In this document: in pieces, positions 1-64,000 of the stretch
Layout of the letters: each line of letters starts with the position of its first letter
Numbering within the stretch: the first letter of the stretch is position 1
NCBI RefSeq assembly: GCF_001908375.1
Contig: NZ_CP017244.1
Location: 1,488,001 to 1,552,000 of the forward strand
Direction: 5' to 3'
DNA length: 64,000 nt
DNA from: Rhizobium etli 8C-3
GTDB taxonomy: Bacteria; Pseudomonadota; Alphaproteobacteria; Rhizobiales; Rhizobiaceae
Notes under the pieces: generated by a model
Seen by the model: the letters and a program-made list of their open reading frames with translations, nothing else
Databases searched by the model: none
Told to the model about the DNA's origin: nothing
Made by a program: the position numbers and the translations under genes

Positions 1-196
1 CAGAACTCGACGATGGCATGCTCACGATATTGACCTTGTGGCCCGTCTTCTCTTCGAAGACGGCAAATTGCTTGCGGAAGAACTCGAGGTTCTTTCCCGT
101 CGAATTCGCCGCGAAGGAAAGCTCGGCCGCAGTTGCAAGATTCAAGGTGGAGATCATACCCACCGCCGAAACGGCGGCCATCAAACGATATTTCAT
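1..196 (-). CDS. Sugar ABC transporter substrate-binding protein, N-terminal part (runs off left edge)
   Basis: Only the first 65 codons lie in the window. The reading begins MKYRLMAAVSAVGMIS and looks like a Sec signal peptide ending near residue 23 (ATAAEL), followed by a mature start of the family 1 sugar-binding type (FFRKQFAVFEEKTGHKVNI). The ATG at 196 is preceded by GGAGG. It is divergent from a LacI-family regulator, the usual arrangement for a sugar-uptake operon whose repressor is transcribed away from it. The substrate cannot be told from this fragment; a maltose, trehalose or alpha-glucoside type sugar is possible. Confidence 0.75.
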   Translation of the reverse strand, partial: MKYRLMAAVSAVGMISTLNLATAAELSFAANSTGKNLEFFRKQFAVFEEKTGHKVNIVSMPSSSS

Positions 197-225
197 GTCA
201 ATCCTCCCATTGCCAGATGAAATAA

Positions 226-241
226 TTGAAATCGATTTGGT
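226..241. promoter_or_regulatory. Candidate LacI-family operator 1
   Basis: The sequence TTGAAATCGATTTGGT contains a perfect 10-base palindrome AAATCGATTT centred on CG, the typical core of LacI/GalR operators. It lies 30 bases upstream of the binding-protein start and shares the TTGAAA-n-CG-n-TTT form with the second site at 402. Confidence 0.5.
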
Positions 242-401
242 TAAACGGAACATCGCAAAAGTTTTTTCAACCGTCAAGGGCGAGATCCCGGAGATCCACA
301 AGCTCCAATATTCTTGTTTTTATGTCGCTATATCAATCATTTAAAGTATTCTCTTCGACCGACCTGGCAATTGATTGTTCCTGTTCATGGCATCAAAATT
401 A

Positions 402-417
402 TTGAAAACGATTTCAA
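402..417. promoter_or_regulatory. Candidate LacI-family operator 2
   Basis: TTGAAAACGATTTCAA is a 16-base inverted repeat with 7 of 8 pairs matching around a central CG, the hallmark of LacI-family operators. It lies between the binding-protein gene and the LacI gene, 85 bases upstream of the latter, so it could serve autoregulation or looping with operator 1. Confidence 0.6.
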
Positions 418-501
418 ATACCCGCGGCCAGTGGTAGACGAGATTGCCGAGCGTTCAACAATCGGTCATTGATCCGCCAGGATCCAACCAAACGTGTTCG
501 A

Positions 502-1518
502 ATGAAGCTCAAGGAATTCGCAAAACAAGTCGGTCTATCGCCGACAACTGTAAGCCGAGCGCTGAGCGGCTATCCGGAGGTAAGCGAAACGACCCGCGCA
601 CGTGTCGTTGCCGAAGCCCTGAGGCTTGGCTACCGGCCTGACGTCAACGCCGTCCGGCTGAAGACCGGCCGCGTTGGCGCGATCGGGGTCATTATGGGAC
701 GCTCCGGTGAATTCCACTTCGCCGAATTCATGGCCGGCATGGCGGAGAGACTGGCCTCGGAGGATACTGACATCCTGGTGATCCCGATGGCCGATCGCGA
801 TCTTAACGAGGAGATGCAGACCTATAGACGGCTTGCCGAAAGCCGGCGCGTCGATGCAATTATCGTCCACTCTCCGAAACCGAACGACCCGCGCATCGAG
901 CTTCTGGACAGGCTCGGAATTCCTTTCTTCGTGCACGGGCGATCCGATATCGCCGTTCCCCATGCATGGCTGGACATCGACAATGAAGGGGCAATAAGGC
1001 GGTCGACGGAGCATCTTCTCGACCTCGGCCACCGCAGAATCGCGATGATCAACGGCCGCAAAGGACTGACCTACTCCATTGACCGTGATATCGGCTTCCG
1101 TAAGGCATTCGAGGGGCGGGCTGTTGAGCAGGACACTCAGCTGATCGCCCACGACACCTTCACCGACGAGCTCGGCTTCAGGCATGCCCGTTTTTTTCTG
1201 GAAAGTTCTAATCCGCCGACGGCCATCGTGGCCGGTTCGATGATGACAGCACTCGGCGTCTATCGCGCCGTGCGTTCTCTCGGCCTCGCTATCGGCGAGG
1301 ACGTCTCCGTCATCGCCCATGACGACGTTTTTCCCTACCTGACGGCGGAGAACATGGCACCCTCACTTTCGGCAAGCCGATCATCGATGAGAGCAGCAGG
1401 CGCAAGATGCGCCGACTTGACCTTGCAACTTTTAGCGGGACGCTCGGTTTCGGATATTCATGAATTATGGCCCGTCGAGCTCAACTTGCGGGAATCGACG
1501 CGTCCTGCGAGGCGATGA
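502..1518 (+). CDS. LacI-family transcriptional regulator
   Basis: A 338-residue LacI/GalR-type repressor. Residues 1-50 form the helix-turn-helix and hinge (MKLKEFAKQVGLSPTTVSRA, then LRLGYRPDVNAVRL), and the rest is a periplasmic-binding-protein-like effector domain (GAIGVIMG, LGHRRIAMING). The ATG at 502 puts the HTH at the N-terminus as usual; an in-frame TTG at 469 would add 11 residues without the family's normal start. It is divergent from a sugar-binding protein gene, with two matching palindromes between them. It is therefore probably the local repressor of that transporter, with the transported sugar or its derivative as inducer (inference). Confidence 0.9.
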   Translation: MKLKEFAKQVGLSPTTVSRALSGYPEVSETTRARVVAEALRLGYRPDVNAVRLKTGRVGAIGVIMGRSGEFHFAEFMAGMAERLASEDTDILVIPMADRDLNEEMQTYRRLAESRRVDAIIVHSPKPNDPRIELLDRLGIPFFVHGRSDIAVPHAWLDIDNEGAIRRSTEHLLDLGHRRIAMINGRKGLTYSIDRDIGFRKAFEGRAVEQDTQLIAHDTFTDELGFRHARFFLESSNPPTAIVAGSMMTALGVYRAVRSLGLAIGEDVSVIAHDDVFPYLTAENMAPSLSASRSSMRAAGARCADLTLQLLAGRSVSDIHELWPVELNLRESTRPARR

Positions 1519-1602
1519 GCGACGGTTGACAGGCAATTGCACATGCCGCAAGTACACGACAGATAAACTATTGAAATACAGTCACATTCGAGATTTTTTT
1601 CG

Positions 1603-1632
1603 TTGACCTTTCCCGCCTCTTTCCCATAGCAT
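1603..1632 (+). promoter_or_regulatory. Candidate sigma-70 promoter of the hupE-like gene
   Basis: TTGACC (1603-1608) and TAGCAT (1627-1632) are separated by 18 bases and lie about 77 bases before the ATG. The match is 5/6 and 4/6 to consensus. No conserved cobalamin or nickel riboswitch element was recognised in the leader. Confidence 0.35.
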
Positions 1633-1708
1633 TGCCCGACCGTTATCACCGTGCTTACGGATCCCGGCGCCGGCAACGACATTCTGCAACTCAATGGGGA
1701 ATTGATTA

Positions 1709-2308
1709 ATGAAATCAGCATCTAAGAGCGGCCTTTTCGCATTGGTCGCAACAGCGTTTCCGGCCGCCGCCTATGCCCATCCAGCCGCCGGCGAAGCAGC
1801 AGGGTTCGTGCATGGATTCACCCATCCCATATCGGGTATCGACCATGTCCTTGCGATGATCATGGTTGGCGTCTTTGCCTATCAGCTTGGCGGTCGCGCA
1901 ACCTGGCTTGTCCCGACAACCTTCCTGCTTATTATGGCCGTCGGCGGCGCTGTCGGTGTTGTGGGTATCGATATCCCCTTTGTTGAGGCAGGTATCGCGT
2001 TATCGGTCGCCCTTCTCGGCGCGATCGTTGCGTTCAACGTCAAGGCTCCAGCAGCCATTGCGATGGCCGTGGTGGGGCTGTTTGCGACCTTCCATGGCCA
2101 TGCCCACGGCACCGAAATGCCGGAACATGCGGCGGGCGCTGCTTATGGAGGAGGTTTTTTGATCGCGACCGCTCTTCTACACGCTGTCGGGCTAGGGCTT
2201 GGCTGCGGGATCGGCCGCATCGGCGAACGCAGAGGCTTCATCGTCACACGCCTTGCCGGCGGTTTTGCCGCTGCAGCAGGCCTCGGCATCCTCGCCGGCA
2301 TGATATAA
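1709..2308 (+). CDS. hupE: HupE/UreJ-family membrane protein (putative nickel/cobalt permease)
   Basis: A 199-residue protein with a signal peptide (cleavage expected after AYA near residue 23) and about six hydrophobic segments. The mature N-terminus starts with His-Pro and contains HGFTHPISGIDHVLAM, and a central His-rich stretch reads FHGHAHGTEMPEHA. Both are typical of HupE/UreJ, secondary transporters for Ni2+ or Co2+ that feed metalloenzymes. No hydrogenase or urease gene is nearby, so its metal client is unknown. It is followed by a terminator hairpin and the convergent hppD gene. Confidence 0.85.
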   Translation: MKSASKSGLFALVATAFPAAAYAHPAAGEAAGFVHGFTHPISGIDHVLAMIMVGVFAYQLGGRATWLVPTTFLLIMAVGGAVGVVGIDIPFVEAGIALSVALLGAIVAFNVKAPAAIAMAVVGLFATFHGHAHGTEMPEHAAGAAYGGGFLIATALLHAVGLGLGCGIGRIGERRGFIVTRLAGGFAAAAGLGILAGMI

Positions 2309-2332
2309 TCTTTCGACAAACAGCACAGATGC

Positions 2333-2359
2333 AAAAGCGGCGATCGGTCAATCGCCGCT
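2333..2359 (-). terminator. Rho-independent terminator of hppD
   Basis: A perfect 9-bp stem AGCGGCGAT / ATCGCCGCT with a 6-base loop. Read on the minus strand it ends in TTTT. It lies between the convergent hupE-like gene and hppD, 27 bases past the hppD stop. Confidence 0.65.
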
Positions 2360-2385
2360 CCTGACCTTGTCAACAGCTGTTCTGG

Positions 2386-3498
2386 TTATTCGGCAGCCGT
2401 CGGGCGCAGCGCACCGCGCCGGATCTGATCAGCCTCGATCGATTCGAACAAAGCGCGGAAGTTCCCTTCGCCGAAGCCTTCGTCGCCCTTGCGCTGAATG
2501 AACTCAAAGAAAATCGGTCCGATGACTGTTCGCGAGAAAATCTGCAGCAGGATGCGGGTCGTGCCGCCATCCAAGACGCCTTCTCCGTCGATCAAAATGC
2601 CATGTTCTTTCATCCGCTCGATCGGCTCCTCATGGCCGTGCACGCGCTCATGCGAGAGTTCGTAATAGGTATCGGGCGGCCCGGGCATGAATTTCAGGCC
2701 GTTTTCGGCGAGTTTGTCCGTCGCGTCATAGATTGCCTCCGTACCAACGGCGATATGCTGAATGCCCTCGCCCTTGTACTTGCGCAGATATTCCTCGATC
2801 TGGCTGGTATCGTCCTTCGACTCGTTCAGCGGGATACGAATCTTGCCGCAAGGAGATGTAATCGCCCGGCTCACCAGCCCGGTAATGCGGCCGTCGATAT
2901 TGAAGAAATGGATCTGGCGGAAACCGAAGAGCTCGCGATAGAAATCCCACCACTTGTCCATATTGCCGCGATAGACATTGTGGGTCAGATGATCGAGGTA
3001 GTAAAAGCCAACGCCTTTCGGCTTCGGGTCGCGTTCACCCAGCCATTCGAACTCTGCATCATAGGGCGAGCCCTTCTCTCCGTAAGTTTCGACAAAATAG
3101 AGCAGCGAGCCACCGATGCCGACGACGGCCGGGATATCGAGGGCTTTGTCCTTGCTTTCATAGGGCGTCGCGCCTTTTGAAACCGCGTGGTCGAAGGCAT
3201 GTTTTGCGTCGGCGACACGCCAGGCCATCGAGGGCGCACACGGGCCGTGTTCGGCGACAAAGCGCATGGCGTGGGTGGAAGGCTCGGCATTGAGCAGATA
3301 GTTGATGTCGCCCTGGCGCCAGACGGTAACGTCCTTTGTCCGGTGCTTGGCGACGCAACTGTAGCCCATGCGCATAAAAAGCTCGCGCAGTTTTTCCGGC
3401 TCCGGATGGGCGAATTCGACAAATTCGAAACCGTCAGTGCCGGCCGGATTGTCGGCAGTGATGCCTGTCGGCGGCGCGTCGTGCGGATAAGGGCCCAT
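2386..3498 (-). CDS. hppD: 4-hydroxyphenylpyruvate dioxygenase
   Basis: Fe(II) enzyme converting 4-hydroxyphenylpyruvate to homogentisate in tyrosine breakdown. The 370-residue protein has two VOC-type halves. The three iron ligands expected from bacterial HPPD are visible: H170 in LDHLTHNVYRG, H248 in GIQHIAVG and E332 in FFEFIQRKGD. The start MGPYPHD matches rhizobial homologues and has GGAGG 8 bases upstream; an ATG one codon earlier is also possible. It is divergent from an Lrp/AsnC regulator. The next pathway enzymes, hmgA-fahA-maiA, lie 22 kb away in this window. Confidence 0.96.
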   Translation of the reverse strand: MGPYPHDAPPTGITADNPAGTDGFEFVEFAHPEPEKLRELFMRMGYSCVAKHRTKDVTVWRQGDINYLLNAEPSTHAMRFVAEHGPCAPSMAWRVADAKHAFDHAVSKGATPYESKDKALDIPAVVGIGGSLLYFVETYGEKGSPYDAEFEWLGERDPKPKGVGFYYLDHLTHNVYRGNMDKWWDFYRELFGFRQIHFFNIDGRITGLVSRAITSPCGKIRIPLNESKDDTSQIEEYLRKYKGEGIQHIAVGTEAIYDATDKLAENGLKFMPGPPDTYYELSHERVHGHEEPIERMKEHGILIDGEGVLDGGTTRILLQIFSRTVIGPIFFEFIQRKGDEGFGEGNFRALFESIEADQIRRGALRPTAAE

Positions 3499-3626
3499 CA
3501 TTCTCTCCTCCAAAACAGGATCCTGGAGACATTATGACGGGATTCTCACGCATAGTGCTTGCATTCATGCGCCGTTTTGGCAAATCAATACACGTTTCAT
3601 GCATAAAGATGGGAGAACGCGCACAA

Positions 3627-4106
3627 ATGGAACAGATCGACAGATATGACCTGAAGATCCTTGCCCAGTTGCAAGGCGACGGCCGCCTGACCAACAACGA
3701 GCTCTCCGAACTGATCGCGCTCTCGCCATCGCAATGTTCGCGCCGCAGGGCACGGCTTGAGGCCGAGGGTTTTATCCACGGCTATCGTGCCGTGCTCGAT
3801 CGCGGCAGGCTGGGGCTCGACCTCATGGTCGTCATCGCCGTAACCCTTGCCACCCACAACCGCGACAACGCCAAGCGCTTCGCAGCTCTGATTGCGGACC
3901 TGCCGGAGGTGCTGGAGTGTTATGCCCTGACCGGCGAAATGGATTATCACCTCAAGGTCGTGACGCCTGATCTTGCCGGACTTTCCCGCTTCGTCAACGA
4001 CGTGCTCCTGCCGCACGACAGCGTTCAGCACGTCAAGACGTCGATCGTACTCGCAACGCTCAAGGACTTTCAGGGATTGCCGGTCCACCAGCGCAGTAGG
4101 CCGTAG
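3627..4106 (+). CDS. Lrp/AsnC-family regulator, probably of hppD
   Basis: A 159-residue feast/famine regulator. The N-terminal helix-turn-helix (residues about 5-60) starts MEQIDRYDLKILAQLQGDGR and includes NNELSELIALSPSQCSRR. The C-terminal RAM ligand domain includes VLECYALTGEMDYHLKVV. The start at 3627 gives the family's usual length; an ATG at 3609 is an alternative. Divergence from hppD suggests it controls that gene in response to tyrosine, phenylalanine or a keto acid. That role is inferred from position. Confidence 0.92.
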   Translation: MEQIDRYDLKILAQLQGDGRLTNNELSELIALSPSQCSRRRARLEAEGFIHGYRAVLDRGRLGLDLMVVIAVTLATHNRDNAKRFAALIADLPEVLECYALTGEMDYHLKVVTPDLAGLSRFVNDVLLPHDSVQHVKTSIVLATLKDFQGLPVHQRSRP

Positions 4107-4423
4107 GCCCGGTTTAAAGGCTTCTCGTCATTCCGATCTTTTTGAAATTCCAGCGACAGATTTGTTCGCCTCGATTCCAGCCAGTTTCCGTTCCCTCGCA
4201 AAAGGCCGGACCTGAAAAACTCTGCCTGTCATCGACCTTGGTCGTTTACAGAAAATCCTGTTCAAAGCAGTTCCTGCCATCTTGAGGCAGACTTGATTTC
4301 CGCTTTGCAAGTGGCGCGTCGCCGCTGTACCTTATCAAGCAGATAACTGCGCAAGTCCTCAGTTCAAAGCCCGGGCCAAAGTCCGGTCGCGCGTTTCAAC
4401 CGATGAATAAGTAGCCGCCGATC
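4107..4423. other. Intergenic region before nuoH
   Basis: 317 bases without a convincing gene. I see no full FNR/FixK box (TTGAT-N4-ATCAA) or sigma-54 element. It must hold the promoter for nuoH-nuoI-CBS and marks the left edge of the nuo/groESL block that separates the two parts of the tyrosine pathway. Confidence 0.6.
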
Positions 4424-5410
4424 ATGGACCTTATCGTCGCCCTCGGTCTGATCATCTTCAAGGTCGCATTTCTGATCGCGATCCTGCTACTGCTGCCCTT
4501 GCCGCTGACCTGGCTGGAACGCAAGATCGCCGGGCACATCCAGCAGCGGTTGGGGCCAATGCGCGTCGGCTGGCACGGGCTGCTGCAGCCAGTGGCGGAC
4601 GGAATCAAGCTTTTGACCAAGGAAGACCACATCCCAGACGAGGCCGACCGTTTTCTGTTCAAGCTGGCACCAATCCTGGCGCTCGCCCCACCATTCGTGG
4701 TGTTTGTCGCGATCCCGTTCGGCGAAACCGTCTCGGTGTTGGGTGCCGAGATCACGCTCTACGTCTCCAACATGAATGTGGCACTGCTTTTCGTGTTCGC
4801 CGTCATCGGCATTGAGGTCTATGGGGTCATCTTCGGCGGATGGGCCGCCAACAGCAAATACGCTGTTCTGGGCAGTCTCAGGACTTGCGCGCAGATGATC
4901 AGCTATGAGATTCCGATGGGGTTTGCGGTCATTGGCGTGGTCATGTTGGCGCAATCCATGAGCCTGCTCGAAATCGTACGGGCGCAGGCCGATGTCTGGA
5001 ATATCGTTTACCAACCGATCGGCTTCCTGGTGTTCTTCGTTGCCGGACTGGCCGAGGCTCAGCGCATTCCCTTCGACCTTTCGGAAGCGGAAGGTGATCT
5101 GGGGGCTGGATTCCATACCGAATACAGCGGTATCCGCTTTGCGTTTTTCATGATCAGTGAATATGCCGTCGTCTTGCTGGTGTCGGTGCTGGTGGTGATC
5201 CTGTTCTTCGGCGGCTGGAACGGCGTGCTGATCCCCTTGCCACCGCTGCTTTGGTTTCTGCTGAAGGTCGCTTTCTTCGTCTATTTGTTTATCTGGTTCC
5301 GTTTCACTTTCCCCCGCTACCGCTACGACCAACTGATGGCGATCGGATGGAAAGTCTTGCTTCCTTTATCGATGGCGAACATAATCATTACCGGAATTGT
5401 TTTTTCTTAG
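4424..5410 (+). CDS. nuoH: NADH-quinone oxidoreductase subunit H
   Basis: 328-residue membrane subunit with about eight helices that forms the quinone-chamber end of the complex I membrane arm. Family signatures are visible: WLERKIAGHIQQRLGPMRVG near residue 30 and RIPFDLSEAEGDLGAGFHTE near residue 215. It heads a short plus-strand unit, nuoH-nuoI-CBS gene, convergent with the long minus-strand nuo operon. Separation of H and I from the other eleven core genes onto the opposite strand is unusual. No H or I copy is present in the minus-strand operon, so these are the partners needed to complete it. Confidence 0.97.
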   Translation: MDLIVALGLIIFKVAFLIAILLLLPLPLTWLERKIAGHIQQRLGPMRVGWHGLLQPVADGIKLLTKEDHIPDEADRFLFKLAPILALAPPFVVFVAIPFGETVSVLGAEITLYVSNMNVALLFVFAVIGIEVYGVIFGGWAANSKYAVLGSLRTCAQMISYEIPMGFAVIGVVMLAQSMSLLEIVRAQADVWNIVYQPIGFLVFFVAGLAEAQRIPFDLSEAEGDLGAGFHTEYSGIRFAFFMISEYAVVLLVSVLVVILFFGGWNGVLIPLPPLLWFLLKVAFFVYLFIWFRFTFPRYRYDQLMAIGWKVLLPLSMANIIITGIVFS

Positions 5411-5437
5411 GGGCCGCGGTGGCTCTGAAGCGGGGCG

Positions 5438-6007
5438 ATGATGTCGCGCGCGCAAGACAGAATTGGGACATGGATCGGCTGGGCATTCTTCGCCGATCTG
5501 GCGAGAGCCTTGGCTGTGACTTTCGGCTACATGTTCGCCAGATCCGTCACCATGCAATATCCGGACAAGGAAAAATGGTTGCCTTACCCGCGCTACCGCG
5601 GGCATCACTTCTTGAAGCGCGACGAACTGGGCGAGATCAAATGCGTGGCCTGCGAACTCTGCGCCCGAATTTGTCCCTGTGACTGCATCGAAGTCATCCC
5701 CTACGAGGACGAGAAGGGCAACCGGCACCCGGCAAAATTCGAGATCGACACGGCCCGCTGCCTATTTTGCGGGCTATGCGAGGACGCCTGTCCGGCAGAC
5801 GCGATCGCGCTTGGCCAACAATACGAGTTTTCGAGCTTTTCCTCGCGCGACTTGGTGATCGGGCGCGACGATCTGCTCGACAAACCGGGCAAGGCGGCAA
5901 CCGGTGGCGGCGTAGTTGCCGCGCGCCTGAACACGGAGAAGGATGTGCTCGTCGAAACCAAAGAGACGCAGGGCTACAACTGGTGGCGGAATATACGGCG
6001 AACGTGA
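5438..6007 (+). CDS. nuoI: NADH-quinone oxidoreductase subunit I (two [4Fe-4S] ferredoxin subunit)
   Basis: 189 residues. It carries clusters N6a and N6b in the peripheral arm, with motifs C69-x2-C72-x2-C75-x3-C79P and C108-x2-C111-x2-C114-x3-C118P. Two additional cysteines, C81 and C83, follow the first motif (ICPCDCIE), where many homologues have non-cysteine residues. It starts 27 bases after nuoH, with ATGs at 5438 and 5441. The C-terminal 50 residues (DDLLDKPGKAATGGGV to the end) form an extension beyond the ferredoxin fold. Confidence 0.96.
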   Translation: MMSRAQDRIGTWIGWAFFADLARALAVTFGYMFARSVTMQYPDKEKWLPYPRYRGHHFLKRDELGEIKCVACELCARICPCDCIEVIPYEDEKGNRHPAKFEIDTARCLFCGLCEDACPADAIALGQQYEFSSFSSRDLVIGRDDLLDKPGKAATGGGVVAARLNTEKDVLVETKETQGYNWWRNIRRT

Positions 6008-6051
6008 AGACGCGCCAGCTGTCAAACAATGCGCTCGCAAAGGAGGCTCAG

Positions 6052-6492
6052 ATGTTTGTCGGCGAAATCATGAAGAACAAGGGTGTCGGTGTCATCGCGG
6101 TCGATCGCGATCAGACGATGGTGGAAGTCCTGAGGCTGTTTCGCGAAAACAATATAGGCTTCGTCGTCGTCGGCCAGTCAGACGGCGAATACCTTGGTAG
6201 CTTGTCGGAACGGGACTGCTGCAATGCCATTGCCGAATACGGGGCCGCGGCGGCGATGATGCGAGCCGCCGACATCATGAACCGCAATGTAGCAACCTGT
6301 TCCACCCGGGATTTGCTGCCGGTCGCGATGGGTATCATGACACGGCGGCGTACGCGTCATGTCCTGGTCATGGATGGGGACAATGTCGTCGGCGTGGTCA
6401 GCATCGGCGATGTGGTCAAACACAGGCTCGACGAAGCGCAGCGCACGGAGCAGGATCTGCAGGATTACATCTGCGGAACCAGATATCACTGA
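6052..6492 (+). CDS. CBS-domain-pair protein linked to nuoHI
   Basis: 146 residues made almost entirely of two CBS motifs (about 5-65 and 75-135), for example NNIGFVVVGQ, YLGSLSERD, RTRHVLVMDGDNVVGVVSIGDVVKHRL. Such Bateman modules usually bind adenine nucleotides such as AMP, ATP or NAD(H). The ATG at 6052 follows AGGAGG with good spacing, 45 bases after nuoI. Its last 7 bases overlap the 3' end of the convergent nuoG. Placement in the nuoHI unit suggests it tunes this complex I or responds to energy state, but no direct evidence exists in the sequence. Confidence 0.9.
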   Translation: MFVGEIMKNKGVGVIAVDRDQTMVEVLRLFRENNIGFVVVGQSDGEYLGSLSERDCCNAIAEYGAAAAMMRAADIMNRNVATCSTRDLLPVAMGIMTRRRTRHVLVMDGDNVVGVVSIGDVVKHRLDEAQRTEQDLQDYICGTRYH

Positions 6493-9122
6493 CCAAGGTG
6501 CGATTGAGGGTCGTCGGGCAAGTCACCGCCCATGCCTTGGTGTCGATCCTCAGGGCTCGACGTAGAACCGGTGAGAGGGGCGACGGACGTTTTGAGTTTG
6601 TAGACCTCGACCGGACATGGATATACACCTCGACGCATCAGTCTGTTGAGGCGTAGGGCCCTATAGTTTTCAGGGATGAATACGAGGCCCTTGGGAAAGC
6701 GCCGGTTGACCTTGAGCTTCGCCGTCAATTCTCCCAGAGCCGATCGCACGACCACCTGATCGCCATGCGAAAAACCAAGTTGGGCGGCATCCTGCGCGCT
6801 CATCTCGACATAGGGGTCGTCAGCGACGGTATTCAGGATCTCCGAGCGTTCGGAAAGATATCCGTTGTGGAACAGGCAGTTGCCGGTAATCAGCATGAGT
6901 CCGCCGGCTGTTTGAGCAACCAACGGCGGCGCGAAAAACGCACCAGACGGTTGGAACGGGACCGCCTTGGTGAACGCGCCGTCAGCGCCAAGCCCATCCT
7001 GCGTCAATCCCTGATAGGCCGGAACCTGCCGGGCGATCTCGTCGAATATTCCGCCTTCCGTCGAAGGCTGCAGCATCTTGCTGCGCAGCGCTGCGACGAA
7101 GTCGAAAATCGCCAGATTGCCTCTTGCCTCGAAGGCGGGTTCGCGAAATTTGCGGATCTTCTGGATCCGACCCTCGTTGTTGGTGAAGGTCCCCGATTCC
7201 TCGCCGTAGCCTGCCGCGGGCAGAACTACCTCGGCCAGTCCTGCCGTATCGGTTAGGAAGGTATCCTGCACGATCAGGAGATCGGCGGCGCCAAGCGCCC
7301 GCATGACGAAATCCCTGTCGGGGTAGGCGATCAGGGGGTCTGCTCCGGCAAGGTAGAGCGCGCCCATCCCGCCACCGAGGCAGAGCTCCAGAATGGCGTC
7401 GAGTCCCGCGCCGGATTGAGGGGCGATTTCGGTCCGCCAGTTCCGTGCAAGGGTTGTACGGGCCGTATCATGGCTGAGCGTCCACGATCCCGGCAAATCA
7501 GCAGGCAAAACTCCCATGTCCCAGGCGCCCAGCTGGTTGGCACGGTCAAAGAGGAACTGCATTGCCGGGCCCTTGCCGAGCAGGCGCAGAACCTGCAGTA
7601 GGTTGTTGAGCTGCTGCAGCGTCTGGCGCGCTGCGGATGCTCTCAAGAGCTCGACGCTGACAAGCACAGAGACGCTTCGGCTTTCCTTGAGCGCGCTGGC
7701 CAGACGACTGGGTCCGTCGCGACCGGTATCGACCGGCGGCCTGCCGACCGTCGCTTCGATGTCCGCCAAAGCCTCGCCCGGCAAGGCGTGACCTGCCGCC
7801 GCCACGAGCCCGGCAACAACCGCCGCAAGAGCGGCCGTTTCTCCGCCCGGCGGCACGCGAACCACAGCGCAGGCATCGGCCTCCAGACGGGAGGGCCGCG
7901 CCGAAAGCATGAGCAATGCGGTCTGCCGCCGTCGGGCGCCGTCCCGCAGCAGGTATTCGGTGACCGGGTTCTCCTCGGTCACGTTGCCGCCGACGACAAA
8001 CACGCAGTCGTTGGCGATCACCTCGTCCAGTGGTGCGCGGCTGTAGAAGGCTGCCAGTAATGGCCCGAGCGTATCGAAGGGTACGGACCAGCGCGACGAG
8101 CAATCAATGTTGTTGGTCCGGAATACCGTCCGCATCAGCTTCTGGAACTGATAGAGCACCTCGTTGGGCAGGCGCGGCGAGGCCAGCCCCGCTGCGGCCT
8201 TGTCCTCGACAGCCGAAAGCCGCCGGCCCAGATAGTCCGCCGCTTCGTCCCAGGAAACCGGAGCCAGAGCGCCATTGCGACGGATCATCGGCCGCTCGAT
8301 CCGGTCCCTGCCCGAGACGAAATCGAGACCGAAGCGTCCCCGCACGCAAAGCGTTTCGTGGTTGACCCCTTCGTCCCATTTCGAGCGCACCCGCATAAAC
8401 TCTCCCTTGCGTGTGCCCACCGTCAGTTGGCAACCGGTGCCGCAATGCGGGCAGACCGTGTCGGTCTCTACCAGATCCCAGGGCCGCGCCTTGTAACGGT
8501 AGGGAAAGCTCATCAGAGCGCCGACCGGGCAGACCTCGATGCAATTGCCGCACTGATCGCAACTCGCAAGGCTACCCTCGAACCCGGTGACGGCCGTATC
8601 CATGCCTTTTTCGACTGTGCCAAGTGCGACCGCGCCGACCACCTCCTCACACATCCGCACGCAACGCTGGCACTGGATGCAGCGATTGACGTTCATGATG
8701 ACGACCGGGCTGAGACGGAGATCTTCGGAGTGGAATACGCGCTTGGGGTCGTGGAACTCGCTTTTGCGGGGCCCGTATGCCATCACCATGTCCTGAAGCT
8801 CGCATTCGCCGCCCTTGTCGCAGATCGGGCAGTCGAGTGGGTGGTTCGCAAGCAGCATGTCGAGCATCGAAGACCGTGTTTCGTCGATCATCGGCGTATT
8901 CGTCCGCACGACCATGCCTTCGGTGACGGTGGTGGCGCAAGACGGCTGCAGCCGCCGCAACCCGTCAATCTCCACCAGGCACATGCGGCAGGAGGCCAGC
9001 GGCGGCAGCCGCTTCCAGTAACAGAAGGTCGGAATCGCGATTCCCAAACGCTCGGCCGCCATGAGCACCGTGGAGCCAGCCTCGACCTCGAGCGCTTGTC
9101 CGTCGATTGTAACGCTAACCAT
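6486..9122 (-). CDS. nuoG: NADH-quinone oxidoreductase subunit G, large type with N7 motif
   Basis: 878-residue peripheral-arm subunit. The N-terminal [2Fe-2S] ligands are C34, C45, C48 and C62. The His-ligated cluster uses H94, C98, C101 and C107. Two ferredoxin motifs follow at C148-C158 and C188-C198. A further set C224, C227, C231 and C259 matches the N7 cluster found in E. coli and Thermus but lost in mitochondrial-type NuoG. Then comes a molybdopterin-oxidoreductase-like domain and a C-terminal MopB-CT-like region (GDQVVVRSALGELTAKL). It is the last gene of the minus-strand operon, 32 bases after nuoF. Size and N7 place it apart from the shorter alphaproteobacterial/mitochondrial type. 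Confidence 0.96.
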   Translation of the reverse strand: MVSVTIDGQALEVEAGSTVLMAAERLGIAIPTFCYWKRLPPLASCRMCLVEIDGLRRLQPSCATTVTEGMVVRTNTPMIDETRSSMLDMLLANHPLDCPICDKGGECELQDMVMAYGPRKSEFHDPKRVFHSEDLRLSPVVIMNVNRCIQCQRCVRMCEEVVGAVALGTVEKGMDTAVTGFEGSLASCDQCGNCIEVCPVGALMSFPYRYKARPWDLVETDTVCPHCGTGCQLTVGTRKGEFMRVRSKWDEGVNHETLCVRGRFGLDFVSGRDRIERPMIRRNGALAPVSWDEAADYLGRRLSAVEDKAAAGLASPRLPNEVLYQFQKLMRTVFRTNNIDCSSRWSVPFDTLGPLLAAFYSRAPLDEVIANDCVFVVGGNVTEENPVTEYLLRDGARRRQTALLMLSARPSRLEADACAVVRVPPGGETAALAAVVAGLVAAAGHALPGEALADIEATVGRPPVDTGRDGPSRLASALKESRSVSVLVSVELLRASAARQTLQQLNNLLQVLRLLGKGPAMQFLFDRANQLGAWDMGVLPADLPGSWTLSHDTARTTLARNWRTEIAPQSGAGLDAILELCLGGGMGALYLAGADPLIAYPDRDFVMRALGAADLLIVQDTFLTDTAGLAEVVLPAAGYGEESGTFTNNEGRIQKIRKFREPAFEARGNLAIFDFVAALRSKMLQPSTEGGIFDEIARQVPAYQGLTQDGLGADGAFTKAVPFQPSGAFFAPPLVAQTAGGLMLITGNCLFHNGYLSERSEILNTVADDPYVEMSAQDAAQLGFSHGDQVVVRSALGELTAKLKVNRRFPKGLVFIPENYRALRLNRLMRRGVYPCPVEVYKLKTSVAPLTGSTSSPEDRHQGMGGDLPDDPQSHLGQ

Positions 9123-9154
9123 GCTTCCTCCAAGCCCGCCTTAAAGACACGCTC

Positions 9155-10420
9155 TCAGTGAAACGGGCACCTCCGCTCCTCGATATGGGCGACGAACTCG
9201 TCACGGAAATGCTTAAGCGCCGCCCGCAATCCCATCGCGGCACCGTCACCCAAGGCACAAAACGTATTGCCGAAAATGCCCTTGCAAAGCATCTCCAGCT
9301 GCTCCAGATCGCCAGGTTCGCCTTCCCCGGTCTCAATGCGACGCAATACTTTTACGGCCCAGTTCAACCCTTCCCGGCACGGCGTACACTTGCCGCAGGA
9401 CTCGTGATGGAAGAACTCGACGATCCTGGTGGAGACCTTGACCATGCAGGTCGAGTCGTCGATTACGACAACGCCGGCCGAGCCAAGCATCGAGCCGGCG
9501 GCAGCAAGCGAGTCGAAATCCATCCCGACCTCCAGCCCGTCCTCAGGTATGACCGGGGCCGAAACCCCGCCCGGAATTACAGCCTTGATCCTGCGTCCCG
9601 GTAACGGACCGCCAGCATGCTCCTCGACCAGTTCGCGCAACGCTATGCCCATCGGCAACTCGTAAAGGCCGGGTTTGCGCACCTGCCCGCTCAGGCAGTA
9701 GAGCTTCGGGCCGGGGCTCCGATCCGGACCGATCCCCCGAAACCAGGCGGGCCCGCGCATTACAATATGCGGCACGCAAGCAAGCGTCTCGACGTTGTTG
9801 ATGACGGTGGGGCTGGAGTAGAGCCCGGCCACGGCGGGAAACGGCGGTTTCAATCGCGGCTGGGCCCGTTTGCCCTCGAGCGACTCGAGCATCGCGGTCT
9901 CCTCGCCGCAGATATAGGCGCCGGCGCCGCAGTGAACGTGCACGGTGAACTTGAAATCAGAGCCTAGGACGTTGGCTCCGATATAGGACTTTTCGCGAGC
10001 CTGAGCGATCGCTTGCTCCAGGCGGCGTATCGCCGTCACATATTCTCCCCGGATGTAGACATAGGCGGTGTCGGCACCGATTGCGTAGGCGCTTAGCGCC
10101 AGGCCCTCGATGAGCTGGTGAGGATCGCGCTCCATGATAATCCGGTCCTTGAAGGTTCCGGGTTCGCCCTCATCAGCGTTGCAGCACAGATATTTCGGCT
10201 TTCCGGCCTGCTTCGGCACGAAGCTCCATTTCAGGCCCGTCGGGAACCCGGCCCCGCCGCGGCCGCGCAGGTTGGACTGTTTGACAAGTTCGATGACATC
10301 GTCCGGCGAATACTCGCGAAGCGCCTTGGCAAGCGCCTGATAGCCGCCGCCGGCCTCATATGTCGACAGCAAATGACTGTCTGGGACGTCGATATTCTTG
10401 AGAAGAACCGGTTCGAACAT
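9155..10420 (-). CDS. nuoF: NADH-quinone oxidoreductase subunit F (FMN, NADH site, cluster N3)
   Basis: 421 residues. The glycine-rich FMN/NADH loop is at residues 52-62 (RGRGGAGFPTG), with NADEGEPGTFKDR after it. The N3 [4Fe-4S] ligands are C342, C345 and C348 (ESCGKCTPC) plus C388 (NTFCALGD). It takes hydride from NADH and passes electrons into the Fe-S chain. The ATG at 10420 is 4 bases after the nuoE stop. Confidence 0.97.
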   Translation of the reverse strand: MFEPVLLKNIDVPDSHLLSTYEAGGGYQALAKALREYSPDDVIELVKQSNLRGRGGAGFPTGLKWSFVPKQAGKPKYLCCNADEGEPGTFKDRIIMERDPHQLIEGLALSAYAIGADTAYVYIRGEYVTAIRRLEQAIAQAREKSYIGANVLGSDFKFTVHVHCGAGAYICGEETAMLESLEGKRAQPRLKPPFPAVAGLYSSPTVINNVETLACVPHIVMRGPAWFRGIGPDRSPGPKLYCLSGQVRKPGLYELPMGIALRELVEEHAGGPLPGRRIKAVIPGGVSAPVIPEDGLEVGMDFDSLAAAGSMLGSAGVVVIDDSTCMVKVSTRIVEFFHHESCGKCTPCREGLNWAVKVLRRIETGEGEPGDLEQLEMLCKGIFGNTFCALGDGAAMGLRAALKHFRDEFVAHIEERRCPFH

Positions 10421-10424
10421 GGCG

Positions 10425-10937
10425 CTACTTCCCAGGCGATCGCACAGCGGCGGGCTCAACAGTTTCGACCTGCCTCGCCATGGCGCGGAGGCTTTCCAGG
10501 AGCGCGTCTATGCGCACGACATCGAGGTTGCCGTGGTAGTCGTTTCCAACCTGCATCACCGGCGCCATCTCGCACGCACCGAGGCACTCGACGGTCGAAA
10601 GCGTAAACAGCCCATCCGGTGTCGTGCCCCCCTTCTTGATTTCCAAAACCTCTTCCAAATGCCTCAAGAGGTCCTCGGCGCGGCACAGCATGCAGGAAAC
10701 GTTGTCGCACAGTTGCAGGTGAAACAGGCCAACCGGCTCGGTATGGAAGAGTGTGTAGAAGGTCGCAAGTTCGTAGACCCACATCCGCTCGACACCAAGG
10801 ATATCGGCGACTTCTTCCAGCACTGGACCAGGCAAATGGCCATGCTCCCTCTGCGCGATCACAAGCGCGGGCATGATCGCTGAGCGCTGGTCGGGATACC
10901 GCGCCGCTGCCGCCTCGATTTGTTCGCGCATGGTCAT
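10425..10937 (-). CDS. nuoE: NADH-quinone oxidoreductase subunit E ([2Fe-2S] N1a)
   Basis: 170-residue thioredoxin-like [2Fe-2S] subunit. The N-terminal helical part (PALVIAQREHGHLP, ATFYTLFHTEPVG) is followed by ligands C77, C82, C118 and C122, the usual C-x4-C...C-x3-C set for N1a. It pairs with NuoF and NuoG in the NADH dehydrogenase module. It begins 18 bases after nuoD. Confidence 0.97.
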   Translation of the reverse strand: MTMREQIEAAAARYPDQRSAIMPALVIAQREHGHLPGPVLEEVADILGVERMWVYELATFYTLFHTEPVGLFHLQLCDNVSCMLCRAEDLLRHLEEVLEIKKGGTTPDGLFTLSTVECLGACEMAPVMQVGNDYHGNLDVVRIDALLESLRAMARQVETVEPAAVRSPGK

Positions 10938-10955
10938 TGCGTCTGCACCTTCCTG

Positions 10956-12170
10956 CTACTTGTCCACCTCGGCCATCACCGGGTCGAGACTGCCGAGCAC
11001 GGCGATCATGTCCGCCAGATAGCGGGCGTTGGTCACTCCAAAGAGCGCCTGAAGGTTGACGAAGGACGGTGCCCGCACCTTCATGCGGAACGGTTTGGGC
11101 GATCCGTCGCTGATGATGTAGAAGCCTAGCTCGCCCTTTGGCGCCTCGATCGCCGAATAGACTTCGCCCTTCGGCACCTTGAAGCCGTAGGCCGACAGGT
11201 CGAAATGCTGGATCAATGCCTCCATCGAGCAGTGCACCCTTTCCTTGTCCACCGGGTAGGCGATTGTCGGCATGTCGATCTGGAACGGTCCCTCGGGCAT
11301 CTGGTCGAGACATTGGTCAATGATCCGGATGCTCTCGCGCATTTCAGCGACGCGGCATTGCCAGCGCGCATAGCAGTCGCCCTCCTTGCGGGTAACGACA
11401 TTGAAGTCGAGCCGATCGTAGATCTCGTACGGCTCGTCGCGGCGAATATCCCAATCGACACCCGAGGCGCGCAGGTTCGGGCCACTCAGGCCGAGATCGA
11501 TGGCATCCTCGGCGGCGATTATGCCGATCCCTTGCGTGCGGTTCAAAAACACCCGGTTGGTCTCGAGCAGTCGCTCATAGTCGCGAATGCGGTTCGGGAA
11601 GATGTCACAGAATTCCCGGATCTTGGGGAGGAACCCGTCTGGCAGATCCTCGCGCACACCGCCAACCCGGCAGAAGGAGGTATGCATCCGCGCCCCGGTG
11701 ATCATCTCCAGCAGATCCATGATCATTTCGCGCTCGCGCATCGCGTAAAGCAAGGCCGTCATGGCGCCGAGGTCCATCGGCAGTGCGCCGGTGATCAGGA
11801 GATGGCCGGAAATCCGCGCCAGCTCAGCCATCAACACGCGAATATACTGCGCCCGTACCGGGGCTTCTATGCCGAGGAGTTTCTCCACGGCCAGCGCAAA
11901 GGCCAGGTTATTCGACGGTGGGCAGAGATAGTCGAGCCGGTCCGTCAACGGGAATATCTGGGTATAGGTGAAGCTCTCCGCCAGTTTTTCGGTGCCGCGG
12001 TGGAGATAGCCAATATGCGGATCCACGCGCTCGACGTATTCGCCGTTCAATTCGAGGACGAGCCGAAGAACCCCATGGGTGCTGGGGTGTTGCGGGCCGA
12101 GGTTGAGAAGCACTTCCCTGGTGTTGAGCGCTTCGCCTTCTGGCCTGCTGAGTTCGGTGACTTCGGTCAT
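10956..12170 (-). CDS. nuoD: NADH-quinone oxidoreductase subunit D (49-kDa type, quinone site)
   Basis: 404 residues, homologous to the large subunit of NiFe hydrogenases without the metal site. Signatures include NLGPQHPSTHGVLRL near residue 25, HIGYLHRGTEKLAE, and PKGELGFYIISDGSPKPFRMKVR near the C-terminus. It forms the quinone-binding pocket with NuoB and NuoH. The ATG at 12170 lies one base after the nuoC stop. NuoC and NuoD are separate proteins, unlike the NuoCD fusion of enterobacteria. Confidence 0.97.
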   Translation of the reverse strand: MTEVTELSRPEGEALNTREVLLNLGPQHPSTHGVLRLVLELNGEYVERVDPHIGYLHRGTEKLAESFTYTQIFPLTDRLDYLCPPSNNLAFALAVEKLLGIEAPVRAQYIRVLMAELARISGHLLITGALPMDLGAMTALLYAMREREMIMDLLEMITGARMHTSFCRVGGVREDLPDGFLPKIREFCDIFPNRIRDYERLLETNRVFLNRTQGIGIIAAEDAIDLGLSGPNLRASGVDWDIRRDEPYEIYDRLDFNVVTRKEGDCYARWQCRVAEMRESIRIIDQCLDQMPEGPFQIDMPTIAYPVDKERVHCSMEALIQHFDLSAYGFKVPKGEVYSAIEAPKGELGFYIISDGSPKPFRMKVRAPSFVNLQALFGVTNARYLADMIAVLGSLDPVMAEVDK

Positions 12171-12171
12171 C

Positions 12172-12735
12172 TCAACGCTCCGGCGCGGAACGGCCCCCTT
12201 GCGGAATTTCCCTGGTGGCAAGGTCTGGCGGTGTCGGCGGCGGACCTTCGGCTCCAAACGGATTCAACTTATCCTTGTATCCACGCAGCGGAAAGTCCTT
12301 ACGCTGCGGGAAGCCTTCGAATCCCTCCCACATGTAGATCCGGCGCAGGTCAGGATGGCCGTCAAACCTGATCCCGTACATGTCCCAAGCTTCGCGTTCA
12401 TGCCAGTTGGCCGTACGCCAGACGCCCGTAACCGAGGAAAGCTTCGGCGGATCGCCAAGCCAGCACTTGATGCGAATCCGCCACCGGTTGGGTAGCGAGT
12501 AGAGGTGGTACACCGCCTCGAACCGCGGCGTTTCGGGATAGTGATCAACCCCGCAGATGTCGGACAGGAAGTTGAATTGCAGCGCTGGATCCTCCTTGAG
12601 GAACCGGCAGAACTCGACGATTGTCTCGGGAGGAACAGCAAAGACGTGAATGCCGTGCGCAGAGCCTAGGTCCTCGATTGCGTCCCCGAAACGCTCGATG
12701 ATCGGACCACGATTGAAAGGTCGCGCCATGCTCAT
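12172..12735 (-). CDS. nuoC: NADH-quinone oxidoreductase subunit C (30-kDa type)
   Basis: 187-residue peripheral-arm scaffold protein. The diagnostic C-terminal motif is [20 protein letters not shown] followed by [21 protein letters not shown]. Its start overlaps the nuoB stop by four bases (ATGA), indicating translational coupling. The tail after residue 165 is proline-rich and variable. Confidence 0.97.
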
Positions 12736-13235
12736 GACACTGCAGCCCGTTCCAAAGACGTTCCGGCCAGCGCGCGGGACCTCTTGATCTTCTCTTGAAG
12801 CAGGAGGAAGCCGTGCATCAACGCCTCTGGCCGTGGAGGACAGCCGGGCACATGTACGTCGACGGGCACGAAAGTCTCCGATCCCTGCACCACGGCGTAA
12901 GTGTTGTAAACGCCCCCAGAAATGGCGCAGGTGCCCATTGCAATGACCCAGCGCGGTTCCGGCATCTGGTCGTAGAGCCGACGCACCACGGGCGCGAATT
13001 TCCGGGTCACGGTGCCGGCGATGATCATCACATCGGACTGACGTGGTGAAGGGCGGAACACCACGCCGAACCGGTCGAGATCATAGCGCGCGCAACCCGC
13101 TGAGATCATCTCGATGGCACAGCAGGCAATACCGAAGGTCTCAGGCCAAAGGGCCGATTTCCGGCTCCAATTGATGACGCTTTCGGTCGTGGTGAACAGC
13201 ACGCTATCGCGGATCGCGTTGTTTACTCCTCCCAT
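12732..13235 (-). CDS. nuoB: NADH-quinone oxidoreductase subunit B ([4Fe-4S] N2)
   Basis: 167 residues. The N2 cluster ligands are the tandem C38-C39 (GIACCAIEM), C103 (GTCAISGG) and C132 ([10 protein letters not shown]); N2 donates electrons to quinone. The ATG at 13235 has GGGAG 7 bases upstream and overlaps the end of nuoA by 13 bases. A much longer upstream reading in this frame is only the shadow of nuoA. Confidence 0.95.
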
Positions 13236-13588
13236 TCCAACGCTCCCTTCAGCCAAGCGTAGGCGAAACCCACGATAAGCAGCAACATGAAGACGAACAT
13301 CTCGACATAACCGATGAATCCGATCTCTTTGAGAACGACGGCCCAGGGAAAGAGGAACATTGCCTCGACATCGAAGACCACCAGCAATATCGCAAGAATA
13401 AAGAACGGCACTCTGAAGCGGCCCCCGGCGGCCTCGCCCGACGGGTCCATGCCGCATTCGTAGGGCATGTTCTTTGCGGGATAGGGATTGGAGGGGCGCA
13501 GCAGCGAGGAAACGAAAAGCGTCGTCATCGCCACCAGAACAATTCCGGCGGCCATGAAAAGAACCGGCAGGAATTCCATTCCAGACAT
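13223..13588 (-). CDS. nuoA: NADH-quinone oxidoreductase subunit A
   Basis: 121-residue, three-helix membrane subunit. The loop [17 protein letters not shown] carries the conserved Cys seen in NuoA/ND3, and the second helix contains [21 protein letters not shown]. It follows nuoN in this permuted operon after 150 non-coding bases, the longest gap in the minus-strand unit. A secondary promoter for the nuoA-G half may lie there. Confidence 0.97.
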
Positions 13589-13738
13589 GTCGCATTTTCC
13601 CGGTCACCGGGGGCCTTGCTCAGGCCGCGACCGGCGCCATTCGGGCCGGCAATGCGGTCGCCCCAGTAAGTGACTTGGGCGCTCCTTTCTTTGATCGTCA
13701 GTGTATTCCCTCGGGGGAATCATTGCAATTCCAATAGA

Positions 13739-15178
13739 TCAGCCTCCAAACACTGCACCTTGAGCAAGCCTCAGGAAGCGTTCCGGAAATAGGCCGATCC
13801 CGAGAGTCCCTAAGGCTGTGAAGGCGAGCGTCGCTCGAACCAGGGGCGTCAGAGCCGGGTCAAACGCCCTTTGTGGCTCGCGCATGTAGATGACCATGAC
13901 GATGCGGATGTAGAAGTAGGCCGCGACGGCGCTGAGCAGCACTGCGATCACCGCCAGCATGACGAAGCCCCGCTCGATCAAGGCGACCAGCACGTAGAAC
14001 TTGGCGAAGAACCCGGCTGTTGGCGGGATGCCGGCCAGCGAGAACAGATAAAGCAGCATCAGAAGCGCCAGCCCGGGATGCGACCTGGCAAAGCCTGCGT
14101 AGTCTTCGATAATCTCGCCCGAGAAATCGCCGTTCCGCATCATGATGACGATGCCGAAAATGCCAAGGTTCATCATGGAATAGATCAGGAGGTAGAGCAT
14201 CACGCTGGCGGTCCCGTCCGCACTGCCGGCCACCACGCCAAAAATGGCGAAGCCGGCATGGGCGATGCTGGAATAGGCCAGGAGGCGCTTGAAATTGTCC
14301 TGCACCAGCGCCACGAAGCTGCCGAGTGCCATCGTCACCACCGCAATGACTGCGACAACGAGCCAGGCGTCCGAGGCTGCAACCAGCGGGTTGAGGAACA
14401 CCCGCAAGATCACCGCGAACCCCGCAGCCTTCGGCCCCACAGACATGAACGCCGTGATCGTCGTGGGCGCGCCCTCGTAGACGTCCGGCACCCACATATG
14501 GAATGGCACCGCGCCGACCTTGAAAACCAACCCAGCGACGATGAAGACCACCGCCAGCAGTAATCCGGGATCGAGCGGATCGCCCGTCACCGCAGCCGCC
14601 ATGCCGTCCAGTTGCGTCGTGCCGGTGAGCCCGTAAATCAGCGAGACGCCATAGAGGAAGATCGCGGTTGAGACCGCGCCAAGGATCACATATTTCAGCG
14701 CCGCTTCGTTCGAACGCGGCTCTCGCCGCAAGAAGCCGGTCAGCACATAGGTGCAGAGCACCATCAGCTCGAGCCCCACATAAAGCGACAGGAGATCGGT
14801 CGCCGAGGCCATGATCATCATTCCCGAAAGGGCAAAGAGCAGCAGGACATAGTATTCGCTACTTTCAATGCCCTCAATGTCGGCATATTTTCGCGACAGG
14901 AAGAATGTCAAAACAGTCGCTATGTAGAAAACGAACTTGAAAAAGACCGAAAAGCCGTCGGCGACGAACATGCCCGTGTAGGCAGGCCGAACCTCGCTCG
15001 CCAGCATGAGTGTCCCCAAGGCTGCCATCAGCACGACGGCGACGGAAGCCCAGACAAAGACATGTCCCTGCCCCTTGCCCACAAGCTGGCCAAGGATCAG
15101 CAGGATGCACGCGCCGGTGATCACCACGATCTCGGGAAGGCTCGCTAAAGCCGACTGGAAAAGCGCGGTGGCGGTCAT
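13739..15178 (-). CDS. nuoN: NADH-quinone oxidoreductase subunit N (antiporter-like)
   Basis: 479 residues with about 14 helices. Key pumping residues are in place: E137 (YVGLELMVLCTY), K220 and H227 (VFKVGAVPFHMWVPDVYEGAP). It is the antiporter-like subunit nearest the quinone module in known complexes. The ATG at 15178 overlaps the nuoM stop (ATGA). It lies directly downstream of nuoM, but upstream of nuoA, so the operon starts with the membrane arm. Confidence 0.96.
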   Translation of the reverse strand: MTATALFQSALASLPEIVVITGACILLILGQLVGKGQGHVFVWASVAVVLMAALGTLMLASEVRPAYTGMFVADGFSVFFKFVFYIATVLTFFLSRKYADIEGIESSEYYVLLLFALSGMMIMASATDLLSLYVGLELMVLCTYVLTGFLRREPRSNEAALKYVILGAVSTAIFLYGVSLIYGLTGTTQLDGMAAAVTGDPLDPGLLLAVVFIVAGLVFKVGAVPFHMWVPDVYEGAPTTITAFMSVGPKAAGFAVILRVFLNPLVAASDAWLVVAVIAVVTMALGSFVALVQDNFKRLLAYSSIAHAGFAIFGVVAGSADGTASVMLYLLIYSMMNLGIFGIVIMMRNGDFSGEIIEDYAGFARSHPGLALLMLLYLFSLAGIPPTAGFFAKFYVLVALIERGFVMLAVIAVLLSAVAAYFYIRIVMVIYMREPQRAFDPALTPLVRATLAFTALGTLGIGLFPERFLRLAQGAVFGG

Positions 15179-16650
15179 TGGCCGCTCCCCTTGGTGAGGA
15201 CTTGCGCCAGCAGATGCTTCACCGAGACGTCGATGATGTTGAGAAAGGGTTTCGGATAGAGCCCGACCCAAAGCACGAAGACGGCCAGCGGCAGGATCGC
15301 AGCCATCTCGCGAGCGTTCACGTCGCGTATCTTGAAGCGAGCGCCGATGCTGGCCGGACCAAGTGCTACCCTCCTAAACATGCCAAGAAGATACGCCGCT
15401 GACAGCAAGGCGCCCACGACCGCGGCCGCGCCGGCGGCCAGGTTGGCGGCAAATCCGCCCGACAGCACCAGCAATTCGCCGACGAACGAATTCGTTCCCG
15501 GCAGGGCCATCGACGACAAGGTAAACAGCGCCAGAAACGCGGTATAGACCGGCGCCACCTTCATCAGCCCGCCATAATCTGGGATATTGCGCGTATGCGT
15601 CCGCTCGTAGATCAGGCCGACGAGGAGGAACAAAGCGCCCGTCGTTATGCCATGATTGAACATTTGCAGGATGCCGCCCTCGAGCCCGCGGAGGTTCAGC
15701 GCAAACACCCCCAGCGTCACGAAACCCATATGGCTGATGCTGGAATAGGCCACCAGCTTCTTCAGATCGTCCTGTGCCAGCGCGAGCAATCCGCCATAGA
15801 CGATGGCAAGTGCCGAAAGCGCCAGCATCAGCGTCGAATAGTATACCGACGCCTCCGGCAGCATCGGCAGCGAGAACCGCAAGAAACCATAGGCACCCAT
15901 CTTCAGGAGCACTCCGGCCAGGATGATGCTGCCGGCGGTCGGCGCCTGTACATGGGCGTCCGGCAGCCAGGTATGAACCGGGACCATCGGCACCTTCACG
16001 GCAAAGGCGATCAGGAAGGCGAAGAAAAGCCAGGATTGGACCCAGAACGGCAAATCCTGACCTGTGAGCGCGAGAATGTCGAAGGTCCTGCCGCCGTGGA
16101 AATAGAGCACGATGACCCCGATCAGGAACAGGAGGCTGCCCGCCAGCGTGTAGAGAAAGAACTTGAAGGCGGCATAGACCCGGCCATCACCGCCCCACAC
16201 TCCGATGATCAGATACATCGGGATCAGCATCGCCTCCCAGCAGACGTAAAACAAAAACAGATCGAGGGCGCAGAATACTCCGAGCATCAGTGCCTGCATG
16301 ACGAGCAGGCTTACCATGAACTCCTTCACCTTGCTGTTTATCGCGACCCATGAGGCGAGCACGCAAATCCACCCCAGCAGTGCGGTCATGAACACGAAGA
16401 GCGCACTGATCCCATCGATACCGAGCGCATAGGTGATCCCGAGCGTGGGCACCCACGCGTGTATCTCGGTGAACTGCATCTGGTGGGTCGTCTGGTCGAA
16501 GCCGGCCAGCATTGCAATGCAGAGAGCCAGGTCGAGGACGGTGATAGCCAGCGCTGTCCAGCGCACCGCATCTTCGCTGCGGAAAAGCAATAGAACCACT
16601 GCCCCGGCAGCGGGCGTGAATACAATGAGGCTGAGGAGCGGCAATCCCAT
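15175..16650 (-). CDS. nuoM: NADH-quinone oxidoreductase subunit M (antiporter-like)
   Basis: 491 residues, about 14 helices. Conserved charged residues are E139 (YVCWEAMLIPMY), K219 (AVKVPMVPVHTWLPDAH), H226 and K250. This is an ordinary NuoM that couples quinone reduction to proton translocation. It begins 9 bases after nuoL and its stop overlaps nuoN. Confidence 0.97.
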   Translation of the reverse strand: MGLPLLSLIVFTPAAGAVVLLLFRSEDAVRWTALAITVLDLALCIAMLAGFDQTTHQMQFTEIHAWVPTLGITYALGIDGISALFVFMTALLGWICVLASWVAINSKVKEFMVSLLVMQALMLGVFCALDLFLFYVCWEAMLIPMYLIIGVWGGDGRVYAAFKFFLYTLAGSLLFLIGVIVLYFHGGRTFDILALTGQDLPFWVQSWLFFAFLIAFAVKVPMVPVHTWLPDAHVQAPTAGSIILAGVLLKMGAYGFLRFSLPMLPEASVYYSTLMLALSALAIVYGGLLALAQDDLKKLVAYSSISHMGFVTLGVFALNLRGLEGGILQMFNHGITTGALFLLVGLIYERTHTRNIPDYGGLMKVAPVYTAFLALFTLSSMALPGTNSFVGELLVLSGGFAANLAAGAAAVVGALLSAAYLLGMFRRVALGPASIGARFKIRDVNAREMAAILPLAVFVLWVGLYPKPFLNIIDVSVKHLLAQVLTKGSGQ

Positions 16651-16659
16651 CGCAACCCC

Positions 16660-18420
16660 TTACCGCCATGCCACGGCGAAAACGACGGCGGCGGCAATCA
16701 GGCCGGCAATCATCGCCAGCACATAATGGGTCACGACACCAGTCTGGACCCGCCGCAACGCCGCGCCCCCGCGCAGGACCGAACGAGCGACGCCGTTGAC
16801 GACGGCGTCCACACCGTTAAGGTCGATCTTTAATCCTTCTCGTGCCGACCCGTGCAGGAAAGGCAGCGCCGCGGTCTCAGACACCTCGCTCACCGCCTTC
16901 TCGTAGCGCGCCAGCGGCCTTTCGGCGAACCACATGAAGTACCGCGCGCCCTTGCGGTAGAACCAGTCGGTGTCGAGGCTGACGGTATTCTCGGGATCGA
17001 GCGCTCGCAGGAAAATGACAAAGCCCAGTGCCGTGAACATCAGCACGCCGAGGCTCTCGGTAATATGGAGACCCGTATATGGTTCGAAGTCGACCGGATA
17101 GGGTAGCAATGCATAAAGCGGCCGCGGGAACACCCCGATCGCAATGCAAAGCACCGCCGCCATACCCATCGCAAGGAGCATGTTGCCGGGCGGATCCCGG
17201 GCCTGCAGCCCTTGGTCCTTGCCGAAGAACATGTAGTACGGAAGCTTGAGCCCGGTGTGCAGGAACGTCCCGGACGATGCCATCGTCAGCGCGAGCACGA
17301 CCAGCGCGCGATGATCCTGCCCGGCGGCGGCCACCACCATCGACTTGGTGACGAAACCCGAGAAGAAGGGAAATGCCGAGATCGCCAGGGCGCCGACCAT
17401 GTAGAGCGTCAAGGTCAGCGGCATGGTCTTGTAGAGTCCGCCAAGTTCGGTGAGCTTGCGCCGACCAGTGACATGAATCACAGCCCCCGCACCCATGAAC
17501 AGGAGCCCCTTGTAGAGGATATGGGCGAAGGCATGGCTGGTGGCTCCGTTCACCGCCATCTCGGTCCCAATGCCGACGCCTGCCACCATGTATCCCACCT
17601 GGCTGACAATGTGATAGGCAAGCAGCCGCCGGCAGTCGTTCTCCAGCACCGCGTAGATTACGCCGTAGAGCGCCATTGCGGTGCCGAGCCAGACCAAGAG
17701 CTCGGTCCCGGGAAACGCACGCGCCAACACGTAGACGGCGGTCTTCGTGGTAAAAGCGCTCATGAACACCGCGCCTGTGACGGTCGCCTCCGGATAGGCG
17801 TCGGTGAGCCAGGCGTTAAGCGGCGGCACTGCGGCGTTGAGGATGAAACCGGCGAGAATCAAGATGACGGCCACGCCCATTTCCCCCTCGATCGGGCCGA
17901 ACAGCGATGAACCTGTTGCCAGCCCGTGGAGAACAATGCCGCCGAGCAAGCAGACCCCTCCGGTGATATGGACCATGAGATACCGGAAGCCTGCCCGGAT
18001 CGCCTTGTCGCCTCCCTGGGCAAAAACCAGATAGGCAGAGGAAAATGCCATGCCTTCCCAGAACAGATAGAGGGTCAGGTAGTCACCGGCAAATACCACG
18101 CCGAGTGCGCTGCCGACGTAGATGAACGCGGCCACATGCTGGCCGGTGCGTGTCAGGTGCAACGCGTAGACGGTGCCGATCAGCGCCATGACCGTGAAAA
18201 CGGTGGCGAAGACGATACTCAGCCTGTCGACCCTTGCAATCAGGATTTCCTGCCCGATGAACCTCGCCTCGCCATAAGTGCCCGGCTGCATCGTGAGCAC
18301 GGCAAGGATCGCCAGCGTCGGGATCAGCAGCAGATAGGCCTTGCCGATCGATCCTCTGAGGAACGGGATCGGCAGAGCACCGAGAATGAAGAGCAGAGCC
18401 GGGTGGATGAACTCAGTCAT
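16660..18420 (-). CDS. nuoL: NuoL-like antiporter subunit with long C-terminal lateral-helix region
   Basis: 586 residues. The antiporter core occupies about 1-440, with E122 (YLFWEGMAFSSAY) kept in helix 5. The helix-7 motif reads FILNAAVPPLNAWLTDAYPEA, so Asn195 and Asn202 stand where NuoM has Lys219 and His226. K226 (TTKTAVYV) is kept. The C-terminal part from DWFYRKGARY (about 485) to the end is an amphipathic stretch followed by a final hydrophobic helix, matching the lateral helix HL plus last helix of NuoL. At about 102 residues it is, by my recollection, roughly 30 longer than the E. coli equivalent. It resembles proteins annotated as Na+/H+ antiporter subunit D, but context makes it the NuoL of this complex. 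Confidence 0.88.
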   Translation of the reverse strand: MTEFIHPALLFILGALPIPFLRGSIGKAYLLLIPTLAILAVLTMQPGTYGEARFIGQEILIARVDRLSIVFATVFTVMALIGTVYALHLTRTGQHVAAFIYVGSALGVVFAGDYLTLYLFWEGMAFSSAYLVFAQGGDKAIRAGFRYLMVHITGGVCLLGGIVLHGLATGSSLFGPIEGEMGVAVILILAGFILNAAVPPLNAWLTDAYPEATVTGAVFMSAFTTKTAVYVLARAFPGTELLVWLGTAMALYGVIYAVLENDCRRLLAYHIVSQVGYMVAGVGIGTEMAVNGATSHAFAHILYKGLLFMGAGAVIHVTGRRKLTELGGLYKTMPLTLTLYMVGALAISAFPFFSGFVTKSMVVAAAGQDHRALVVLALTMASSGTFLHTGLKLPYYMFFGKDQGLQARDPPGNMLLAMGMAAVLCIAIGVFPRPLYALLPYPVDFEPYTGLHITESLGVLMFTALGFVIFLRALDPENTVSLDTDWFYRKGARYFMWFAERPLARYEKAVSEVSETAALPFLHGSAREGLKIDLNGVDAVVNGVARSVLRGGAALRRVQTGVVTHYVLAMIAGLIAAAVVFAVAWR

Positions 18421-18667
18421 AATAGTCCTCGCGCCGCATCAGCCCGATCCGATGGCCGAGAAACTTTGAAACGAAGATGAGCAGAACACAGGAGCCGAAA
18501 CCGTAGACGGCGGACCAGCCAGGCAGGCGCTCCCAAAGATATTCGGCGTGTTCGCGAATAACCAGAAAGTCGGCGGCGACGATCAGAACGAGTGCCAGAT
18601 AGAACAGCCGGCGGCGCTGCCTTGCCCATTTCTCGTCACCAAAGAAGTCGACCACGCGCTTGATCAT
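18413..18667 (-). CDS. Small two-helix membrane protein inside the nuo operon
   Basis: 84 residues starting MIKRVVDFFGDEKWARQRRR, a basic, amphipathic N-terminus. Two hydrophobic segments follow, at about 21-37 (LFYLALVLIVAADFLVI) and 54-71 (VYGFGSCVLLIFVSKFLG), and a charged tail ends RREDYYD. Its ATG overlaps the stop of the upstream antiporter gene by four bases, and its end overlaps the nuoL start by eight, so it is translationally coupled on both sides. I do not recognise a family. The coupling and position strongly suggest an accessory subunit or assembly factor of this complex I, perhaps at the junction between the extra antiporter subunit and NuoL. Confidence 0.85.
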   Translation of the reverse strand: MIKRVVDFFGDEKWARQRRRLFYLALVLIVAADFLVIREHAEYLWERLPGWSAVYGFGSCVLLIFVSKFLGHRIGLMRREDYYD

Positions 18668-20127
18668 CTGACCACTCCGTCCGCCAGGGTAAGGAAATAA
18701 TCGGGGAAGATGCCCATCAGCACCGATAAAATGGCGGTTACGACGAGCGGAATCGTAATCATCGGAATTTCGCGGACCGTCGCCCGGCTCTCCTGCGGCT
18801 CGGTCCCGAAAAAGGCGACATAGCTGACCGGCAGGAAATAGGCGGCATTCAGGATCGAACTCACCAGGAGCACGACCAGGAACGAGATCTGTCCGGCATC
18901 GACCGACCCCAGCGTCAGATACCATTTGCTGACGAATCCCGCGGTGGGCGGCACACCGATCATGCTGAGGGAGGCGACGAAGAATGCGCCCATCGTCCAG
19001 GGCAGCCGGCGGCCGATGCCGGCCATGTCGCTGATGTTGCGCTTCCCCGATGCGCAGTAGATCGACCCGGCGCAAAAAAACAACGTGATCTTGGAAAATG
19101 CATGCGCCGCAATATGGATGATCCCGCCGACCATTGCGACCGGCGACAACAGGACCGCGCCCAGCACGATGTAGGAAAGTTGGGAAACGGTCGAATAGGC
19201 AAGCCTGGCTTTCAGGTCGTCCCGTGTCAGGGCGTAGACCGACGCCATCAGGATCGTGAATGAAACCAGGTAGGCCGTGGCGATCCCAAGGCCCAGTCCT
19301 CCAACCAGCCCGACGCCGAAGACATGAAACACCACCCGCAGCACGCAGAACACCCCCATCTTGACGACAGCCACTGCATGCAAGAGTGCGCTGACAGGTG
19401 TTGGCGCCACCATAGCGGCCGGAAGCCAGGCGTGCATGGGCATCACCGCAGCCTTGGCGAAGCCGAATAGATAGCAGAAATAGACGACCGTCAGCAGCGG
19501 CGCCGAGGCATTGACGCCCTGCAATAGCCCCCCCGCCACAAAGTCCAGCGATCCTGCGATGGAATAGGTCAGTGCCAGCGCGGCAAGCAGCGCGCTTTTC
19601 GACGCGCCCATCAAATAGACGAGGTATTTGCGGCTGCCCGCCCATCCCTCTTCATCCTCGTGGTGGTAGACGAGCGGATAGGTAACGAGGCTGAGCACTT
19701 CGTAGAAGATCACCAAGGTGAACAGGTTGGCGGCAAATGCACCTCCGATGGCCGCCGCGAGGCTGGTGGCGAAACAGGCAAAGAATCGGGTCTGCGCATG
19801 CTCGTTCAAGTGCCGCATGTAGCCGAGGGAGTAGACGGCGGCGACGATCCATAGAAGGGAAGAGACGCTGGCAAACACCATTCCGAGCGCATCCGCCCGG
19901 AAAGCGAAGTCGGCCCCCGGCAGGATCTCGAACAGGCGCAAATCGACGGTTCCGCCCGCCAACACCGTGGGCGCCATAGAGGCGACAATCGCAAACAGGA
20001 CGATCGCGGCCAACGGCGAGACGAGATCGCGAAATTTCTCACGGTTATTCAGAAGAAGAACTGCCACAGCGGTCAGGCCCGGGACGGCGATGGCAAGCAG
20101 CGGCCTGATCGATATCACCGGGTCCAA
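18664..20127 (-). CDS. Extra (fourth) antiporter-like subunit of complex I, MrpD/NuoM type
   Basis: 487 residues, about 14 helices, with no lateral-helix extension. All key pump residues are visible: E143 (FYEVLSLVTYPL), K225 and H232 (GFAKAAVMPMHAWLPAAM), and K256 (HAVAVVKMGVF). Standard complex I has three such subunits (L, M, N), all of which are separately present here. It starts with TTG just 4 bases after the nuoK stop, preceded by AAAGGATAAGGG. It could be called a second NuoM or an MrpD-like protein. Its place between nuoK and nuoL and its tight spacing argue that it is a structural part of this complex rather than of a separate Mrp antiporter. Confidence 0.88.
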   Translation of the reverse strand: MDPVISIRPLLAIAVPGLTAVAVLLLNNREKFRDLVSPLAAIVLFAIVASMAPTVLAGGTVDLRLFEILPGADFAFRADALGMVFASVSSLLWIVAAVYSLGYMRHLNEHAQTRFFACFATSLAAAIGGAFAANLFTLVIFYEVLSLVTYPLVYHHEDEEGWAGSRKYLVYLMGASKSALLAALALTYSIAGSLDFVAGGLLQGVNASAPLLTVVYFCYLFGFAKAAVMPMHAWLPAAMVAPTPVSALLHAVAVVKMGVFCVLRVVFHVFGVGLVGGLGLGIATAYLVSFTILMASVYALTRDDLKARLAYSTVSQLSYIVLGAVLLSPVAMVGGIIHIAAHAFSKITLFFCAGSIYCASGKRNISDMAGIGRRLPWTMGAFFVASLSMIGVPPTAGFVSKWYLTLGSVDAGQISFLVVLLVSSILNAAYFLPVSYVAFFGTEPQESRATVREIPMITIPLVVTAILSVLMGIFPDYFLTLADGVVR

Positions 20128-20131
20128 GCCC

Positions 20132-20434
20132 TTATCCTTTCATCATGGTCACGTCGTCGACCTTGAGGGTGGATTTGTTCCTTACAAGAGCAACCACGAT
20201 GCCAAGAGCAACGGCGACCTCCGCCGCAGTGATTGCGATGACGAAGATGGCGAAGATCTGCCCGCGGAAGTCGTCGTAGATGCGCCCGAAAGCGACGAAA
20301 TTGATGTTGACCGAGTTTAGCAGCAACTCCAGCGACATCAGCACGACCAGGATATTGCGCCTGAGCAGCACGCCAGCTGCTCCGATCACGAACAGGATCA
20401 CCCCAAGCAGGATATACCACGATAGCGGAACCAT
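20132..20434 (-). CDS. nuoK: NADH-quinone oxidoreductase subunit K
   Basis: 100 residues, three helices, with the conserved Glu residues of the proton path in [19 protein letters not shown] and in [15 protein letters not shown]. The ATG at 20434 shares one base with the nuoJ stop (TGATG). It is the short subunit between NuoJ and the antiporter modules. Confidence 0.97.
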
Positions 20435-20928
20435 CACCCCTGCTCCTTGCGCGCCAGTACGATGGCGCCGATCAGGGCCACCAACAGGATGACGGAGGCG
20501 GCCTCAAACGGCAGAAGATAACCGGCGAACAGCGTCGTGCTGAGCTGCCTGATCTCATCACCGCCGCCTGCAGGAACCGTGACGGAAAATCGATCGCTCC
20601 AAAGCACCAATACCGACATCTCGATCCCCAGCAGAACCAGCATCACCAGAGCCGGCAGGTTGCCGCCTGGCAGGAACCGCTGCGACATTGCTTCACGCAC
20701 ATCGATCATCATGATCACGAACAGGAACAGGACCATGATTGCGCCGACATATACGAAGATCTGGATGACCGCGAGCAGTGGCGCTTCGAGCAGGACGAAG
20801 ATTGCCGAAATCTGCAGGAAACATGCCATCAGCGCCAATGCGCAGTGAACCGGATTCCGCGCCAGGACCACGGTCAGGGCCGTGATCACGGACACCGCAG
20901 CGAACAGAAGAAAGAACCCCTGACCCAT
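20434..20928 (-). CDS. nuoJ: NADH-quinone oxidoreductase subunit J
   Basis: 164 residues, five helices; the conserved stretch is [24 protein letters not shown]. The ATG at 20928 has GGGAGGG 8 bases upstream. A 22-codon upstream extension lacks a ribosome site. It is the first gene of the minus-strand operon, which then runs without long gaps through K, the extra subunit, the 84-aa protein, L, M, N, A, B, C, D, E, F and G. Confidence 0.96.
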
Positions 20929-21905
20929 CGACGCGACCCTCCCACGCGAGCTGTCACTCGGCGCGAGACGGCCGGATTTGAGATAGCTCCGCACTTCAGG
21001 TGCATTTATAAATTGTGCCCTAGTATCGGATTTTTCACAAGATTATTGTCGTCGGCAGACAAGCCACTGCGGTTGTGATGTGGCCGGCCGCGCGCCAAGG
21101 CAATCCAGAGGCTTGCGTTGCCCGCCGGAAAGCTCGTCCACCAGTCTTACGGCAAGGAGGTTTTGGTTGCGACGGGCGCGCCGCCACGGCTTCGTCCCTG
21201 GTCTGCTTCCGGCCAGCGTCAACCAATCTGCTTGGCCGGGGCCAGCCTTTATATTCACTCTCGATTTGCTGCCTTCACGAACATCGCCAGTTCGCGCCCA
21301 AAGCGTCGGCCCCGTCGTAAAAAGGGCGAAGCGGCGCTCTCGGCAAAGATCCACAAGCGGCCGTCCATCGCTCTTATTATTGCGACATGTCCGACCGATG
21401 GGCCGATCGTGCTTGCCGTGCGTCAGGACAGTGGGGTGCGAAAAGTCGCGGCACGCAGGCTCCGGATCTGAGGTCTTCACGAAACCTTCGTTCACCGCGA
21501 CGCGGCGTCATGCCGTTGATGACAAGCATCCCTGCAATTTGTCACCCGTTGGAGGTTGATGAAAGCATGAAACGAGGAAATCCGCCGTCGCCACCGTTCG
21601 TTCCGCGGCCAGCGACGAAGCCACCAAGCGACGAGCCCACCAGCACCGGGCAAGGCAGTTTGGGTTCGGCTATGACGGCAGCGATATCGCCAGCCGGGCG
21701 TTGGAAATGGCCCCGAGCGCGGAGAGCTAATGGTCCGAAAATCGTCTTGGATACTTTAACGACCTCGCGGTCAGTTCTGCGGTATAAGTTCAGGATTCAA
21801 ATGAAAACTTCATGAAAATCGAACTAAAACTCTACGGTCTAGCGAAGAGCTTTTTGTATTTCTGAACGATAATGATCTGGATTATTCGCTTGCAGATAAT
21901 ATTTC
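20929..21905. other. Gene-poor stretch between nuoJ and the groESL control region
   Basis: Nearly 1 kb with overlapping open frames on both strands but none with a recognisable protein. The best small candidate is 21567-21815 (+), 82 codons starting MKRGNPPSPP, with GGAGG 11 bases upstream. It is Pro/Arg-rich and I would not call it. The region must hold the nuoJ promoter (minus) and the distal part of the groES promoter region (plus), and it may be decayed DNA. Confidence 0.5.
21897..21902 (+). promoter_or_regulatory. Likely -10 element of the groESL promoter
   Basis: TAATAT sits immediately upstream of the CIRCE element, the usual geometry in which HrcA blocks initiation at groESL. No strong -35 hexamer is seen at the expected spacing. 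Confidence 0.4.
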
Positions 21906-21932
21906 TTGGCACTCCTACCAATCGAGTGCCAG
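21906..21932. promoter_or_regulatory. CIRCE element (HrcA operator)
   Basis: TTGGCACTC, 9 spacer bases, GAGTGCCAG. This closely matches the CIRCE consensus TTAGCACTC-N9-GAGTGCTAA, with compensating changes that keep eight of nine base pairs. It lies 54 bases upstream of the groES ATG. HrcA bound here represses groESL until heat or misfolded protein titrates GroEL. No hrcA gene is in the window, so control would be from elsewhere in the genome. Confidence 0.92.
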
Positions 21933-21986
21933 AGATGTTATGTAATAGATGCGGCCACCCTATGCGCCGACCGCAGAAAGATCTTC

Positions 21987-23988
<2,002 letters not shown>

Positions 23989-24059
23989 GGAAAGTGCCTG
24001 AGCCGCTCGGCCAGGACGGCCGCAGCGGTGAATCAAACAACATTGCAAGGAGAATTCCA

Positions 24060-24452
24060 ATGGCAGTGCAAAGCAGCAGCAAAACATCGATTTCGCAACG
24101 TTTCGACACTTATCAGCCATCGAAGACGATCCTCGTATGGGCTTGTGTCGTCACTGCAGTGGCCACGATCATCGTCGGATTTAGCTGGGGGGGCTGGGTG
24201 ACGGGCAGCACTTCCCTCAAAGCGGCGACGACTGCGGGCGAAACAGCCCGTGGAGAACTTGCATCGGCCATATGCGTTGACCGGTTCAACAGTGCGCCGG
24301 ATGCCGCCGCAAAACTAGTCGAATTCAAGGCTCTTCCAGACAGCTATAAGAAGCGCCAGTTCATCGAAGCCGGCGGATGGGCAACCATGCCAGGACAAAC
24401 CTCAGCCGACAGCAAGATCGCCGAAGGCTGCAGCACCGCGCTCTCGGCCTGA
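24060..24452 (+). CDS. Small single-pass membrane protein downstream of groEL
   Basis: 130 residues. A short polar N-terminus (MAVQSSSKTSISQRFDTYQPS) is followed by one strong transmembrane segment at about 27-48 (VWACVVTAVATIIVGFSWGGWV). Then comes a soluble, probably periplasmic domain with two cysteines (ICVDRFNSAPDAA and EGCSTALSA). AAGGAGA precedes the ATG. It starts 71 bases after groEL and may be cotranscribed with it. I do not recognise a named family. Confidence 0.8.
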   Translation: MAVQSSSKTSISQRFDTYQPSKTILVWACVVTAVATIIVGFSWGGWVTGSTSLKAATTAGETARGELASAICVDRFNSAPDAAAKLVEFKALPDSYKKRQFIEAGGWATMPGQTSADSKIAEGCSTALSA

Positions 24453-24539
24453 AGCCTCCTGCCTGAGACTCGCTTGGCGCCCCAATCCGGCGGTGCTTCC
24501 TCTATCCGCCACAACAGCACATGAAGCGTGATCGTTTCG

Positions 24540-24573
24540 AAAAAGGAGCCTCCGACGCTCGCCGATGGAGGCT
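24540..24573 (-). terminator. Rho-independent terminator of the MarR gene
   Basis: On the minus strand a 7-bp stem AGCCTCC / GGAGGCT with a 13-base loop is followed closely by TTTTT. It lies about 54 bases beyond the MarR stop. Confidence 0.7.
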
Positions 24574-24576
24574 TCG

Positions 24577-24607
24577 ATGACCACAGGATTTGAACCTGCA
24601 GGTCCTA
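24577..24607 (-). other. tRNA T-arm-like fragment
   Basis: The minus strand reads GCAGG TTCAAAT CCTGT, a five-pair stem (one G-T) around a canonical T-loop, followed by a possible acceptor tail GGTCATC. I find no matching 5' acceptor strand, D-arm or anticodon arm in the bases before it, so it is not a complete tRNA. It could be a relic of a tRNA 3' end, such as an old integration site, or chance. It lies between the MarR stop and its terminator. Confidence 0.3.
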
Positions 24608-24626
24608 CACGCGAACCCGGTCAAAG

Positions 24627-25076
24627 CTAGCGGCGCCGTTTGACCATGGCAGCCTCCACAGCGCTCAAACCGGAGGAGAGCGCCTTCAGGCCTTCCGCGC
24701 CGAGAAGCGACGCTACTTCCGCCGAATAGTGAACGGCGAGCATCGTCAGTTCGCGATAGGCGGTGCTTCCGGCAGCCGTCAACTCGAGATACTCGACGCG
24801 CCGGTCTTCCTCGTGCTGCGTCCGCTTCAGCCAGCGGCGTCTCTCAAGCGAAAAAACCGCACGACTGACCTTGGTCTTGTGCATCGTCGAATGAACGCCG
24901 ATCTCCTTTGCCGTCATACGCCCTGAACTTCCAAGTGCCGCCAGCGTGCGCCACTCCGGCCTCGTCAGGTCATATTTGGCCTTGTAGGCGGCAGCAAAGC
25001 GCAGGGCGACGAATTCCGCGGCGCGATTGAGGCGAAACGGCAGGAACTGCTCGAGATCGAAATCACTGATGTCCAT
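24627..25076 (-). CDS. MarR-family regulator of homogentisate catabolism
   Basis: 149-residue winged-helix regulator. Family features are [13 protein letters not shown], the recognition region [21 protein letters not shown] and the wing [16 protein letters not shown]. The ATG at 25076 has AGGA upstream. It is divergent from hmgA-fahA-maiA. The 67-base gap holds an 11-bp inverted repeat that overlaps where both promoters must be, so it is most likely the local repressor, relieved by a pathway intermediate such as homogentisate (inference from context). Confidence 0.93.
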
Positions 25077-25086
25077 GGCTTCCTTG

Positions 25087-25121
25087 ATAGTTACAAAATC
25101 GACAGTTACGTTTGTAACTAT
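25087..25121. promoter_or_regulatory. Operator for the MarR regulator between marR and hmgA
   Basis: An 11-bp inverted repeat, ATAGTTACAAA (25087-25097) and TTTGTAACTAT (25111-25121). A third half-site AGTTAC (25104-25109) forms a second inverted repeat with GTAACT (25114-25119) at 4-base spacing. Three copies of AGTTAC in 33 bases, placed 22 bases before the hmgA start, form a clear operator-like array. Confidence 0.75.
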
Positions 25122-25143
25122 ATCTGCAGAGGAGGTGCAAGCG

Positions 25144-26499
25144 ATGCTGGACAAGACGAGGAGCACGGCTGCCCATGCCGTCGTCAACAATCCGAAATAC
25201 ATGCCTGGCTTTGGCAATGATTTCGAGACGGAGTCCCTGCCCGGTGCGCTGCCGCAGGGCCAGAACAGTCCGCAGAAATGCAATTACGGGCTTTATGCCG
25301 AACAATTGTCAGGCTCGCCTTTTACCGCGCCGCGCGGCACCAACGAACGCTCCTGGCTCTACCGCATTCGTCCGAGTGTGCGCCACACAGGCCGCTTTTC
25401 CAACGCCAGTTATCCCTTCTGGAAATCAGCGCCCTGTCTCGATGATCATTCGCTGCCGCTCGGTCAGTTGCGCTGGGACCCCATCCCGGCGCCAGCGGAC
25501 GAACTCAGCTTCCTCGCCGGCATCCGCACGATGACAGCAGCCGGCGATGTCATGACCCAGACCGGCATGGCTGCCCATGCCTATGTCTTCAATGGCGACA
25601 TGGTTGATGACTATTTCTTCAATGCCGATGGAGAATTGCTGGTCGTGCCGCAGCTTGGCCCTATCCGCGTGTTCACCGAAATGGGGATCATCGATGTCGA
25701 GCCTTTGGAGATCTGCCTTATTCCGCGTGGGATGATCTTCAAGGTAGAGCGCCTCGGCCAGGGTCCCGAGTGGCGCGGTTATATTTGCGAGAACTATGGC
25801 GCCAAGTTCACCCTGCCGGATCGCGGACCGATCGGTGCCAATTGCCTTGCCAACCCGCGCGATTTCAAGACGCCGGCGGCCGCCTACGAAGACAAGGAAA
25901 TCCCGTGCCGTCTCCACGTCAAATGGTGCGGCAAGTTCTATGCGACCGAGATTGGCCATTCGCCACTCGACGTGGTGGCCTGGCACGGCAACTATGCGCC
26001 GTTCAAGTATGATCTGCGCACTTTCGCGCCCGTCGGCGCAATCCTCTTCGATCATCCCGATCCATCGATCTTTACCGTGCTGACGGCGCCTTCGGGCGAA
26101 GAGGGAACGGCCAATGTCGACTTCGTCATCTTTCCGCCGCGATGGCTGGTGGCAGAACATACATTTCGTCCGCCGTGGTACCATCGTAACATCATGAGCG
26201 AGTTCATGGGGCTCATCCATGGTCAATACGATGCCAAGGCGCAGGGTTTCGTCCCGGGCGGCATGAGCCTGCACAACATGATGCTGCCGCATGGACCGGA
26301 CTCGCTTGGCTTCGAAATGGCATCCAGCGTCGATCTGCAGCCCGTGAAGCTCGACCACACGATGGCCTTCATGTTCGAGACCCGCTATCCGCAGCAACTA
26401 ACACGATACGCTGCCGAGCTGGAGACGCTGCAGGATAACTATCTCGAATGCTGGGATGGCCTGGAGCGCAAATTCGACGGAACGCCCGGGATCAAGTGA
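25144..26499 (+). CDS. hmgA: Homogentisate 1,2-dioxygenase
   Basis: 451 residues. It opens the ring of homogentisate to maleylacetoacetate using Fe(II). The iron ligands are H347 (WYHRN), E353 (SEFMG) and H383 (LPHGPD), with the same spacing (6 and 30) as in the human enzyme. The N-terminal [17 protein letters not shown] is typical. GGAGG lies 8 bases before the ATG at 25144. First gene of the hmgA-fahA-maiA unit. Confidence 0.97.
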
Positions 26500-26538
26500 A
26501 GCCGGTTACCAGCTATAAAAGAAACGGAACCCCAACGC

Positions 26539-27555
26539 ATGAAGCTTGCATCGCTCAAGGACTCCACCCGTGACGGCCGCCTGGTCGTCGTCTCCAAAGA
26601 CCTCAGCCAATGCTCCGAAGTCGGTCATATCGCCCGGACGCTTCAGGCCGCGCTCGATGACTGGGCGCACGCCGCACCACGCCTAGCCGCGGTTGCAGAG
26701 GGTCTGGAAACCGGCGCGCAACCTGCTGTGCGATTTCACGAACACCATGCCGCATCGCCGCTCCCGCGCGCTTATCAATGGGCGGATGGTTCAGCCTACG
26801 TCAACCACGTCGAGCTGGTTCGCAAGGCGCGCAACGCCGAGATGCCGGCCAGCTTCTGGACCGAGCCGTTGATGTATCAAGGTGGATCCGACAGCTTTCT
26901 TGGGCCGCGCGATGCCATTCTCATGGCGGACGAATCCTATGGCATCGACATGGAAGCGGAGATCGCCGTCATCGTCGACGACGTGCCAATGGGCTCAACG
27001 ATCGACGAGGCGCGTAGAGCCATCCGGCTCGTCATGCTCGCCAACGATATTTCCCTGCGCGGACTGATCGCGGCCGAACTTGCAAAAGGCTTTGGATTCT
27101 TCCAGTCAAAACCCTCTTCTGCATTCTCGCCGGTTGCGGTGACGATAGACGAGCTTGGTGATGCCTGGGATGGGGGAAAACTGCATCTGCCGCTCCTCGT
27201 CAACCTCAACGGCCAGCCCTTCGGGCGAGCCAATGCCGGCATCGACATGACCTTCGATTTCGGTGAACTCATCGCCCACGCTGCAAAGACCCGACCGCTT
27301 GGCGCCGGCACGATCATCGGCTCGGGGACCGTCTCAAACAAGCTCGACGACGGGCCGGGCAAGCCAATCTCCCAAGGCGGCGCCGGGTATTCCTGCATCG
27401 CGGAGATCCGCATGATCGAGACAATCGCGACCGGCGCGGCCGCAACACCCTTCATGCGGTTCGGCGATACCGTCCGCATCGAGATGAAGGATGCACAGGG
27501 ACGCTCGATCTTCGGAGCCATCGAGCAGGTCGTTGCCAGCTACGAAAGACCATGA
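26539..27555 (+). CDS. fahA: Fumarylacetoacetate hydrolase
   Basis: 338 residues of the bacterial FAH type. It cleaves fumarylacetoacetate to fumarate and acetoacetate, the last step of tyrosine breakdown. Metal-site residues E139 and E141 (GIDMEAEIAVIVDD) and D170 (LANDISLRG) are visible, and the C-terminal core reads GSGTVSNKLDDGPGKPISQGG. It starts 39 bases after hmgA and is followed 9 bases later by maiA. Confidence 0.95.
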   Translation: MKLASLKDSTRDGRLVVVSKDLSQCSEVGHIARTLQAALDDWAHAAPRLAAVAEGLETGAQPAVRFHEHHAASPLPRAYQWADGSAYVNHVELVRKARNAEMPASFWTEPLMYQGGSDSFLGPRDAILMADESYGIDMEAEIAVIVDDVPMGSTIDEARRAIRLVMLANDISLRGLIAAELAKGFGFFQSKPSSAFSPVAVTIDELGDAWDGGKLHLPLLVNLNGQPFGRANAGIDMTFDFGELIAHAAKTRPLGAGTIIGSGTVSNKLDDGPGKPISQGGAGYSCIAEIRMIETIATGAAATPFMRFGDTVRIEMKDAQGRSIFGAIEQVVASYERP

Positions 27556-27564
27556 GGTCAGACC

Positions 27565-28224
27565 ATGCCAAGCGATACCGTTCTTTTCGACTACTGGCGC
27601 TCTTCGGCAAGCTATCGCGTCCGTATCGCACTCAACATGCTGGCAATTCCCTATCGGTCGGTTCCCGTCGATCTGCTGGCAAGCCAACACAAGCAGGCGG
27701 CTCATCTCGCGCGAAATCCCCAGGGTCTGGTTCCCGTGCTTGCCATCGACGGCGAGACGCTGACGCAGTCGCTCGCCATCATCGAGTATCTTTCGGAAAC
27801 GCGGCCGAACGCCGGCCTGCTGCCTCCAGATGCTTTGGGTCGGCAGCGCGTCAGGGCCCTTTCTTATGCCATCGCGATGGACATTCACCCTGTCTGCAAT
27901 CTGAGCGTCGTTTCCCATGTCATGCGGCAATCGGACGATCCCCACGCTGCCCGGCTGGCATGGATGGGAAAATTCATCCGCGAGGGTCTTGAGGCCTTCG
28001 AGCGTATGTTGAAGGCGACAGAGGCTGGTGAGTTCTGCCATGCAGATCAGCCCACCATGGCTGATCTTTGCCTCGTGCCGCAGATCTACAACGCCCGGCG
28101 ATGGAACGTCGATCTTTCCGCTTTCCCGCGCGCGAGCACCATCGCCGAAAAATGCGAAAGGCTGCCTGCCTTTGCTGCGGCTCATCCCGATCGGGCGACG
28201 GCCCTGAACTCTCCGGCCAAATAG
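27565..28224 (+). CDS. maiA: Maleylacetoacetate isomerase (zeta-class GST)
   Basis: 219-residue glutathione-dependent cis-trans isomerase. The N-terminal thioredoxin fold carries the zeta signature YWRSSASYRVRIAL, with Ala in place of the Cys of the eukaryotic SSCS motif, and the glutathione-binding TQSLAIIEYL. The helical C-terminal domain includes QPTMADLCLVPQIYNARRW. It converts maleylacetoacetate to fumarylacetoacetate for FahA. Last gene of the unit, convergent with a lytic transglycosylase 8 bases away. Confidence 0.95.
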   Translation: MPSDTVLFDYWRSSASYRVRIALNMLAIPYRSVPVDLLASQHKQAAHLARNPQGLVPVLAIDGETLTQSLAIIEYLSETRPNAGLLPPDALGRQRVRALSYAIAMDIHPVCNLSVVSHVMRQSDDPHAARLAWMGKFIREGLEAFERMLKATEAGEFCHADQPTMADLCLVPQIYNARRWNVDLSAFPRASTIAEKCERLPAFAAAHPDRATALNSPAK

Positions 28225-28232
28225 AAAGGCAC

Positions 28233-29180
28233 TTATTCATTCTTGAACACGAGGCAGACACCGCCGCGCTTGCGCACCTCGGTGCAGACCTGATTTGCCT
28301 CCGTCCTCGTTTGGCGCGCAACCCGAGCGACATAGCGAGGCCGGTAGCCGAAGCTGCGGTCACGCTGGCGCAGAATGAGCGGTTTTTCAGCGTTCAAAGG
28401 CGCCGGCAACTTGGAAACGTCTTCCTGAAAGCGGCTACGCGCGGCCGCAGGATCGAAGTGCGCGGCGAGTTGCGCGCCCCAGGGCGCCCACTTGCCTTCC
28501 CCTTGCCATGGCGCATTCTTTAGGCGGCGGCTTTCGGCAAGAACAGTACAAGCCTCCAGGAACGTCTTGTCCTTATCGAGTTCCAGTGCTGCTTTGTCGG
28601 GCGGGCCGTTTTTCCATTCTTCAACGCTGTGTGCGGTTATCGCCGTGACATAGCTTCGTGTCTCGAAAGGCAACGTGCCATGTTCGAGGAATGACGAAAG
28701 ACCTTTCTCGCCGGCATTGTAAGCTGCCGCGGCAAGCCCCAAATTGCCGAAACGGTTACGCAATTCATCAAGATAGGACGCCGATGCCTGCAGCGCGCTG
28801 AGCGCATCATAGCTGTTTTCCAGGCCACGCAATTTGGCAGTGTCCGGCATGAATTGGGCGATACCTTCAGCGCCTTTCGGACTTAGAGCATCGGGGCGGA
28901 AACGGCTTTCCCGCCAGATGAGCCGGGCAAAGTAATCAGGAGGAAGTCGGTTAGCGCGGGCAAAATGATCGATCGCCGTGCAAATGTCGACGCTGAAGCT
29001 CTCCTTTCTAACGCAAAGGGCCGGCCCGCCTGCCGAAGCCTCTAGAGAATAAAGACATGCAGACGGCGCGACGCTCCATTCGGGCTGGGAATGCGCAGCG
29101 TGGCTGACAAGAAAAGTGGCAATGAACGCACCTGCGATCGGCGCAAGTCTTTGAGCTGCCTTCCCTTTGGAGCGCCTCAT
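28233..29180 (-). CDS. Secreted lytic transglycosylase (SLT family)
   Basis: 315 residues with a signal peptide ending near SHAAHS (about residue 31). The SLT catalytic domain has the general acid Glu in LIWRESRFRPDALSPKGAEGIAQFMP and the later LAAAAYNAGEKGL motif. The C-terminal 100 residues are not recognised but contain a Cys pair (VCTEVRKRGGVCLVF). It cuts peptidoglycan glycan strands in the periplasm. GGGAGG precedes the ATG. No secretion system is linked, so a general cell-wall role is likely. Confidence 0.92.
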   Translation of the reverse strand: MRRSKGKAAQRLAPIAGAFIATFLVSHAAHSQPEWSVAPSACLYSLEASAGGPALCVRKESFSVDICTAIDHFARANRLPPDYFARLIWRESRFRPDALSPKGAEGIAQFMPDTAKLRGLENSYDALSALQASASYLDELRNRFGNLGLAAAAYNAGEKGLSSFLEHGTLPFETRSYVTAITAHSVEEWKNGPPDKAALELDKDKTFLEACTVLAESRRLKNAPWQGEGKWAPWGAQLAAHFDPAAARSRFQEDVSKLPAPLNAEKPLILRQRDRSFGYRPRYVARVARQTRTEANQVCTEVRKRGGVCLVFKNE

Positions 29181-29243
29181 CGGTGCCCTCCCTACTCCAT
29201 CGGATCGTCGGGCGAGACTATCACAAAATTGCGCGCAAGCCGC

Positions 29244-30407
29244 CTATCGCAGACGCTCGTGCAACTGCGAGATCACGCCAACTTCGGCATTGGCGAAGGC
29301 AAATCGGAGATAATCTTCCTGATCCTCGCCGAAATAGCTTCCGGGGATACATATCACTCCAGCTTCCTTCGCCAGCTTTTCCGCCACCTCGGCGGAAGGT
29401 GTGTTGCCGTAAGGATGCCGGATGAAGGCAAAATAGGCACCGACGGCGGCGATCGACCAGCCGTCTGTTGCTGCCATGACAGCTTTCAGCGCATCGGCAC
29501 GGCGTAAGATCTCCAGCCGATTTGCCACCCGCCATTCCGCCAGAATCGGAAGCGCTGCCGCTACGGCGACCTGAGCTGCCCGCGGGGCGCAGATCTGCAT
29601 GTTGTCCATGATCTTGGTGATCTCGCTGACGATGCGCGGACCTGCGGTGATTGCCCCCAATCGATGACCCGGAATACAGAAGGACTTGGAGAAACTGTAG
29701 AGCAGGACGAGCGTCTCTTCCCAATCCTCGATCAAGAGCAGGTCGTGCGGCGCTCCGGCATCGGTCGGCAAGAAGTCCCGATAGGTTTCGTCCAAAATCA
29801 GCCACGCTCCATATTTTTGACAGAGGTGAAAGAGTTCGCGAAGCAGCACCGGCGGATAGACAGCACCGGTCGGATTGTTCGGCGAAACGACCGCAAGGCC
29901 TCGCACTCCCGACATCAGGGCCTCTTCTGCCGATCTCAGGCACGGCAGGAAGCCATTTGCGGCATCGCAATCGACGAGAACACGTCCGATCCCCAGCATC
30001 GAAAGCGTGGTTTCGTGGTTGAAATAGAAGGGATTGGTGAGCGCCATCGTCTCGCCCGACTTGGCAAGCGCGATGGTGCTGCACATGAAGGCCTGGTTGC
30101 AGCCGGAGGTAATGTGGATGTTGGCGGCAGAAACGCTGGCGCCATAGACCGCCGACACATGTGCCGCATAAGCCTTCCTGAGCACCTCCTCCCCCTCGAT
30201 CGCACCATAGCTGGTCATGGCCGGAGAGGCGGCCGCCTCGCCGAGCAGCCGCAGCATCTCTGGATGCGCCGGATAGCCGGGTACAGCCTGGGACAGATCA
30301 ATCAGCGGCCCTTTGGCACCATCATAGTCACAAGCCCAGGCAAGTACCGATGGGATGGGCGGCGGCGACAGACGGGCGACGAGCGGATTTGGATGAGCAA
30401 GCGGCAT
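29244..30407 (-). CDS. PLP-dependent aminotransferase (class I/II)
   Basis: 387 residues, fold-type I aminotransferase. Conserved elements are SYGAIEGEEVLRKAYA, the cofactor-site NNPTGAVYPP, the Asp in WLILDETYRDF and the Schiff-base lysine in LYSFSKSFCIPGHRLG. Substrate is not evident. It lies 24 bases downstream of a LysR gene on the same strand, and that gene is divergent from a ureohydrolase and polyamine-type transporter. A role in transaminating arginine or an omega-amino product of that pathway is possible. Confidence 0.85.
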   Translation of the reverse strand: MPLAHPNPLVARLSPPPIPSVLAWACDYDGAKGPLIDLSQAVPGYPAHPEMLRLLGEAAASPAMTSYGAIEGEEVLRKAYAAHVSAVYGASVSAANIHITSGCNQAFMCSTIALAKSGETMALTNPFYFNHETTLSMLGIGRVLVDCDAANGFLPCLRSAEEALMSGVRGLAVVSPNNPTGAVYPPVLLRELFHLCQKYGAWLILDETYRDFLPTDAGAPHDLLLIEDWEETLVLLYSFSKSFCIPGHRLGAITAGPRIVSEITKIMDNMQICAPRAAQVAVAAALPILAEWRVANRLEILRRADALKAVMAATDGWSIAAVGAYFAFIRHPYGNTPSAEVAEKLAKEAGVICIPGSYFGEDQEDYLRFAFANAEVGVISQLHERLR

Positions 30408-30431
30408 TCCAGGGCTTCCTTGAGAGATCGA

Positions 30432-31463
30432 TCAGGATTTCAAACGGCGCTTGACGGGCCGTTGTGCCGCAGCGCGCGCACGGGAGACCGGCGTGAAGCT
30501 TTCAGCTGCCGCCGCCAAAGCATCGACGCGTCCGCGCCCGCGGATCGCACGCCGGGCCGACGCCTGCAGTTCTGCTCCGCGGTCGCTTTCGAGCGCCGAG
30601 AAGAACCAGTCGACAAAGACCTTGACGATCGGCGCGGAGCGCACCTCGTTTCGGCAGGCGACATAAAAGGCATCATTGGCAGGAACGGAGAGATCGAAGG
30701 GCACGACGAGTTCGCCTTGAGCAATCAGGCTGCCGGCCGTAATCGTATCGCCGAGTGCGACCCCCTGCCCGCTCAAGGCCGCCTCCGTCGACAGGCGCGC
30801 ATCGCTCATGAAGTGCTGCCGGCCCCGCGGCATGTCCAGCGCGTCGGCTGCCGCCAACCACGTATTCCATTCGCGTCCATCGTCGCCGTGAAGCAGAACA
30901 TGGTCGCGCAGATCGCGCACCGAACGCAGTGCCCGGCTGTTCATCAGGGTTGGGCTGACGACCGGAAAGAGTTGCAGGTTGCTCCAAAGACGCGCCCAGC
31001 AGTCCAGCCAGGTCCCATCACCATAGAGAATACAGACATCGATATCCGGAGAGTAAAGCAGCTCAGGATCATTGGAGGCGACGAGCGTCAGGCTGATATC
31101 GGGGAATTGCTCGCTGAACTGGTGCATGCGCGGGATCAGCCAGAAGGACAGCAAAGCCGGAACGCAGGAAATTCTAAGGCTCCCGCTTGTCGAAGGCCGG
31201 GTCACCAGGGCTGTTGCCGCCGCAATGTTCTCGAATGCATGCGTCAGAGCCGGCAACAGCAGGGCAGCCTGCGGCGTAAGCTTCAGCCGTTTGCCATTGC
31301 GCTCAAAGAGCGGCGTGCCGAAGACCGCCTCCAGCGCCTTGATCTGATGGCTAACGGCACCATGCGTAACATTGAGCTCGCGCGCAGCCGCCGAGACCGA
31401 GCCCCGGCGGGCAGCAGCTTCGAAAGCGCGCAGGGAATTCAGCGGCGGCAGTCGGTTGAACAT
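30432..31463 (-). CDS. LysR-family regulator of the ureohydrolase/transporter locus
   Basis: 343 residues, GcvA-like LysR regulator. The N-terminal HTH reads LNSLRAFEAAARRGSVSAAARELNVTHGAVSHQIKALE, then an effector domain from about 95. The C-terminal 50 residues are Ala/Arg-rich (RRAIRGRGRVDALAAAAES) and extend beyond the usual 300. The ATG at 31463 is preferred over a TTG two codons upstream. It is divergent from the ureohydrolase gene, as GbuR/GpuR are in Pseudomonas, with a GTGAG palindrome 13 bases before its ATG. Confidence 0.92.
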   Translation of the reverse strand: MFNRLPPLNSLRAFEAAARRGSVSAAARELNVTHGAVSHQIKALEAVFGTPLFERNGKRLKLTPQAALLLPALTHAFENIAAATALVTRPSTSGSLRISCVPALLSFWLIPRMHQFSEQFPDISLTLVASNDPELLYSPDIDVCILYGDGTWLDCWARLWSNLQLFPVVSPTLMNSRALRSVRDLRDHVLLHGDDGREWNTWLAAADALDMPRGRQHFMSDARLSTEAALSGQGVALGDTITAGSLIAQGELVVPFDLSVPANDAFYVACRNEVRSAPIVKVFVDWFFSALESDRGAELQASARRAIRGRGRVDALAAAAESFTPVSRARAAAQRPVKRRLKS

Positions 31464-31476
31464 GGCCAATCTATAT

Positions 31477-31491
31477 GTGAGTAAATCTCAC
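31477..31491. promoter_or_regulatory. Candidate LysR operator
   Basis: GTGAG-TAAAT-CTCAC is a perfect 5-bp inverted repeat with a 5-base A/T-rich centre, close to the T-N11-A pattern of LysR sites. Another GTGAG half-site lies at 31510-31514 in the same divergent interval. Confidence 0.5.
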
Positions 31492-31631
31492 GCTAACTGC
31501 TATAACAATGTGAGTTGCATTTCCAACCATTTTGTTAGGTAATGGGTAAAAAGCAAGAGCGACGAGGGGAATGATGTGATGCCGCAACAAGGTTCCGCTT
31601 CCCAGCCGTTCAAGATGAGAGGTGAACTGAA

Positions 31632-32693
31632 TTGGCCTGGAATCAGACGAAGCTCGAAGAACTGCGCGCAAAGTTTGCCGACAGCCACGGCGGCGAGATA
31701 TTCGACCCCGACTTCCGCAAGGTAGCCGACAAGATCTTCTCAAAAAGCGGCACGCGCCTTGCGCCCTATGCCGGCGTTCCGACATTCCTCAGCGCTCCTT
31801 ATATGCCCGTTGGCGCCGACGAGCCGGATTTCGGCAATCTGCAGGTCGCAATCACCGGCGTTCCGATGGATCTCGGCGTCACCAACCGTCCGGGATCGCG
31901 CTTCGGACCGCGGGCACTGCGCGCAATCGAGCGCATTGGCCCTTATAACCATGTGCTGGGCACGGCGCCGCTTTTCGATCTTCGCGCAGCCGACATCGGC
32001 GACGTTCCCTTCCAGAGCCGTTACCGACTGGAGCTCAGCCATGACGACATCGAAAAACGCATCGGCCAGATCGTCGATGCAGGAATCGCACCGCTTTGCG
32101 TCGGCGGCGATCACTCGATAACTCACCCGATCCTCAAGGCACTGGGCAAGAAGCAGCCGGTCGGCATGATTCACATCGATGCGCATTGTGACACCGGCGG
32201 CGCCTTCGACCAGACAAAATTCCACCACGGCGGTCCCTTCCGCAATGCCGTTCTCGACGGCGTGCTCGATCCGACACGCACGGTGCAGATCGGGATCCGC
32301 GGTTCGGCAGAATATCTGTGGGAGTTTTCCTACGAATCCGGAATGACGGTGATCCACGCCGAGGAGGTGACGGAGATGGGCATGTCCGCGATCATCGAAA
32401 GGGCGAAGAAAATTGTCGGCGACGCGCCGACCTATCTTTCCTTCGACGTCGACAGCCTCGATCCGAGCTTTGCCCCCGGCACCGGCACGCCGGAAGTCGG
32501 CGGCTTGACGACGCGTGAAGTTCTGCAATTGATCCGCGGCCTGAAAGGGATCAATCTTGTCGGCGGAGATGTTGTCGAGGTCGCCCCGCAATATGACGCG
32601 ACCACGAATACCGCCCATGCCGGCGCCCAGGTCCTGTTCGAAATCCTGAGCCTGATGGTCTTCAGCCCGTCCATCGGCGGAAAGGGCGACTAA
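31632..32693 (+). CDS. Ureohydrolase (agmatinase/guanidinobutyrase type)
   Basis: 353-residue Mn2+ enzyme of the arginase/agmatinase family that releases urea from a guanidino compound. Metal ligands are visible in GGDHSITHP, HIDAHCDTGG and SFDVDSLDP. The length, and FHHGGPFRNAVLDG after the second motif, fit agmatinase or guanidinobutyrase rather than arginase. The only possible start is TTG at 31632, because a stop lies two codons upstream; AGAGGTG precedes it. It is followed by a complete ABC transporter. Guanidinobutyrate with product 4-aminobutyrate, or agmatine with product putrescine, are the main options. Confidence 0.9.
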   Translation: MAWNQTKLEELRAKFADSHGGEIFDPDFRKVADKIFSKSGTRLAPYAGVPTFLSAPYMPVGADEPDFGNLQVAITGVPMDLGVTNRPGSRFGPRALRAIERIGPYNHVLGTAPLFDLRAADIGDVPFQSRYRLELSHDDIEKRIGQIVDAGIAPLCVGGDHSITHPILKALGKKQPVGMIHIDAHCDTGGAFDQTKFHHGGPFRNAVLDGVLDPTRTVQIGIRGSAEYLWEFSYESGMTVIHAEEVTEMGMSAIIERAKKIVGDAPTYLSFDVDSLDPSFAPGTGTPEVGGLTTREVLQLIRGLKGINLVGGDVVEVAPQYDATTNTAHAGAQVLFEILSLMVFSPSIGGKGD

Positions 32694-32751
32694 AAACGGC
32701 AACGACCGGAAACTGCAACATGTCAGACCAAACAAAAGAGGGAACAAAGTC

Positions 32752-33840
32752 ATGAAAACCATACTCGAGGCGGCCATGAGCCGCCGAAACCTACTGGCGA
32801 CCGGCCTCGCCGCCACCAGCATGCTATCGATGCCCGCCATTCTGCGCGCGCAGGACAAGTCGCTGAAGGTTGGCGTCTATGGCGGCTACTTCAAGGATTC
32901 GTTCGACAAGAACATCTTCCCGGAATTCACCAAGGCAACAGGCATTGCCGTCGAATCTGTGGCCGAACCGACGGGCGAGGCCTGGCTGGTGCAGCTGGAG
33001 CAGGCTGCCAAGGCCGGCCAGGCGCCTGCCGACCTTTCGATGATGTCTCAGGTCGCAATGCTCAAGGGTCAGGCGACCGAGTTGTGGACGGCAATTGACA
33101 CAGCAAAGCTCAAGAACGCCTCCGGCCTCATCGACCGCTTCGTCAATAAGTATCCCGATGGCCGCATTGCCGGCGTCGGAGCCGTTGCGTGGTACATCAC
33201 GCTCGTCACCAATACCGACGTCTTCAAAGAAGCGCCGACTTCCTGGAATGCCCTCTGGGATCCGGCAAATGCCGACAAACTCGGCTTGCTTGCTCTTGTT
33301 TCCAACTCTTTTTTGCTGGAAGTGACGGCCAAGACCCATTTCGGCGGCACAAACGCACTCGATACGGAAGAGGGTCTCCTGAAGGCATTCGAAAAGCTTG
33401 CCGAGGTGAAGCCGAATGTCCGCCTGTGGTATCGCGACGAGGCACAGTTCGAGCAGGCGCTGAAGTCCGGTGAAATCCCGATGGGACAGTATTATCACGA
33501 CGTCACCGGCCTTGCCGCGGCCGATGGTTTTCCGGTCCGCTCGACTTTCCCCAAGGAAGGCGGCATCCAGGATTCCGGCTGCTGGGCGTTGTCGCGTGCC
33601 TCCAAGAAGGCGGAAGAGGCACATATCTTCATCGACTACATGTGTCAGCCGGCCATCCAGGCACTGATGTCGCGCAAGGTCGGCACGGCGCCAACGATCA
33701 AGCGCGAGTTGCTTGACCTGACCGACAAGGAGTTTGCAGCCGTCGCCTCCGACATCGAGCCGATCACGCCGCGCTACGATCTTTATCAGACCAAGTCCGA
33801 TTGGCTGAACCAGAAATGGACGGAACTTATCGTCGGTTGA
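32752..33840 (+). CDS. ABC transporter substrate-binding protein, polyamine type
   Basis: 362 residues with a twin-arginine-like leader (MSRRNLLATGL starting at residue 9, then a hydrophobic run to AILRAQ). The mature part resembles the PotD/spermidine-putrescine class (KVGVYGGYFKDSFDKNIFPEF, DSGCWALSRASKKAEEAHIFIDY). It probably binds a cationic or guanidino compound that the ureohydrolase upstream degrades. First gene of a binding protein-ATPase-permease-permease set. Confidence 0.9.
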   Translation: MKTILEAAMSRRNLLATGLAATSMLSMPAILRAQDKSLKVGVYGGYFKDSFDKNIFPEFTKATGIAVESVAEPTGEAWLVQLEQAAKAGQAPADLSMMSQVAMLKGQATELWTAIDTAKLKNASGLIDRFVNKYPDGRIAGVGAVAWYITLVTNTDVFKEAPTSWNALWDPANADKLGLLALVSNSFLLEVTAKTHFGGTNALDTEEGLLKAFEKLAEVKPNVRLWYRDEAQFEQALKSGEIPMGQYYHDVTGLAAADGFPVRSTFPKEGGIQDSGCWALSRASKKAEEAHIFIDYMCQPAIQALMSRKVGTAPTIKRELLDLTDKEFAAVASDIEPITPRYDLYQTKSDWLNQKWTELIVG

Positions 33841-33898
33841 AGTTTTCGAGACTGACCGTTCCATAACAATGCATGCGCCTTGTGCCTTTGACGGCCAA

Positions 33899-33942
33899 GG
33901 CCCATGCGGGGCAATCGTCCTATGCACGTGGCCCATGCGGGG
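33899..33942. repeat. 13-base direct repeat before the ATPase gene
   Basis: GGCCCATGCGGGG occurs at 33899-33911 and 33930-33942, exactly 31 bases apart, just before the ATPase ATG. It may affect mRNA structure or be a local duplication; no function is evident. Confidence 0.45.
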
Positions 33943-33947
33943 GATTT

Positions 33948-34985
33948 ATGTCCGGACTGACACTCAACAATATCACCAAACAATTCGGCGCCTTCACCGC
34001 CGTCGACAATGTCCAGCTCAACGTTCCGCATGGCACGTTCGTCTGCCTGCTCGGCCCCTCCGGCTGCGGCAAGACAACGCTGCTGCGCATGATTGCCGGT
34101 CTCGACATGCCGACGAGCGGCGCCATTGTGCTCGACGGCAACGACATAACGGCCGTCCCGACCCATAAGCGGGATCTGGGGATGGTGTTTCAGTCCCTCG
34201 CGCTTTTCCCTCACCTGACCGTCGGCGAAAACATCGCCTATCCGCTGCGCATCCGTGGCACGGCCAAGGAAGCCCAGAAGAAGCGTGTCGATGAGCTGCT
34301 GTCGCTGATCCATTTGCCCGGCTATGCAGACCGGCCGGTGAACAAGCTTTCCGGCGGCCAGCGCCAGCGCGTCGCAATTGCCCGTGCACTGACGATTTCG
34401 CCGAAGCTCTTCCTGCTCGATGAACCGCTGTCGGCGCTCGATGCAAAACTGCGCGAGGCGATGCAGGTGGAACTGCGGCAGCTCCAGCAGACGCTTGGCA
34501 TCACGACGATCGTCGTGACCCACGACCAGCGCGAAGCAATGACGATGGCAGATATCGTCGTCGTCATGAACAGTGGCGAACTGCGCCAGGCAGCAAGTCC
34601 GATCGAAATCTACCGCCGTCCCGCCGACCGTTTCGTCGCCGATTTCATCGGCTCGACCAACCTGCTCACGACGGAGGCCGACAGCGCCGGCCGCGCGACG
34701 GTCTTCGGCAAGGTCATCGAAGGCGTTCTGCTTCCTCCCGGCCTCAACAGAGCAACGATCTCGGTGCGGCCGGAGGACGTGCATCTGACGGCGCCAGGCG
34801 GCAACACTATCACTGGCAAAGTAACCTTCATTCGCGATCTCGGCGGCACGATCGAGACTTTCCTCGATCTATCTGGAACACAGGTCGTCGCCGTTTCGAC
34901 ACCGCGCGAACGCCCGGCCGTCACCGTTGGCCAGGAGGTTGGTGTCAAGCTCTCGCCGGAAGTCTGCGTGGTACTGCAGAAATGA
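33948..34985 (+). CDS. ABC transporter ATP-binding protein, polyamine type
   Basis: 345 residues. Walker A GPSGCGKTT (about 38-46), signature [15 protein letters not shown], Walker B LFLLDEPLSALD and H-loop VVTHDQREA. The C-terminal TOBE-like domain (ISVRPEDVHLT) is typical of PotA/MalK-type importers. The ATG at 33948 gives a normal N-terminus (MSGLTLNNITKQFG). Its stop overlaps the first permease start (ATGA). Confidence 0.96.
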   Translation: MSGLTLNNITKQFGAFTAVDNVQLNVPHGTFVCLLGPSGCGKTTLLRMIAGLDMPTSGAIVLDGNDITAVPTHKRDLGMVFQSLALFPHLTVGENIAYPLRIRGTAKEAQKKRVDELLSLIHLPGYADRPVNKLSGGQRQRVAIARALTISPKLFLLDEPLSALDAKLREAMQVELRQLQQTLGITTIVVTHDQREAMTMADIVVVMNSGELRQAASPIEIYRRPADRFVADFIGSTNLLTTEADSAGRATVFGKVIEGVLLPPGLNRATISVRPEDVHLTAPGGNTITGKVTFIRDLGGTIETFLDLSGTQVVAVSTPRERPAVTVGQEVGVKLSPEVCVVLQK

Positions 34986-35836
34986 GACGCGAACCACCGC
35001 AAAAAATTGCCGATTACTGGCCGCTTGCCTTCCCGGCCGGAATGCTGACGGTCTTCTTCGTCATTCCGTTCGCAACAATGATTGCCGTGAGCTTTTTCCA
35101 GCGACAGCAGGGCGGTTTTTACACGCCGGCCTTTGTATTTGATAATTACGCCCGCTTCGTCAGTCTGTTTTTCGGTAGGGTGCTGGGCTTTTCGCTGATG
35201 CTTGCGATCGCCGTGGCGATCTGCTGCATCGTGCTTGGCATTCCATTCACCTATCTGCTGACGCGCATGGGACGCAAAGCTCAGGTGATGTGGCTGGTGG
35301 CGCTTCTGGCGATTCTTTCGCTTTCCGAAGTCATCATCGGCTTTGCGTGGTCGACATTGTTCTCACGCACCGCCGGCATCACCAATCTGCTTGTCATGGC
35401 AGGCCTCATGCAAGAGCCCGTGGCTCTGACGCCGAGCTTCGGCGCAGTCCTGGCAGGCATGGTCTATCAGGCCCTGCCTTATACGATCTTGATCCTCTAT
35501 CCCGCGCTGGTCAGGCTTGACCCGACCTTGACGGAAGCGGCGCGCACGCTCGGAGCATCGCCGGTCAGGGCATTTTTCACGGTTGTCGTGCCGACATTGC
35601 GCAACACCATTATCGCAACGCTCATCATGGTCTTCATTTTTGCGCTCGGCTCCTATCTGCTGCCACAGATTCTCGGCCGTCCATCACACTGGACCCTGTC
35701 GGTGCTGATTACTGACCAGGCCGTCTATCAGTCGAACATGCCCTTCGCCGCCGCGATGGCCGTCTTTCTGGTGCTGGTGACACTTGCCATGGTCGGGCTG
35801 ACGGTGCTGATCGGCCGGAAGGGAGATGCGCCATGA
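34982..35836 (+). CDS. ABC transporter permease 1, PotB type
   Basis: 284 residues with six predicted helices and the EAA loop LTEAARTLGASPVRAFFTVVVPTL that docks on the ATPase. The N-terminus starts inside the ATPase stop codon (ATGA). It is one half of the membrane channel of the cationic-compound importer. Confidence 0.94.
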   Translation: MRREPPQKIADYWPLAFPAGMLTVFFVIPFATMIAVSFFQRQQGGFYTPAFVFDNYARFVSLFFGRVLGFSLMLAIAVAICCIVLGIPFTYLLTRMGRKAQVMWLVALLAILSLSEVIIGFAWSTLFSRTAGITNLLVMAGLMQEPVALTPSFGAVLAGMVYQALPYTILILYPALVRLDPTLTEAARTLGASPVRAFFTVVVPTLRNTIIATLIMVFIFALGSYLLPQILGRPSHWTLSVLITDQAVYQSNMPFAAAMAVFLVLVTLAMVGLTVLIGRKGDAP

Positions 35837-36630
35837 ACACGTTGCTCCGCCGTCTTTATTTCTTGCTCATCGGGCTTTTTCTGACGGCACCCATGATCGT
35901 CGTTGCCGGGGTATCTGTAAATGTGAAACAGAGCCTTACCTTCCCGCCCCAGGGCTTTTCGCTTGCCTGGTACGGAGAGATATTCACCAATCCGGAATGG
36001 CGCAACGCGCTTATTGCTTCGCTCACGCTTGCGGTTCTGTCCGCCGCACTTGCAGTGCTCATCGCTTTGCCGCTTGCCTGGTTCTTGTGGCGCAGAATTG
36101 CGCCATGGGCGAACATCTTCCAGCTTTTGGGCGTCGCGCCCTTCACCTTGCCACCGGTCATCACTGCACTCGGCCTTTTGACTTTCTGGGCGACCACCGG
36201 CTTTTACGGCGCATCTTGGACCGCCGTGATCAGCCACGCGATCTTCTTCGTCACACTACCATTGGTGACGCTGTCGCTCGGCTTCACCGCCATCGATCGC
36301 TCCTTGGTCGAAGCGGCGGCGACAATGGGGGCGAATGAGCGGACGATATTCAAGACGGTCGTCTTACCGCTGATCCGGCCCTACCTGATTTCTGGTTACG
36401 CCTTTGCGTTCGTGTTATCGCTGAACGAATACATCGTCGCCTACATGACCGTCGGCTTTACGATGGAAACCTTGCCCATCAAGATCTTCAACGCGCTGCG
36501 CTATGGCTATACGCCGACCATGGCTTCGGTGACGATCCTCTTTGTCGCAATTGCAGCGCTCGTCTTCGGCCTCATCGCGCGCTTCGGCGACCTTCCGAAG
36601 CTGCTGGGCGCCATGGCGGCAGAAAAATGA
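35833..36630 (+). CDS. ABC transporter permease 2, PotC type
   Basis: 265 residues with six predicted helices and the EAA loop LVEAAATMGANERTIFKTVVLPLI. Its start overlaps the stop of permease 1 (ATGA). It completes the importer; the last gene of the ureohydrolase-led operon. Confidence 0.94.
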   Translation: MNTLLRRLYFLLIGLFLTAPMIVVAGVSVNVKQSLTFPPQGFSLAWYGEIFTNPEWRNALIASLTLAVLSAALAVLIALPLAWFLWRRIAPWANIFQLLGVAPFTLPPVITALGLLTFWATTGFYGASWTAVISHAIFFVTLPLVTLSLGFTAIDRSLVEAAATMGANERTIFKTVVLPLIRPYLISGYAFAFVLSLNEYIVAYMTVGFTMETLPIKIFNALRYGYTPTMASVTILFVAIAALVFGLIARFGDLPKLLGAMAAEK

Positions 36631-37143
36631 AGACAATGGCCGCCCCGCTTTCATCGCATCGTCAAGCCGCAATGACTGGCATATTGGCGACCGGCAACGA
36701 GCGTGGCATCGTCAAGACGTAAACCGGCGCCACCGTGGCCACCTTCTCGGCCGACATCACATGGCTGAGTATCTGCACTTCAACCGTGCTCGCAGATCCC
36801 TTGGAGGGAATAGCTTGCTTGCCTGCGCAATATGATCGTCACTGACACCTGTCGCGCAGACGCCTCTTCGGCGGCATTTGCCTTGCCCGGCAAGTCCGAT
36901 GCCGCCTGTAGCGCCGATGACAAGAGTGCACCTGGCTGTAAAACGCGCCGTTGAGAAGACCCTCAGCCGGGCTGACTGTCGAAGCCCGTGAAAACTCAAG
37001 GGCGCAACGAAACTCTTCAGCCGGGCACGACCGGTTCTTGCCAGCCGCGATTTTATCGGTCATCGGCCGGGACGAGTTAAGACGGGTGCCGACGAGGACG
37101 TCGCCCCGTGGGCTCCGATCTTGCCGCGTAGCTGTCAGAAGCT
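36631..37143. other. Gene-free stretch with decayed sequence
   Basis: 513 bases with no intact gene. The minus strand contains a short-chain-dehydrogenase-like fragment (see 36757-36960). I see no terminator with a U-run after the permease gene and no repeats. Confidence 0.5.
36757..36960 (-). pseudogene. Possible remnant of a short-chain dehydrogenase/reductase
   Basis: The minus-strand translation contains LVIGATGGIGLA, the Rossmann TGxxxGIG-type motif of SDR enzymes. After a region that only makes sense with frame changes, it continues CATGVSDDHIAQA, resembling the second strand and helix of such proteins. No intact catalytic Tyr-x3-Lys region follows. It is probably the decayed N-terminal end of an SDR gene; low certainty because it rests on short motifs. 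Confidence 0.3.
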
Positions 37144-38262
37144 TCAGGCGACACTCTCCTGGACGACGCGGTCCGTCGGAACGAGACGTGCCATAGCAGC
37201 GAGAAGATCGGTCTGCGAGATCAGCCCGATGATCTGCCAGGCCTGATCGATCACGACAACGGCGTGTGTTTTCCCGTCCGTCAGGACTGGCAAAAGTGCG
37301 AGCGCGGGCGCGTCGGCCGAAGTTGTCGCCGGTGGCGTCATGAGAGCCTTAACCGGACCGGACGCAAGCGCGAGTTCTCGAAGTCCGACGCTGCCTACGA
37401 GCGTGCCGTCCGGCTGCTTGACCGGCAGTGTGCGAACATTGTGCCGGATCAAAAGCGCATGCGCCACCTCGACAGTGGTATCGGGGCTGACTGCAATGAC
37501 ATCACGCGACATGATATCTGCGCATTTCAGGTCCTTGTTGGACCGGACCGTCGCTTGAATTTCGACTTCTCGCAAAAGCCGGCTCACATCCGAACGATCG
37601 ATGTCGAACGTTTCCTTCAGCACTTGCAGCGCCGCATCGACGTCCTCCTCACGAAATCCGATCCGCAGGTTTGCGGGCGGATCCTTCGTGTGATGCGTGT
37701 TGGTCGCGCTGACGACACGATGCGGATAATTGTGCCGGGACAACCTGTGGAACAGAAGTCCGAGTGCCACCAGGATGCACGAATTCAAGCCCACCGGCAC
37801 AAACGGGAAGAAAAAACCCCAACTCGCCACGGGCGCGCCGCCGAGGACTGCAGTCAGGGCCGCCGCTCCGCCGGGTGGATGCAGGCAGCGGGTGAACGAC
37901 ATTGCCGCAATCGCCAGAGAAACGCCCACACCAATCGCGATGATCGGGTCAGGAATGAGATTTGCGGCAATGACACCCATGAAAGCAGAAATCGTATTTC
38001 CACCGATAATCGGCCAGGGCTGCGCCAACGGGCTTGACGGAACAGCAAAGAGCAGCACAGCAGAAGCCCCCATCGGCGCGACAATCAGCGGAAGGTGAGG
38101 ACCTTCGCCGAGGAGGCCACCGCAAATAAGGCCGGTCAAAGCGATGCATGCAAGCGCACCCACACACGAAACCAGTCGCTCGCGAAGTGTCGCACCGGCA
38201 AGGATGGGCGCAAACAAACGAAAACGCCAGCCAGACAAGGCTTGCCGATTTGGGAAACGCAT
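37144..38262 (-). CDS. HPP-family membrane protein with C-terminal CBS pair
   Basis: 372 residues. The N-terminal half has about four or five hydrophobic segments and the family signature in SFTRCLHPPGGAAALTAVLGG. After a linker (about 195-240), two CBS motifs follow (ADIMSRDVIAVSPDTTVEVAHALLIRHNVRTLPV and KALMTPPATT to WQIIGLISQTDLLAAM). HPP proteins are integral membrane proteins; some have been linked to nitrite transport in plastids and cyanobacteria. The CBS module suggests control by adenine nucleotides. No linked pathway is visible. Confidence 0.88.
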   Translation of the reverse strand: MRFPNRQALSGWRFRLFAPILAGATLRERLVSCVGALACIALTGLICGGLLGEGPHLPLIVAPMGASAVLLFAVPSSPLAQPWPIIGGNTISAFMGVIAANLIPDPIIAIGVGVSLAIAAMSFTRCLHPPGGAAALTAVLGGAPVASWGFFFPFVPVGLNSCILVALGLLFHRLSRHNYPHRVVSATNTHHTKDPPANLRIGFREEDVDAALQVLKETFDIDRSDVSRLLREVEIQATVRSNKDLKCADIMSRDVIAVSPDTTVEVAHALLIRHNVRTLPVKQPDGTLVGSVGLRELALASGPVKALMTPPATTSADAPALALLPVLTDGKTHAVVVIDQAWQIIGLISQTDLLAAMARLVPTDRVVQESVA

Positions 38263-38323
38263 AGATCACCTGTGGATTTGTCAATGAGATGTGCCGCGAC
38301 AAAGGATTGGGGCGATGGCACGG

Positions 38324-39214
38324 TTATGGATTGTCCCCGCCGGCCGAAAGGAGGGCCGTTCGAAAGATATCCAGCTCTGAAGATCCCCCATTCTTGCGGG
38401 AAAGAAGAGCGGTTTCGGCTGAACCCGCAACAACCGTCTGGACCATGTCACGGGATAGCTGCAACTGGGACAGAACCGACGCTGGAGCGACACCAACGGC
38501 GCCTCCTGCAAGGACACTCGCAATCACGGCGTGGTAAGATGACATCTCGATCGTCATGAACGGTGAAAGACGGCCAAGCCAATCCTCGGCCATGCGGCGA
38601 TAGGTGCAACCGGCCTCAAGGGCGGCGAGTGCGCCAACGGTGATGTCCGACGCATGACGAACTGGCGGATGATCCGGAGGAAGAATGATCAGAACCTCCT
38701 CGCTCCAGAGCGGCGCCAGCTCGAGCTGACAAAGATCAACGTCGGCAAGCCAGGCGGCTGCATTCTTGCCGATGGGCAACGCGATCAAGGCACAATCGAC
38801 TTCCTCTGCCAAAACGGCACGCGCGAGATCCCGCGTCGCACCCATTGTCAGCCGAAGAGAAATATGAGGAGCAACGGTTGCGAAGCGTGGCAGAATATGC
38901 GGTAGCCGGCTTGCAGCCGTGCTTTCCATCGTACCGACACGCAAAGTCGCCGGCCGGCTGGAGGCCGACAATGAATGGCGCGCCTCGTCGGCCAATGCCG
39001 CCATTCGCTTCGCGTAAGACAAGAACAGCCGCCCTTCGCGGGTCAGAGTCATCTGCCTTCCGTCCCGGTTGAAGAGCAGGACACCGAAATCCTCCTCCAA
39101 CTGCTGGATGCGCGTCGTGACATTCGAAGCGACGCGCCCAAGCGCGGCGGCAGCACGCGTCACGCTTCGATGCTCGGCGACGGAAAGAAAGACACGCAGC
39201 GACGGAAAATCCAA
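38324..39214 (-). CDS. LysR-family transcriptional regulator
   Basis: 296 residues. HTH at about 5-60 (LRVFLSVAEHRSVTRAAAALGRVASNVTTRIQQLEEDFG), then a LysR substrate domain (LRVGTMESTAASRLPHILPRF). The only available start is TTG at 39214, as a stop lies three codons before it. It lies 61 bases upstream of the HPP-CBS gene on the same strand and might be cotranscribed with it. Its target and inducer are unknown. Confidence 0.9.
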   Translation of the reverse strand: MDFPSLRVFLSVAEHRSVTRAAAALGRVASNVTTRIQQLEEDFGVLLFNRDGRQMTLTREGRLFLSYAKRMAALADEARHSLSASSRPATLRVGTMESTAASRLPHILPRFATVAPHISLRLTMGATRDLARAVLAEEVDCALIALPIGKNAAAWLADVDLCQLELAPLWSEEVLIILPPDHPPVRHASDITVGALAALEAGCTYRRMAEDWLGRLSPFMTIEMSSYHAVIASVLAGGAVGVAPASVLSQLQLSRDMVQTVVAGSAETALLSRKNGGSSELDIFRTALLSAGGDNP

Positions 39215-39579
39215 GTAAAGTCTCTATTCCAGAATACAATGCCGCCATTATTCTCATAAACAGAATGCGATCAAGCCGCCGCAGAGAACGGATTTTTCAA
39301 AATTTCAGTCGCTGACGGGAAGGAATTGCGCATCTTTCCAGATGCCGCAGCTGTGACGATGACCCGCAGGGACGGTCGAGCTCGCTCGACGCCGTCTGCG
39401 ATTCTTCTGCGTCCAACGGCATGCAGATAGCTCATTGGACAGTGAACACCCCTGCACGCTCTTTGAGCATTGAGCGCAATATATCGGCAGCGCCGGCACG
39501 ACGCCACTGGTAATGCACGGCAAACACATGGCACGCCGCTTGCTTTTTCATTCCAGTTCTTTTTGAAAGGTTCCGGTCG
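39215..39579. other. Intergenic region between LysR and a small membrane-protein gene
   Basis: 365 bases. Short open frames on both strands show no recognisable protein. It must contain the LysR promoter (minus). No clear inverted repeat was recognised. Confidence 0.5.
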
Positions 39580-39888
39580 ATGGTATTGCCTTTTGTTTTT
39601 CTGAGCATCGCAATCGGCTTCAGCGTGCGGGGATGCTTGCCGGCTTTTGCCGCGTGTCCGGAACTGGCTCCACGGAAAATCACGCTCACCATGCTGGCGA
39701 CAGCGATCTGCATCTCAGCCCTCGCTCTGGCCTTTTCGGGCCGCGGCGTCTTGCTGGGAGGCGCGATTCTAGCGTCGGGGCTCGCTGTTGCTTCGGTCGC
39801 AAGAACAATTCTTCGCCCGGCCGCCATGGTCGCAATCGCGGCAACCTGCCTCGTTATTTACCTTTATCTGTCGCCTGCGCAGAGCTAA
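39580..39888 (+). CDS. Small hydrophobic membrane protein, unknown function
   Basis: 102 residues with about four hydrophobic segments: an N-terminal run (VLPFVFLSIAIGFSV), ITLTMLATAICISALALAF, VLLGGAILASGLAVASVA and AAMVAIAATCLVIYLYL. AAAGG lies 9 bases before the ATG. No family recognised. The regular spacing of hydrophobic segments supports a real protein, but the gene stands alone. Confidence 0.5.
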   Translation: MVLPFVFLSIAIGFSVRGCLPAFAACPELAPRKITLTMLATAICISALALAFSGRGVLLGGAILASGLAVASVARTILRPAAMVAIAATCLVIYLYLSPAQS

Positions 39889-40070
39889 CTGGAGAAACTG
39901 TAAAACGTCCTGGCATTGAGCCTCGCCCCAATGGTGACCCGAAGGCGATCCTGCAGCTTGATTAGCCTTTCTGGGATCGAGAGGCTGTGGCCGAGCGGCG
40001 AACTGGAGGCGAAGCCGGCGACAAGCCTCGCCGGCTCAAACGAGATTCCCGACCGGCGTGGCCCTTCACA

Positions 40071-41441
40071 CTAGGCTGCCTGCACCTTCTTGGCTGTTCT
40101 CGCCCAGGCCGGCAACCAGTCACCGTGGGTGGAAAGAAGATCGTCGACGAGCGACCAGATCTGGTCGAGGTCGAGTTCAGCTGCCGTATGCGGATCCATC
40201 ATCGCAGCGTGGTAGATGTGTTCGCGGTTTTCCGTCATCAGTGCCTGGACGGTCAGCTCCTGAACATTGATATTGGTGCGGATCAGCGCTGTCAGCTGTG
40301 GCGGCAGGTCGCCGATGAAGGTTGGCTGAATGCCCGAGCCATCGACCAGGCAAGGCACTTCGGCGGCGCAGTTTGCCGGCAGCGACGTGATGCAGCCGTT
40401 GTTGCGGACATTGCCGTAGATGACCGACGGTTCGCCAGTCCAGACCGAGTTGATGATGGAGGAAGCATATTCCTTCGATTGTGCGACCTCGATCGTCTCG
40501 GCCGAGCGAAAGGCTTCGGCCTGTCCCTTCCAGCGTTCGATCTGCTCGACGCAACGCTTGGGATATTCGTCAAGCGGAATGCCGAACTTCTCGATCAGGT
40601 CCTCTCTGCCCTCTTTGATGAAGTAGGGCGTATATTCGGCAAAGTGCTCCGAGCTCTCGGTAACGAAATAGCCAAGGCGTGTCAGCATCTCGTAGCGCAC
40701 CTTGTTGGGGCAGCGCGGATTCCAGCCGGGTTTCGGGGCACGGCCTTCACGATAGGCGCGGACAAGATCGGGATAGAGGCTCTTGAAGGAACCATCCGCC
40801 TGCCGGTGCTCGAACGTCAGGTAGAAGGCCATATGGTTGATGCCGGCCGAGCGATAGCGAATTTCCTCGTAGGGAATGTCAAGGTCATGCGCCAGCTCCA
40901 TGGCCGTGCCCTGGACGGAGTGGCAGAGGCCGACCTGCTTGATTGCCGGATATTTTTCCGCGATCGCCCAGGTGTTGATGGCCATCGGATTGACATATTG
41001 CAGCATGATCGCCTCCGGGCAGACGGCGAGCATGTCCTCGCATACCTTCCAAAGGTGCGGCACGGTTCTAAGGCCACGCATGATGCCGCCAACGCCGAGT
41101 GTGTCGGCAATGGTCTGGCGCAGACCGTATTTCTTCGGCACCTCGAAATCGGTGACGGTACAGGGCTCATAGCCGCCGATCTGGAAGGCGACGACGACGA
41201 AGTCTGCGCCTGTCAGCGCTTTGCGCTGATCGGAATAGGTTTCGGCTTTGGCCTTTACGCCCAGGGTCGAAATCAGCTTGTTGACAACGACGGCGCTCTC
41301 TTCGAGACGCTGCGGATTGATGTCCATCAGCGCGATCGTGGCGCCCGACAGCGCGGGACGCTGCAAGACATCGCCGACGATGTTCTTCATGAAGACGGTG
41401 GAGCCTGCTCCGATGAACGTGATCTTGGGATTTCGTGCCAT
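40071..41441 (-). CDS. agaL2: Alpha-galactosidase, GH4 family, second copy of the locus
   Basis: 456-residue NAD+- and Mn2+-dependent glycosidase of the MelA type. The N-terminal Rossmann motif is ITFIGAGSTVF. Metal-site residues are in GLCHSVQG (Cys) and GINHMAFY (His), and NPMAINTWA is conserved. GGAGG precedes the ATG at 41441. It hydrolyses alpha-galactosides such as melibiose in the cytoplasm. Position after agpD matches S. meliloti agaL2 in the agp operon. Confidence 0.92.
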   Translation of the reverse strand: MARNPKITFIGAGSTVFMKNIVGDVLQRPALSGATIALMDINPQRLEESAVVVNKLISTLGVKAKAETYSDQRKALTGADFVVVAFQIGGYEPCTVTDFEVPKKYGLRQTIADTLGVGGIMRGLRTVPHLWKVCEDMLAVCPEAIMLQYVNPMAINTWAIAEKYPAIKQVGLCHSVQGTAMELAHDLDIPYEEIRYRSAGINHMAFYLTFEHRQADGSFKSLYPDLVRAYREGRAPKPGWNPRCPNKVRYEMLTRLGYFVTESSEHFAEYTPYFIKEGREDLIEKFGIPLDEYPKRCVEQIERWKGQAEAFRSAETIEVAQSKEYASSIINSVWTGEPSVIYGNVRNNGCITSLPANCAAEVPCLVDGSGIQPTFIGDLPPQLTALIRTNINVQELTVQALMTENREHIYHAAMMDPHTAAELDLDQIWSLVDDLLSTHGDWLPAWARTAKKVQAA

Positions 41442-41463
41442 TATAACCTCCGGCATTCGGCAA

Positions 41464-43131
<1,668 letters not shown>

Positions 43132-43141
43132 GTTCACCACC

Positions 43142-44275
43142 TCAATAAGGATCGACTGCGTCGCGCAGGCCATCGCCCAGCGCATTGAAGGCAAAGACGG
43201 TCACAAGCACGAATCCGACAGGGGCAAGGATCCAAGGATAGGTGCCGATGACGGAGTAGTTCGCCGTATCCTGCAGCATGAGGCCCCAGGAGATCAGTGG
43301 CGGCTTCACCGCAAAGCCCAGGAAACCGAGGAAGGATTCGAGCAGCACGACACTGGGGATGTGCAGTGTCACCGATACGATCACGTGGCTCATCACGTTG
43401 GGAAAGATATGCTGGAAGATAATGCGCCGGTCCGTCGCGCCAACGGCCATCGCCGCCCGCACATAGTCGATACGCGCCAATGCCAGCGTCTTGCCGCGAA
43501 CCTCCCGCGACATCTGCGCCCAGCCGAGTGCCGACATGACGACGATGACGAAGGCAAGGAAGACGTTGGTCGGAGCCGTCACCGGGATCAGCGACGTCAG
43601 CGCCAGATAGAGCGGCAGCTGAGGAAATGCCAGAACCAGTTCGACAAAGCGCTGGACCCACACGTCGAATGTGCCGCCGAAGTAGCCGGAGACCATACCG
43701 ACGGTCGTGCCGACGAGCGTGACGATAAAGACGACGGTGAGAGCGATCACCAGCGAAATGCGCGAGCCGATGATCGCGCGCGAAAGCACGTCGCGTCCAA
43801 ATTTGTCCGTGCCGAGAAAATGCACCGGCTCGCCATCTGTCGATCCGAAGAAATGCCGGTTTGCGGCGATGAGGCCGAAAAGCTTGTAGTCGGCCCCTTT
43901 TACAAAGAAGCCGAGGTGGCGGGGATTGTCATAATCCGGGCCGACGATCGGCTGAAAGGTGACGGGATCGAGTTCTTCTGAATCGGCAAGCGCATAGACG
44001 CGCGGCTGAAAGACGAAGTTGCCATCCTTGTCGTGGAAGCTGATGGCCTGCGGCGGCGCGAAGCCGACGTCAGTTGCCTTCGGATCCATCGGCGCGAAGA
44101 AATCCGCAAAGACGGCCATGATAATCAGCAGCCCGACGAGGATGAGGCCCATCATGCCTGTCCAGGAGCGCTTCATGCGCCGCCAAACAAGTGCGATGTA
44201 GCTTTCGTTGCCGTGCGGCGGCTTCTTGACGGTTTCTTCGTGCGGGGGCGGCAGGGAGGAATCGAAGGCCAACAT
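43142..44275 (-). CDS. agpC: ABC transporter permease, DppC type, alpha-galactoside uptake
   Basis: 377 residues. A long N-terminal cytoplasmic part, one helix at about 40-65, then a periplasmic insert of about 90 residues before the five-helix core. The DppC-type EAA loop is RIDYVRAAMAVGATDRRIIFQHIFPNV. The ATG at 44275 is one base after the agpB stop. It forms the channel with AgpB. Confidence 0.94.
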   Translation of the reverse strand: MLAFDSSLPPPHEETVKKPPHGNESYIALVWRRMKRSWTGMMGLILVGLLIIMAVFADFFAPMDPKATDVGFAPPQAISFHDKDGNFVFQPRVYALADSEELDPVTFQPIVGPDYDNPRHLGFFVKGADYKLFGLIAANRHFFGSTDGEPVHFLGTDKFGRDVLSRAIIGSRISLVIALTVVFIVTLVGTTVGMVSGYFGGTFDVWVQRFVELVLAFPQLPLYLALTSLIPVTAPTNVFLAFVIVVMSALGWAQMSREVRGKTLALARIDYVRAAMAVGATDRRIIFQHIFPNVMSHVIVSVTLHIPSVVLLESFLGFLGFAVKPPLISWGLMLQDTANYSVIGTYPWILAPVGFVLVTVFAFNALGDGLRDAVDPY

Positions 44276-44276
44276 G

Positions 44277-45284
44277 TCAGGCTCCTGAGAACTGACGGAC
44301 ACGCGGGTCGAGCAGGGCGAGCAGCATATCGGCGATGATGTTGCCGACAATCAGCGTTGCCGACAGCACCATCATGAAGGTCGCGGTCACATAGACATCA
44401 CCAATCGCCATGGAGCCGACGATGGCAGGACCGACGGTCGGCAGGGCGAAAATGATCGCGGTCTCGATTTCTCCGGTCAGCATGTAGGGAAGCACGACGC
44501 CTTGATACATCACGAGTGGATGCAGCGCATTGGGCACTGCATGGCGCATGACGACCGCGCTGCCGGTCAACCCTTTCGCCTTGGCCGTCTCGACATATTG
44601 CGCATTCAGCGTATCCAGGAGATTGCCGCGCATGACGCGCATATTGTAGGCGAGTCCCCCGAAGGTGGCGATCGCAACGACCGGCCAGACATGGCTGACC
44701 AGATCGACGAACTTCGCCCACGACCATGGCGCGCCGCCATACTGCGGCGAAAAGAAGCTGCCGATCTCGGAAATGTTGAACTGGAACACCAGCAAATAGA
44801 CGATGATCAGCGCCATCAAGAAGCGCGGCACCGTCATGCCGAGAAATGAAACGCCGGAAAGAAGGCTATCGATCCAGGTATATTGGCGTGTCGCTGCCCA
44901 GATGCCGAAGCTGATGCCGAGTACGGAGGCAAAGAGATGGCAGACCAGGGCCAAGAGCAGCGTGCGCGGCAGGCGCTCTGCGACGACGTCGGCAACCGGC
45001 TTGTTATAGTACATGCTGTAGCCGAAATCGCCGCGAGTGACGATACCGCCGATCCAGTTGAAGTACTGGACCACCATGGTTTGATCGAGGCCGTGCTCGA
45101 CGCGGTAGGCCTGGGCCTGGGCTTCCGCCTGCGCGTAGGAGGCTCCACTCTGGTTGATGAGCTGGGAGCGAATGTAATCGGCGTAATCGCCGGGCGGCGC
45201 CTGAATGATCGCGAAGGTCACCACGCTCAGGATGAAGAGCACAGGGATCGCTGAGGCTATGCGCACGAGCAGGAATCGCAACAT
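44277..45284 (-). CDS. agpB: ABC transporter permease, DppB type, alpha-galactoside uptake
   Basis: 335 residues, six helices. It has the DppB-type N-terminus MLRFLLVRIASAIPVLFILSVVTF and loop YVETAKAKGLTGSAVVMRHAVPNAL. It lies 117 bases after agpA, from which it is separated by a strong hairpin. Confidence 0.94.
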   Translation of the reverse strand: MLRFLLVRIASAIPVLFILSVVTFAIIQAPPGDYADYIRSQLINQSGASYAQAEAQAQAYRVEHGLDQTMVVQYFNWIGGIVTRGDFGYSMYYNKPVADVVAERLPRTLLLALVCHLFASVLGISFGIWAATRQYTWIDSLLSGVSFLGMTVPRFLMALIIVYLLVFQFNISEIGSFFSPQYGGAPWSWAKFVDLVSHVWPVVAIATFGGLAYNMRVMRGNLLDTLNAQYVETAKAKGLTGSAVVMRHAVPNALHPLVMYQGVVLPYMLTGEIETAIIFALPTVGPAIVGSMAIGDVYVTATFMMVLSATLIVGNIIADMLLALLDPRVRQFSGA

Positions 45285-45349
45285 CGGACGGTTCGCTTCT
45301 CCTTGCCGCCAGTCGCTCTTCGTCAGCGCGGCCGGCTTGTTGATTATGA

Positions 45350-45374
45350 CCGGCCGCGCGCCACGCGCGGCCGG
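45350..45374 (-). promoter_or_regulatory. Strong intercistronic hairpin between agpA and agpB
   Basis: CCGGCCGCGCG / CGCGCGGCCGG is a perfect 11-bp, all-G/C stem with a 3-base loop. There is no U-run after it on the minus strand, so it is probably not a simple terminator. In binding-protein operons a hairpin here commonly protects the upstream mRNA, giving more binding protein than permease. Confidence 0.65.
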
Positions 45375-45401
45375 AAGCTCACTTTCATTTGGGAGGAAGC
45401 T

Positions 45402-47489
45402 CTAGTTAAGCGGACCCTTTTCTCCCGGCTTGCCGGGAAGTAGCTCGGGGAAAAGTTCATACTTCTGCTGCTTGTCGGCAGCCACCCACAGGCGTTCGCG
45501 GATGACGGAATCCTCAGCCCAGTTGAACATGAAGATCGGAGTGCCCTGCGGGAGGTTCGAGAAGCGCTTGTTTATGATCAGTGCCCCCGGATATTCGGTG
45601 AGGCCGACGGTGTTCACATGCTCCGTCGAATTCTTCTGATACTCTTTCATCAGGCTGACCCGCTCGTCATTGTCCTGGCTTGTCCTGAATTTGTTGACGA
45701 TATCGACCAGCTCTTTTTCGAAGGGCATCAGATCGAGCTGGTCGTCCTTGCCGGCACGGTGATGCCAGCTGGTGCGCGGGCCGACAGGCGCGAGCTGCTC
45801 GGTATTTTGCACGACCGAAGCCAGTTCCGTGGTGTTGCGCTGGATCAGCCAGTCGAAGCGGCCGGCATAGTGCGCATCATCGCGCTTCGGCCCATCGAGT
45901 GCATTGATGATGATCTTGAGGCCAAGCTTCTCCATTTGGCCGACGACGCCTTCTGCGAGGCTCTTGTCGGTGGCATAGCCGTTGTTGACGAGCAGCACGA
46001 TTTCGACGTTCTTTCCGCCCGCCTGCCCGGCGGGGAAGTTCACGAAGCCGTCGCCATCCGTATCCTTCAGGCCCGCCTTCGCAAGCCCGGCCTTGGCGCC
46101 CTCAAGGTCGTATGGATAGTAGACGGTCGATTGCCGGTCATAAAAACTCGTGCCGGAGGACAGGCCGCCGGGGTAGATCGCTGTGAAAGGTCCCTTGACG
46201 AGCGAATCGCCGATGGCTTTGCGGTCGAACGCCATCGTGACCGCCTTGCGGAAATCCTCGTTGCGGTTCAGCTCTCGGATCGCCTGGCCACGCGCGTCCG
46301 GATCGCCCCAGCCGTTGGCCGAGAAATTCATGCGCAGGTTATAGCCAATCAACCGAGGACCGAAGGCGAGACGGGCGGGTGCCGTTTTTTCGGCAGCGCG
46401 TTTAAGCGAGGCAACGAAATTCTCAGGCTGTTCGAGGTTCGAGAAGTCGCCCGAGCCCGCGACCGCCTGGACGTCACGATCCGCCCAGGTCGAAAGCTTG
46501 TAGTGCAGCTCGTTGAGATAGGGGAGCTGGTTGCCCTTTTCGTCGACCTTCCAATAATAGGGATTGCGGCGCAGCACGATGATGTCGTCTGGACGGTATT
46601 CGACAGGCACCCAGGCGCCCATCACCGGCATATTCATATATTCTGGCGGGAACGCGTTCTTGAATTGGTCGTACGTGTTCTTCGAATATTTCGGATGCTG
46701 CGGCTTCAGGACATGCGACGGACCCGGGCAGAAGTTGGGATAGGCCATCGTGTATAGATATTGTTTGGGGAAGGTCTCCTTGAAGGTCCATTCGACGGTA
46801 TAGTCATCAACCTTCTTCAGGGTCGTGCCGGTGCCGAAGGCTTCCGGCGATGCGCCCCCGCCAAGCGGCGACACGTTCGGGTCGATAACCTCGTCTTCCC
46901 AGTAGAACATGATGTCATCGGCGGTGAAGGGAGCGCCGTCTGACCACTTCGCACCTTCGATCAGGTGCATCGTCAGCTTGTGACCGTCTTCGGACCACTC
47001 CCAGCTCTTGGCAAGGTTCGGAAGCGGCTCGGTATCCTTGGCCTCCACCTGGAAGAGCGGCGCGGTGCGCGTCAGGCATTCCGAAAGGCCGATATCGATA
47101 CCGCCCCAGCCCTGCGTCTGGCCGGCGCCGTAGTTCCAGCCTTCAGGCCTCCCGCCGATGACATGACGCATCGTATCGCCGTAGACGCCGATACCGTCCG
47201 GCATGTTTTCCGTCTTGAAGACCAGCGGCTCCTTTGGAAGCCGATCCTTGACCGGCGGCAGCTTGCCGGTATCCACGAAATTCTTCTTCACCCAGTCGGG
47301 TTCGTTATAGTCAGGCAACGCCTTGAACTCCAAAATGGAGTCGCGGGCAACGTAATTGATCTTGCCTTCAGCCGGAAACGGCGCCGGTTCCGGTGGAATG
47401 GTCGGTTCGGATGCATAGGCATTCAAGGCCGGGCCGGAGACGCTCAGCGCCAGTCCGGCAAGAATGCCAATTTTACGAAGATGTTTCAT
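45402..47489 (-). CDS. agpA: Alpha-galactoside periplasmic binding protein (family 5)
   Basis: 695 residues. A signal peptide ends near NAYAS (about residue 27), and the mature protein is of the oligopeptide/SBP family 5 type (LAKSWEWSEDGHKLTMHLIEGAKWSDGAPFTADDIMF). It is longer than most family members (about 500-550), like S. meliloti AgpA. GGAGG precedes the ATG. It captures raffinose-type sugars for AgpBCD. Confidence 0.92.
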   Translation of the reverse strand: MKHLRKIGILAGLALSVSGPALNAYASEPTIPPEPAPFPAEGKINYVARDSILEFKALPDYNEPDWVKKNFVDTGKLPPVKDRLPKEPLVFKTENMPDGIGVYGDTMRHVIGGRPEGWNYGAGQTQGWGGIDIGLSECLTRTAPLFQVEAKDTEPLPNLAKSWEWSEDGHKLTMHLIEGAKWSDGAPFTADDIMFYWEDEVIDPNVSPLGGGASPEAFGTGTTLKKVDDYTVEWTFKETFPKQYLYTMAYPNFCPGPSHVLKPQHPKYSKNTYDQFKNAFPPEYMNMPVMGAWVPVEYRPDDIIVLRRNPYYWKVDEKGNQLPYLNELHYKLSTWADRDVQAVAGSGDFSNLEQPENFVASLKRAAEKTAPARLAFGPRLIGYNLRMNFSANGWGDPDARGQAIRELNRNEDFRKAVTMAFDRKAIGDSLVKGPFTAIYPGGLSSGTSFYDRQSTVYYPYDLEGAKAGLAKAGLKDTDGDGFVNFPAGQAGGKNVEIVLLVNNGYATDKSLAEGVVGQMEKLGLKIIINALDGPKRDDAHYAGRFDWLIQRNTTELASVVQNTEQLAPVGPRTSWHHRAGKDDQLDLMPFEKELVDIVNKFRTSQDNDERVSLMKEYQKNSTEHVNTVGLTEYPGALIINKRFSNLPQGTPIFMFNWAEDSVIRERLWVAADKQQKYELFPELLPGKPGEKGPLN

Positions 47490-47606
47490 CGTTTCTCCCT
47501 CCTGTTCGGAGCACTTGCGCTCTCCGGTTCTCCTAAACGGCGTGAAATCAGTGCGACGCGACAGCTTTTCCTCCCGAACACCGCCGCAGCCCGCCTTTCA
47601 CGAAGA

Positions 47607-49073
47607 TCAAACAGCCTGTTTCAAGGCCGCCTTTTCGGCGCGCAGCTCCTCGATGGAGCGCACGCTGCGGCGTGCAGCGCCGGCCCAATCACGCGTCTTC
47701 ACGCTCGATTTCGACAGGCGCTCCTGCGCAGCCGGCACGGCGTGGGCATATTGAGGCAGCCAGCGGGCTTGAGCCACGACCATTTCGTCGACCATCTGCC
47801 AGACCTCTTCGGGCGTCGAGACGGCACCGACCAACGGGTCGTGCAGCACCGCAAGCTTCAAAAGTTCGATATCGCCGCTGATCGCCGCATGGACGGACAT
47901 GCGCTGAACGTTGATCGACGAGATGCACGTTGCCGCACAGGCTTCCGGAAGGGTGATGCCGGAGACCATGTTGATGCCGAAGCGATCGACGAACCCTGGC
48001 GACTCGATGACAGCGTCGGCCGGCAAGTTGGTGATGACGCCATTGTTCTTGACGTTGAAGTGGCCGCGATAGACCCGGTTGGTCTCCAAAGCCTCAAGAA
48101 TATGGCTTGCATGCTCGTTGGAGCGCCTAGACGGATCGATTGGCTTCGACGCCGATTCAAGAAACTGCGGGAACTCCGTCTCGAACCAGTTGCGCGTTTC
48201 CGTCGAGTGGCGGAGATAGCCGCCGGTCTCACCGTGGATCCAGTCGGACATGTCAATCCATTTGGTAATTTCCTCCGGACGCTTGCGATACCACGGCAGG
48301 TACTCCGAAAGGTGGCCGTTGCTTTCCGTCGAATAGACGCCGAAGCGCTTCAAGACGTCGATGCGCAGCTTCTCCTGCTGCGAATAGACCGGGTGCGCTT
48401 CGAAGGCTGCAACAAGCTCGTCCTTGCCGATCTTGCGGCCGTTGAGACGCAGGTCGACGAACCAGGTCTGATGATTGATGCCCGAGCAGACGTAGTCGAG
48501 ATCCGAAAGCGATCTTGCGCCGAGAACCTCGGCAATCTGTTCGGCCCCATGCTGTACACCGTGGCACAGGCCGACCGTATCGACCTTGCCGTATTCGATC
48601 GCAGCCCACGTGTTCATTGCCATCGGGTTTGCATAGTTCAGGAATTTTGCGCCGGGCTCAGCGACTGCGCGGATGTCGCTGCAAAAATCGAGAATGACGG
48701 GAATGTTGCGCTGCCCATAAAGGATGCCACCGGCGCAGATCGTGTCACCGACGCACTGGTCGATGCCATATTTCAGCGGGATGCGGATATCGTCGGCATA
48801 GGCCTCCAGTCCCCCTACGCGCACGCAGCTGATGATGTAGCGAGCCCCTTCAAGCGCTTTGCGTCGGTCGGTTGTAGCCGTAACCTTTGTCGGCAGCTTG
48901 TTCGAATGAACGATCTTGTCGAGGATCGCCTTGATCATCTGAAGGTTGTGTTCGCTGAGATCCGTCAGCGCGAATTCGACATCCCTGAATTCGGGAACGC
49001 ACAAGATGTCGGTAAACAGCTTCTTGGTAAAGCCGACGCTGCCTGCCCCGATGATAGCGATTTTGAAACTCAT
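47607..49073 (-). CDS. agaL1: Alpha-galactosidase, GH4 family, first copy of the locus
   Basis: 488 residues. The Rossmann motif is IAIIGAGSVGFTKKLF; the metal-site motifs are GLCHGVQHG and GINHQTWF. It shares the NAD+/Mn2+ redox-assisted mechanism with AgaL2 but is clearly divergent from it. The ATG at 49073 follows GAGGTGA; a longer upstream reading would run into the control region. It is the first gene of the agaL1-agpABCD-agaL2 unit, divergent from the AraC regulator. Confidence 0.92.
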   Translation of the reverse strand: MSFKIAIIGAGSVGFTKKLFTDILCVPEFRDVEFALTDLSEHNLQMIKAILDKIVHSNKLPTKVTATTDRRKALEGARYIISCVRVGGLEAYADDIRIPLKYGIDQCVGDTICAGGILYGQRNIPVILDFCSDIRAVAEPGAKFLNYANPMAMNTWAAIEYGKVDTVGLCHGVQHGAEQIAEVLGARSLSDLDYVCSGINHQTWFVDLRLNGRKIGKDELVAAFEAHPVYSQQEKLRIDVLKRFGVYSTESNGHLSEYLPWYRKRPEEITKWIDMSDWIHGETGGYLRHSTETRNWFETEFPQFLESASKPIDPSRRSNEHASHILEALETNRVYRGHFNVKNNGVITNLPADAVIESPGFVDRFGINMVSGITLPEACAATCISSINVQRMSVHAAISGDIELLKLAVLHDPLVGAVSTPEEVWQMVDEMVVAQARWLPQYAHAVPAAQERLSKSSVKTRDWAGAARRSVRSIEELRAEKAALKQAV

Positions 49074-49285
49074 AATCTTCACCTCAATCTGATCAGATGC
49101 TAGGTAAAAGATGGGCAGGAGAGGAAAGACCACATGCAGACGCATGCAGTCCGAACAAGCATGAATAACGCTTATATTTCCTCCTGGCCGTTCTCTCGAC
49201 CGCGATCTCTTCCTCTTATGAAGGGCGATTATGCGGATATTCGCGGAGGTGGCCAGAGAAGGATTATGCTTTCGAGGGTAATTTT

Positions 49286-50182
49286 GTGCTGCGGGATTTG
49301 ATCGCCAACGGCCAGTCCATGAGGACAATCTCCCTGCCGCGCGGGCGCCAGCGACTGCACGCCATGCCGACGAGTGCTGGCTACGAGGTTCGGGAAAACG
49401 AAGTCTACGACTGGGACGGCAGGCGGCGCGGCCAGACCCCCTTCACCGTCCTGCAGCACACAATCGGCGGCACCGGCCGCCTGCGCTACCAGAACCGAAA
49501 TTACCGGCTCCAAAGCGGTGATACGCTCTTGGTTCTCGTGCCGCACAATCACCGCTACTGGCTCGAAAAGGGCGACCGTTGGGAATATTTCTGGATATCC
49601 ATGCATGGCGAGGAGACGTTGAGGATCCACAAGATGGTGCTTGGGCTTGCAGGTCCGGTTCTAAGGCTCAAGCCATCGACCATCGATCATCTCGCCGACT
49701 GCAGCCTTCGCCTTGTCAAGGGTGCTTCAACGCCTGGAGCAGCGTCGGCGATCGCTTATGAGGCGGCCATGGCCCTTTATGACGACGTCTTCGGCTCTGC
49801 GGCTTTAGCGGCGGATCTCAGCGCCATGCAGCCGGTGATCGATCATATCCACGCCAATCTCGATCAGCCATTGCCGGTGAGCGAACTTGCGGGCATCGTC
49901 GGTCTCAGCCGCGCGCATTTTTCCCGCAGCTTCGCAGAGAGCGAAGGCATGCCGCCTGCCGAATATGTGCTGCAGCAAAGGCTTCAGCGTGCGGCAAAAC
50001 TTTTGACGAAAGCCGACTTCCTGCCGGTCAAGGAGGTCTCCATCATGTGCGGCTTCGAAGATTCCAACTATTTTTCCAAGGTCTTCCGCCGCGTTTACGG
50101 CATCACGCCCACGGAATTTCGAACAACCGGCATGTATGCAAGCATCGGCAATGCCAGACATCGATCGGCGGGTCCCGACTGA
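49286..50182 (+). CDS. agpT: AraC-family regulator of the agp operon
   Basis: 298 residues. An N-terminal cupin-type sugar-sensing region (LQHTIGGTGRLRYQNRNYRLQSGDTLLVLVPHNHRYW) is followed by two C-terminal HTH motifs, at about 190-285 (LPVSELAGIVGLSRAHFSRSFAESEGMPPAEYV and VSIMCGFEDSNYFSKVFRRVYGITPTEFR). The GTG at 49286 has GAGGG 7 bases upstream; an ATG at 49319 is an alternative. It is divergent from agaL1, as agpT in S. meliloti, where it activates the operon on alpha-galactosides. Confidence 0.9.
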   Translation: MLRDLIANGQSMRTISLPRGRQRLHAMPTSAGYEVRENEVYDWDGRRRGQTPFTVLQHTIGGTGRLRYQNRNYRLQSGDTLLVLVPHNHRYWLEKGDRWEYFWISMHGEETLRIHKMVLGLAGPVLRLKPSTIDHLADCSLRLVKGASTPGAASAIAYEAAMALYDDVFGSAALAADLSAMQPVIDHIHANLDQPLPVSELAGIVGLSRAHFSRSFAESEGMPPAEYVLQQRLQRAAKLLTKADFLPVKEVSIMCGFEDSNYFSKVFRRVYGITPTEFRTTGMYASIGNARHRSAGPD

Positions 50183-50332
50183 GACATCATTGCGCTCGTC
50201 CTCGCCAAAGATCACAGGCAACATTCTTGGACCGCTGCTTGCTCCTCAAGCCATTGGCCCGGCGGCCTTTTTGCAACGGAGGTTTTTGAGGTGCGGTATC
50301 TCGCATTTGTGAGCCCTGCTTCCGGTGCAACC

Positions 50333-50363
50333 TTGACACCAAATGAATGTGACTTAATCTAAT
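50333..50363 (+). promoter_or_regulatory. Candidate promoter of the mannoside transporter operon
   Basis: TTGACA (50333-50338, full consensus) and TCTAAT (50358-50363, 5/6) are separated by 19 bases. They end about 67 bases upstream of the binding-protein GTG. The spacing is 1-2 bases longer than ideal. Confidence 0.4.
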
Positions 50364-50430
50364 TCGCGGATCGGAGCGTTGTTGGAGGCAGCTGCTCAAA
50401 TCGGATCCTTGACCCCGGGAGGAGATACTC

Positions 50431-51732
50431 GTGAGGAATAAAGCACTCATTCTTGCACTGGCGGCCACCACTTTCCTGGCCGTGCCGCATGACGGCACGG
50501 CACAAGAGACCATCACGGGCGACATCGTCGGCAAGGCCGACGCACCCAACAAGCTGGTTTTCCGGATGACGACGGATGGTCCGCGCAACAACGAGCCGGC
50601 TTACGCGCAAGGCTACAGCAAGCTGTTCAACGACTTCATCGGCAAGCATTCCGACTGGCAGATCGAGTTGCAGATGATGTCCGGGGATATCGGACAGGAA
50701 CAAGCGCGCATGCTCGAACAGGCCAAATCGGGCTCGGCCCCCGATTGTGCAGCCGTCGATTCCTTCGTGTTGCCGCTCTTCAAGAAAGCCGGCGTCCTGC
50801 AGTCCTTCTCACCGTACTTCACCAAAGAGGAAATTGACCAGCTCTTCCCCTTTATCCGCGAGGGCATCACCGGCTCTGACGGCAGCATCTACGCATGGTG
50901 GTGGTCGACCGACCTTCGCGTGCTTTACCGGAACAAGGAAATTGTTCCTGACGCGCCGAAGACCTGGGACGACTTGAAGAAGGCGGCCCTTTCCTCGGTC
51001 GAGCAGGGAATGGAAGGCGTTCTGTTCAACGGCGGGCGCTATGAAGGGACGACATTCGACTGGCTCGCCAACTTCTGGGCCCAAGGCGGCAAACTGGTGG
51101 ATGACGATGGCAAGCCGATCTTCGGCGAGGGCGAAAACCGGGATAAATTCATTAAAGCCGTCAACTACTACCGCGATCTCGTGGAGTCCGGGGCCGCTCC
51201 GAAACGCGTGGCGACCATCGGTAACTATGACGACTTCAATGCAGCGGCAGCGGCCGGCACGACGGCGCTATTTGTCGGTGGCAACTGGCAATACGCACAG
51301 CTCAAAACAGCGCTTGATGCCGATGAATTCGCCAAATGGGCTTTCTCTCCGCTTCCTGGCCCGACAGCAGACCAGCGCTCAACGGGCACCGGCGGGTGGA
51401 CGGTGGCGGCTTTCAGCAAGGATACTGGAAAGGTGAAGCTTTGCGCCGAACTTGCCCGCGACATCTACATGGGACCTGCCAATGCGCTGCAGGAACAGCT
51501 TCCGACCCGCGCCGATCTCTATGACAAATACGAGGTCTTTTCCTCAGACGCCAACAAGACCTTTGCTGCAGCGCTGAAGTTCGGGCAGGCAAGGCCCGGC
51601 GCACCCGTCTATCCCGAAATCTCAAATCAGATTCAGATCATGATGGGCAAGGTGCTGACGGGCGTCCAGCCGACCGAGGCTGCCGTGGACGAGGCATTCG
51701 CCGCCTCGCTTAGCGCCTTCAAACGCAGCTGA
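50431..51732 (+). CDS. Sugar ABC transporter substrate-binding protein
   Basis: 433 residues with a signal peptide (cleavage near GTAQE, residue 24) and a family 1 extracellular sugar-binding fold (DLRVLYRNKEIVPDAPKTWDDLKKAA, GGNWQYAQLKTALDADEFAKWAFSPLPGP). The GTG start at 50431 is set by GGGAGGAG 7 bases upstream. It is followed by two permeases, an alpha-mannosidase and a ROK regulator, which suggests an alpha-mannoside or mannose-containing oligosaccharide as ligand. Confidence 0.92.
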   Translation: MRNKALILALAATTFLAVPHDGTAQETITGDIVGKADAPNKLVFRMTTDGPRNNEPAYAQGYSKLFNDFIGKHSDWQIELQMMSGDIGQEQARMLEQAKSGSAPDCAAVDSFVLPLFKKAGVLQSFSPYFTKEEIDQLFPFIREGITGSDGSIYAWWWSTDLRVLYRNKEIVPDAPKTWDDLKKAALSSVEQGMEGVLFNGGRYEGTTFDWLANFWAQGGKLVDDDGKPIFGEGENRDKFIKAVNYYRDLVESGAAPKRVATIGNYDDFNAAAAAGTTALFVGGNWQYAQLKTALDADEFAKWAFSPLPGPTADQRSTGTGGWTVAAFSKDTGKVKLCAELARDIYMGPANALQEQLPTRADLYDKYEVFSSDANKTFAAALKFGQARPGAPVYPEISNQIQIMMGKVLTGVQPTEAAVDEAFAASLSAFKRS

Positions 51733-51823
51733 ACATCATCTGGCGGCGCGGGCACAAATGCCTCCGTGCCGCCAGGAAGCCTGCGCAACCGCTGCCTGAC
51801 GACGAAATGGCCGGATCGGATCG

Positions 51824-52756
51824 ATGATGGATGCAAGCATTGCCGCCAATGGCCGCCAGAGGATCGGCAGGAAAGCCGACGGACGGCATAGCCCCTCCCC
51901 GCTGCCTTGGCTTATGCCCCTCATCCTTGTCCTTGGCGTCTTTTATCTTTATCCCTTGCTGGACGTCTTCCGCTTCGCGTTCACCAACGTCTCGCTGCTT
52001 GGCACGGACGAGGTGTATACGCTGCAGACGATCGTCACCACATTGTCGAAGCCCGAGCTCTTGCAAATCCTGTGGGTGACACTCGTCTTCACCGCGTCGA
52101 GCGTCGTTGCGCAGCAATTCTTCGGGCTTTTCATCGCCTTGATCGTTTTGCATAGCGAAAAGCGCCGGCTCTTCGGCTCGACGATCGTGCGAACAACAGC
52201 CCTTGTGGCCTGGGTTGTTCCGGGCATTGCCGGCGGCATCATCTGGAAAATGCTTTTCAACGAAGCGCCGTTTGGCGGATTGAACAGTCTCTTGCGGCTG
52301 ATCGGCGTCCCGGCTGTGCAGTGGTTGTCGGATCCACACATGGTCATGTGGTCGGTCGTGATCTCCAATGTCTGGCGCGGCACGGCGTTCTCGATGGTTG
52401 TGATGTATGCGGCGAGCAAGGCCATCGATCCTGTTCTTTACGAGGCTGCCGAAGTTGACGGTGCAAATCCATGGCAACGGCTGATCTATATCACTCTGCC
52501 CCAGCTGCGCACCGCTATTCTCGTCAACATGATCCTCATCACGATCCAAACCCTGAATACGTTTGATGCAATCATTTCGCTCACCGGCGGCGGCCCCGGA
52601 CGCGCGACCGAGGTTCTTTCGCTCTACACCTTCAACGTCGTGTTCCGAAACTACGATCTTGCAGCCGGCGCGGTCTTGTCGATCCTGATGCTTACAATCA
52701 GCCTTGGCCTTGCACTCGTCTATGCTCGTTTTCTGCCAAGAGGAGAACCGTCTTGA
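51824..52756 (+). CDS. Sugar ABC transporter permease 1 (MalF/UgpA type)
   Basis: 310 residues, six helices after a polar N-terminus of about 28 residues. The EAA loop is LYEAAEVDGANPWQRLIYITLPQL, followed by LTGGGPGRATEVLSLY, typical of MalF/UgpA-type sugar permeases. It starts 91 bases after the binding-protein gene. Its stop overlaps the TTG start of permease 2. Confidence 0.95.
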   Translation: MMDASIAANGRQRIGRKADGRHSPSPLPWLMPLILVLGVFYLYPLLDVFRFAFTNVSLLGTDEVYTLQTIVTTLSKPELLQILWVTLVFTASSVVAQQFFGLFIALIVLHSEKRRLFGSTIVRTTALVAWVVPGIAGGIIWKMLFNEAPFGGLNSLLRLIGVPAVQWLSDPHMVMWSVVISNVWRGTAFSMVVMYAASKAIDPVLYEAAEVDGANPWQRLIYITLPQLRTAILVNMILITIQTLNTFDAIISLTGGGPGRATEVLSLYTFNVVFRNYDLAAGAVLSILMLTISLGLALVYARFLPRGEPS

Positions 52757-53595
52757 GGCCTCTCAGACAAGATCGCATCGGCGATGCGCTCAGTTATCTG
52801 TTCCTTGCCATAACGTTTCTTTTCTTCGCCTGGCCGTTGCTTTGGCTGCTGTCGCTTGCGCTAAGGACGCGCAAGGAAATCTTTCTGGGCGTGAGCCGTC
52901 TCATCCCCAAAGCGCCGACTCTGGAAAATTTCGGCGCCATCTTATCGTCCGACAAGTTCGCAGGATATCTTTGGAATGCATTGATCCTGTCCTCGTGCAG
53001 CGCAATCGGCTGCCTGATCGTGGCGCTGCCTGCAGCTTACGCCTTTTCCCGATTTCCGTTTCGCGGAAAAGGAACTTGGATGATGGTCCTGCTTGCCTTT
53101 CAGATGATTTCACCGCTTGTTATCATGGTACCCCTCTACCGCTACATGGCAGCACTTCATCTTACCGACAGCCATTTCGGTGCGACAATGGTCTACATCG
53201 CACTCGCGGTACCAATGGTGACGTGGATATTGAAAGGCTCAATCGACGGCATTCCGAAAAGCCTCGACGAAGCTGCAGTCATTGACGGCTGCGGTCATTT
53301 CAGCGTCTTTTGGCGCATCATCCTTCCCTTGTCCGCACCAGGCATCGCCTCGGCCTTCATCATCTCGGTCATCGCCGGCTGGTCGCAGTTTCTCGTCCCA
53401 TTTCTTCTCATCAGCAAGGAATCGCTCATGCCCATTGGCGTCGGGATATTCCAGTATGCCGGAACACAAAACGACTCCTCCCTGCAGTTGCTGGCAGCCG
53501 CCTGCCTTGTATCGGTCGTTCCCGCCATCGTTGCCTTTCTCGCCCTCCAGCGGCTCATCCTCGGCGCCATGACGGAGGGCGCCGTCAAGGGCTGA
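52753..53595 (+). CDS. Sugar ABC transporter permease 2 (MalG/UgpE type)
   Basis: 280 residues, six helices, EAA loop LDEAAVIDGCGHFSVFWRIILPL. It starts at a TTG that overlaps the previous stop (TTGA), showing tight coupling. No ATP-binding protein gene follows, so the transporter probably borrows an MsmK-type ATPase encoded elsewhere. Confidence 0.95.
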   Translation: MRPLRQDRIGDALSYLFLAITFLFFAWPLLWLLSLALRTRKEIFLGVSRLIPKAPTLENFGAILSSDKFAGYLWNALILSSCSAIGCLIVALPAAYAFSRFPFRGKGTWMMVLLAFQMISPLVIMVPLYRYMAALHLTDSHFGATMVYIALAVPMVTWILKGSIDGIPKSLDEAAVIDGCGHFSVFWRIILPLSAPGIASAFIISVIAGWSQFLVPFLLISKESLMPIGVGIFQYAGTQNDSSLQLLAAACLVSVVPAIVAFLALQRLILGAMTEGAVKG

Positions 53596-53623
53596 CATTG
53601 CATTCACATCTCAGGATCTCATC

Positions 53624-56600
53624 ATGACGCTTACTCTGACCCAACGCCTCGACCGCATTCGCGTCCGTATCGCAGAGCTGGAATACTGGCGCTCTCGCGA
53701 GACCATTGAGATAGACGGCTGGACCTTTGAAGGAGAGCCGATCGCAATCGGCAGTTCATGGCCACGCAAAGACGGTACTGTACGATTTTCCGGTGCAATC
53801 ACCTTGCCCGGCCATTGGCCCCTCGACGAAGCTCGGCTCGTGCTTGACCTTGGCGGCGAAAGCCTGATCACGATCGTCGACGAGGCGGGCAAGGAGCGTC
53901 GGCTCGGCCTCGATCCCTATCACCGGGAATTCCTCGTGCCTTCGCGCAGCATCCGCATCTTTTCCGAAACTGTCGCGCGCCTGCCCTTTGGAGAACCCGT
54001 GCAGCACCCGAGGCTGGAACGTGGTGCAGTCATCTGGCTGGACACGGCCGTCGACAGGCTGTGGCTGCTCTTGCGGCAGGTCAGCGAAGCAGCAGACATC
54101 CTCGACGGCCACGAGGTCACACCGCACCTCCTCGATGTCGCCGAACAGGCCATGCGTACCCTCGACTGGCCGTCGGCCACCGCCGCCTATGTCGCGCGTA
54201 CGGCGCCCTCGCCGATCCAGCAGAAGATCTGGCAGTTGCCGCCAGTTGAGATTTCACCCGAAGGTCTTAATCAGAGCCAGCGGGCCAGCGTGCTCGAAGC
54301 CTACGAAACACTTGTTGGACAGCTCAAGCAACTGCGCCAGCGATTTCCGCCGCAAGGCGAGATCGCACTGACCGGGCACGCGCATATCGATCTTGCATGG
54401 CTTTGGCCATACAGCGAAACCCGGCGGAAGATGCGCCGCACATTCCACACGGCGCTGTCGCTTATGGAGCAATCGTCCGATTTCCGCTTTAATCAGTCCA
54501 CGGCCCACTACTATGCGCAGATAGCCGAGGACGATCCAGGCTTGTTGGCGCGTATCGTCGAACGGGTAAAGGCAGGCCAGTGGGAAACGCTCGGTGGCAT
54601 GTGGGTCGAACCCGACACCAACATGCCGACCGGCGAGAGCCTCAGCAGGCAGATCCTTTATGGCCAGCGCTATTTCGAAAAGACCTTCGGGGTTCGCCAT
54701 ACCGTCTGCTGGCTGCCCGATTGCTTTGGTTTTTCCGGCGCCCTGCCCCAGCTTCTGCGTCAAGGCGGCATGAACAGCTTCTTCACGATCAAGGTCAATT
54801 GGTCTGAAACCAATCGCTTCCCCGCCGACCTCTTCTGGTGGGAAGGGCTCGATGGCAGCAGAGTGCTCGCCCACACATTCGACAATCCGATGCAAGGCTA
54901 CAATGGCTTCGTGCGCCCGGATTGTTTCGTGCCGACCTGGAAGAACTTCCGCCAGAAGGACAAGCACGAAACCACGCTGCTTGCCGTGGGCTATGGCGAT
55001 GGCGGCGGCGGCGTAACGCCGGAAATGATTATGCGGGAAGAGCAACTGCGATTCTTCCCGGCTTTGCCGCAGGCACGCTGGACACGGGTCCACGACTTCT
55101 TCAGGGATGCGCATGACACGGCGGCCAGGAAAGAACTGACAGTCTGGCAAGGCGAGATCTATCTGGAACTGCACCGCGCAACGCTCACAAGTCAGAGCGC
55201 CGTCAAGCGGGTGCACCGAAAAGCAGAGCGCGGCTTGGTGACCGCCGAGACGCTGGCAGGCCTTGCTTATCTTCTGGGGGGCGAGCAGCCGGCATCAATG
55301 GAGCGCCCCTGGCGTGTCGTCCTAAAGAACGAGTTCCATGACATCCTGCCCGGCTCCTCAATTGCCGAGGTCTATGTCGATGCCGCCAACGAACTCGACG
55401 CAGTCGTGAAAGAGGCGCGCTCGGCTCAAATGGCGGCGATGAAATCCATAGCCGCGCAACTGCCGGCTGGAGAAGGCAACAATGTTCTGGTGGTCAATCC
55501 CTCGCTGTCTGAACGACCCCTCCGCCTGACGCTATCGGATGGCAGCACAATTGCGGCCGAGGGACGGATCGCGCCGCTTGGGATTGCTGTTCTGGCGAGC
55601 GAAGCACTCCAGCCGAAGTCCGGCCTTTCAGCTGGGCGCGACTATCTGGAAAACGCTGTCCTGAAAGTGAGGCTTGCAAAGGACGGCTCCATCGCCAGCA
55701 TCTTGCACAAGCCAACGGGCCGTGAGGCGCTTGAGGGCTGCAGCAATCGCCTTTTCGTCTATCCCACCGATAAGCCGCGCAATTGGGACGCCTGGGATGT
55801 CGAAGAAGACTACGCGGCTCGTGGCGAAGAGGTCACTCGTCTCGACAGCCTCGAATTGATTGAGGAAGGCCCCCACCGGGCAGCGATCAAGATCGTTCGA
55901 ACCTGGCGCCACTCGCGCATTACGCAGGTTCTGTCGCTTGGTGCCAACGCGCGACGGCTGGACATACAGACAGAACTTGACTGGCATGACCGGCGTGTCT
56001 TCCTTCGCACGCTGACGGGCGTTGCCGTACGTCACGCGAGGGCCACCTGCGAATGCGCCTACGGGGTCGTGGAACGGCCCACCCATTCGAACACCTCCTG
56101 GGAAGCTGCGATGTTCGAAGCGCCTGCCCACCGCTTTGCCGATCTTTCGGAGCCTGGCTTTGGCGTTGCCATCCTCAACGACGCCAAGTATGGCCACAGC
56201 GTGCGCGGCAATGTCCTGGGCCTCTCGCTCCTGCGCGCGCCGGTCTATCCCGATCCGCTCGCCGACGAAGGCATCCAGACGTTTACCTATTCGCTGATGC
56301 CTCATGAGGGCACCTGGTATGAAGGCGGCGTGAGGGAGGAGGCCGAAGATCTAAACCAACCGCTGCTGGCGCTCGCCGTCACAGATCGCGCAACAGGCAG
56401 ATGGCAGCCGCTCGCCGCTGTCGGGATCGATGCGGCACTTTCCGCCGTCAAGCCTTCGGAGGATGGCGATGGCCTCATCGTGCGCGTGTACGAGCCTGCC
56501 GGGCGGCGCGGCAGCTTTGAGTTACGCCTTCCGCCGCGCTGGCAGAACATGGGCGTCGTCAGCATTCTCGAAGAGCCGATGGAAGAGGTGCCAAATTGCG

Positions 56601-56647
56601 GTTTGCGCCCCTTTGAGGTCAAGAGCTGGCGATTAGCCAGGTCTTGA
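53624..56647 (+). CDS. Alpha-mannosidase, GH38 family
   Basis: 1007 residues, zinc-dependent retaining alpha-mannosidase. The catalytic domain shows the zinc ligands H254 and D256 in GHAHIDLAWLWPYSE and the nucleophile D366 in WLPDCFGFSG. The later conserved FHDILPGSSIAEVY is also present. The C-terminal half is beta-sandwich-like. No signal peptide is seen, so it acts in the cytoplasm on sugars brought in by the adjacent transporter. It begins 28 bases after permease 2 and is followed by a terminator-like hairpin. Confidence 0.94.
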   Translation: MTLTLTQRLDRIRVRIAELEYWRSRETIEIDGWTFEGEPIAIGSSWPRKDGTVRFSGAITLPGHWPLDEARLVLDLGGESLITIVDEAGKERRLGLDPYHREFLVPSRSIRIFSETVARLPFGEPVQHPRLERGAVIWLDTAVDRLWLLLRQVSEAADILDGHEVTPHLLDVAEQAMRTLDWPSATAAYVARTAPSPIQQKIWQLPPVEISPEGLNQSQRASVLEAYETLVGQLKQLRQRFPPQGEIALTGHAHIDLAWLWPYSETRRKMRRTFHTALSLMEQSSDFRFNQSTAHYYAQIAEDDPGLLARIVERVKAGQWETLGGMWVEPDTNMPTGESLSRQILYGQRYFEKTFGVRHTVCWLPDCFGFSGALPQLLRQGGMNSFFTIKVNWSETNRFPADLFWWEGLDGSRVLAHTFDNPMQGYNGFVRPDCFVPTWKNFRQKDKHETTLLAVGYGDGGGGVTPEMIMREEQLRFFPALPQARWTRVHDFFRDAHDTAARKELTVWQGEIYLELHRATLTSQSAVKRVHRKAERGLVTAETLAGLAYLLGGEQPASMERPWRVVLKNEFHDILPGSSIAEVYVDAANELDAVVKEARSAQMAAMKSIAAQLPAGEGNNVLVVNPSLSERPLRLTLSDGSTIAAEGRIAPLGIAVLASEALQPKSGLSAGRDYLENAVLKVRLAKDGSIASILHKPTGREALEGCSNRLFVYPTDKPRNWDAWDVEEDYAARGEEVTRLDSLELIEEGPHRAAIKIVRTWRHSRITQVLSLGANARRLDIQTELDWHDRRVFLRTLTGVAVRHARATCECAYGVVERPTHSNTSWEAAMFEAPAHRFADLSEPGFGVAILNDAKYGHSVRGNVLGLSLLRAPVYPDPLADEGIQTFTYSLMPHEGTWYEGGVREEAEDLNQPLLALAVTDRATGRWQPLAAVGIDAALSAVKPSEDGDGLIVRVYEPAGRRGSFELRLPPRWQNMGVVSILEEPMEEVPNCGLRPFEVKSWRLARS

Positions 56648-56663
56648 TGCGGAACGATGCGAC

Positions 56664-56683
56664 AGCGCTCCTGGAGCGCTTTT
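56664..56683 (+). terminator. Terminator-like hairpin after the alpha-mannosidase gene
   Basis: AGCGCTC-CTG-GAGCGCT forms a 7-bp stem with a 3-base loop followed by TTT. It sits 16 bases after the stop. The short U-run suggests partial read-through into the ROK gene is possible. Confidence 0.5.
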
Positions 56684-56742
56684 CGCATCCGCTGAAATCG
56701 CATAGTTTGCTTTGAGACTAGGTCGGCGAAGGGGATACCGGG

Positions 56743-57963
56743 TTGATACTGTCGGGCTCGAACACGGAGCAGGCTGCAGCGGCCAATCGGGCCATGATCC
56801 TCGCCGCAATTCATCGCGGGGCTCCGATTTCGCGCACGGAGCTTTCGCATCAATCGCGGCTGACAAAGCAGGCCGTCACCCGCATCGTCGATCGATTGCT
56901 CGATGAAGGACTCGTGATGGAGGCGCGCCGCAGGCACGGCCTGCGCGGACAACCTGCCATCGAGCTGGAGATCGATCCCGAGGGCGTGTTTTCGGTCGGC
57001 GCCAATATTGATCGCGATCACCTGACGATCGTCGCCGTAGACGCAGCCGGCACGGTTCGGGGACGCATCCATCACGAAAGGCGCTTCTTGCTGCCGGACG
57101 ACTTCGCGTGCTTGATGGCTGAGGCGCTATCGTCCTTTCGACGCCGCAGGGTCATCGAAGAAACTCGTCTGGCGGGGATTGGCCTTGCTATTCCCGACTG
57201 GCTCGGAGAGGTCAAGGTCGTCGGCTTTCCATCAGAATACCGGCAATGGAATGGCTATGACGTGCGCGGTGCGCTCGAGGCCATTTCCGATCATGCGGTG
57301 TTCATCGACAATGACGCCAACGCTGCTGCGCTGGGGGAAATCGAGTATGGCCTCGGCACGGAAATCGGCAGTTTCTTTTATATCCTCGCCAATGCCTGTC
57401 TCGGCGGCAGCCTCGTCATAGACGGGGTCCGTCATAAGGGCGCCAGCGGAATCGGCGGAGAAATTGGCTGGCTGCCGGTCGTCTTCGATGATGGCCCGTT
57501 TCAAGGAAGCACCCAGCCGCTCGGCGAGATGTTCTCGCTGTTTATCCTGTTTGATTATCTTGAGCGCAACGGCATCAAGGCGACAACCCCGGCAGATCTT
57601 CTCAACCTTGACGATGCAGGCCGCAGCTGCGTCAGCAGGTGGCTGCGAAAAATCAGCATCAAGCTTGCCCAAGCGATTGTCGATATCGGCATGGTGGTTG
57701 ATCCGGAGAGCGTTCTCATCGGTGGCCGCTTTCCTGTCCGTCTGATTGATGAACTGCTTGTCTACGTCCACGAGGAAATTAGCCGCCTTGGCGCACGAGC
57801 GCCGTCTCTTCACCGGGCGGCCGGCTCTGAAGATGCCGCTGCTCTCGGTGCTGCAGCAATCCCGCTTGCCCATCGTCTGGGGTTGCCCTCGGCCGAACCG
57901 GGTCAGAGGTTTCGAAATCCAATCAGCAACCGACAGTCCCAAATTCCGGTCACCGTTGCGTGA
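56743..57963 (+). CDS. ROK-family transcriptional regulator of the mannoside locus
   Basis: 406 residues, NagC/XylR type. An N-terminal winged helix (ILAAIHRGAPISRTELSHQSRLTKQAVTRIVDRLLDEGLV) is followed by a sugar-kinase-like ROK domain (VFIDNDANAAALGEIEYGLG, GASGIGGEIGWLPV). The Cys-rich zinc motif of ROK kinases (CxCGxxGC) is not seen. Start is TTG at 56743; the first ATG (56794) would cut into the HTH. Its position after the GH38 gene suggests it senses a mannose-type sugar and controls this operon (inference). Confidence 0.88.
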   Translation: MILSGSNTEQAAAANRAMILAAIHRGAPISRTELSHQSRLTKQAVTRIVDRLLDEGLVMEARRRHGLRGQPAIELEIDPEGVFSVGANIDRDHLTIVAVDAAGTVRGRIHHERRFLLPDDFACLMAEALSSFRRRRVIEETRLAGIGLAIPDWLGEVKVVGFPSEYRQWNGYDVRGALEAISDHAVFIDNDANAAALGEIEYGLGTEIGSFFYILANACLGGSLVIDGVRHKGASGIGGEIGWLPVVFDDGPFQGSTQPLGEMFSLFILFDYLERNGIKATTPADLLNLDDAGRSCVSRWLRKISIKLAQAIVDIGMVVDPESVLIGGRFPVRLIDELLVYVHEEISRLGARAPSLHRAAGSEDAAALGAAAIPLAHRLGLPSAEPGQRFRNPISNRQSQIPVTVA

Positions 57964-57999
57964 CGAGTTGAAGCGGAGAGCCAGGCGACGCCCGAAAGC

Positions 58000-59139
58000 T
58001 CATGGACGGTCATCGGGCAGGAGTGTCTCGGAGAAGGGCCGCAACGCGGCGCCGACGGCCACCCCTGCCCACGGAAAGGACGCACGCTGCACCGTCGGTA
58101 TCCAAGGCGCAATCACGAGATCGCGAATTTTGTCGTCCCGTTCGCGCGACAGGCGCGCAATTATTGCCTCGAAAACATCGTCGGGCAGAGCGCCGCCGAC
58201 GAGGATGGCGCCCGGGGCGATAAATCCTGAAATCGCTAAAACCGCCTCATGAAGATGGCGCGCAGCAATCGCCACCCAGCCATCCGTTTCGCCTGGATGG
58301 GCTGCAAGGTAGTCTTTGAACGAGGGCAGGCTCGCGACTTCATTCAGGCTCGCGCCATCAACACCCGAGCGCATGTCGCCAATCTGGCCAGCCAATCCGT
58401 GGACACCCCGAAACGGCCGCCCGCCGATCAAAAGCCCGGCGCGCACAGTCTCGTCGATGATCACGATCACCAGCCCGCCTTCGCGGTCGCCGATGCCGAG
58501 GATATGCTCGGCATTGACGGCCGCCTCGGTGTCATCAAGGAAAAACAGCGGGCCAACGTCCAATGCAAGGCTATCCTCAATGGTTTTCCGATCGAAAGGC
58601 GCGCCGGCCGAAAGAGCGATGCCGCATCCCAGCAATTTGCCGGCGAGGCCAGCGGCATGCCGGATGTGCAAGACAGCCTCCTTGGTTTCTTCAGGCTGTG
58701 CGAAGGCTCGCTGTTGAATGATCCTACCGGCAAGATCCATGACGACCGCCTCGCCGCCATGCGCACCGAGGCGGATCCCCAGGGAATATGCCGCGTCGGC
58801 TTGCAACGAAAACTCGAGTGCCGTGTAGTGTGCAGTTGTGGGACGCTTTTTCCCGCTGACCAGCCCCGCATCGGCCAGGCGGCGCATAATTCCCGTTATT
58901 GCCGGCTCAGTCAGGCCAAGATGCCTGGAAAGCTCCTGACGGGTCAGCGGCCCAAAACGGCGCAGGAGCCCCATGGCCGTGCGGGAATTGTGATCTGCAA
59001 TGTCGACCGGGCTGATGCCTGGACGGTCATCATTTCGATCCCGCCCCCTCGATGCACCAGATACCGAAAGCCGCCGTCCTGTTTTCAAATCAAGCCATTC
59101 CCGATACGATCGACAATGCAATACCGGGTCTTCGCGCAC
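58000..59139 (-). CDS. Second ROK-like transcriptional regulator
   Basis: 379 residues. A polar N-terminus of about 50 residues comes before the winged helix (GLLRRFGPLTRQELSRHLGLTEPAITGIMRRLADAGLV) and a ROK-like domain (IVIIDETVRAGLLIGGRPFRGVHGLAGQIGDM). The second half has diverged: no zinc motif, and AGQIG replaces the usual GEIGH. The GTG at 59139 lacks a clear ribosome site, so the true start is uncertain. It is convergent with the first ROK gene, 36 bases apart; its target is unknown. Confidence 0.8.
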   Translation of the reverse strand: MREDPVLHCRSYREWLDLKTGRRLSVSGASRGRDRNDDRPGISPVDIADHNSRTAMGLLRRFGPLTRQELSRHLGLTEPAITGIMRRLADAGLVSGKKRPTTAHYTALEFSLQADAAYSLGIRLGAHGGEAVVMDLAGRIIQQRAFAQPEETKEAVLHIRHAAGLAGKLLGCGIALSAGAPFDRKTIEDSLALDVGPLFFLDDTEAAVNAEHILGIGDREGGLVIVIIDETVRAGLLIGGRPFRGVHGLAGQIGDMRSGVDGASLNEVASLPSFKDYLAAHPGETDGWVAIAARHLHEAVLAISGFIAPGAILVGGALPDDVFEAIIARLSRERDDKIRDLVIAPWIPTVQRASFPWAGVAVGAALRPFSETLLPDDRP

Positions 59140-59273
59140 ATCAAAATGAAAAATTGCGTTTACGGGTGAACTGAAGCCATAGCGTCCACCTCAAACGGCA
59201 ACCCGAAACAGGCAAACCGCCCGAGCGCGCCGCTCACTTCGCTGCACGTTCCAGAACAGGCATTCAGCTTTCA

Positions 59274-59477
59274 TCATTCAATCACGCCTGTCCGCAGCGC
59301 CGCGGCCACCAGAGCTGTGTCCTTGTAGACTGCAAATGTATCCTTCAGCGCTTCGATATGCGTTCGCACGGTATGCACCGAGCACCCGAGGATGATCGCA
59401 ATCTCCTGCGCGCTCTTTCCGTCGCACATGAGCGTCAGGATTTCCCTCTCTCGCTTGGTGATGTGGATCTCGTTCAA
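59274..59477 (-). CDS. Stand-alone LuxR-type HTH protein
   Basis: 67 residues that are just a GerE/LuxR DNA-binding domain: ITKREREILTLMCDGKSAQEIAIILGCSVHTVRTHIEALKDTF. There is no receiver or autoinducer domain and no upstream in-frame domain, so it is a single-domain regulator as found in many rhizobia. It lies upstream of, and divergent from, the GGDEF-EAL gene, and could bind the 430-base interval between them. Confidence 0.85.
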   Translation of the reverse strand: MNEIHITKREREILTLMCDGKSAQEIAIILGCSVHTVRTHIEALKDTFAVYKDTALVAAALRTGVIE

Positions 59478-59907
59478 GTTCTTCCTCTTCGCTTAACGCA
59501 CTGCGTGGCTCCCAATAGATATAGGTGCGTCGTGCGCTCGTCGGAGGCAGTACGAACCCGTTTTCGAGAATTCTGGGTGCCTTGTGCAACAATGCGGCCA
59601 CTGCTAGCTGGTCTGAGCATGCCCCGACCGCACCCTTTGTCCCGTTCAGACCTGGTCGAGCCGTTTAAGGCTCGCGACATCTCTGCCGGTCTCCAGCTCA
59701 AGCGTTCTGCCAATGGCAGAACCTGCGGTCTTATATAGGCACTGGCGCAGCGATGCACGACGGCAATCGGGCCCAGGCGTCGGCTTATTTCACGGGAAGA
59801 AGCCCTTACCAGCACGACATGGTTGAGTATTTTGCAGAAAAGGCATTGCGATTACCCTAGGCGCACTTTAAGGTTGCGTTTCGTGTCGCCTGTTGCAGAG
59901 GTGGATC
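59478..59907. other. Intergenic region between luxR-type and GGDEF-EAL genes
   Basis: 430 bases. No convincing gene; open frames here lack recognisable protein. It contains one 8-bp inverted repeat with a 3-base loop, GTTCTGCC-AAT-GGCAGAAC (59704-59722), without a U-run. That could be an operator or RNA hairpin. Divergent promoters are expected here. Confidence 0.5.
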
Positions 59908-61934
59908 ATGCTGAGTTCCTTCCGTATTCTGGAGATTATGCACCAGGGTGTCGCGCTGCTGGATGCCGACTTGCGGGTTGTGATTTTCAACGAGCGGGTG
60001 GGGGAACTGTTGCAGGCACCCAAAGGAGCCATCGAAATCGGCGTCAGCGCGACAGGGATGGCTGCTCAGATTCCGATCCTCGGCCGGAGTCAGCTATCCG
60101 GCGACAGTCAAGAGAGCTGGCTCACGCATCTCCTCACTCGCTCAACCCTGTTGCATCAGGAGATCTGCGTTGGTGAGCGGATCGTCTCCTTGACCTCCAC
60201 GCCGGTGGACGACGGCGGATGGTTGATCAGCTGTGATGACGTTTCGGCGCTTGCAAGCATAAGAAAGGATATGGCCGATCAGAACCGCCGCTTCGATGCG
60301 GCACTGGCAAACATGCCGCACGGACTGTGCATGTTCGATGCTGACAAGAACCTGTTGCTGTGTAATGCAGGCTATTGTCGCTTGTATGACCTGCCCGAAA
60401 CCTTGACACGGCCGGGGACGCCTCTTTGGAAAATCCTCGACTATCGGCAAACAGCTGGTAACGCGCCGGTTCAGCGGGATGCGTATTTCGATGTTGTCGT
60501 CGAAGCCGCGCTAAGGGGTTCTGCCGCCAGTGAGAATATCGTCTTGACGGATGGCAGGGTGATAAAGATCACGCATAACCCGATGGAAAACGGCGGCTAT
60601 GTCGCAACCCATGAAGACGTCACCGAATCGGTGCGTTCCGAAGAACAGATCAAACACATCGCTGGTCACGACCCGCTTACCGGCCTGCCCAATCGCACGC
60701 TCTTGCGTGAGAAGCTTGAAAAGGACCTGGCCCTTGGTAGCGGGGCTCAGCGCAGCGCGCTGTTAAGCCTGGATCTGGATCGCTTCAGACATGCCAATGA
60801 TACATTGGGACATGCAGTTGGCGACCTCCTGCTGAAGGCGGTAACCGACCGGCTGAAGAAATGCCTGAGCGAGGGCGACAGCATTGCGCGGCTGGGCGGC
60901 GACGAATTCGTCGTCTTTCAGGAAAAGGCCCAAACGAAGGAGCGCGCCGCTGCCCTGGCGCAAAGGCTTGTCAGTGCCATCGGTGAGCGGTTTATCGTCG
61001 AGGGGCAATCTGTTCAAATCGGCGTAAGCATCGGCATTGCGATGGCTCCTGACGACGGCGACACGGCAGACGGTATGCTGAAGAATGCCGACATCGCTCT
61101 CAACAAAGCGAAAACCGATGGCGGAGGCAGCTATTGCTTCTTCGAGCCTACAATGGATGCCGGCATCGACAAGCGGCGCAAACTCGAACTCGACCTTCGG
61201 CAGGCTATCGCAGGCAGCCAGTTTGAAATCTACTATCAGCCGCAGGTCAATGCGGGAACCGCAGAGATTGTCGGCTTCGAAGCGCTTTTGCGTTGGCACC
61301 ATCCCGAGCGGGGCCTGGTTTCACCGGCTGAATTCATCTCACTGGCGGAAGAAACCGGCTTGATCGTGCCACTTGGGGAATGGGTGTTGCGCCAGGCCTG
61401 CAAAGATGCCGCAAGCTGGCCAGGGCATGTAAGGGTTGCGGTGAACCTTTCCCCCGTTCAGTTCAGAAGCCCCTCGCTTGCCCATACGATCATTTCTGCT
61501 CTTGCTGACTCCGGTCTCTCGGCTGTTCGGCTTGAACTCGAAATTACCGAATCCGTCCTTCTCACTGACAGCGAGGCGGCCCTGGCAACCCTGCACCACA
61601 TCAAGGGACTCGGAGTGAGGATCGCCATGGACGACTTCGGCACCGGATATTCCTCCTTGAGCTATCTAAGGCTTTTCCCGTTTGACAAGATCAAGATCGA
61701 TCAATCGTTCATCCGTGAACTTGGAGATTCCAAGGATTGCGCCGCCATCGTGAAGGCGGTGGCTGATCTGGGATCCAGACTGGGTATCACGACCACTGCC
61801 GAAGCGTCGAAACGACCGACCAGCTCGATCAGGTAAGGGAGCACGGCTGCACCGAAATTCAGGGATATTTCTTCGGAAAACCTCTGCCTTTCAATCACGT
61901 CGAGAAACTCCTGGGCAAAGGATCGCCGGGCTAG
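59908..61934 (+). pseudogene. PAS-GGDEF-EAL cyclic-di-GMP protein with a 3' frameshift
   Basis: Two PAS-like domains (about 5-110 and 125-240) precede a GGDEF domain (RLGGDEFVVFQ, motif at 330-334, no RxxD inhibitory site seen) and an EAL domain (FEALLRWHHPE at about 457; MDDFGTGYSSLSYL). Near 61804 the reading changes from TTAE to ASKRPTSSIR and stops at 61836. Adding one base restores TTAE-GVETTDQLDQV and then GYFFGKPLPF to a stop at 61934, the normal EAL end. A single G appears lost from GGC. The encoded 642-residue form lacks the last roughly 40 residues, so phosphodiesterase activity is doubtful, while cyclase activity could remain. A sequencing error is also possible. The ATG at 59908 follows AGAGGTG. 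Confidence 0.85.
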
Positions 61935-62020
61935 TCGCCGGGCCCCTTCTTGCGTGACAAAAGCGCAGCAGATCCTCGCGGTTGATAGACTTCGCCGCAG
62001 CACAACCTCAAAGTATGACC

Positions 62021-62050
62021 TGGCGCCGGACGCCTGGGCGTCCGGCGCCA
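62021..62050. terminator. Perfect 13-bp hairpin between convergent genes
   Basis: TGGCGCCGGACGC-CTGG-GCGTCCGGCGCCA, a perfect stem with a four-base loop, lies between the GGDEF-EAL gene and glgB, which converge. There is no U-run on either strand. It probably acts as a bidirectional transcription barrier or mRNA 3' end stabiliser. Confidence 0.5.
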
Positions 62051-62073
62051 CCCCAGCGCAGATGGAAGAAAGC

Positions 62074-64000
62074 CTACTCCTTATGTCTTAGAAAGATCGT
62101 TGCAAGCGGCGGCAGTGTCAGAAGGACGGAGTATTCCTTGCCGTTATTTGGCTGGCGTTCTGCCCAGACCTCAGTCTGGCCAAGATTGGCGCCCCCGTAG
62201 ATCGCCGCGTCGGTATTGAGTACCACCTGCCAGCGCCCGTCCGTGGGCACCCCGACCCGGTAAGCGTATCGCGCAACAGGGGTGAGATTGGACATAATCA
62301 GCACCAGCGACGAGCGATCGGGCGAACTGCGAAGCATGCCGTAAACGGAGTTTTGCGCGTCGTCTGCGACCGCCCATTCGAATCCAGCGGCATTGAGATC
62401 GCTGAACTGTAGCGCCGGCTCTTGCGCATAGAGCTTGTTGAGGTCGCGGATCAACCGCTGAATTCCTGCGTGAGCGGGATCGTCGAGCAAGTCCCAATGA
62501 ACGGAACCATCGTGGTTCCATTCACTCTCCTGACCAAGCTCGCAACCCATAAAGATGAGTTTCTTGCCTGGATGTCCCCACATGAAGCCGTAGTAAGCGC
62601 GCAGATTGGCAAGCCGTTGCCAGTGATCGCCGGGCATCTTTGCGACAAGCGACCCCTTGCCGTGCACAACCTCGTCATGGGAAAGCGGCAGCATGAAATG
62701 TTCTGAATAGGCATAGATCATGCCGAACGTCATCGCCGTATGATGATATTTGCGGTGAACCGGATCCTCCTGCATATAATGCAGGGTGTCGTGCATCCAG
62801 CCCATGTTCCATTTGAAATCAAAGCCGAGCCCGCCGTCCTCTGGCCGGGCCGTGACCCCTGGCCAGGCGGTCGACTCTTCGGCAGCTGTAAAGGCGTGCG
62901 GGCACCGATGATGGATGATGCTATTCAGGTGCTTGAAGAATTCCACCGCTTCAAGATTCTCGCGTCCGCCATATGCATTGGGGATCCATTCGCCCTCGTT
63001 GCGGCTGTAGTCGCGGTAAAGCATTGAGGCGACCGCATCGACGCGCAGACCGTCGACGTGATAGTGCTCCAGCCATTCAAGGGCACTGGCGATCAAAAAC
63101 CCTTTCACTTCATTGCGGCCGAGATTGTAGATCAGAGTGTTCCAGTCCTTGTGGAAGCCCTCGCGCGGGTCTTCGTGCTCGTAAAGTGCGGTGCCATCGA
63201 AGCGGGCAAGCCCCCAGACATCTGTTGGAAAATGCGCCGGCACCCAATCGAGAATGACGCCTATGCCGGCAGCATGGCAGCGGTCGACGAAGTAGGCGAA
63301 GTCGTCCGGAAGGCCGTAACGTCCGGTCGGGGCAAAAAGACCAAGCGGCTGGTAGCCCCACGAGCCGCCGAACGGATGTTCCATGATCGGCAACAGCTCG
63401 ATATGGGTAAAGCCGAGATCCCTGGCATAGGGAATCAGCCTCTGGCTGAGTTCGACCCAGTCGAGAGGCCGGTTTGCCTCCTCGGCAATCCGGATCCAGG
63501 AGCCGAGATGCACCTCGTAAACCGAGATCGCACCTTCGAGTGCACGTGCGCCACGGTGAGTGCGCATCCAGTCTTCATCGCTCCAGCGGAAGCGTTTTGA
63601 AGGCGCGACACGCGAAGCCGTAGAGGGTGCAGCCTCGCTGGCGCGGGCAACGGGGTCAGCCTTTTGCGGCAGGAGATTGCCGTTGGCATCAATGAGTTCG
63701 AACTTGTAGCGTTCTCCATGCGTCAGACGCGGGATGAAGAGTTCCCATACGCCGGCTGAAGGACGCAGTCTCATCGGATGCCGGCGACCATCCCAACTGT
63801 TAAAGTCGCCGACCACGGAAACCCGTCGCGCATTGGGTGCCCACAGACAAAATCGCACACCCTGTATGCCGTCGATCTCCATCGGAATGGCGCCGAGCGT
63901 GCGACCGAGATCATAGTGGGTGCCTTGAGCGATTAGATGCAGGTCAAGCTCACCAAGCAGCAATCCAAAAGAATAGGGATCCTCCGTTTCCTGCACGGCA
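62074..64000 (-). CDS. glgB: 1,4-alpha-glucan branching enzyme, 5' end beyond the window
   Basis: About 641 C-terminal residues of a protein usually near 730. The reading is open to the window edge, and the visible part begins at the DPYSFG segment that lies about 100 residues into full-length GlgB. A CBM48 domain ([24 protein letters not shown]) precedes the GH13 barrel. Nucleophile Asp is in [17 protein letters not shown], acid Glu in AEESTAWPG and the third Asp in [12 protein letters not shown]. It makes alpha-1,6 branches in glycogen. Other glg genes would be expected just outside to the right. Confidence 0.96.

Follow-up and report, generated by a model that had tools for sequence, protein, structure and literature searches.

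What would a complex I do with a fourth antiporter-like subunit, and where in the enzyme would that subunit stand? The question is raised by the nuo cluster in a window of Rhizobium etli 8C-3 (the whole stretch of 64,000 nt that was analyzed, to which all positions below refer). The coupling of complex I is disputed, with proton exit assigned either to the tip subunit only or to each antiporter-like subunit (PMC10212512, PMC11496545; papers are cited here from the excerpts available), and a natural enzyme with a fourth antiporter-like subunit, whose tip is devoid of the TM7 lysine and of the exit motif of NuoL, would offer a direct test in laboratory rhizobia. The cluster belongs to a second complex I of an already published type, the rhizobial “green” complex I (PMC9040806, PMC7415380). 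As our best explanation, which we consider probable, the cluster encodes this enzyme with a module of three proteins, D1-S-D2, replacing NuoL and with D2 at the tip of the arm.

Genes were named by Pfam, NCBIfam, and TIGR profiles and by tblastn. On the minus strand we found D1, a 487-residue antiporter-like subunit (18664..20127; NF006236, 838 bits, cut-off 663); S, a small protein of 84 residues between D1 and D2 (18413..18667) that the preliminary description had overlooked and whose hydrophobic stretches predict a membrane protein; D2, 586 residues with a C-terminal lateral-helix stretch, in the NuoL slot (16660..18420; NF009310, 792 bits, cut-off 564); nuoM (15175..16650, 491 residues; TIGR01972, 634 bits, cut-off 263.8); and nuoN (13739..15178; TIGR01770, 507 bits, cut-off 332.6), which has 479 residues from the start chosen in the preliminary description, within an open frame of 510 residues extending to 15271. 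The claim that one nuo cluster holds four antiporter-like subunits was thus borne out, with D1, D2, NuoM, and NuoN all matching Pfam Proton_antipo_M (171, 142, 266, and 258 bits; cut-off 21.5). The reported spacing of 4 bases between nuoK (minus strand, 20132..20437; NF004320, 110 bits, cut-off 57) and the D1 gene was likewise found, from the nuoK end at 20132 to the D1 start at 20127, while the S frame overlaps D1 by 4 bases and D2 by 8. Also on the minus strand lies nuoJ (20434..20994), with an unsettled start codon, which matched Pfam Oxidored_q3 (127 bits, cut-off 33.2) and scored 128 bits with the top NuoJ model, below its cut-off of 154.

The same strand carries nuoA (13223..13588; tblastn match to the E. 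coli K-12 nuo region), and nuoC (12172..12735), the nuoD frame (10956..12257), nuoE (10425..10937), and nuoF (9155..10459), all four with tblastn matches to the E. coli nuo region. The frame at 12732..13607, also on the minus strand, contains nuoB with a start inside the frame; the gene is named from its translation, and a nuoB match lies at the equivalent place in the related locus L168. The minus-strand nuoG (6486..9122) has Molybdop_Fe4S4, Molybdopterin, and Molydop_binding domains (Pfam), the first at 61 bits; the Molybdop_Fe4S4 domain occurs in other NuoG proteins too. On the plus strand lie nuoH (4424..5410; NF004741, 365 bits, cut-off 305) and nuoI (5438..6007; tblastn match to the E. 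coli nuo region). The resulting order, J-K-D1-S-D2-M-N-A..G with H-I on the other strand, differs from that of E. coli. Its J-K-D1-S-D2-M-N part is identical in 80 of 80 related loci (the best 80 of 169 confirmed relatives, hence close kin by choice), which argues that the arrangement is not due to chance. In a separate promoter search, a FixK-type box pattern matched the whole window 34 times at up to two mismatches (22 expected; 3 of 100 shuffles reached the observed count), no match being suitably located upstream of nuoJ or nuoH, and between 4000 and 22000 we found 4 sigma-70-type promoters versus 5.6 expected; both sets of candidates were rejected.

The preliminary description had read the 586-residue protein as NuoL and D1 as an extra copy, and here the profiles disagreed: D2 scored 136 bits and D1 196 bits with NDH_I_L (TIGR01974, cut-off 407.5), so neither passes, and D2 instead passes NF009310. 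No cluster protein searched reaches the NuoL cut-off; the cluster has two members of MrpD-named families, D1 (NF006236) and D2 (NF009310), and the small S. A second NuoM, as in a 2M complex I, was also rejected, with D1 and D2 at 168 and 132 bits for NDH_I_M (cut-off 263.8). In the tree, NuoL (100/99) and D2 (100/100) form separate groups, D2 proteins of green complex I and of Mrp type share one clade, and the nearest Mrp row differs between D1 and D2. The D1 proteins of green complex I form one clade with Mrp-operon proteins (100/100); this is the outcome that the preliminary description had named first as counting against its reading, and we take it as a sign of origin, not as proof of stand-alone function. 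Relatives of D1-S-D2 stand at the end of three-antiporter Mrp operons, and a match to D2 lies on a plasmid of Sinorhizobium meliloti strain 2011. S is present in all 80 related nuo loci and was detected in 25 of 34 three-antiporter Mrp loci; it matched nothing in Pfam or NCBIfam at E 0.001, and its poor fold model (mean pLDDT 57.5) was left unused. Judged by sequence, the D1-S-D2 module has its relatives in the terminal part of such Mrp operons and would stand in for NuoL here.

Several rows were set aside in these comparisons. L136 and L183, which the D2 tree joins at 59/73 on very long branches, were excluded from the residue counts of green and Mrp-type rows, and L112 was dropped as a repeat of L136. 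L104 ends near D2 and was excluded from the context count, L177 and L182 have a truncated D2, and L214 has internal stops; the D1 frames of L175, L177, L181, and L186 (joined or overlong) and of L178 (not picked up) were unused, and P0244 (470 aa) was omitted from the 119-row D2 residue set. The set of 120 relatives used comprises the best ones listed among 8000 scored candidates.

The charge sites set D1 apart from D2. D1 carries the TM5 Glu, the TM7 Lys, a His and a Lys on TM8, and the TM12 Lys; the residues singled out earlier, E143, K225, H232, and K256, are indeed present, align with E. coli NuoL E144, K229, and Q236 and NuoM K265, and are identical in 80 of 80 loci. Across the 80 rows, D1 and NuoM keep the TM5 Glu, TM7 Lys, TM8 Lys, and TM12 Lys/Glu, NuoN keeps the TM5 Glu, TM7 Lys, and TM12 Lys (its doubtful TM8 alignment column was unused), and D2 keeps the TM5 Glu, TM8 Lys, and TM12 Lys. 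The NuoM product moreover matches 28 canonical NuoM rows (27 loci and the one of its own genome) at seven key sites. At the TM7 Lys site D2 has Asn195, with Asn in 84 of 84 green rows versus Lys in 29 of 29 NuoL, and at the TM7 His site it has Asn202, the TM7 His being absent from every green row. Of the ion-pair quartet, the Arg and Asp on TM6 and the Lys on TM7, present in 29 of 29 NuoL, are replaced in D2 by Ile152, Gly155, and Asn195. D2 also has His151 on TM6, and shares its TM7 Asn with an Mrp-type group having a TM6 histidine; this histidine tracks the Asn imperfectly, occurring also in 2 of 27 Lys-type rows. Recruitment into complex I would postdate the loss of the lysine only if the D2 tree, whose root is unsure, is rooted on the Lys side. 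Last, D1 has Lys177 on TM6 in 84 of 84 green rows and 0 of 27 Mrp-type rows, at a position that should face the TM12 glutamate of NuoM (Glu392).

The lateral-helix stretch of D2 spans 76 residues (D485 to T560), as against 51-52 in 29 canonical NuoL (from 29 of 34 genomes matched) and mostly 57 in Mrp-type D2, and exceeds that of most sampled alphaproteobacterial NuoL by 24 residues. Its length rests on residue counts because the D2 model (mean pLDDT 75.2) falls under 50 at 478-571, as it does at 214-217. The NuoL start point was set by motif, since neither alignment pairs the D2 and NuoL starts; a structural match of D2 483 to E. coli NuoL 537-538 agrees with the motif start within about 2 residues. 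In the joint alignment the four D2 rows come out at 47 residues, an artifact of mispaired starts, and the 76 comes from a separate count. In the rows compared, neither the longer stretch nor Lys177 turned up outside the nuo context; their row counts are not independent, since both lie within one clade and each may be one event. The longer stretch is what a four-subunit arm would need. The long membrane arm proposed earlier is thus well supported by the D2 stretch and by a D1 lysine where NuoM should be met, although not as NuoL plus an added subunit.

In the enzyme that we favor, NuoA-K, M, and N would form the usual complex, with D1-S-D2 in the place of NuoL. The arm would most likely run N-M-D1-D2, the longer lateral helix of D2 reaching back from the tip across D1 and M to N. 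D1, with its complete charge axis, would be an added pump, and D2 would hold the arm together and terminate the charge axis. Being devoid of the TM7 lysine, D2 may switch differently from the other subunits, with a TM5 Glu-TM6 His pair possibly replacing the Glu-Lys pair. That the tip uses such a Glu-His (TM5-TM6) switch instead of Glu-Lys (TM5-TM7), in a module fitted to NuoM by one new D1 lysine, we put forward as a tentative and rather unlikely proposal; if true, the terminal subunit would work without two features of NuoL, the TM7 lysine and its Lys-Asp exit motif, and could separate tip-only exit from one-pump-per-subunit models.

How many of the four subunits pump admits two answers. It is quite conceivable, if short of probable, that only three are canonical pumps, with D2 an anchor, cap, or exit channel and a stoichiometry near 4, in which case counting subunits would overstate the yield. 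The invariant Asn at the TM7 site of D2 favors this, as does the precedent of HycC, with Leu208 at the TM7 site and the TM5 Glu kept (PMC9474812), while the retention of E122, K226, H296, H300, K304, and K359 in 84 of 84 green rows would be odd for an inert cap. Alternatively, all four subunits might pump, giving five protons per NADH as suggested in the preliminary description and proposed in print (5 to 6 protons; PMC9040806). This possibility, which we hold open but do not favor, fits the longer lateral-helix stretch and the pump residues kept in D1, M, N, and, for TM5, TM8, and TM12, D2, and the K229A mutant of NuoL made no difference when tested outside complex I in B. subtilis (PMC4938563). 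Within complex I, however, K229A is cited as severely lowering activity (PMC4938563), and every green D2 lacks both the TM7 Lys and the TM7 His. Were five protons pumped, the Glu-Lys pair would be dispensable in some pumps. The missing TM7 Lys of D2, as read from the sequence, speaks against plain pump counting.

We consider it very unlikely that D1-S-D2 is a separate cation/proton antiporter inside the nuo operon, with the complex taking a chromosomal NuoL. The relatives in Mrp operons would suit this, as would the canonical NuoL on contig C1 of the same genome, where a standard complex I has three adjoining antiporter-like genes and the NuoL and NuoM models are passed. However, no MrpB/E/F/G match occurred among the cluster proteins profiled (D1, S, D2, and NuoG, H, J, K, M, and N), the gene order is constant across the 80 loci, and we saw the longer stretch and Lys177 only with nuo genes. 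A canonical NuoL with one extra antiporter-like subunit, the literal picture first drawn, can hardly be right: the C-terminal stretch and final hydrophobic helix of D2 resemble those of NuoL, but D2 falls 271 bits short of the NDH_I_L cut-off and stands apart from NuoL in the tree.

Green complex I with D1-S-D2 in place of NuoL, our preferred reading, agrees with what has been published. Cassettes with a fourth subunit, mentioned in the preliminary description, have been reported, the rhizobial type among them (PMC9040806, PMC7415380). By its description in those excerpts, green complex I is likewise a rhizobium's second complex I, beside a standard one elsewhere in the genome, and has in common with our cluster a rearranged gene order and the replacement of NuoL by two MrpD-like subunits, with no difference found. 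Published green complex I is described as having an additional 4Fe4S cluster in NuoG (PMC4967309), and its expression is reportedly raised in symbiosis, with a proposed role that may matter for how nitrogen fixation is supplied with energy (PMC7415380). The excerpts of the literature on green complex I make no mention of the D2 TM7 Asn and TM6 His, D1 Lys177, or S.

Three-antiporter Mrp operons (E-F-G-A'-B-C-D-D1-S-D2) share the D1 and D2 groups and S with the cluster, but are devoid of redox subunits, have a third antiporter-like gene before D1 where the cluster has NuoM/N, and differ in the D2 stretch (mostly 57 versus 76 residues) and in a D1 without Lys177. A Nitrospira Mrp locus has two NuoM/NuoL-like genes after mrpD (PMC7784846). 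The Nitrospira-type 2M complex I of Chadwick et al. (2018) also counts four antiporter-like subunits, along with a longer lateral helix, but it retains NuoL and has a second NuoM as the extra one (PMC9040806). HycC of E. coli formate hydrogenlyase resembles D2 in keeping the TM5 Glu and losing the TM7 Lys, but is a single antiporter-like subunit with Leu at the TM7 site and another redox module (PMC9474812). Complex_I_3 of Manganitrophaceae shares two MrpD-like subunits, reportedly nearest the rhizobial ones, and differs in that its antiporter-like subunits number five and its MrpD2 has a further insertion of 26 residues (PMC9040806).

The gene cluster lies on the minus strand in the order nuoJ, nuoK, D1, S, D2, nuoM, nuoN and nuoA through nuoG, where D1 (18664-20127) is a 487-residue antiporter-like subunit, D2 (16660-18420) a 586-residue one in the NuoL slot, and S (18413-18667) an 84-residue protein between them; only nuoH-nuoI (4424-6007), past nuoG, are on the plus strand. 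From the end of nuoK to the start of D1 there are 4 bases, and overlaps of 4 bases (D1/S), 8 bases (S/D2) and 4 bases (M/N) follow. NuoG (6486-9122) carries the domains Molybdop_Fe4S4, Molybdopterin and Molydop_binding. A frame for a CBS-domain protein (5767-6492) adjoins nuoI and is convergent with nuoG, and next to the cluster (21906-23988) stands a groES-groEL-like pair. All four large proteins (D1, D2, NuoM and NuoN) match the Pfam family Proton_antipo_M. NuoM and NuoN pass their respective models, D1 and D2 pass NF006236 and NF009310, both named antiporter subunit D, and D2 reaches 136 bits against the NuoL model, for which the cut-off is 407.5. These four belong to nine Proton_antipo_M matches in the assembly; another contig (C1) holds three adjoining ones, the standard NuoL, M and N, together with two that by size resemble MrpA and MrpD. 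The cluster belongs to an already described type, the green complex I, a rhizobial second complex I with two MrpD-like subunits replacing NuoL (PMC9040806, PMC7415380), reported from about 70 Alphaproteobacteria, mostly Rhizobiaceae (PMC7415380).

A D1 scan of species genomes returned 169 relatives, and the order J-K-D1-S-D2-M-N was found in all of the best 80, which are close kin (86-97% identity) and have little bearing on distant relatives. D1 is 97% identical to a Rhizobium mongolense protein. Among 297 sampled genomes of the same family, 19 carry a D2 at 82-100% identity and 16 carry a distant one at 46-50%. Outside the order but within the class, green-type clusters also occurred in three genomes of a single family, with small, incomplete assemblies (1.4-2.5 Mb, 86-95% complete): two show 73% identity in D1 and 74% in D2, one of them with H-I-J-K-D1-S-D2-M-N all on one strand, and the third holds a piece of D2 (76%). 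The source organism looks like a nodulating rhizobium, since contig C3 of its assembly carries three nifH matches and nodA with scores over the cut-off.

Relatives of D1 and D2 were found in Mrp operons. Of 398 genomes sampled across the phylum, 21 pass the NF009310 cut-off, as do 87 of the 385 sampled across the class, and in the non-nuo neighbourhoods examined (L121-L138, L170-L186) D1-D2 form the end of Mrp-type operons, a common arrangement. A third antiporter-like gene precedes D1 in 16 of 18 loci (exceptions L128 and L136), an MrpE-like gene is present in all 16 further loci, and L131 encodes, by Pfam, MrpE, F, G, B, MbhD/E and C-type (Oxidored_q2) proteins. S, which matches no Pfam or NCBIfam family, was found by BLAST in 14 of the 18 loci and then in 11 of the 16 further ones; its C-terminal EDYYD is invariant in 16 of 16 aligned rows. 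In a 56-row tree, the D1 rows, green and Mrp-type together, make up one side of a branch, and the D2 rows, likewise together, one side of another (100/100 for both); with the root unsure, D1 and D2 group with NuoL and MrpA (96/93), apart from NuoM/N, and D2 adjoins NuoL/MrpA at only 89/61. Green D1 falls outside the ten Mrp-type D1 rows of this tree, and green D2, a single clade in a 61-row D2 tree (100/100), stands beside D2 of Mrp locus L173 (100/100), so that D1 and D2 may not share one common history. Two additional NuoM/NuoL-like genes in Mrp loci have been described for a Nitrospira (PMC7784846).

The residues of D2 argue against simply counting subunits as pumps. Both the TM5 Glu and the TM7 Lys are retained by D1, NuoM and NuoN in 80 of 80 rows. 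In these same 80, D2 retains the TM5 Glu, and its TM7 site is Asn (84/84 once the window's own and three additional rows are included), against Lys in NuoL (29/29). Asn also fills this site in all 119 relatives of the L131 D2, and the 27 D2 rows with Lys are set apart from the others by a branch of the 61-row tree (100/100). The TM7 His of green D2 is likewise replaced by Asn; L173, the nearest Mrp-type relative, has the TM7-site Asn yet retains this His, so loss of the one residue does not always go with loss of the other. On TM6, all 84 green and all 125 Asn-type Mrp D2 rows have His151, and the 27 Lys-type rows include Gln (22), Lys (2) and His (2). Since His151 lies one residue ahead of NuoL Arg175 and one turn ahead of Asp178, a TM5 Glu-TM6 His pair could stand in for Glu-Lys. 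After the TM12 Lys, D2 has Ser (84/84) as against Asp in 27 of 29 NuoL, an Asp described on the Nqo12 exit path (PMC11496545). HycC offers a precedent for TM7 Lys loss (PMC9474812); NuoL K229A is cited as severely lowering activity within complex I, and made no difference in a B. subtilis test outside it (PMC4938563).

Two features suggest that D1-S-D2 belongs to the complex I arm. The first is the length of a D2 stretch counted from the beginning of the lateral helix up to the last helix: 76 residues in all 12 green rows, 57 in 41 of 49 Mrp-type rows (46-59 in the remainder), and 52 in 27 and 51 in 2 of 29 canonical NuoL (E. coli, 47). In NuoL the start of this stretch was set by motif, and pairing D2 483 with E. 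coli NuoL 537-538 by structure gives the same start to within about 2 residues. The surplus over most canonical NuoL is 24 residues, about 36 angstrom of helix at a rise of 1.5 angstrom per residue.

The second is Lys177 of D1, found in 84 of 84 green rows, which are not independent because this residue and the longer D2 stretch are both confined to one clade; in the 27 Mrp-type rows the position holds Ile (24), Met (2) or Val (1). By alignment its counterpart in E. coli NuoL is Asp178, next to the TM5/TM7 pair, which in turn meets a TM12 residue of the neighbouring subunit (PMC10212512, PMC11496545). At this TM12 position the third Mrp antiporter has Lys (27 of 27 rows) and green NuoM has Glu (81 of 81), and docking onto NuoM would favour a new lysine in D1.

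The green complex I accounts in the available text of PMC9040806 and PMC7415380 make no mention of the TM7 loss, TM6 histidine, D1 Lys177 or S. According to PMC9040806, the five-subunit Manganitrophaceae enzyme has a further insertion of 26 residues, the four-subunit 2M enzyme one of similar length, and rhizobial MrpD is without the Manganitrophaceae insertion, an absence that would fit one step per added subunit. The green D2 surplus of 24 residues is near the further insertion of the five-subunit enzyme.
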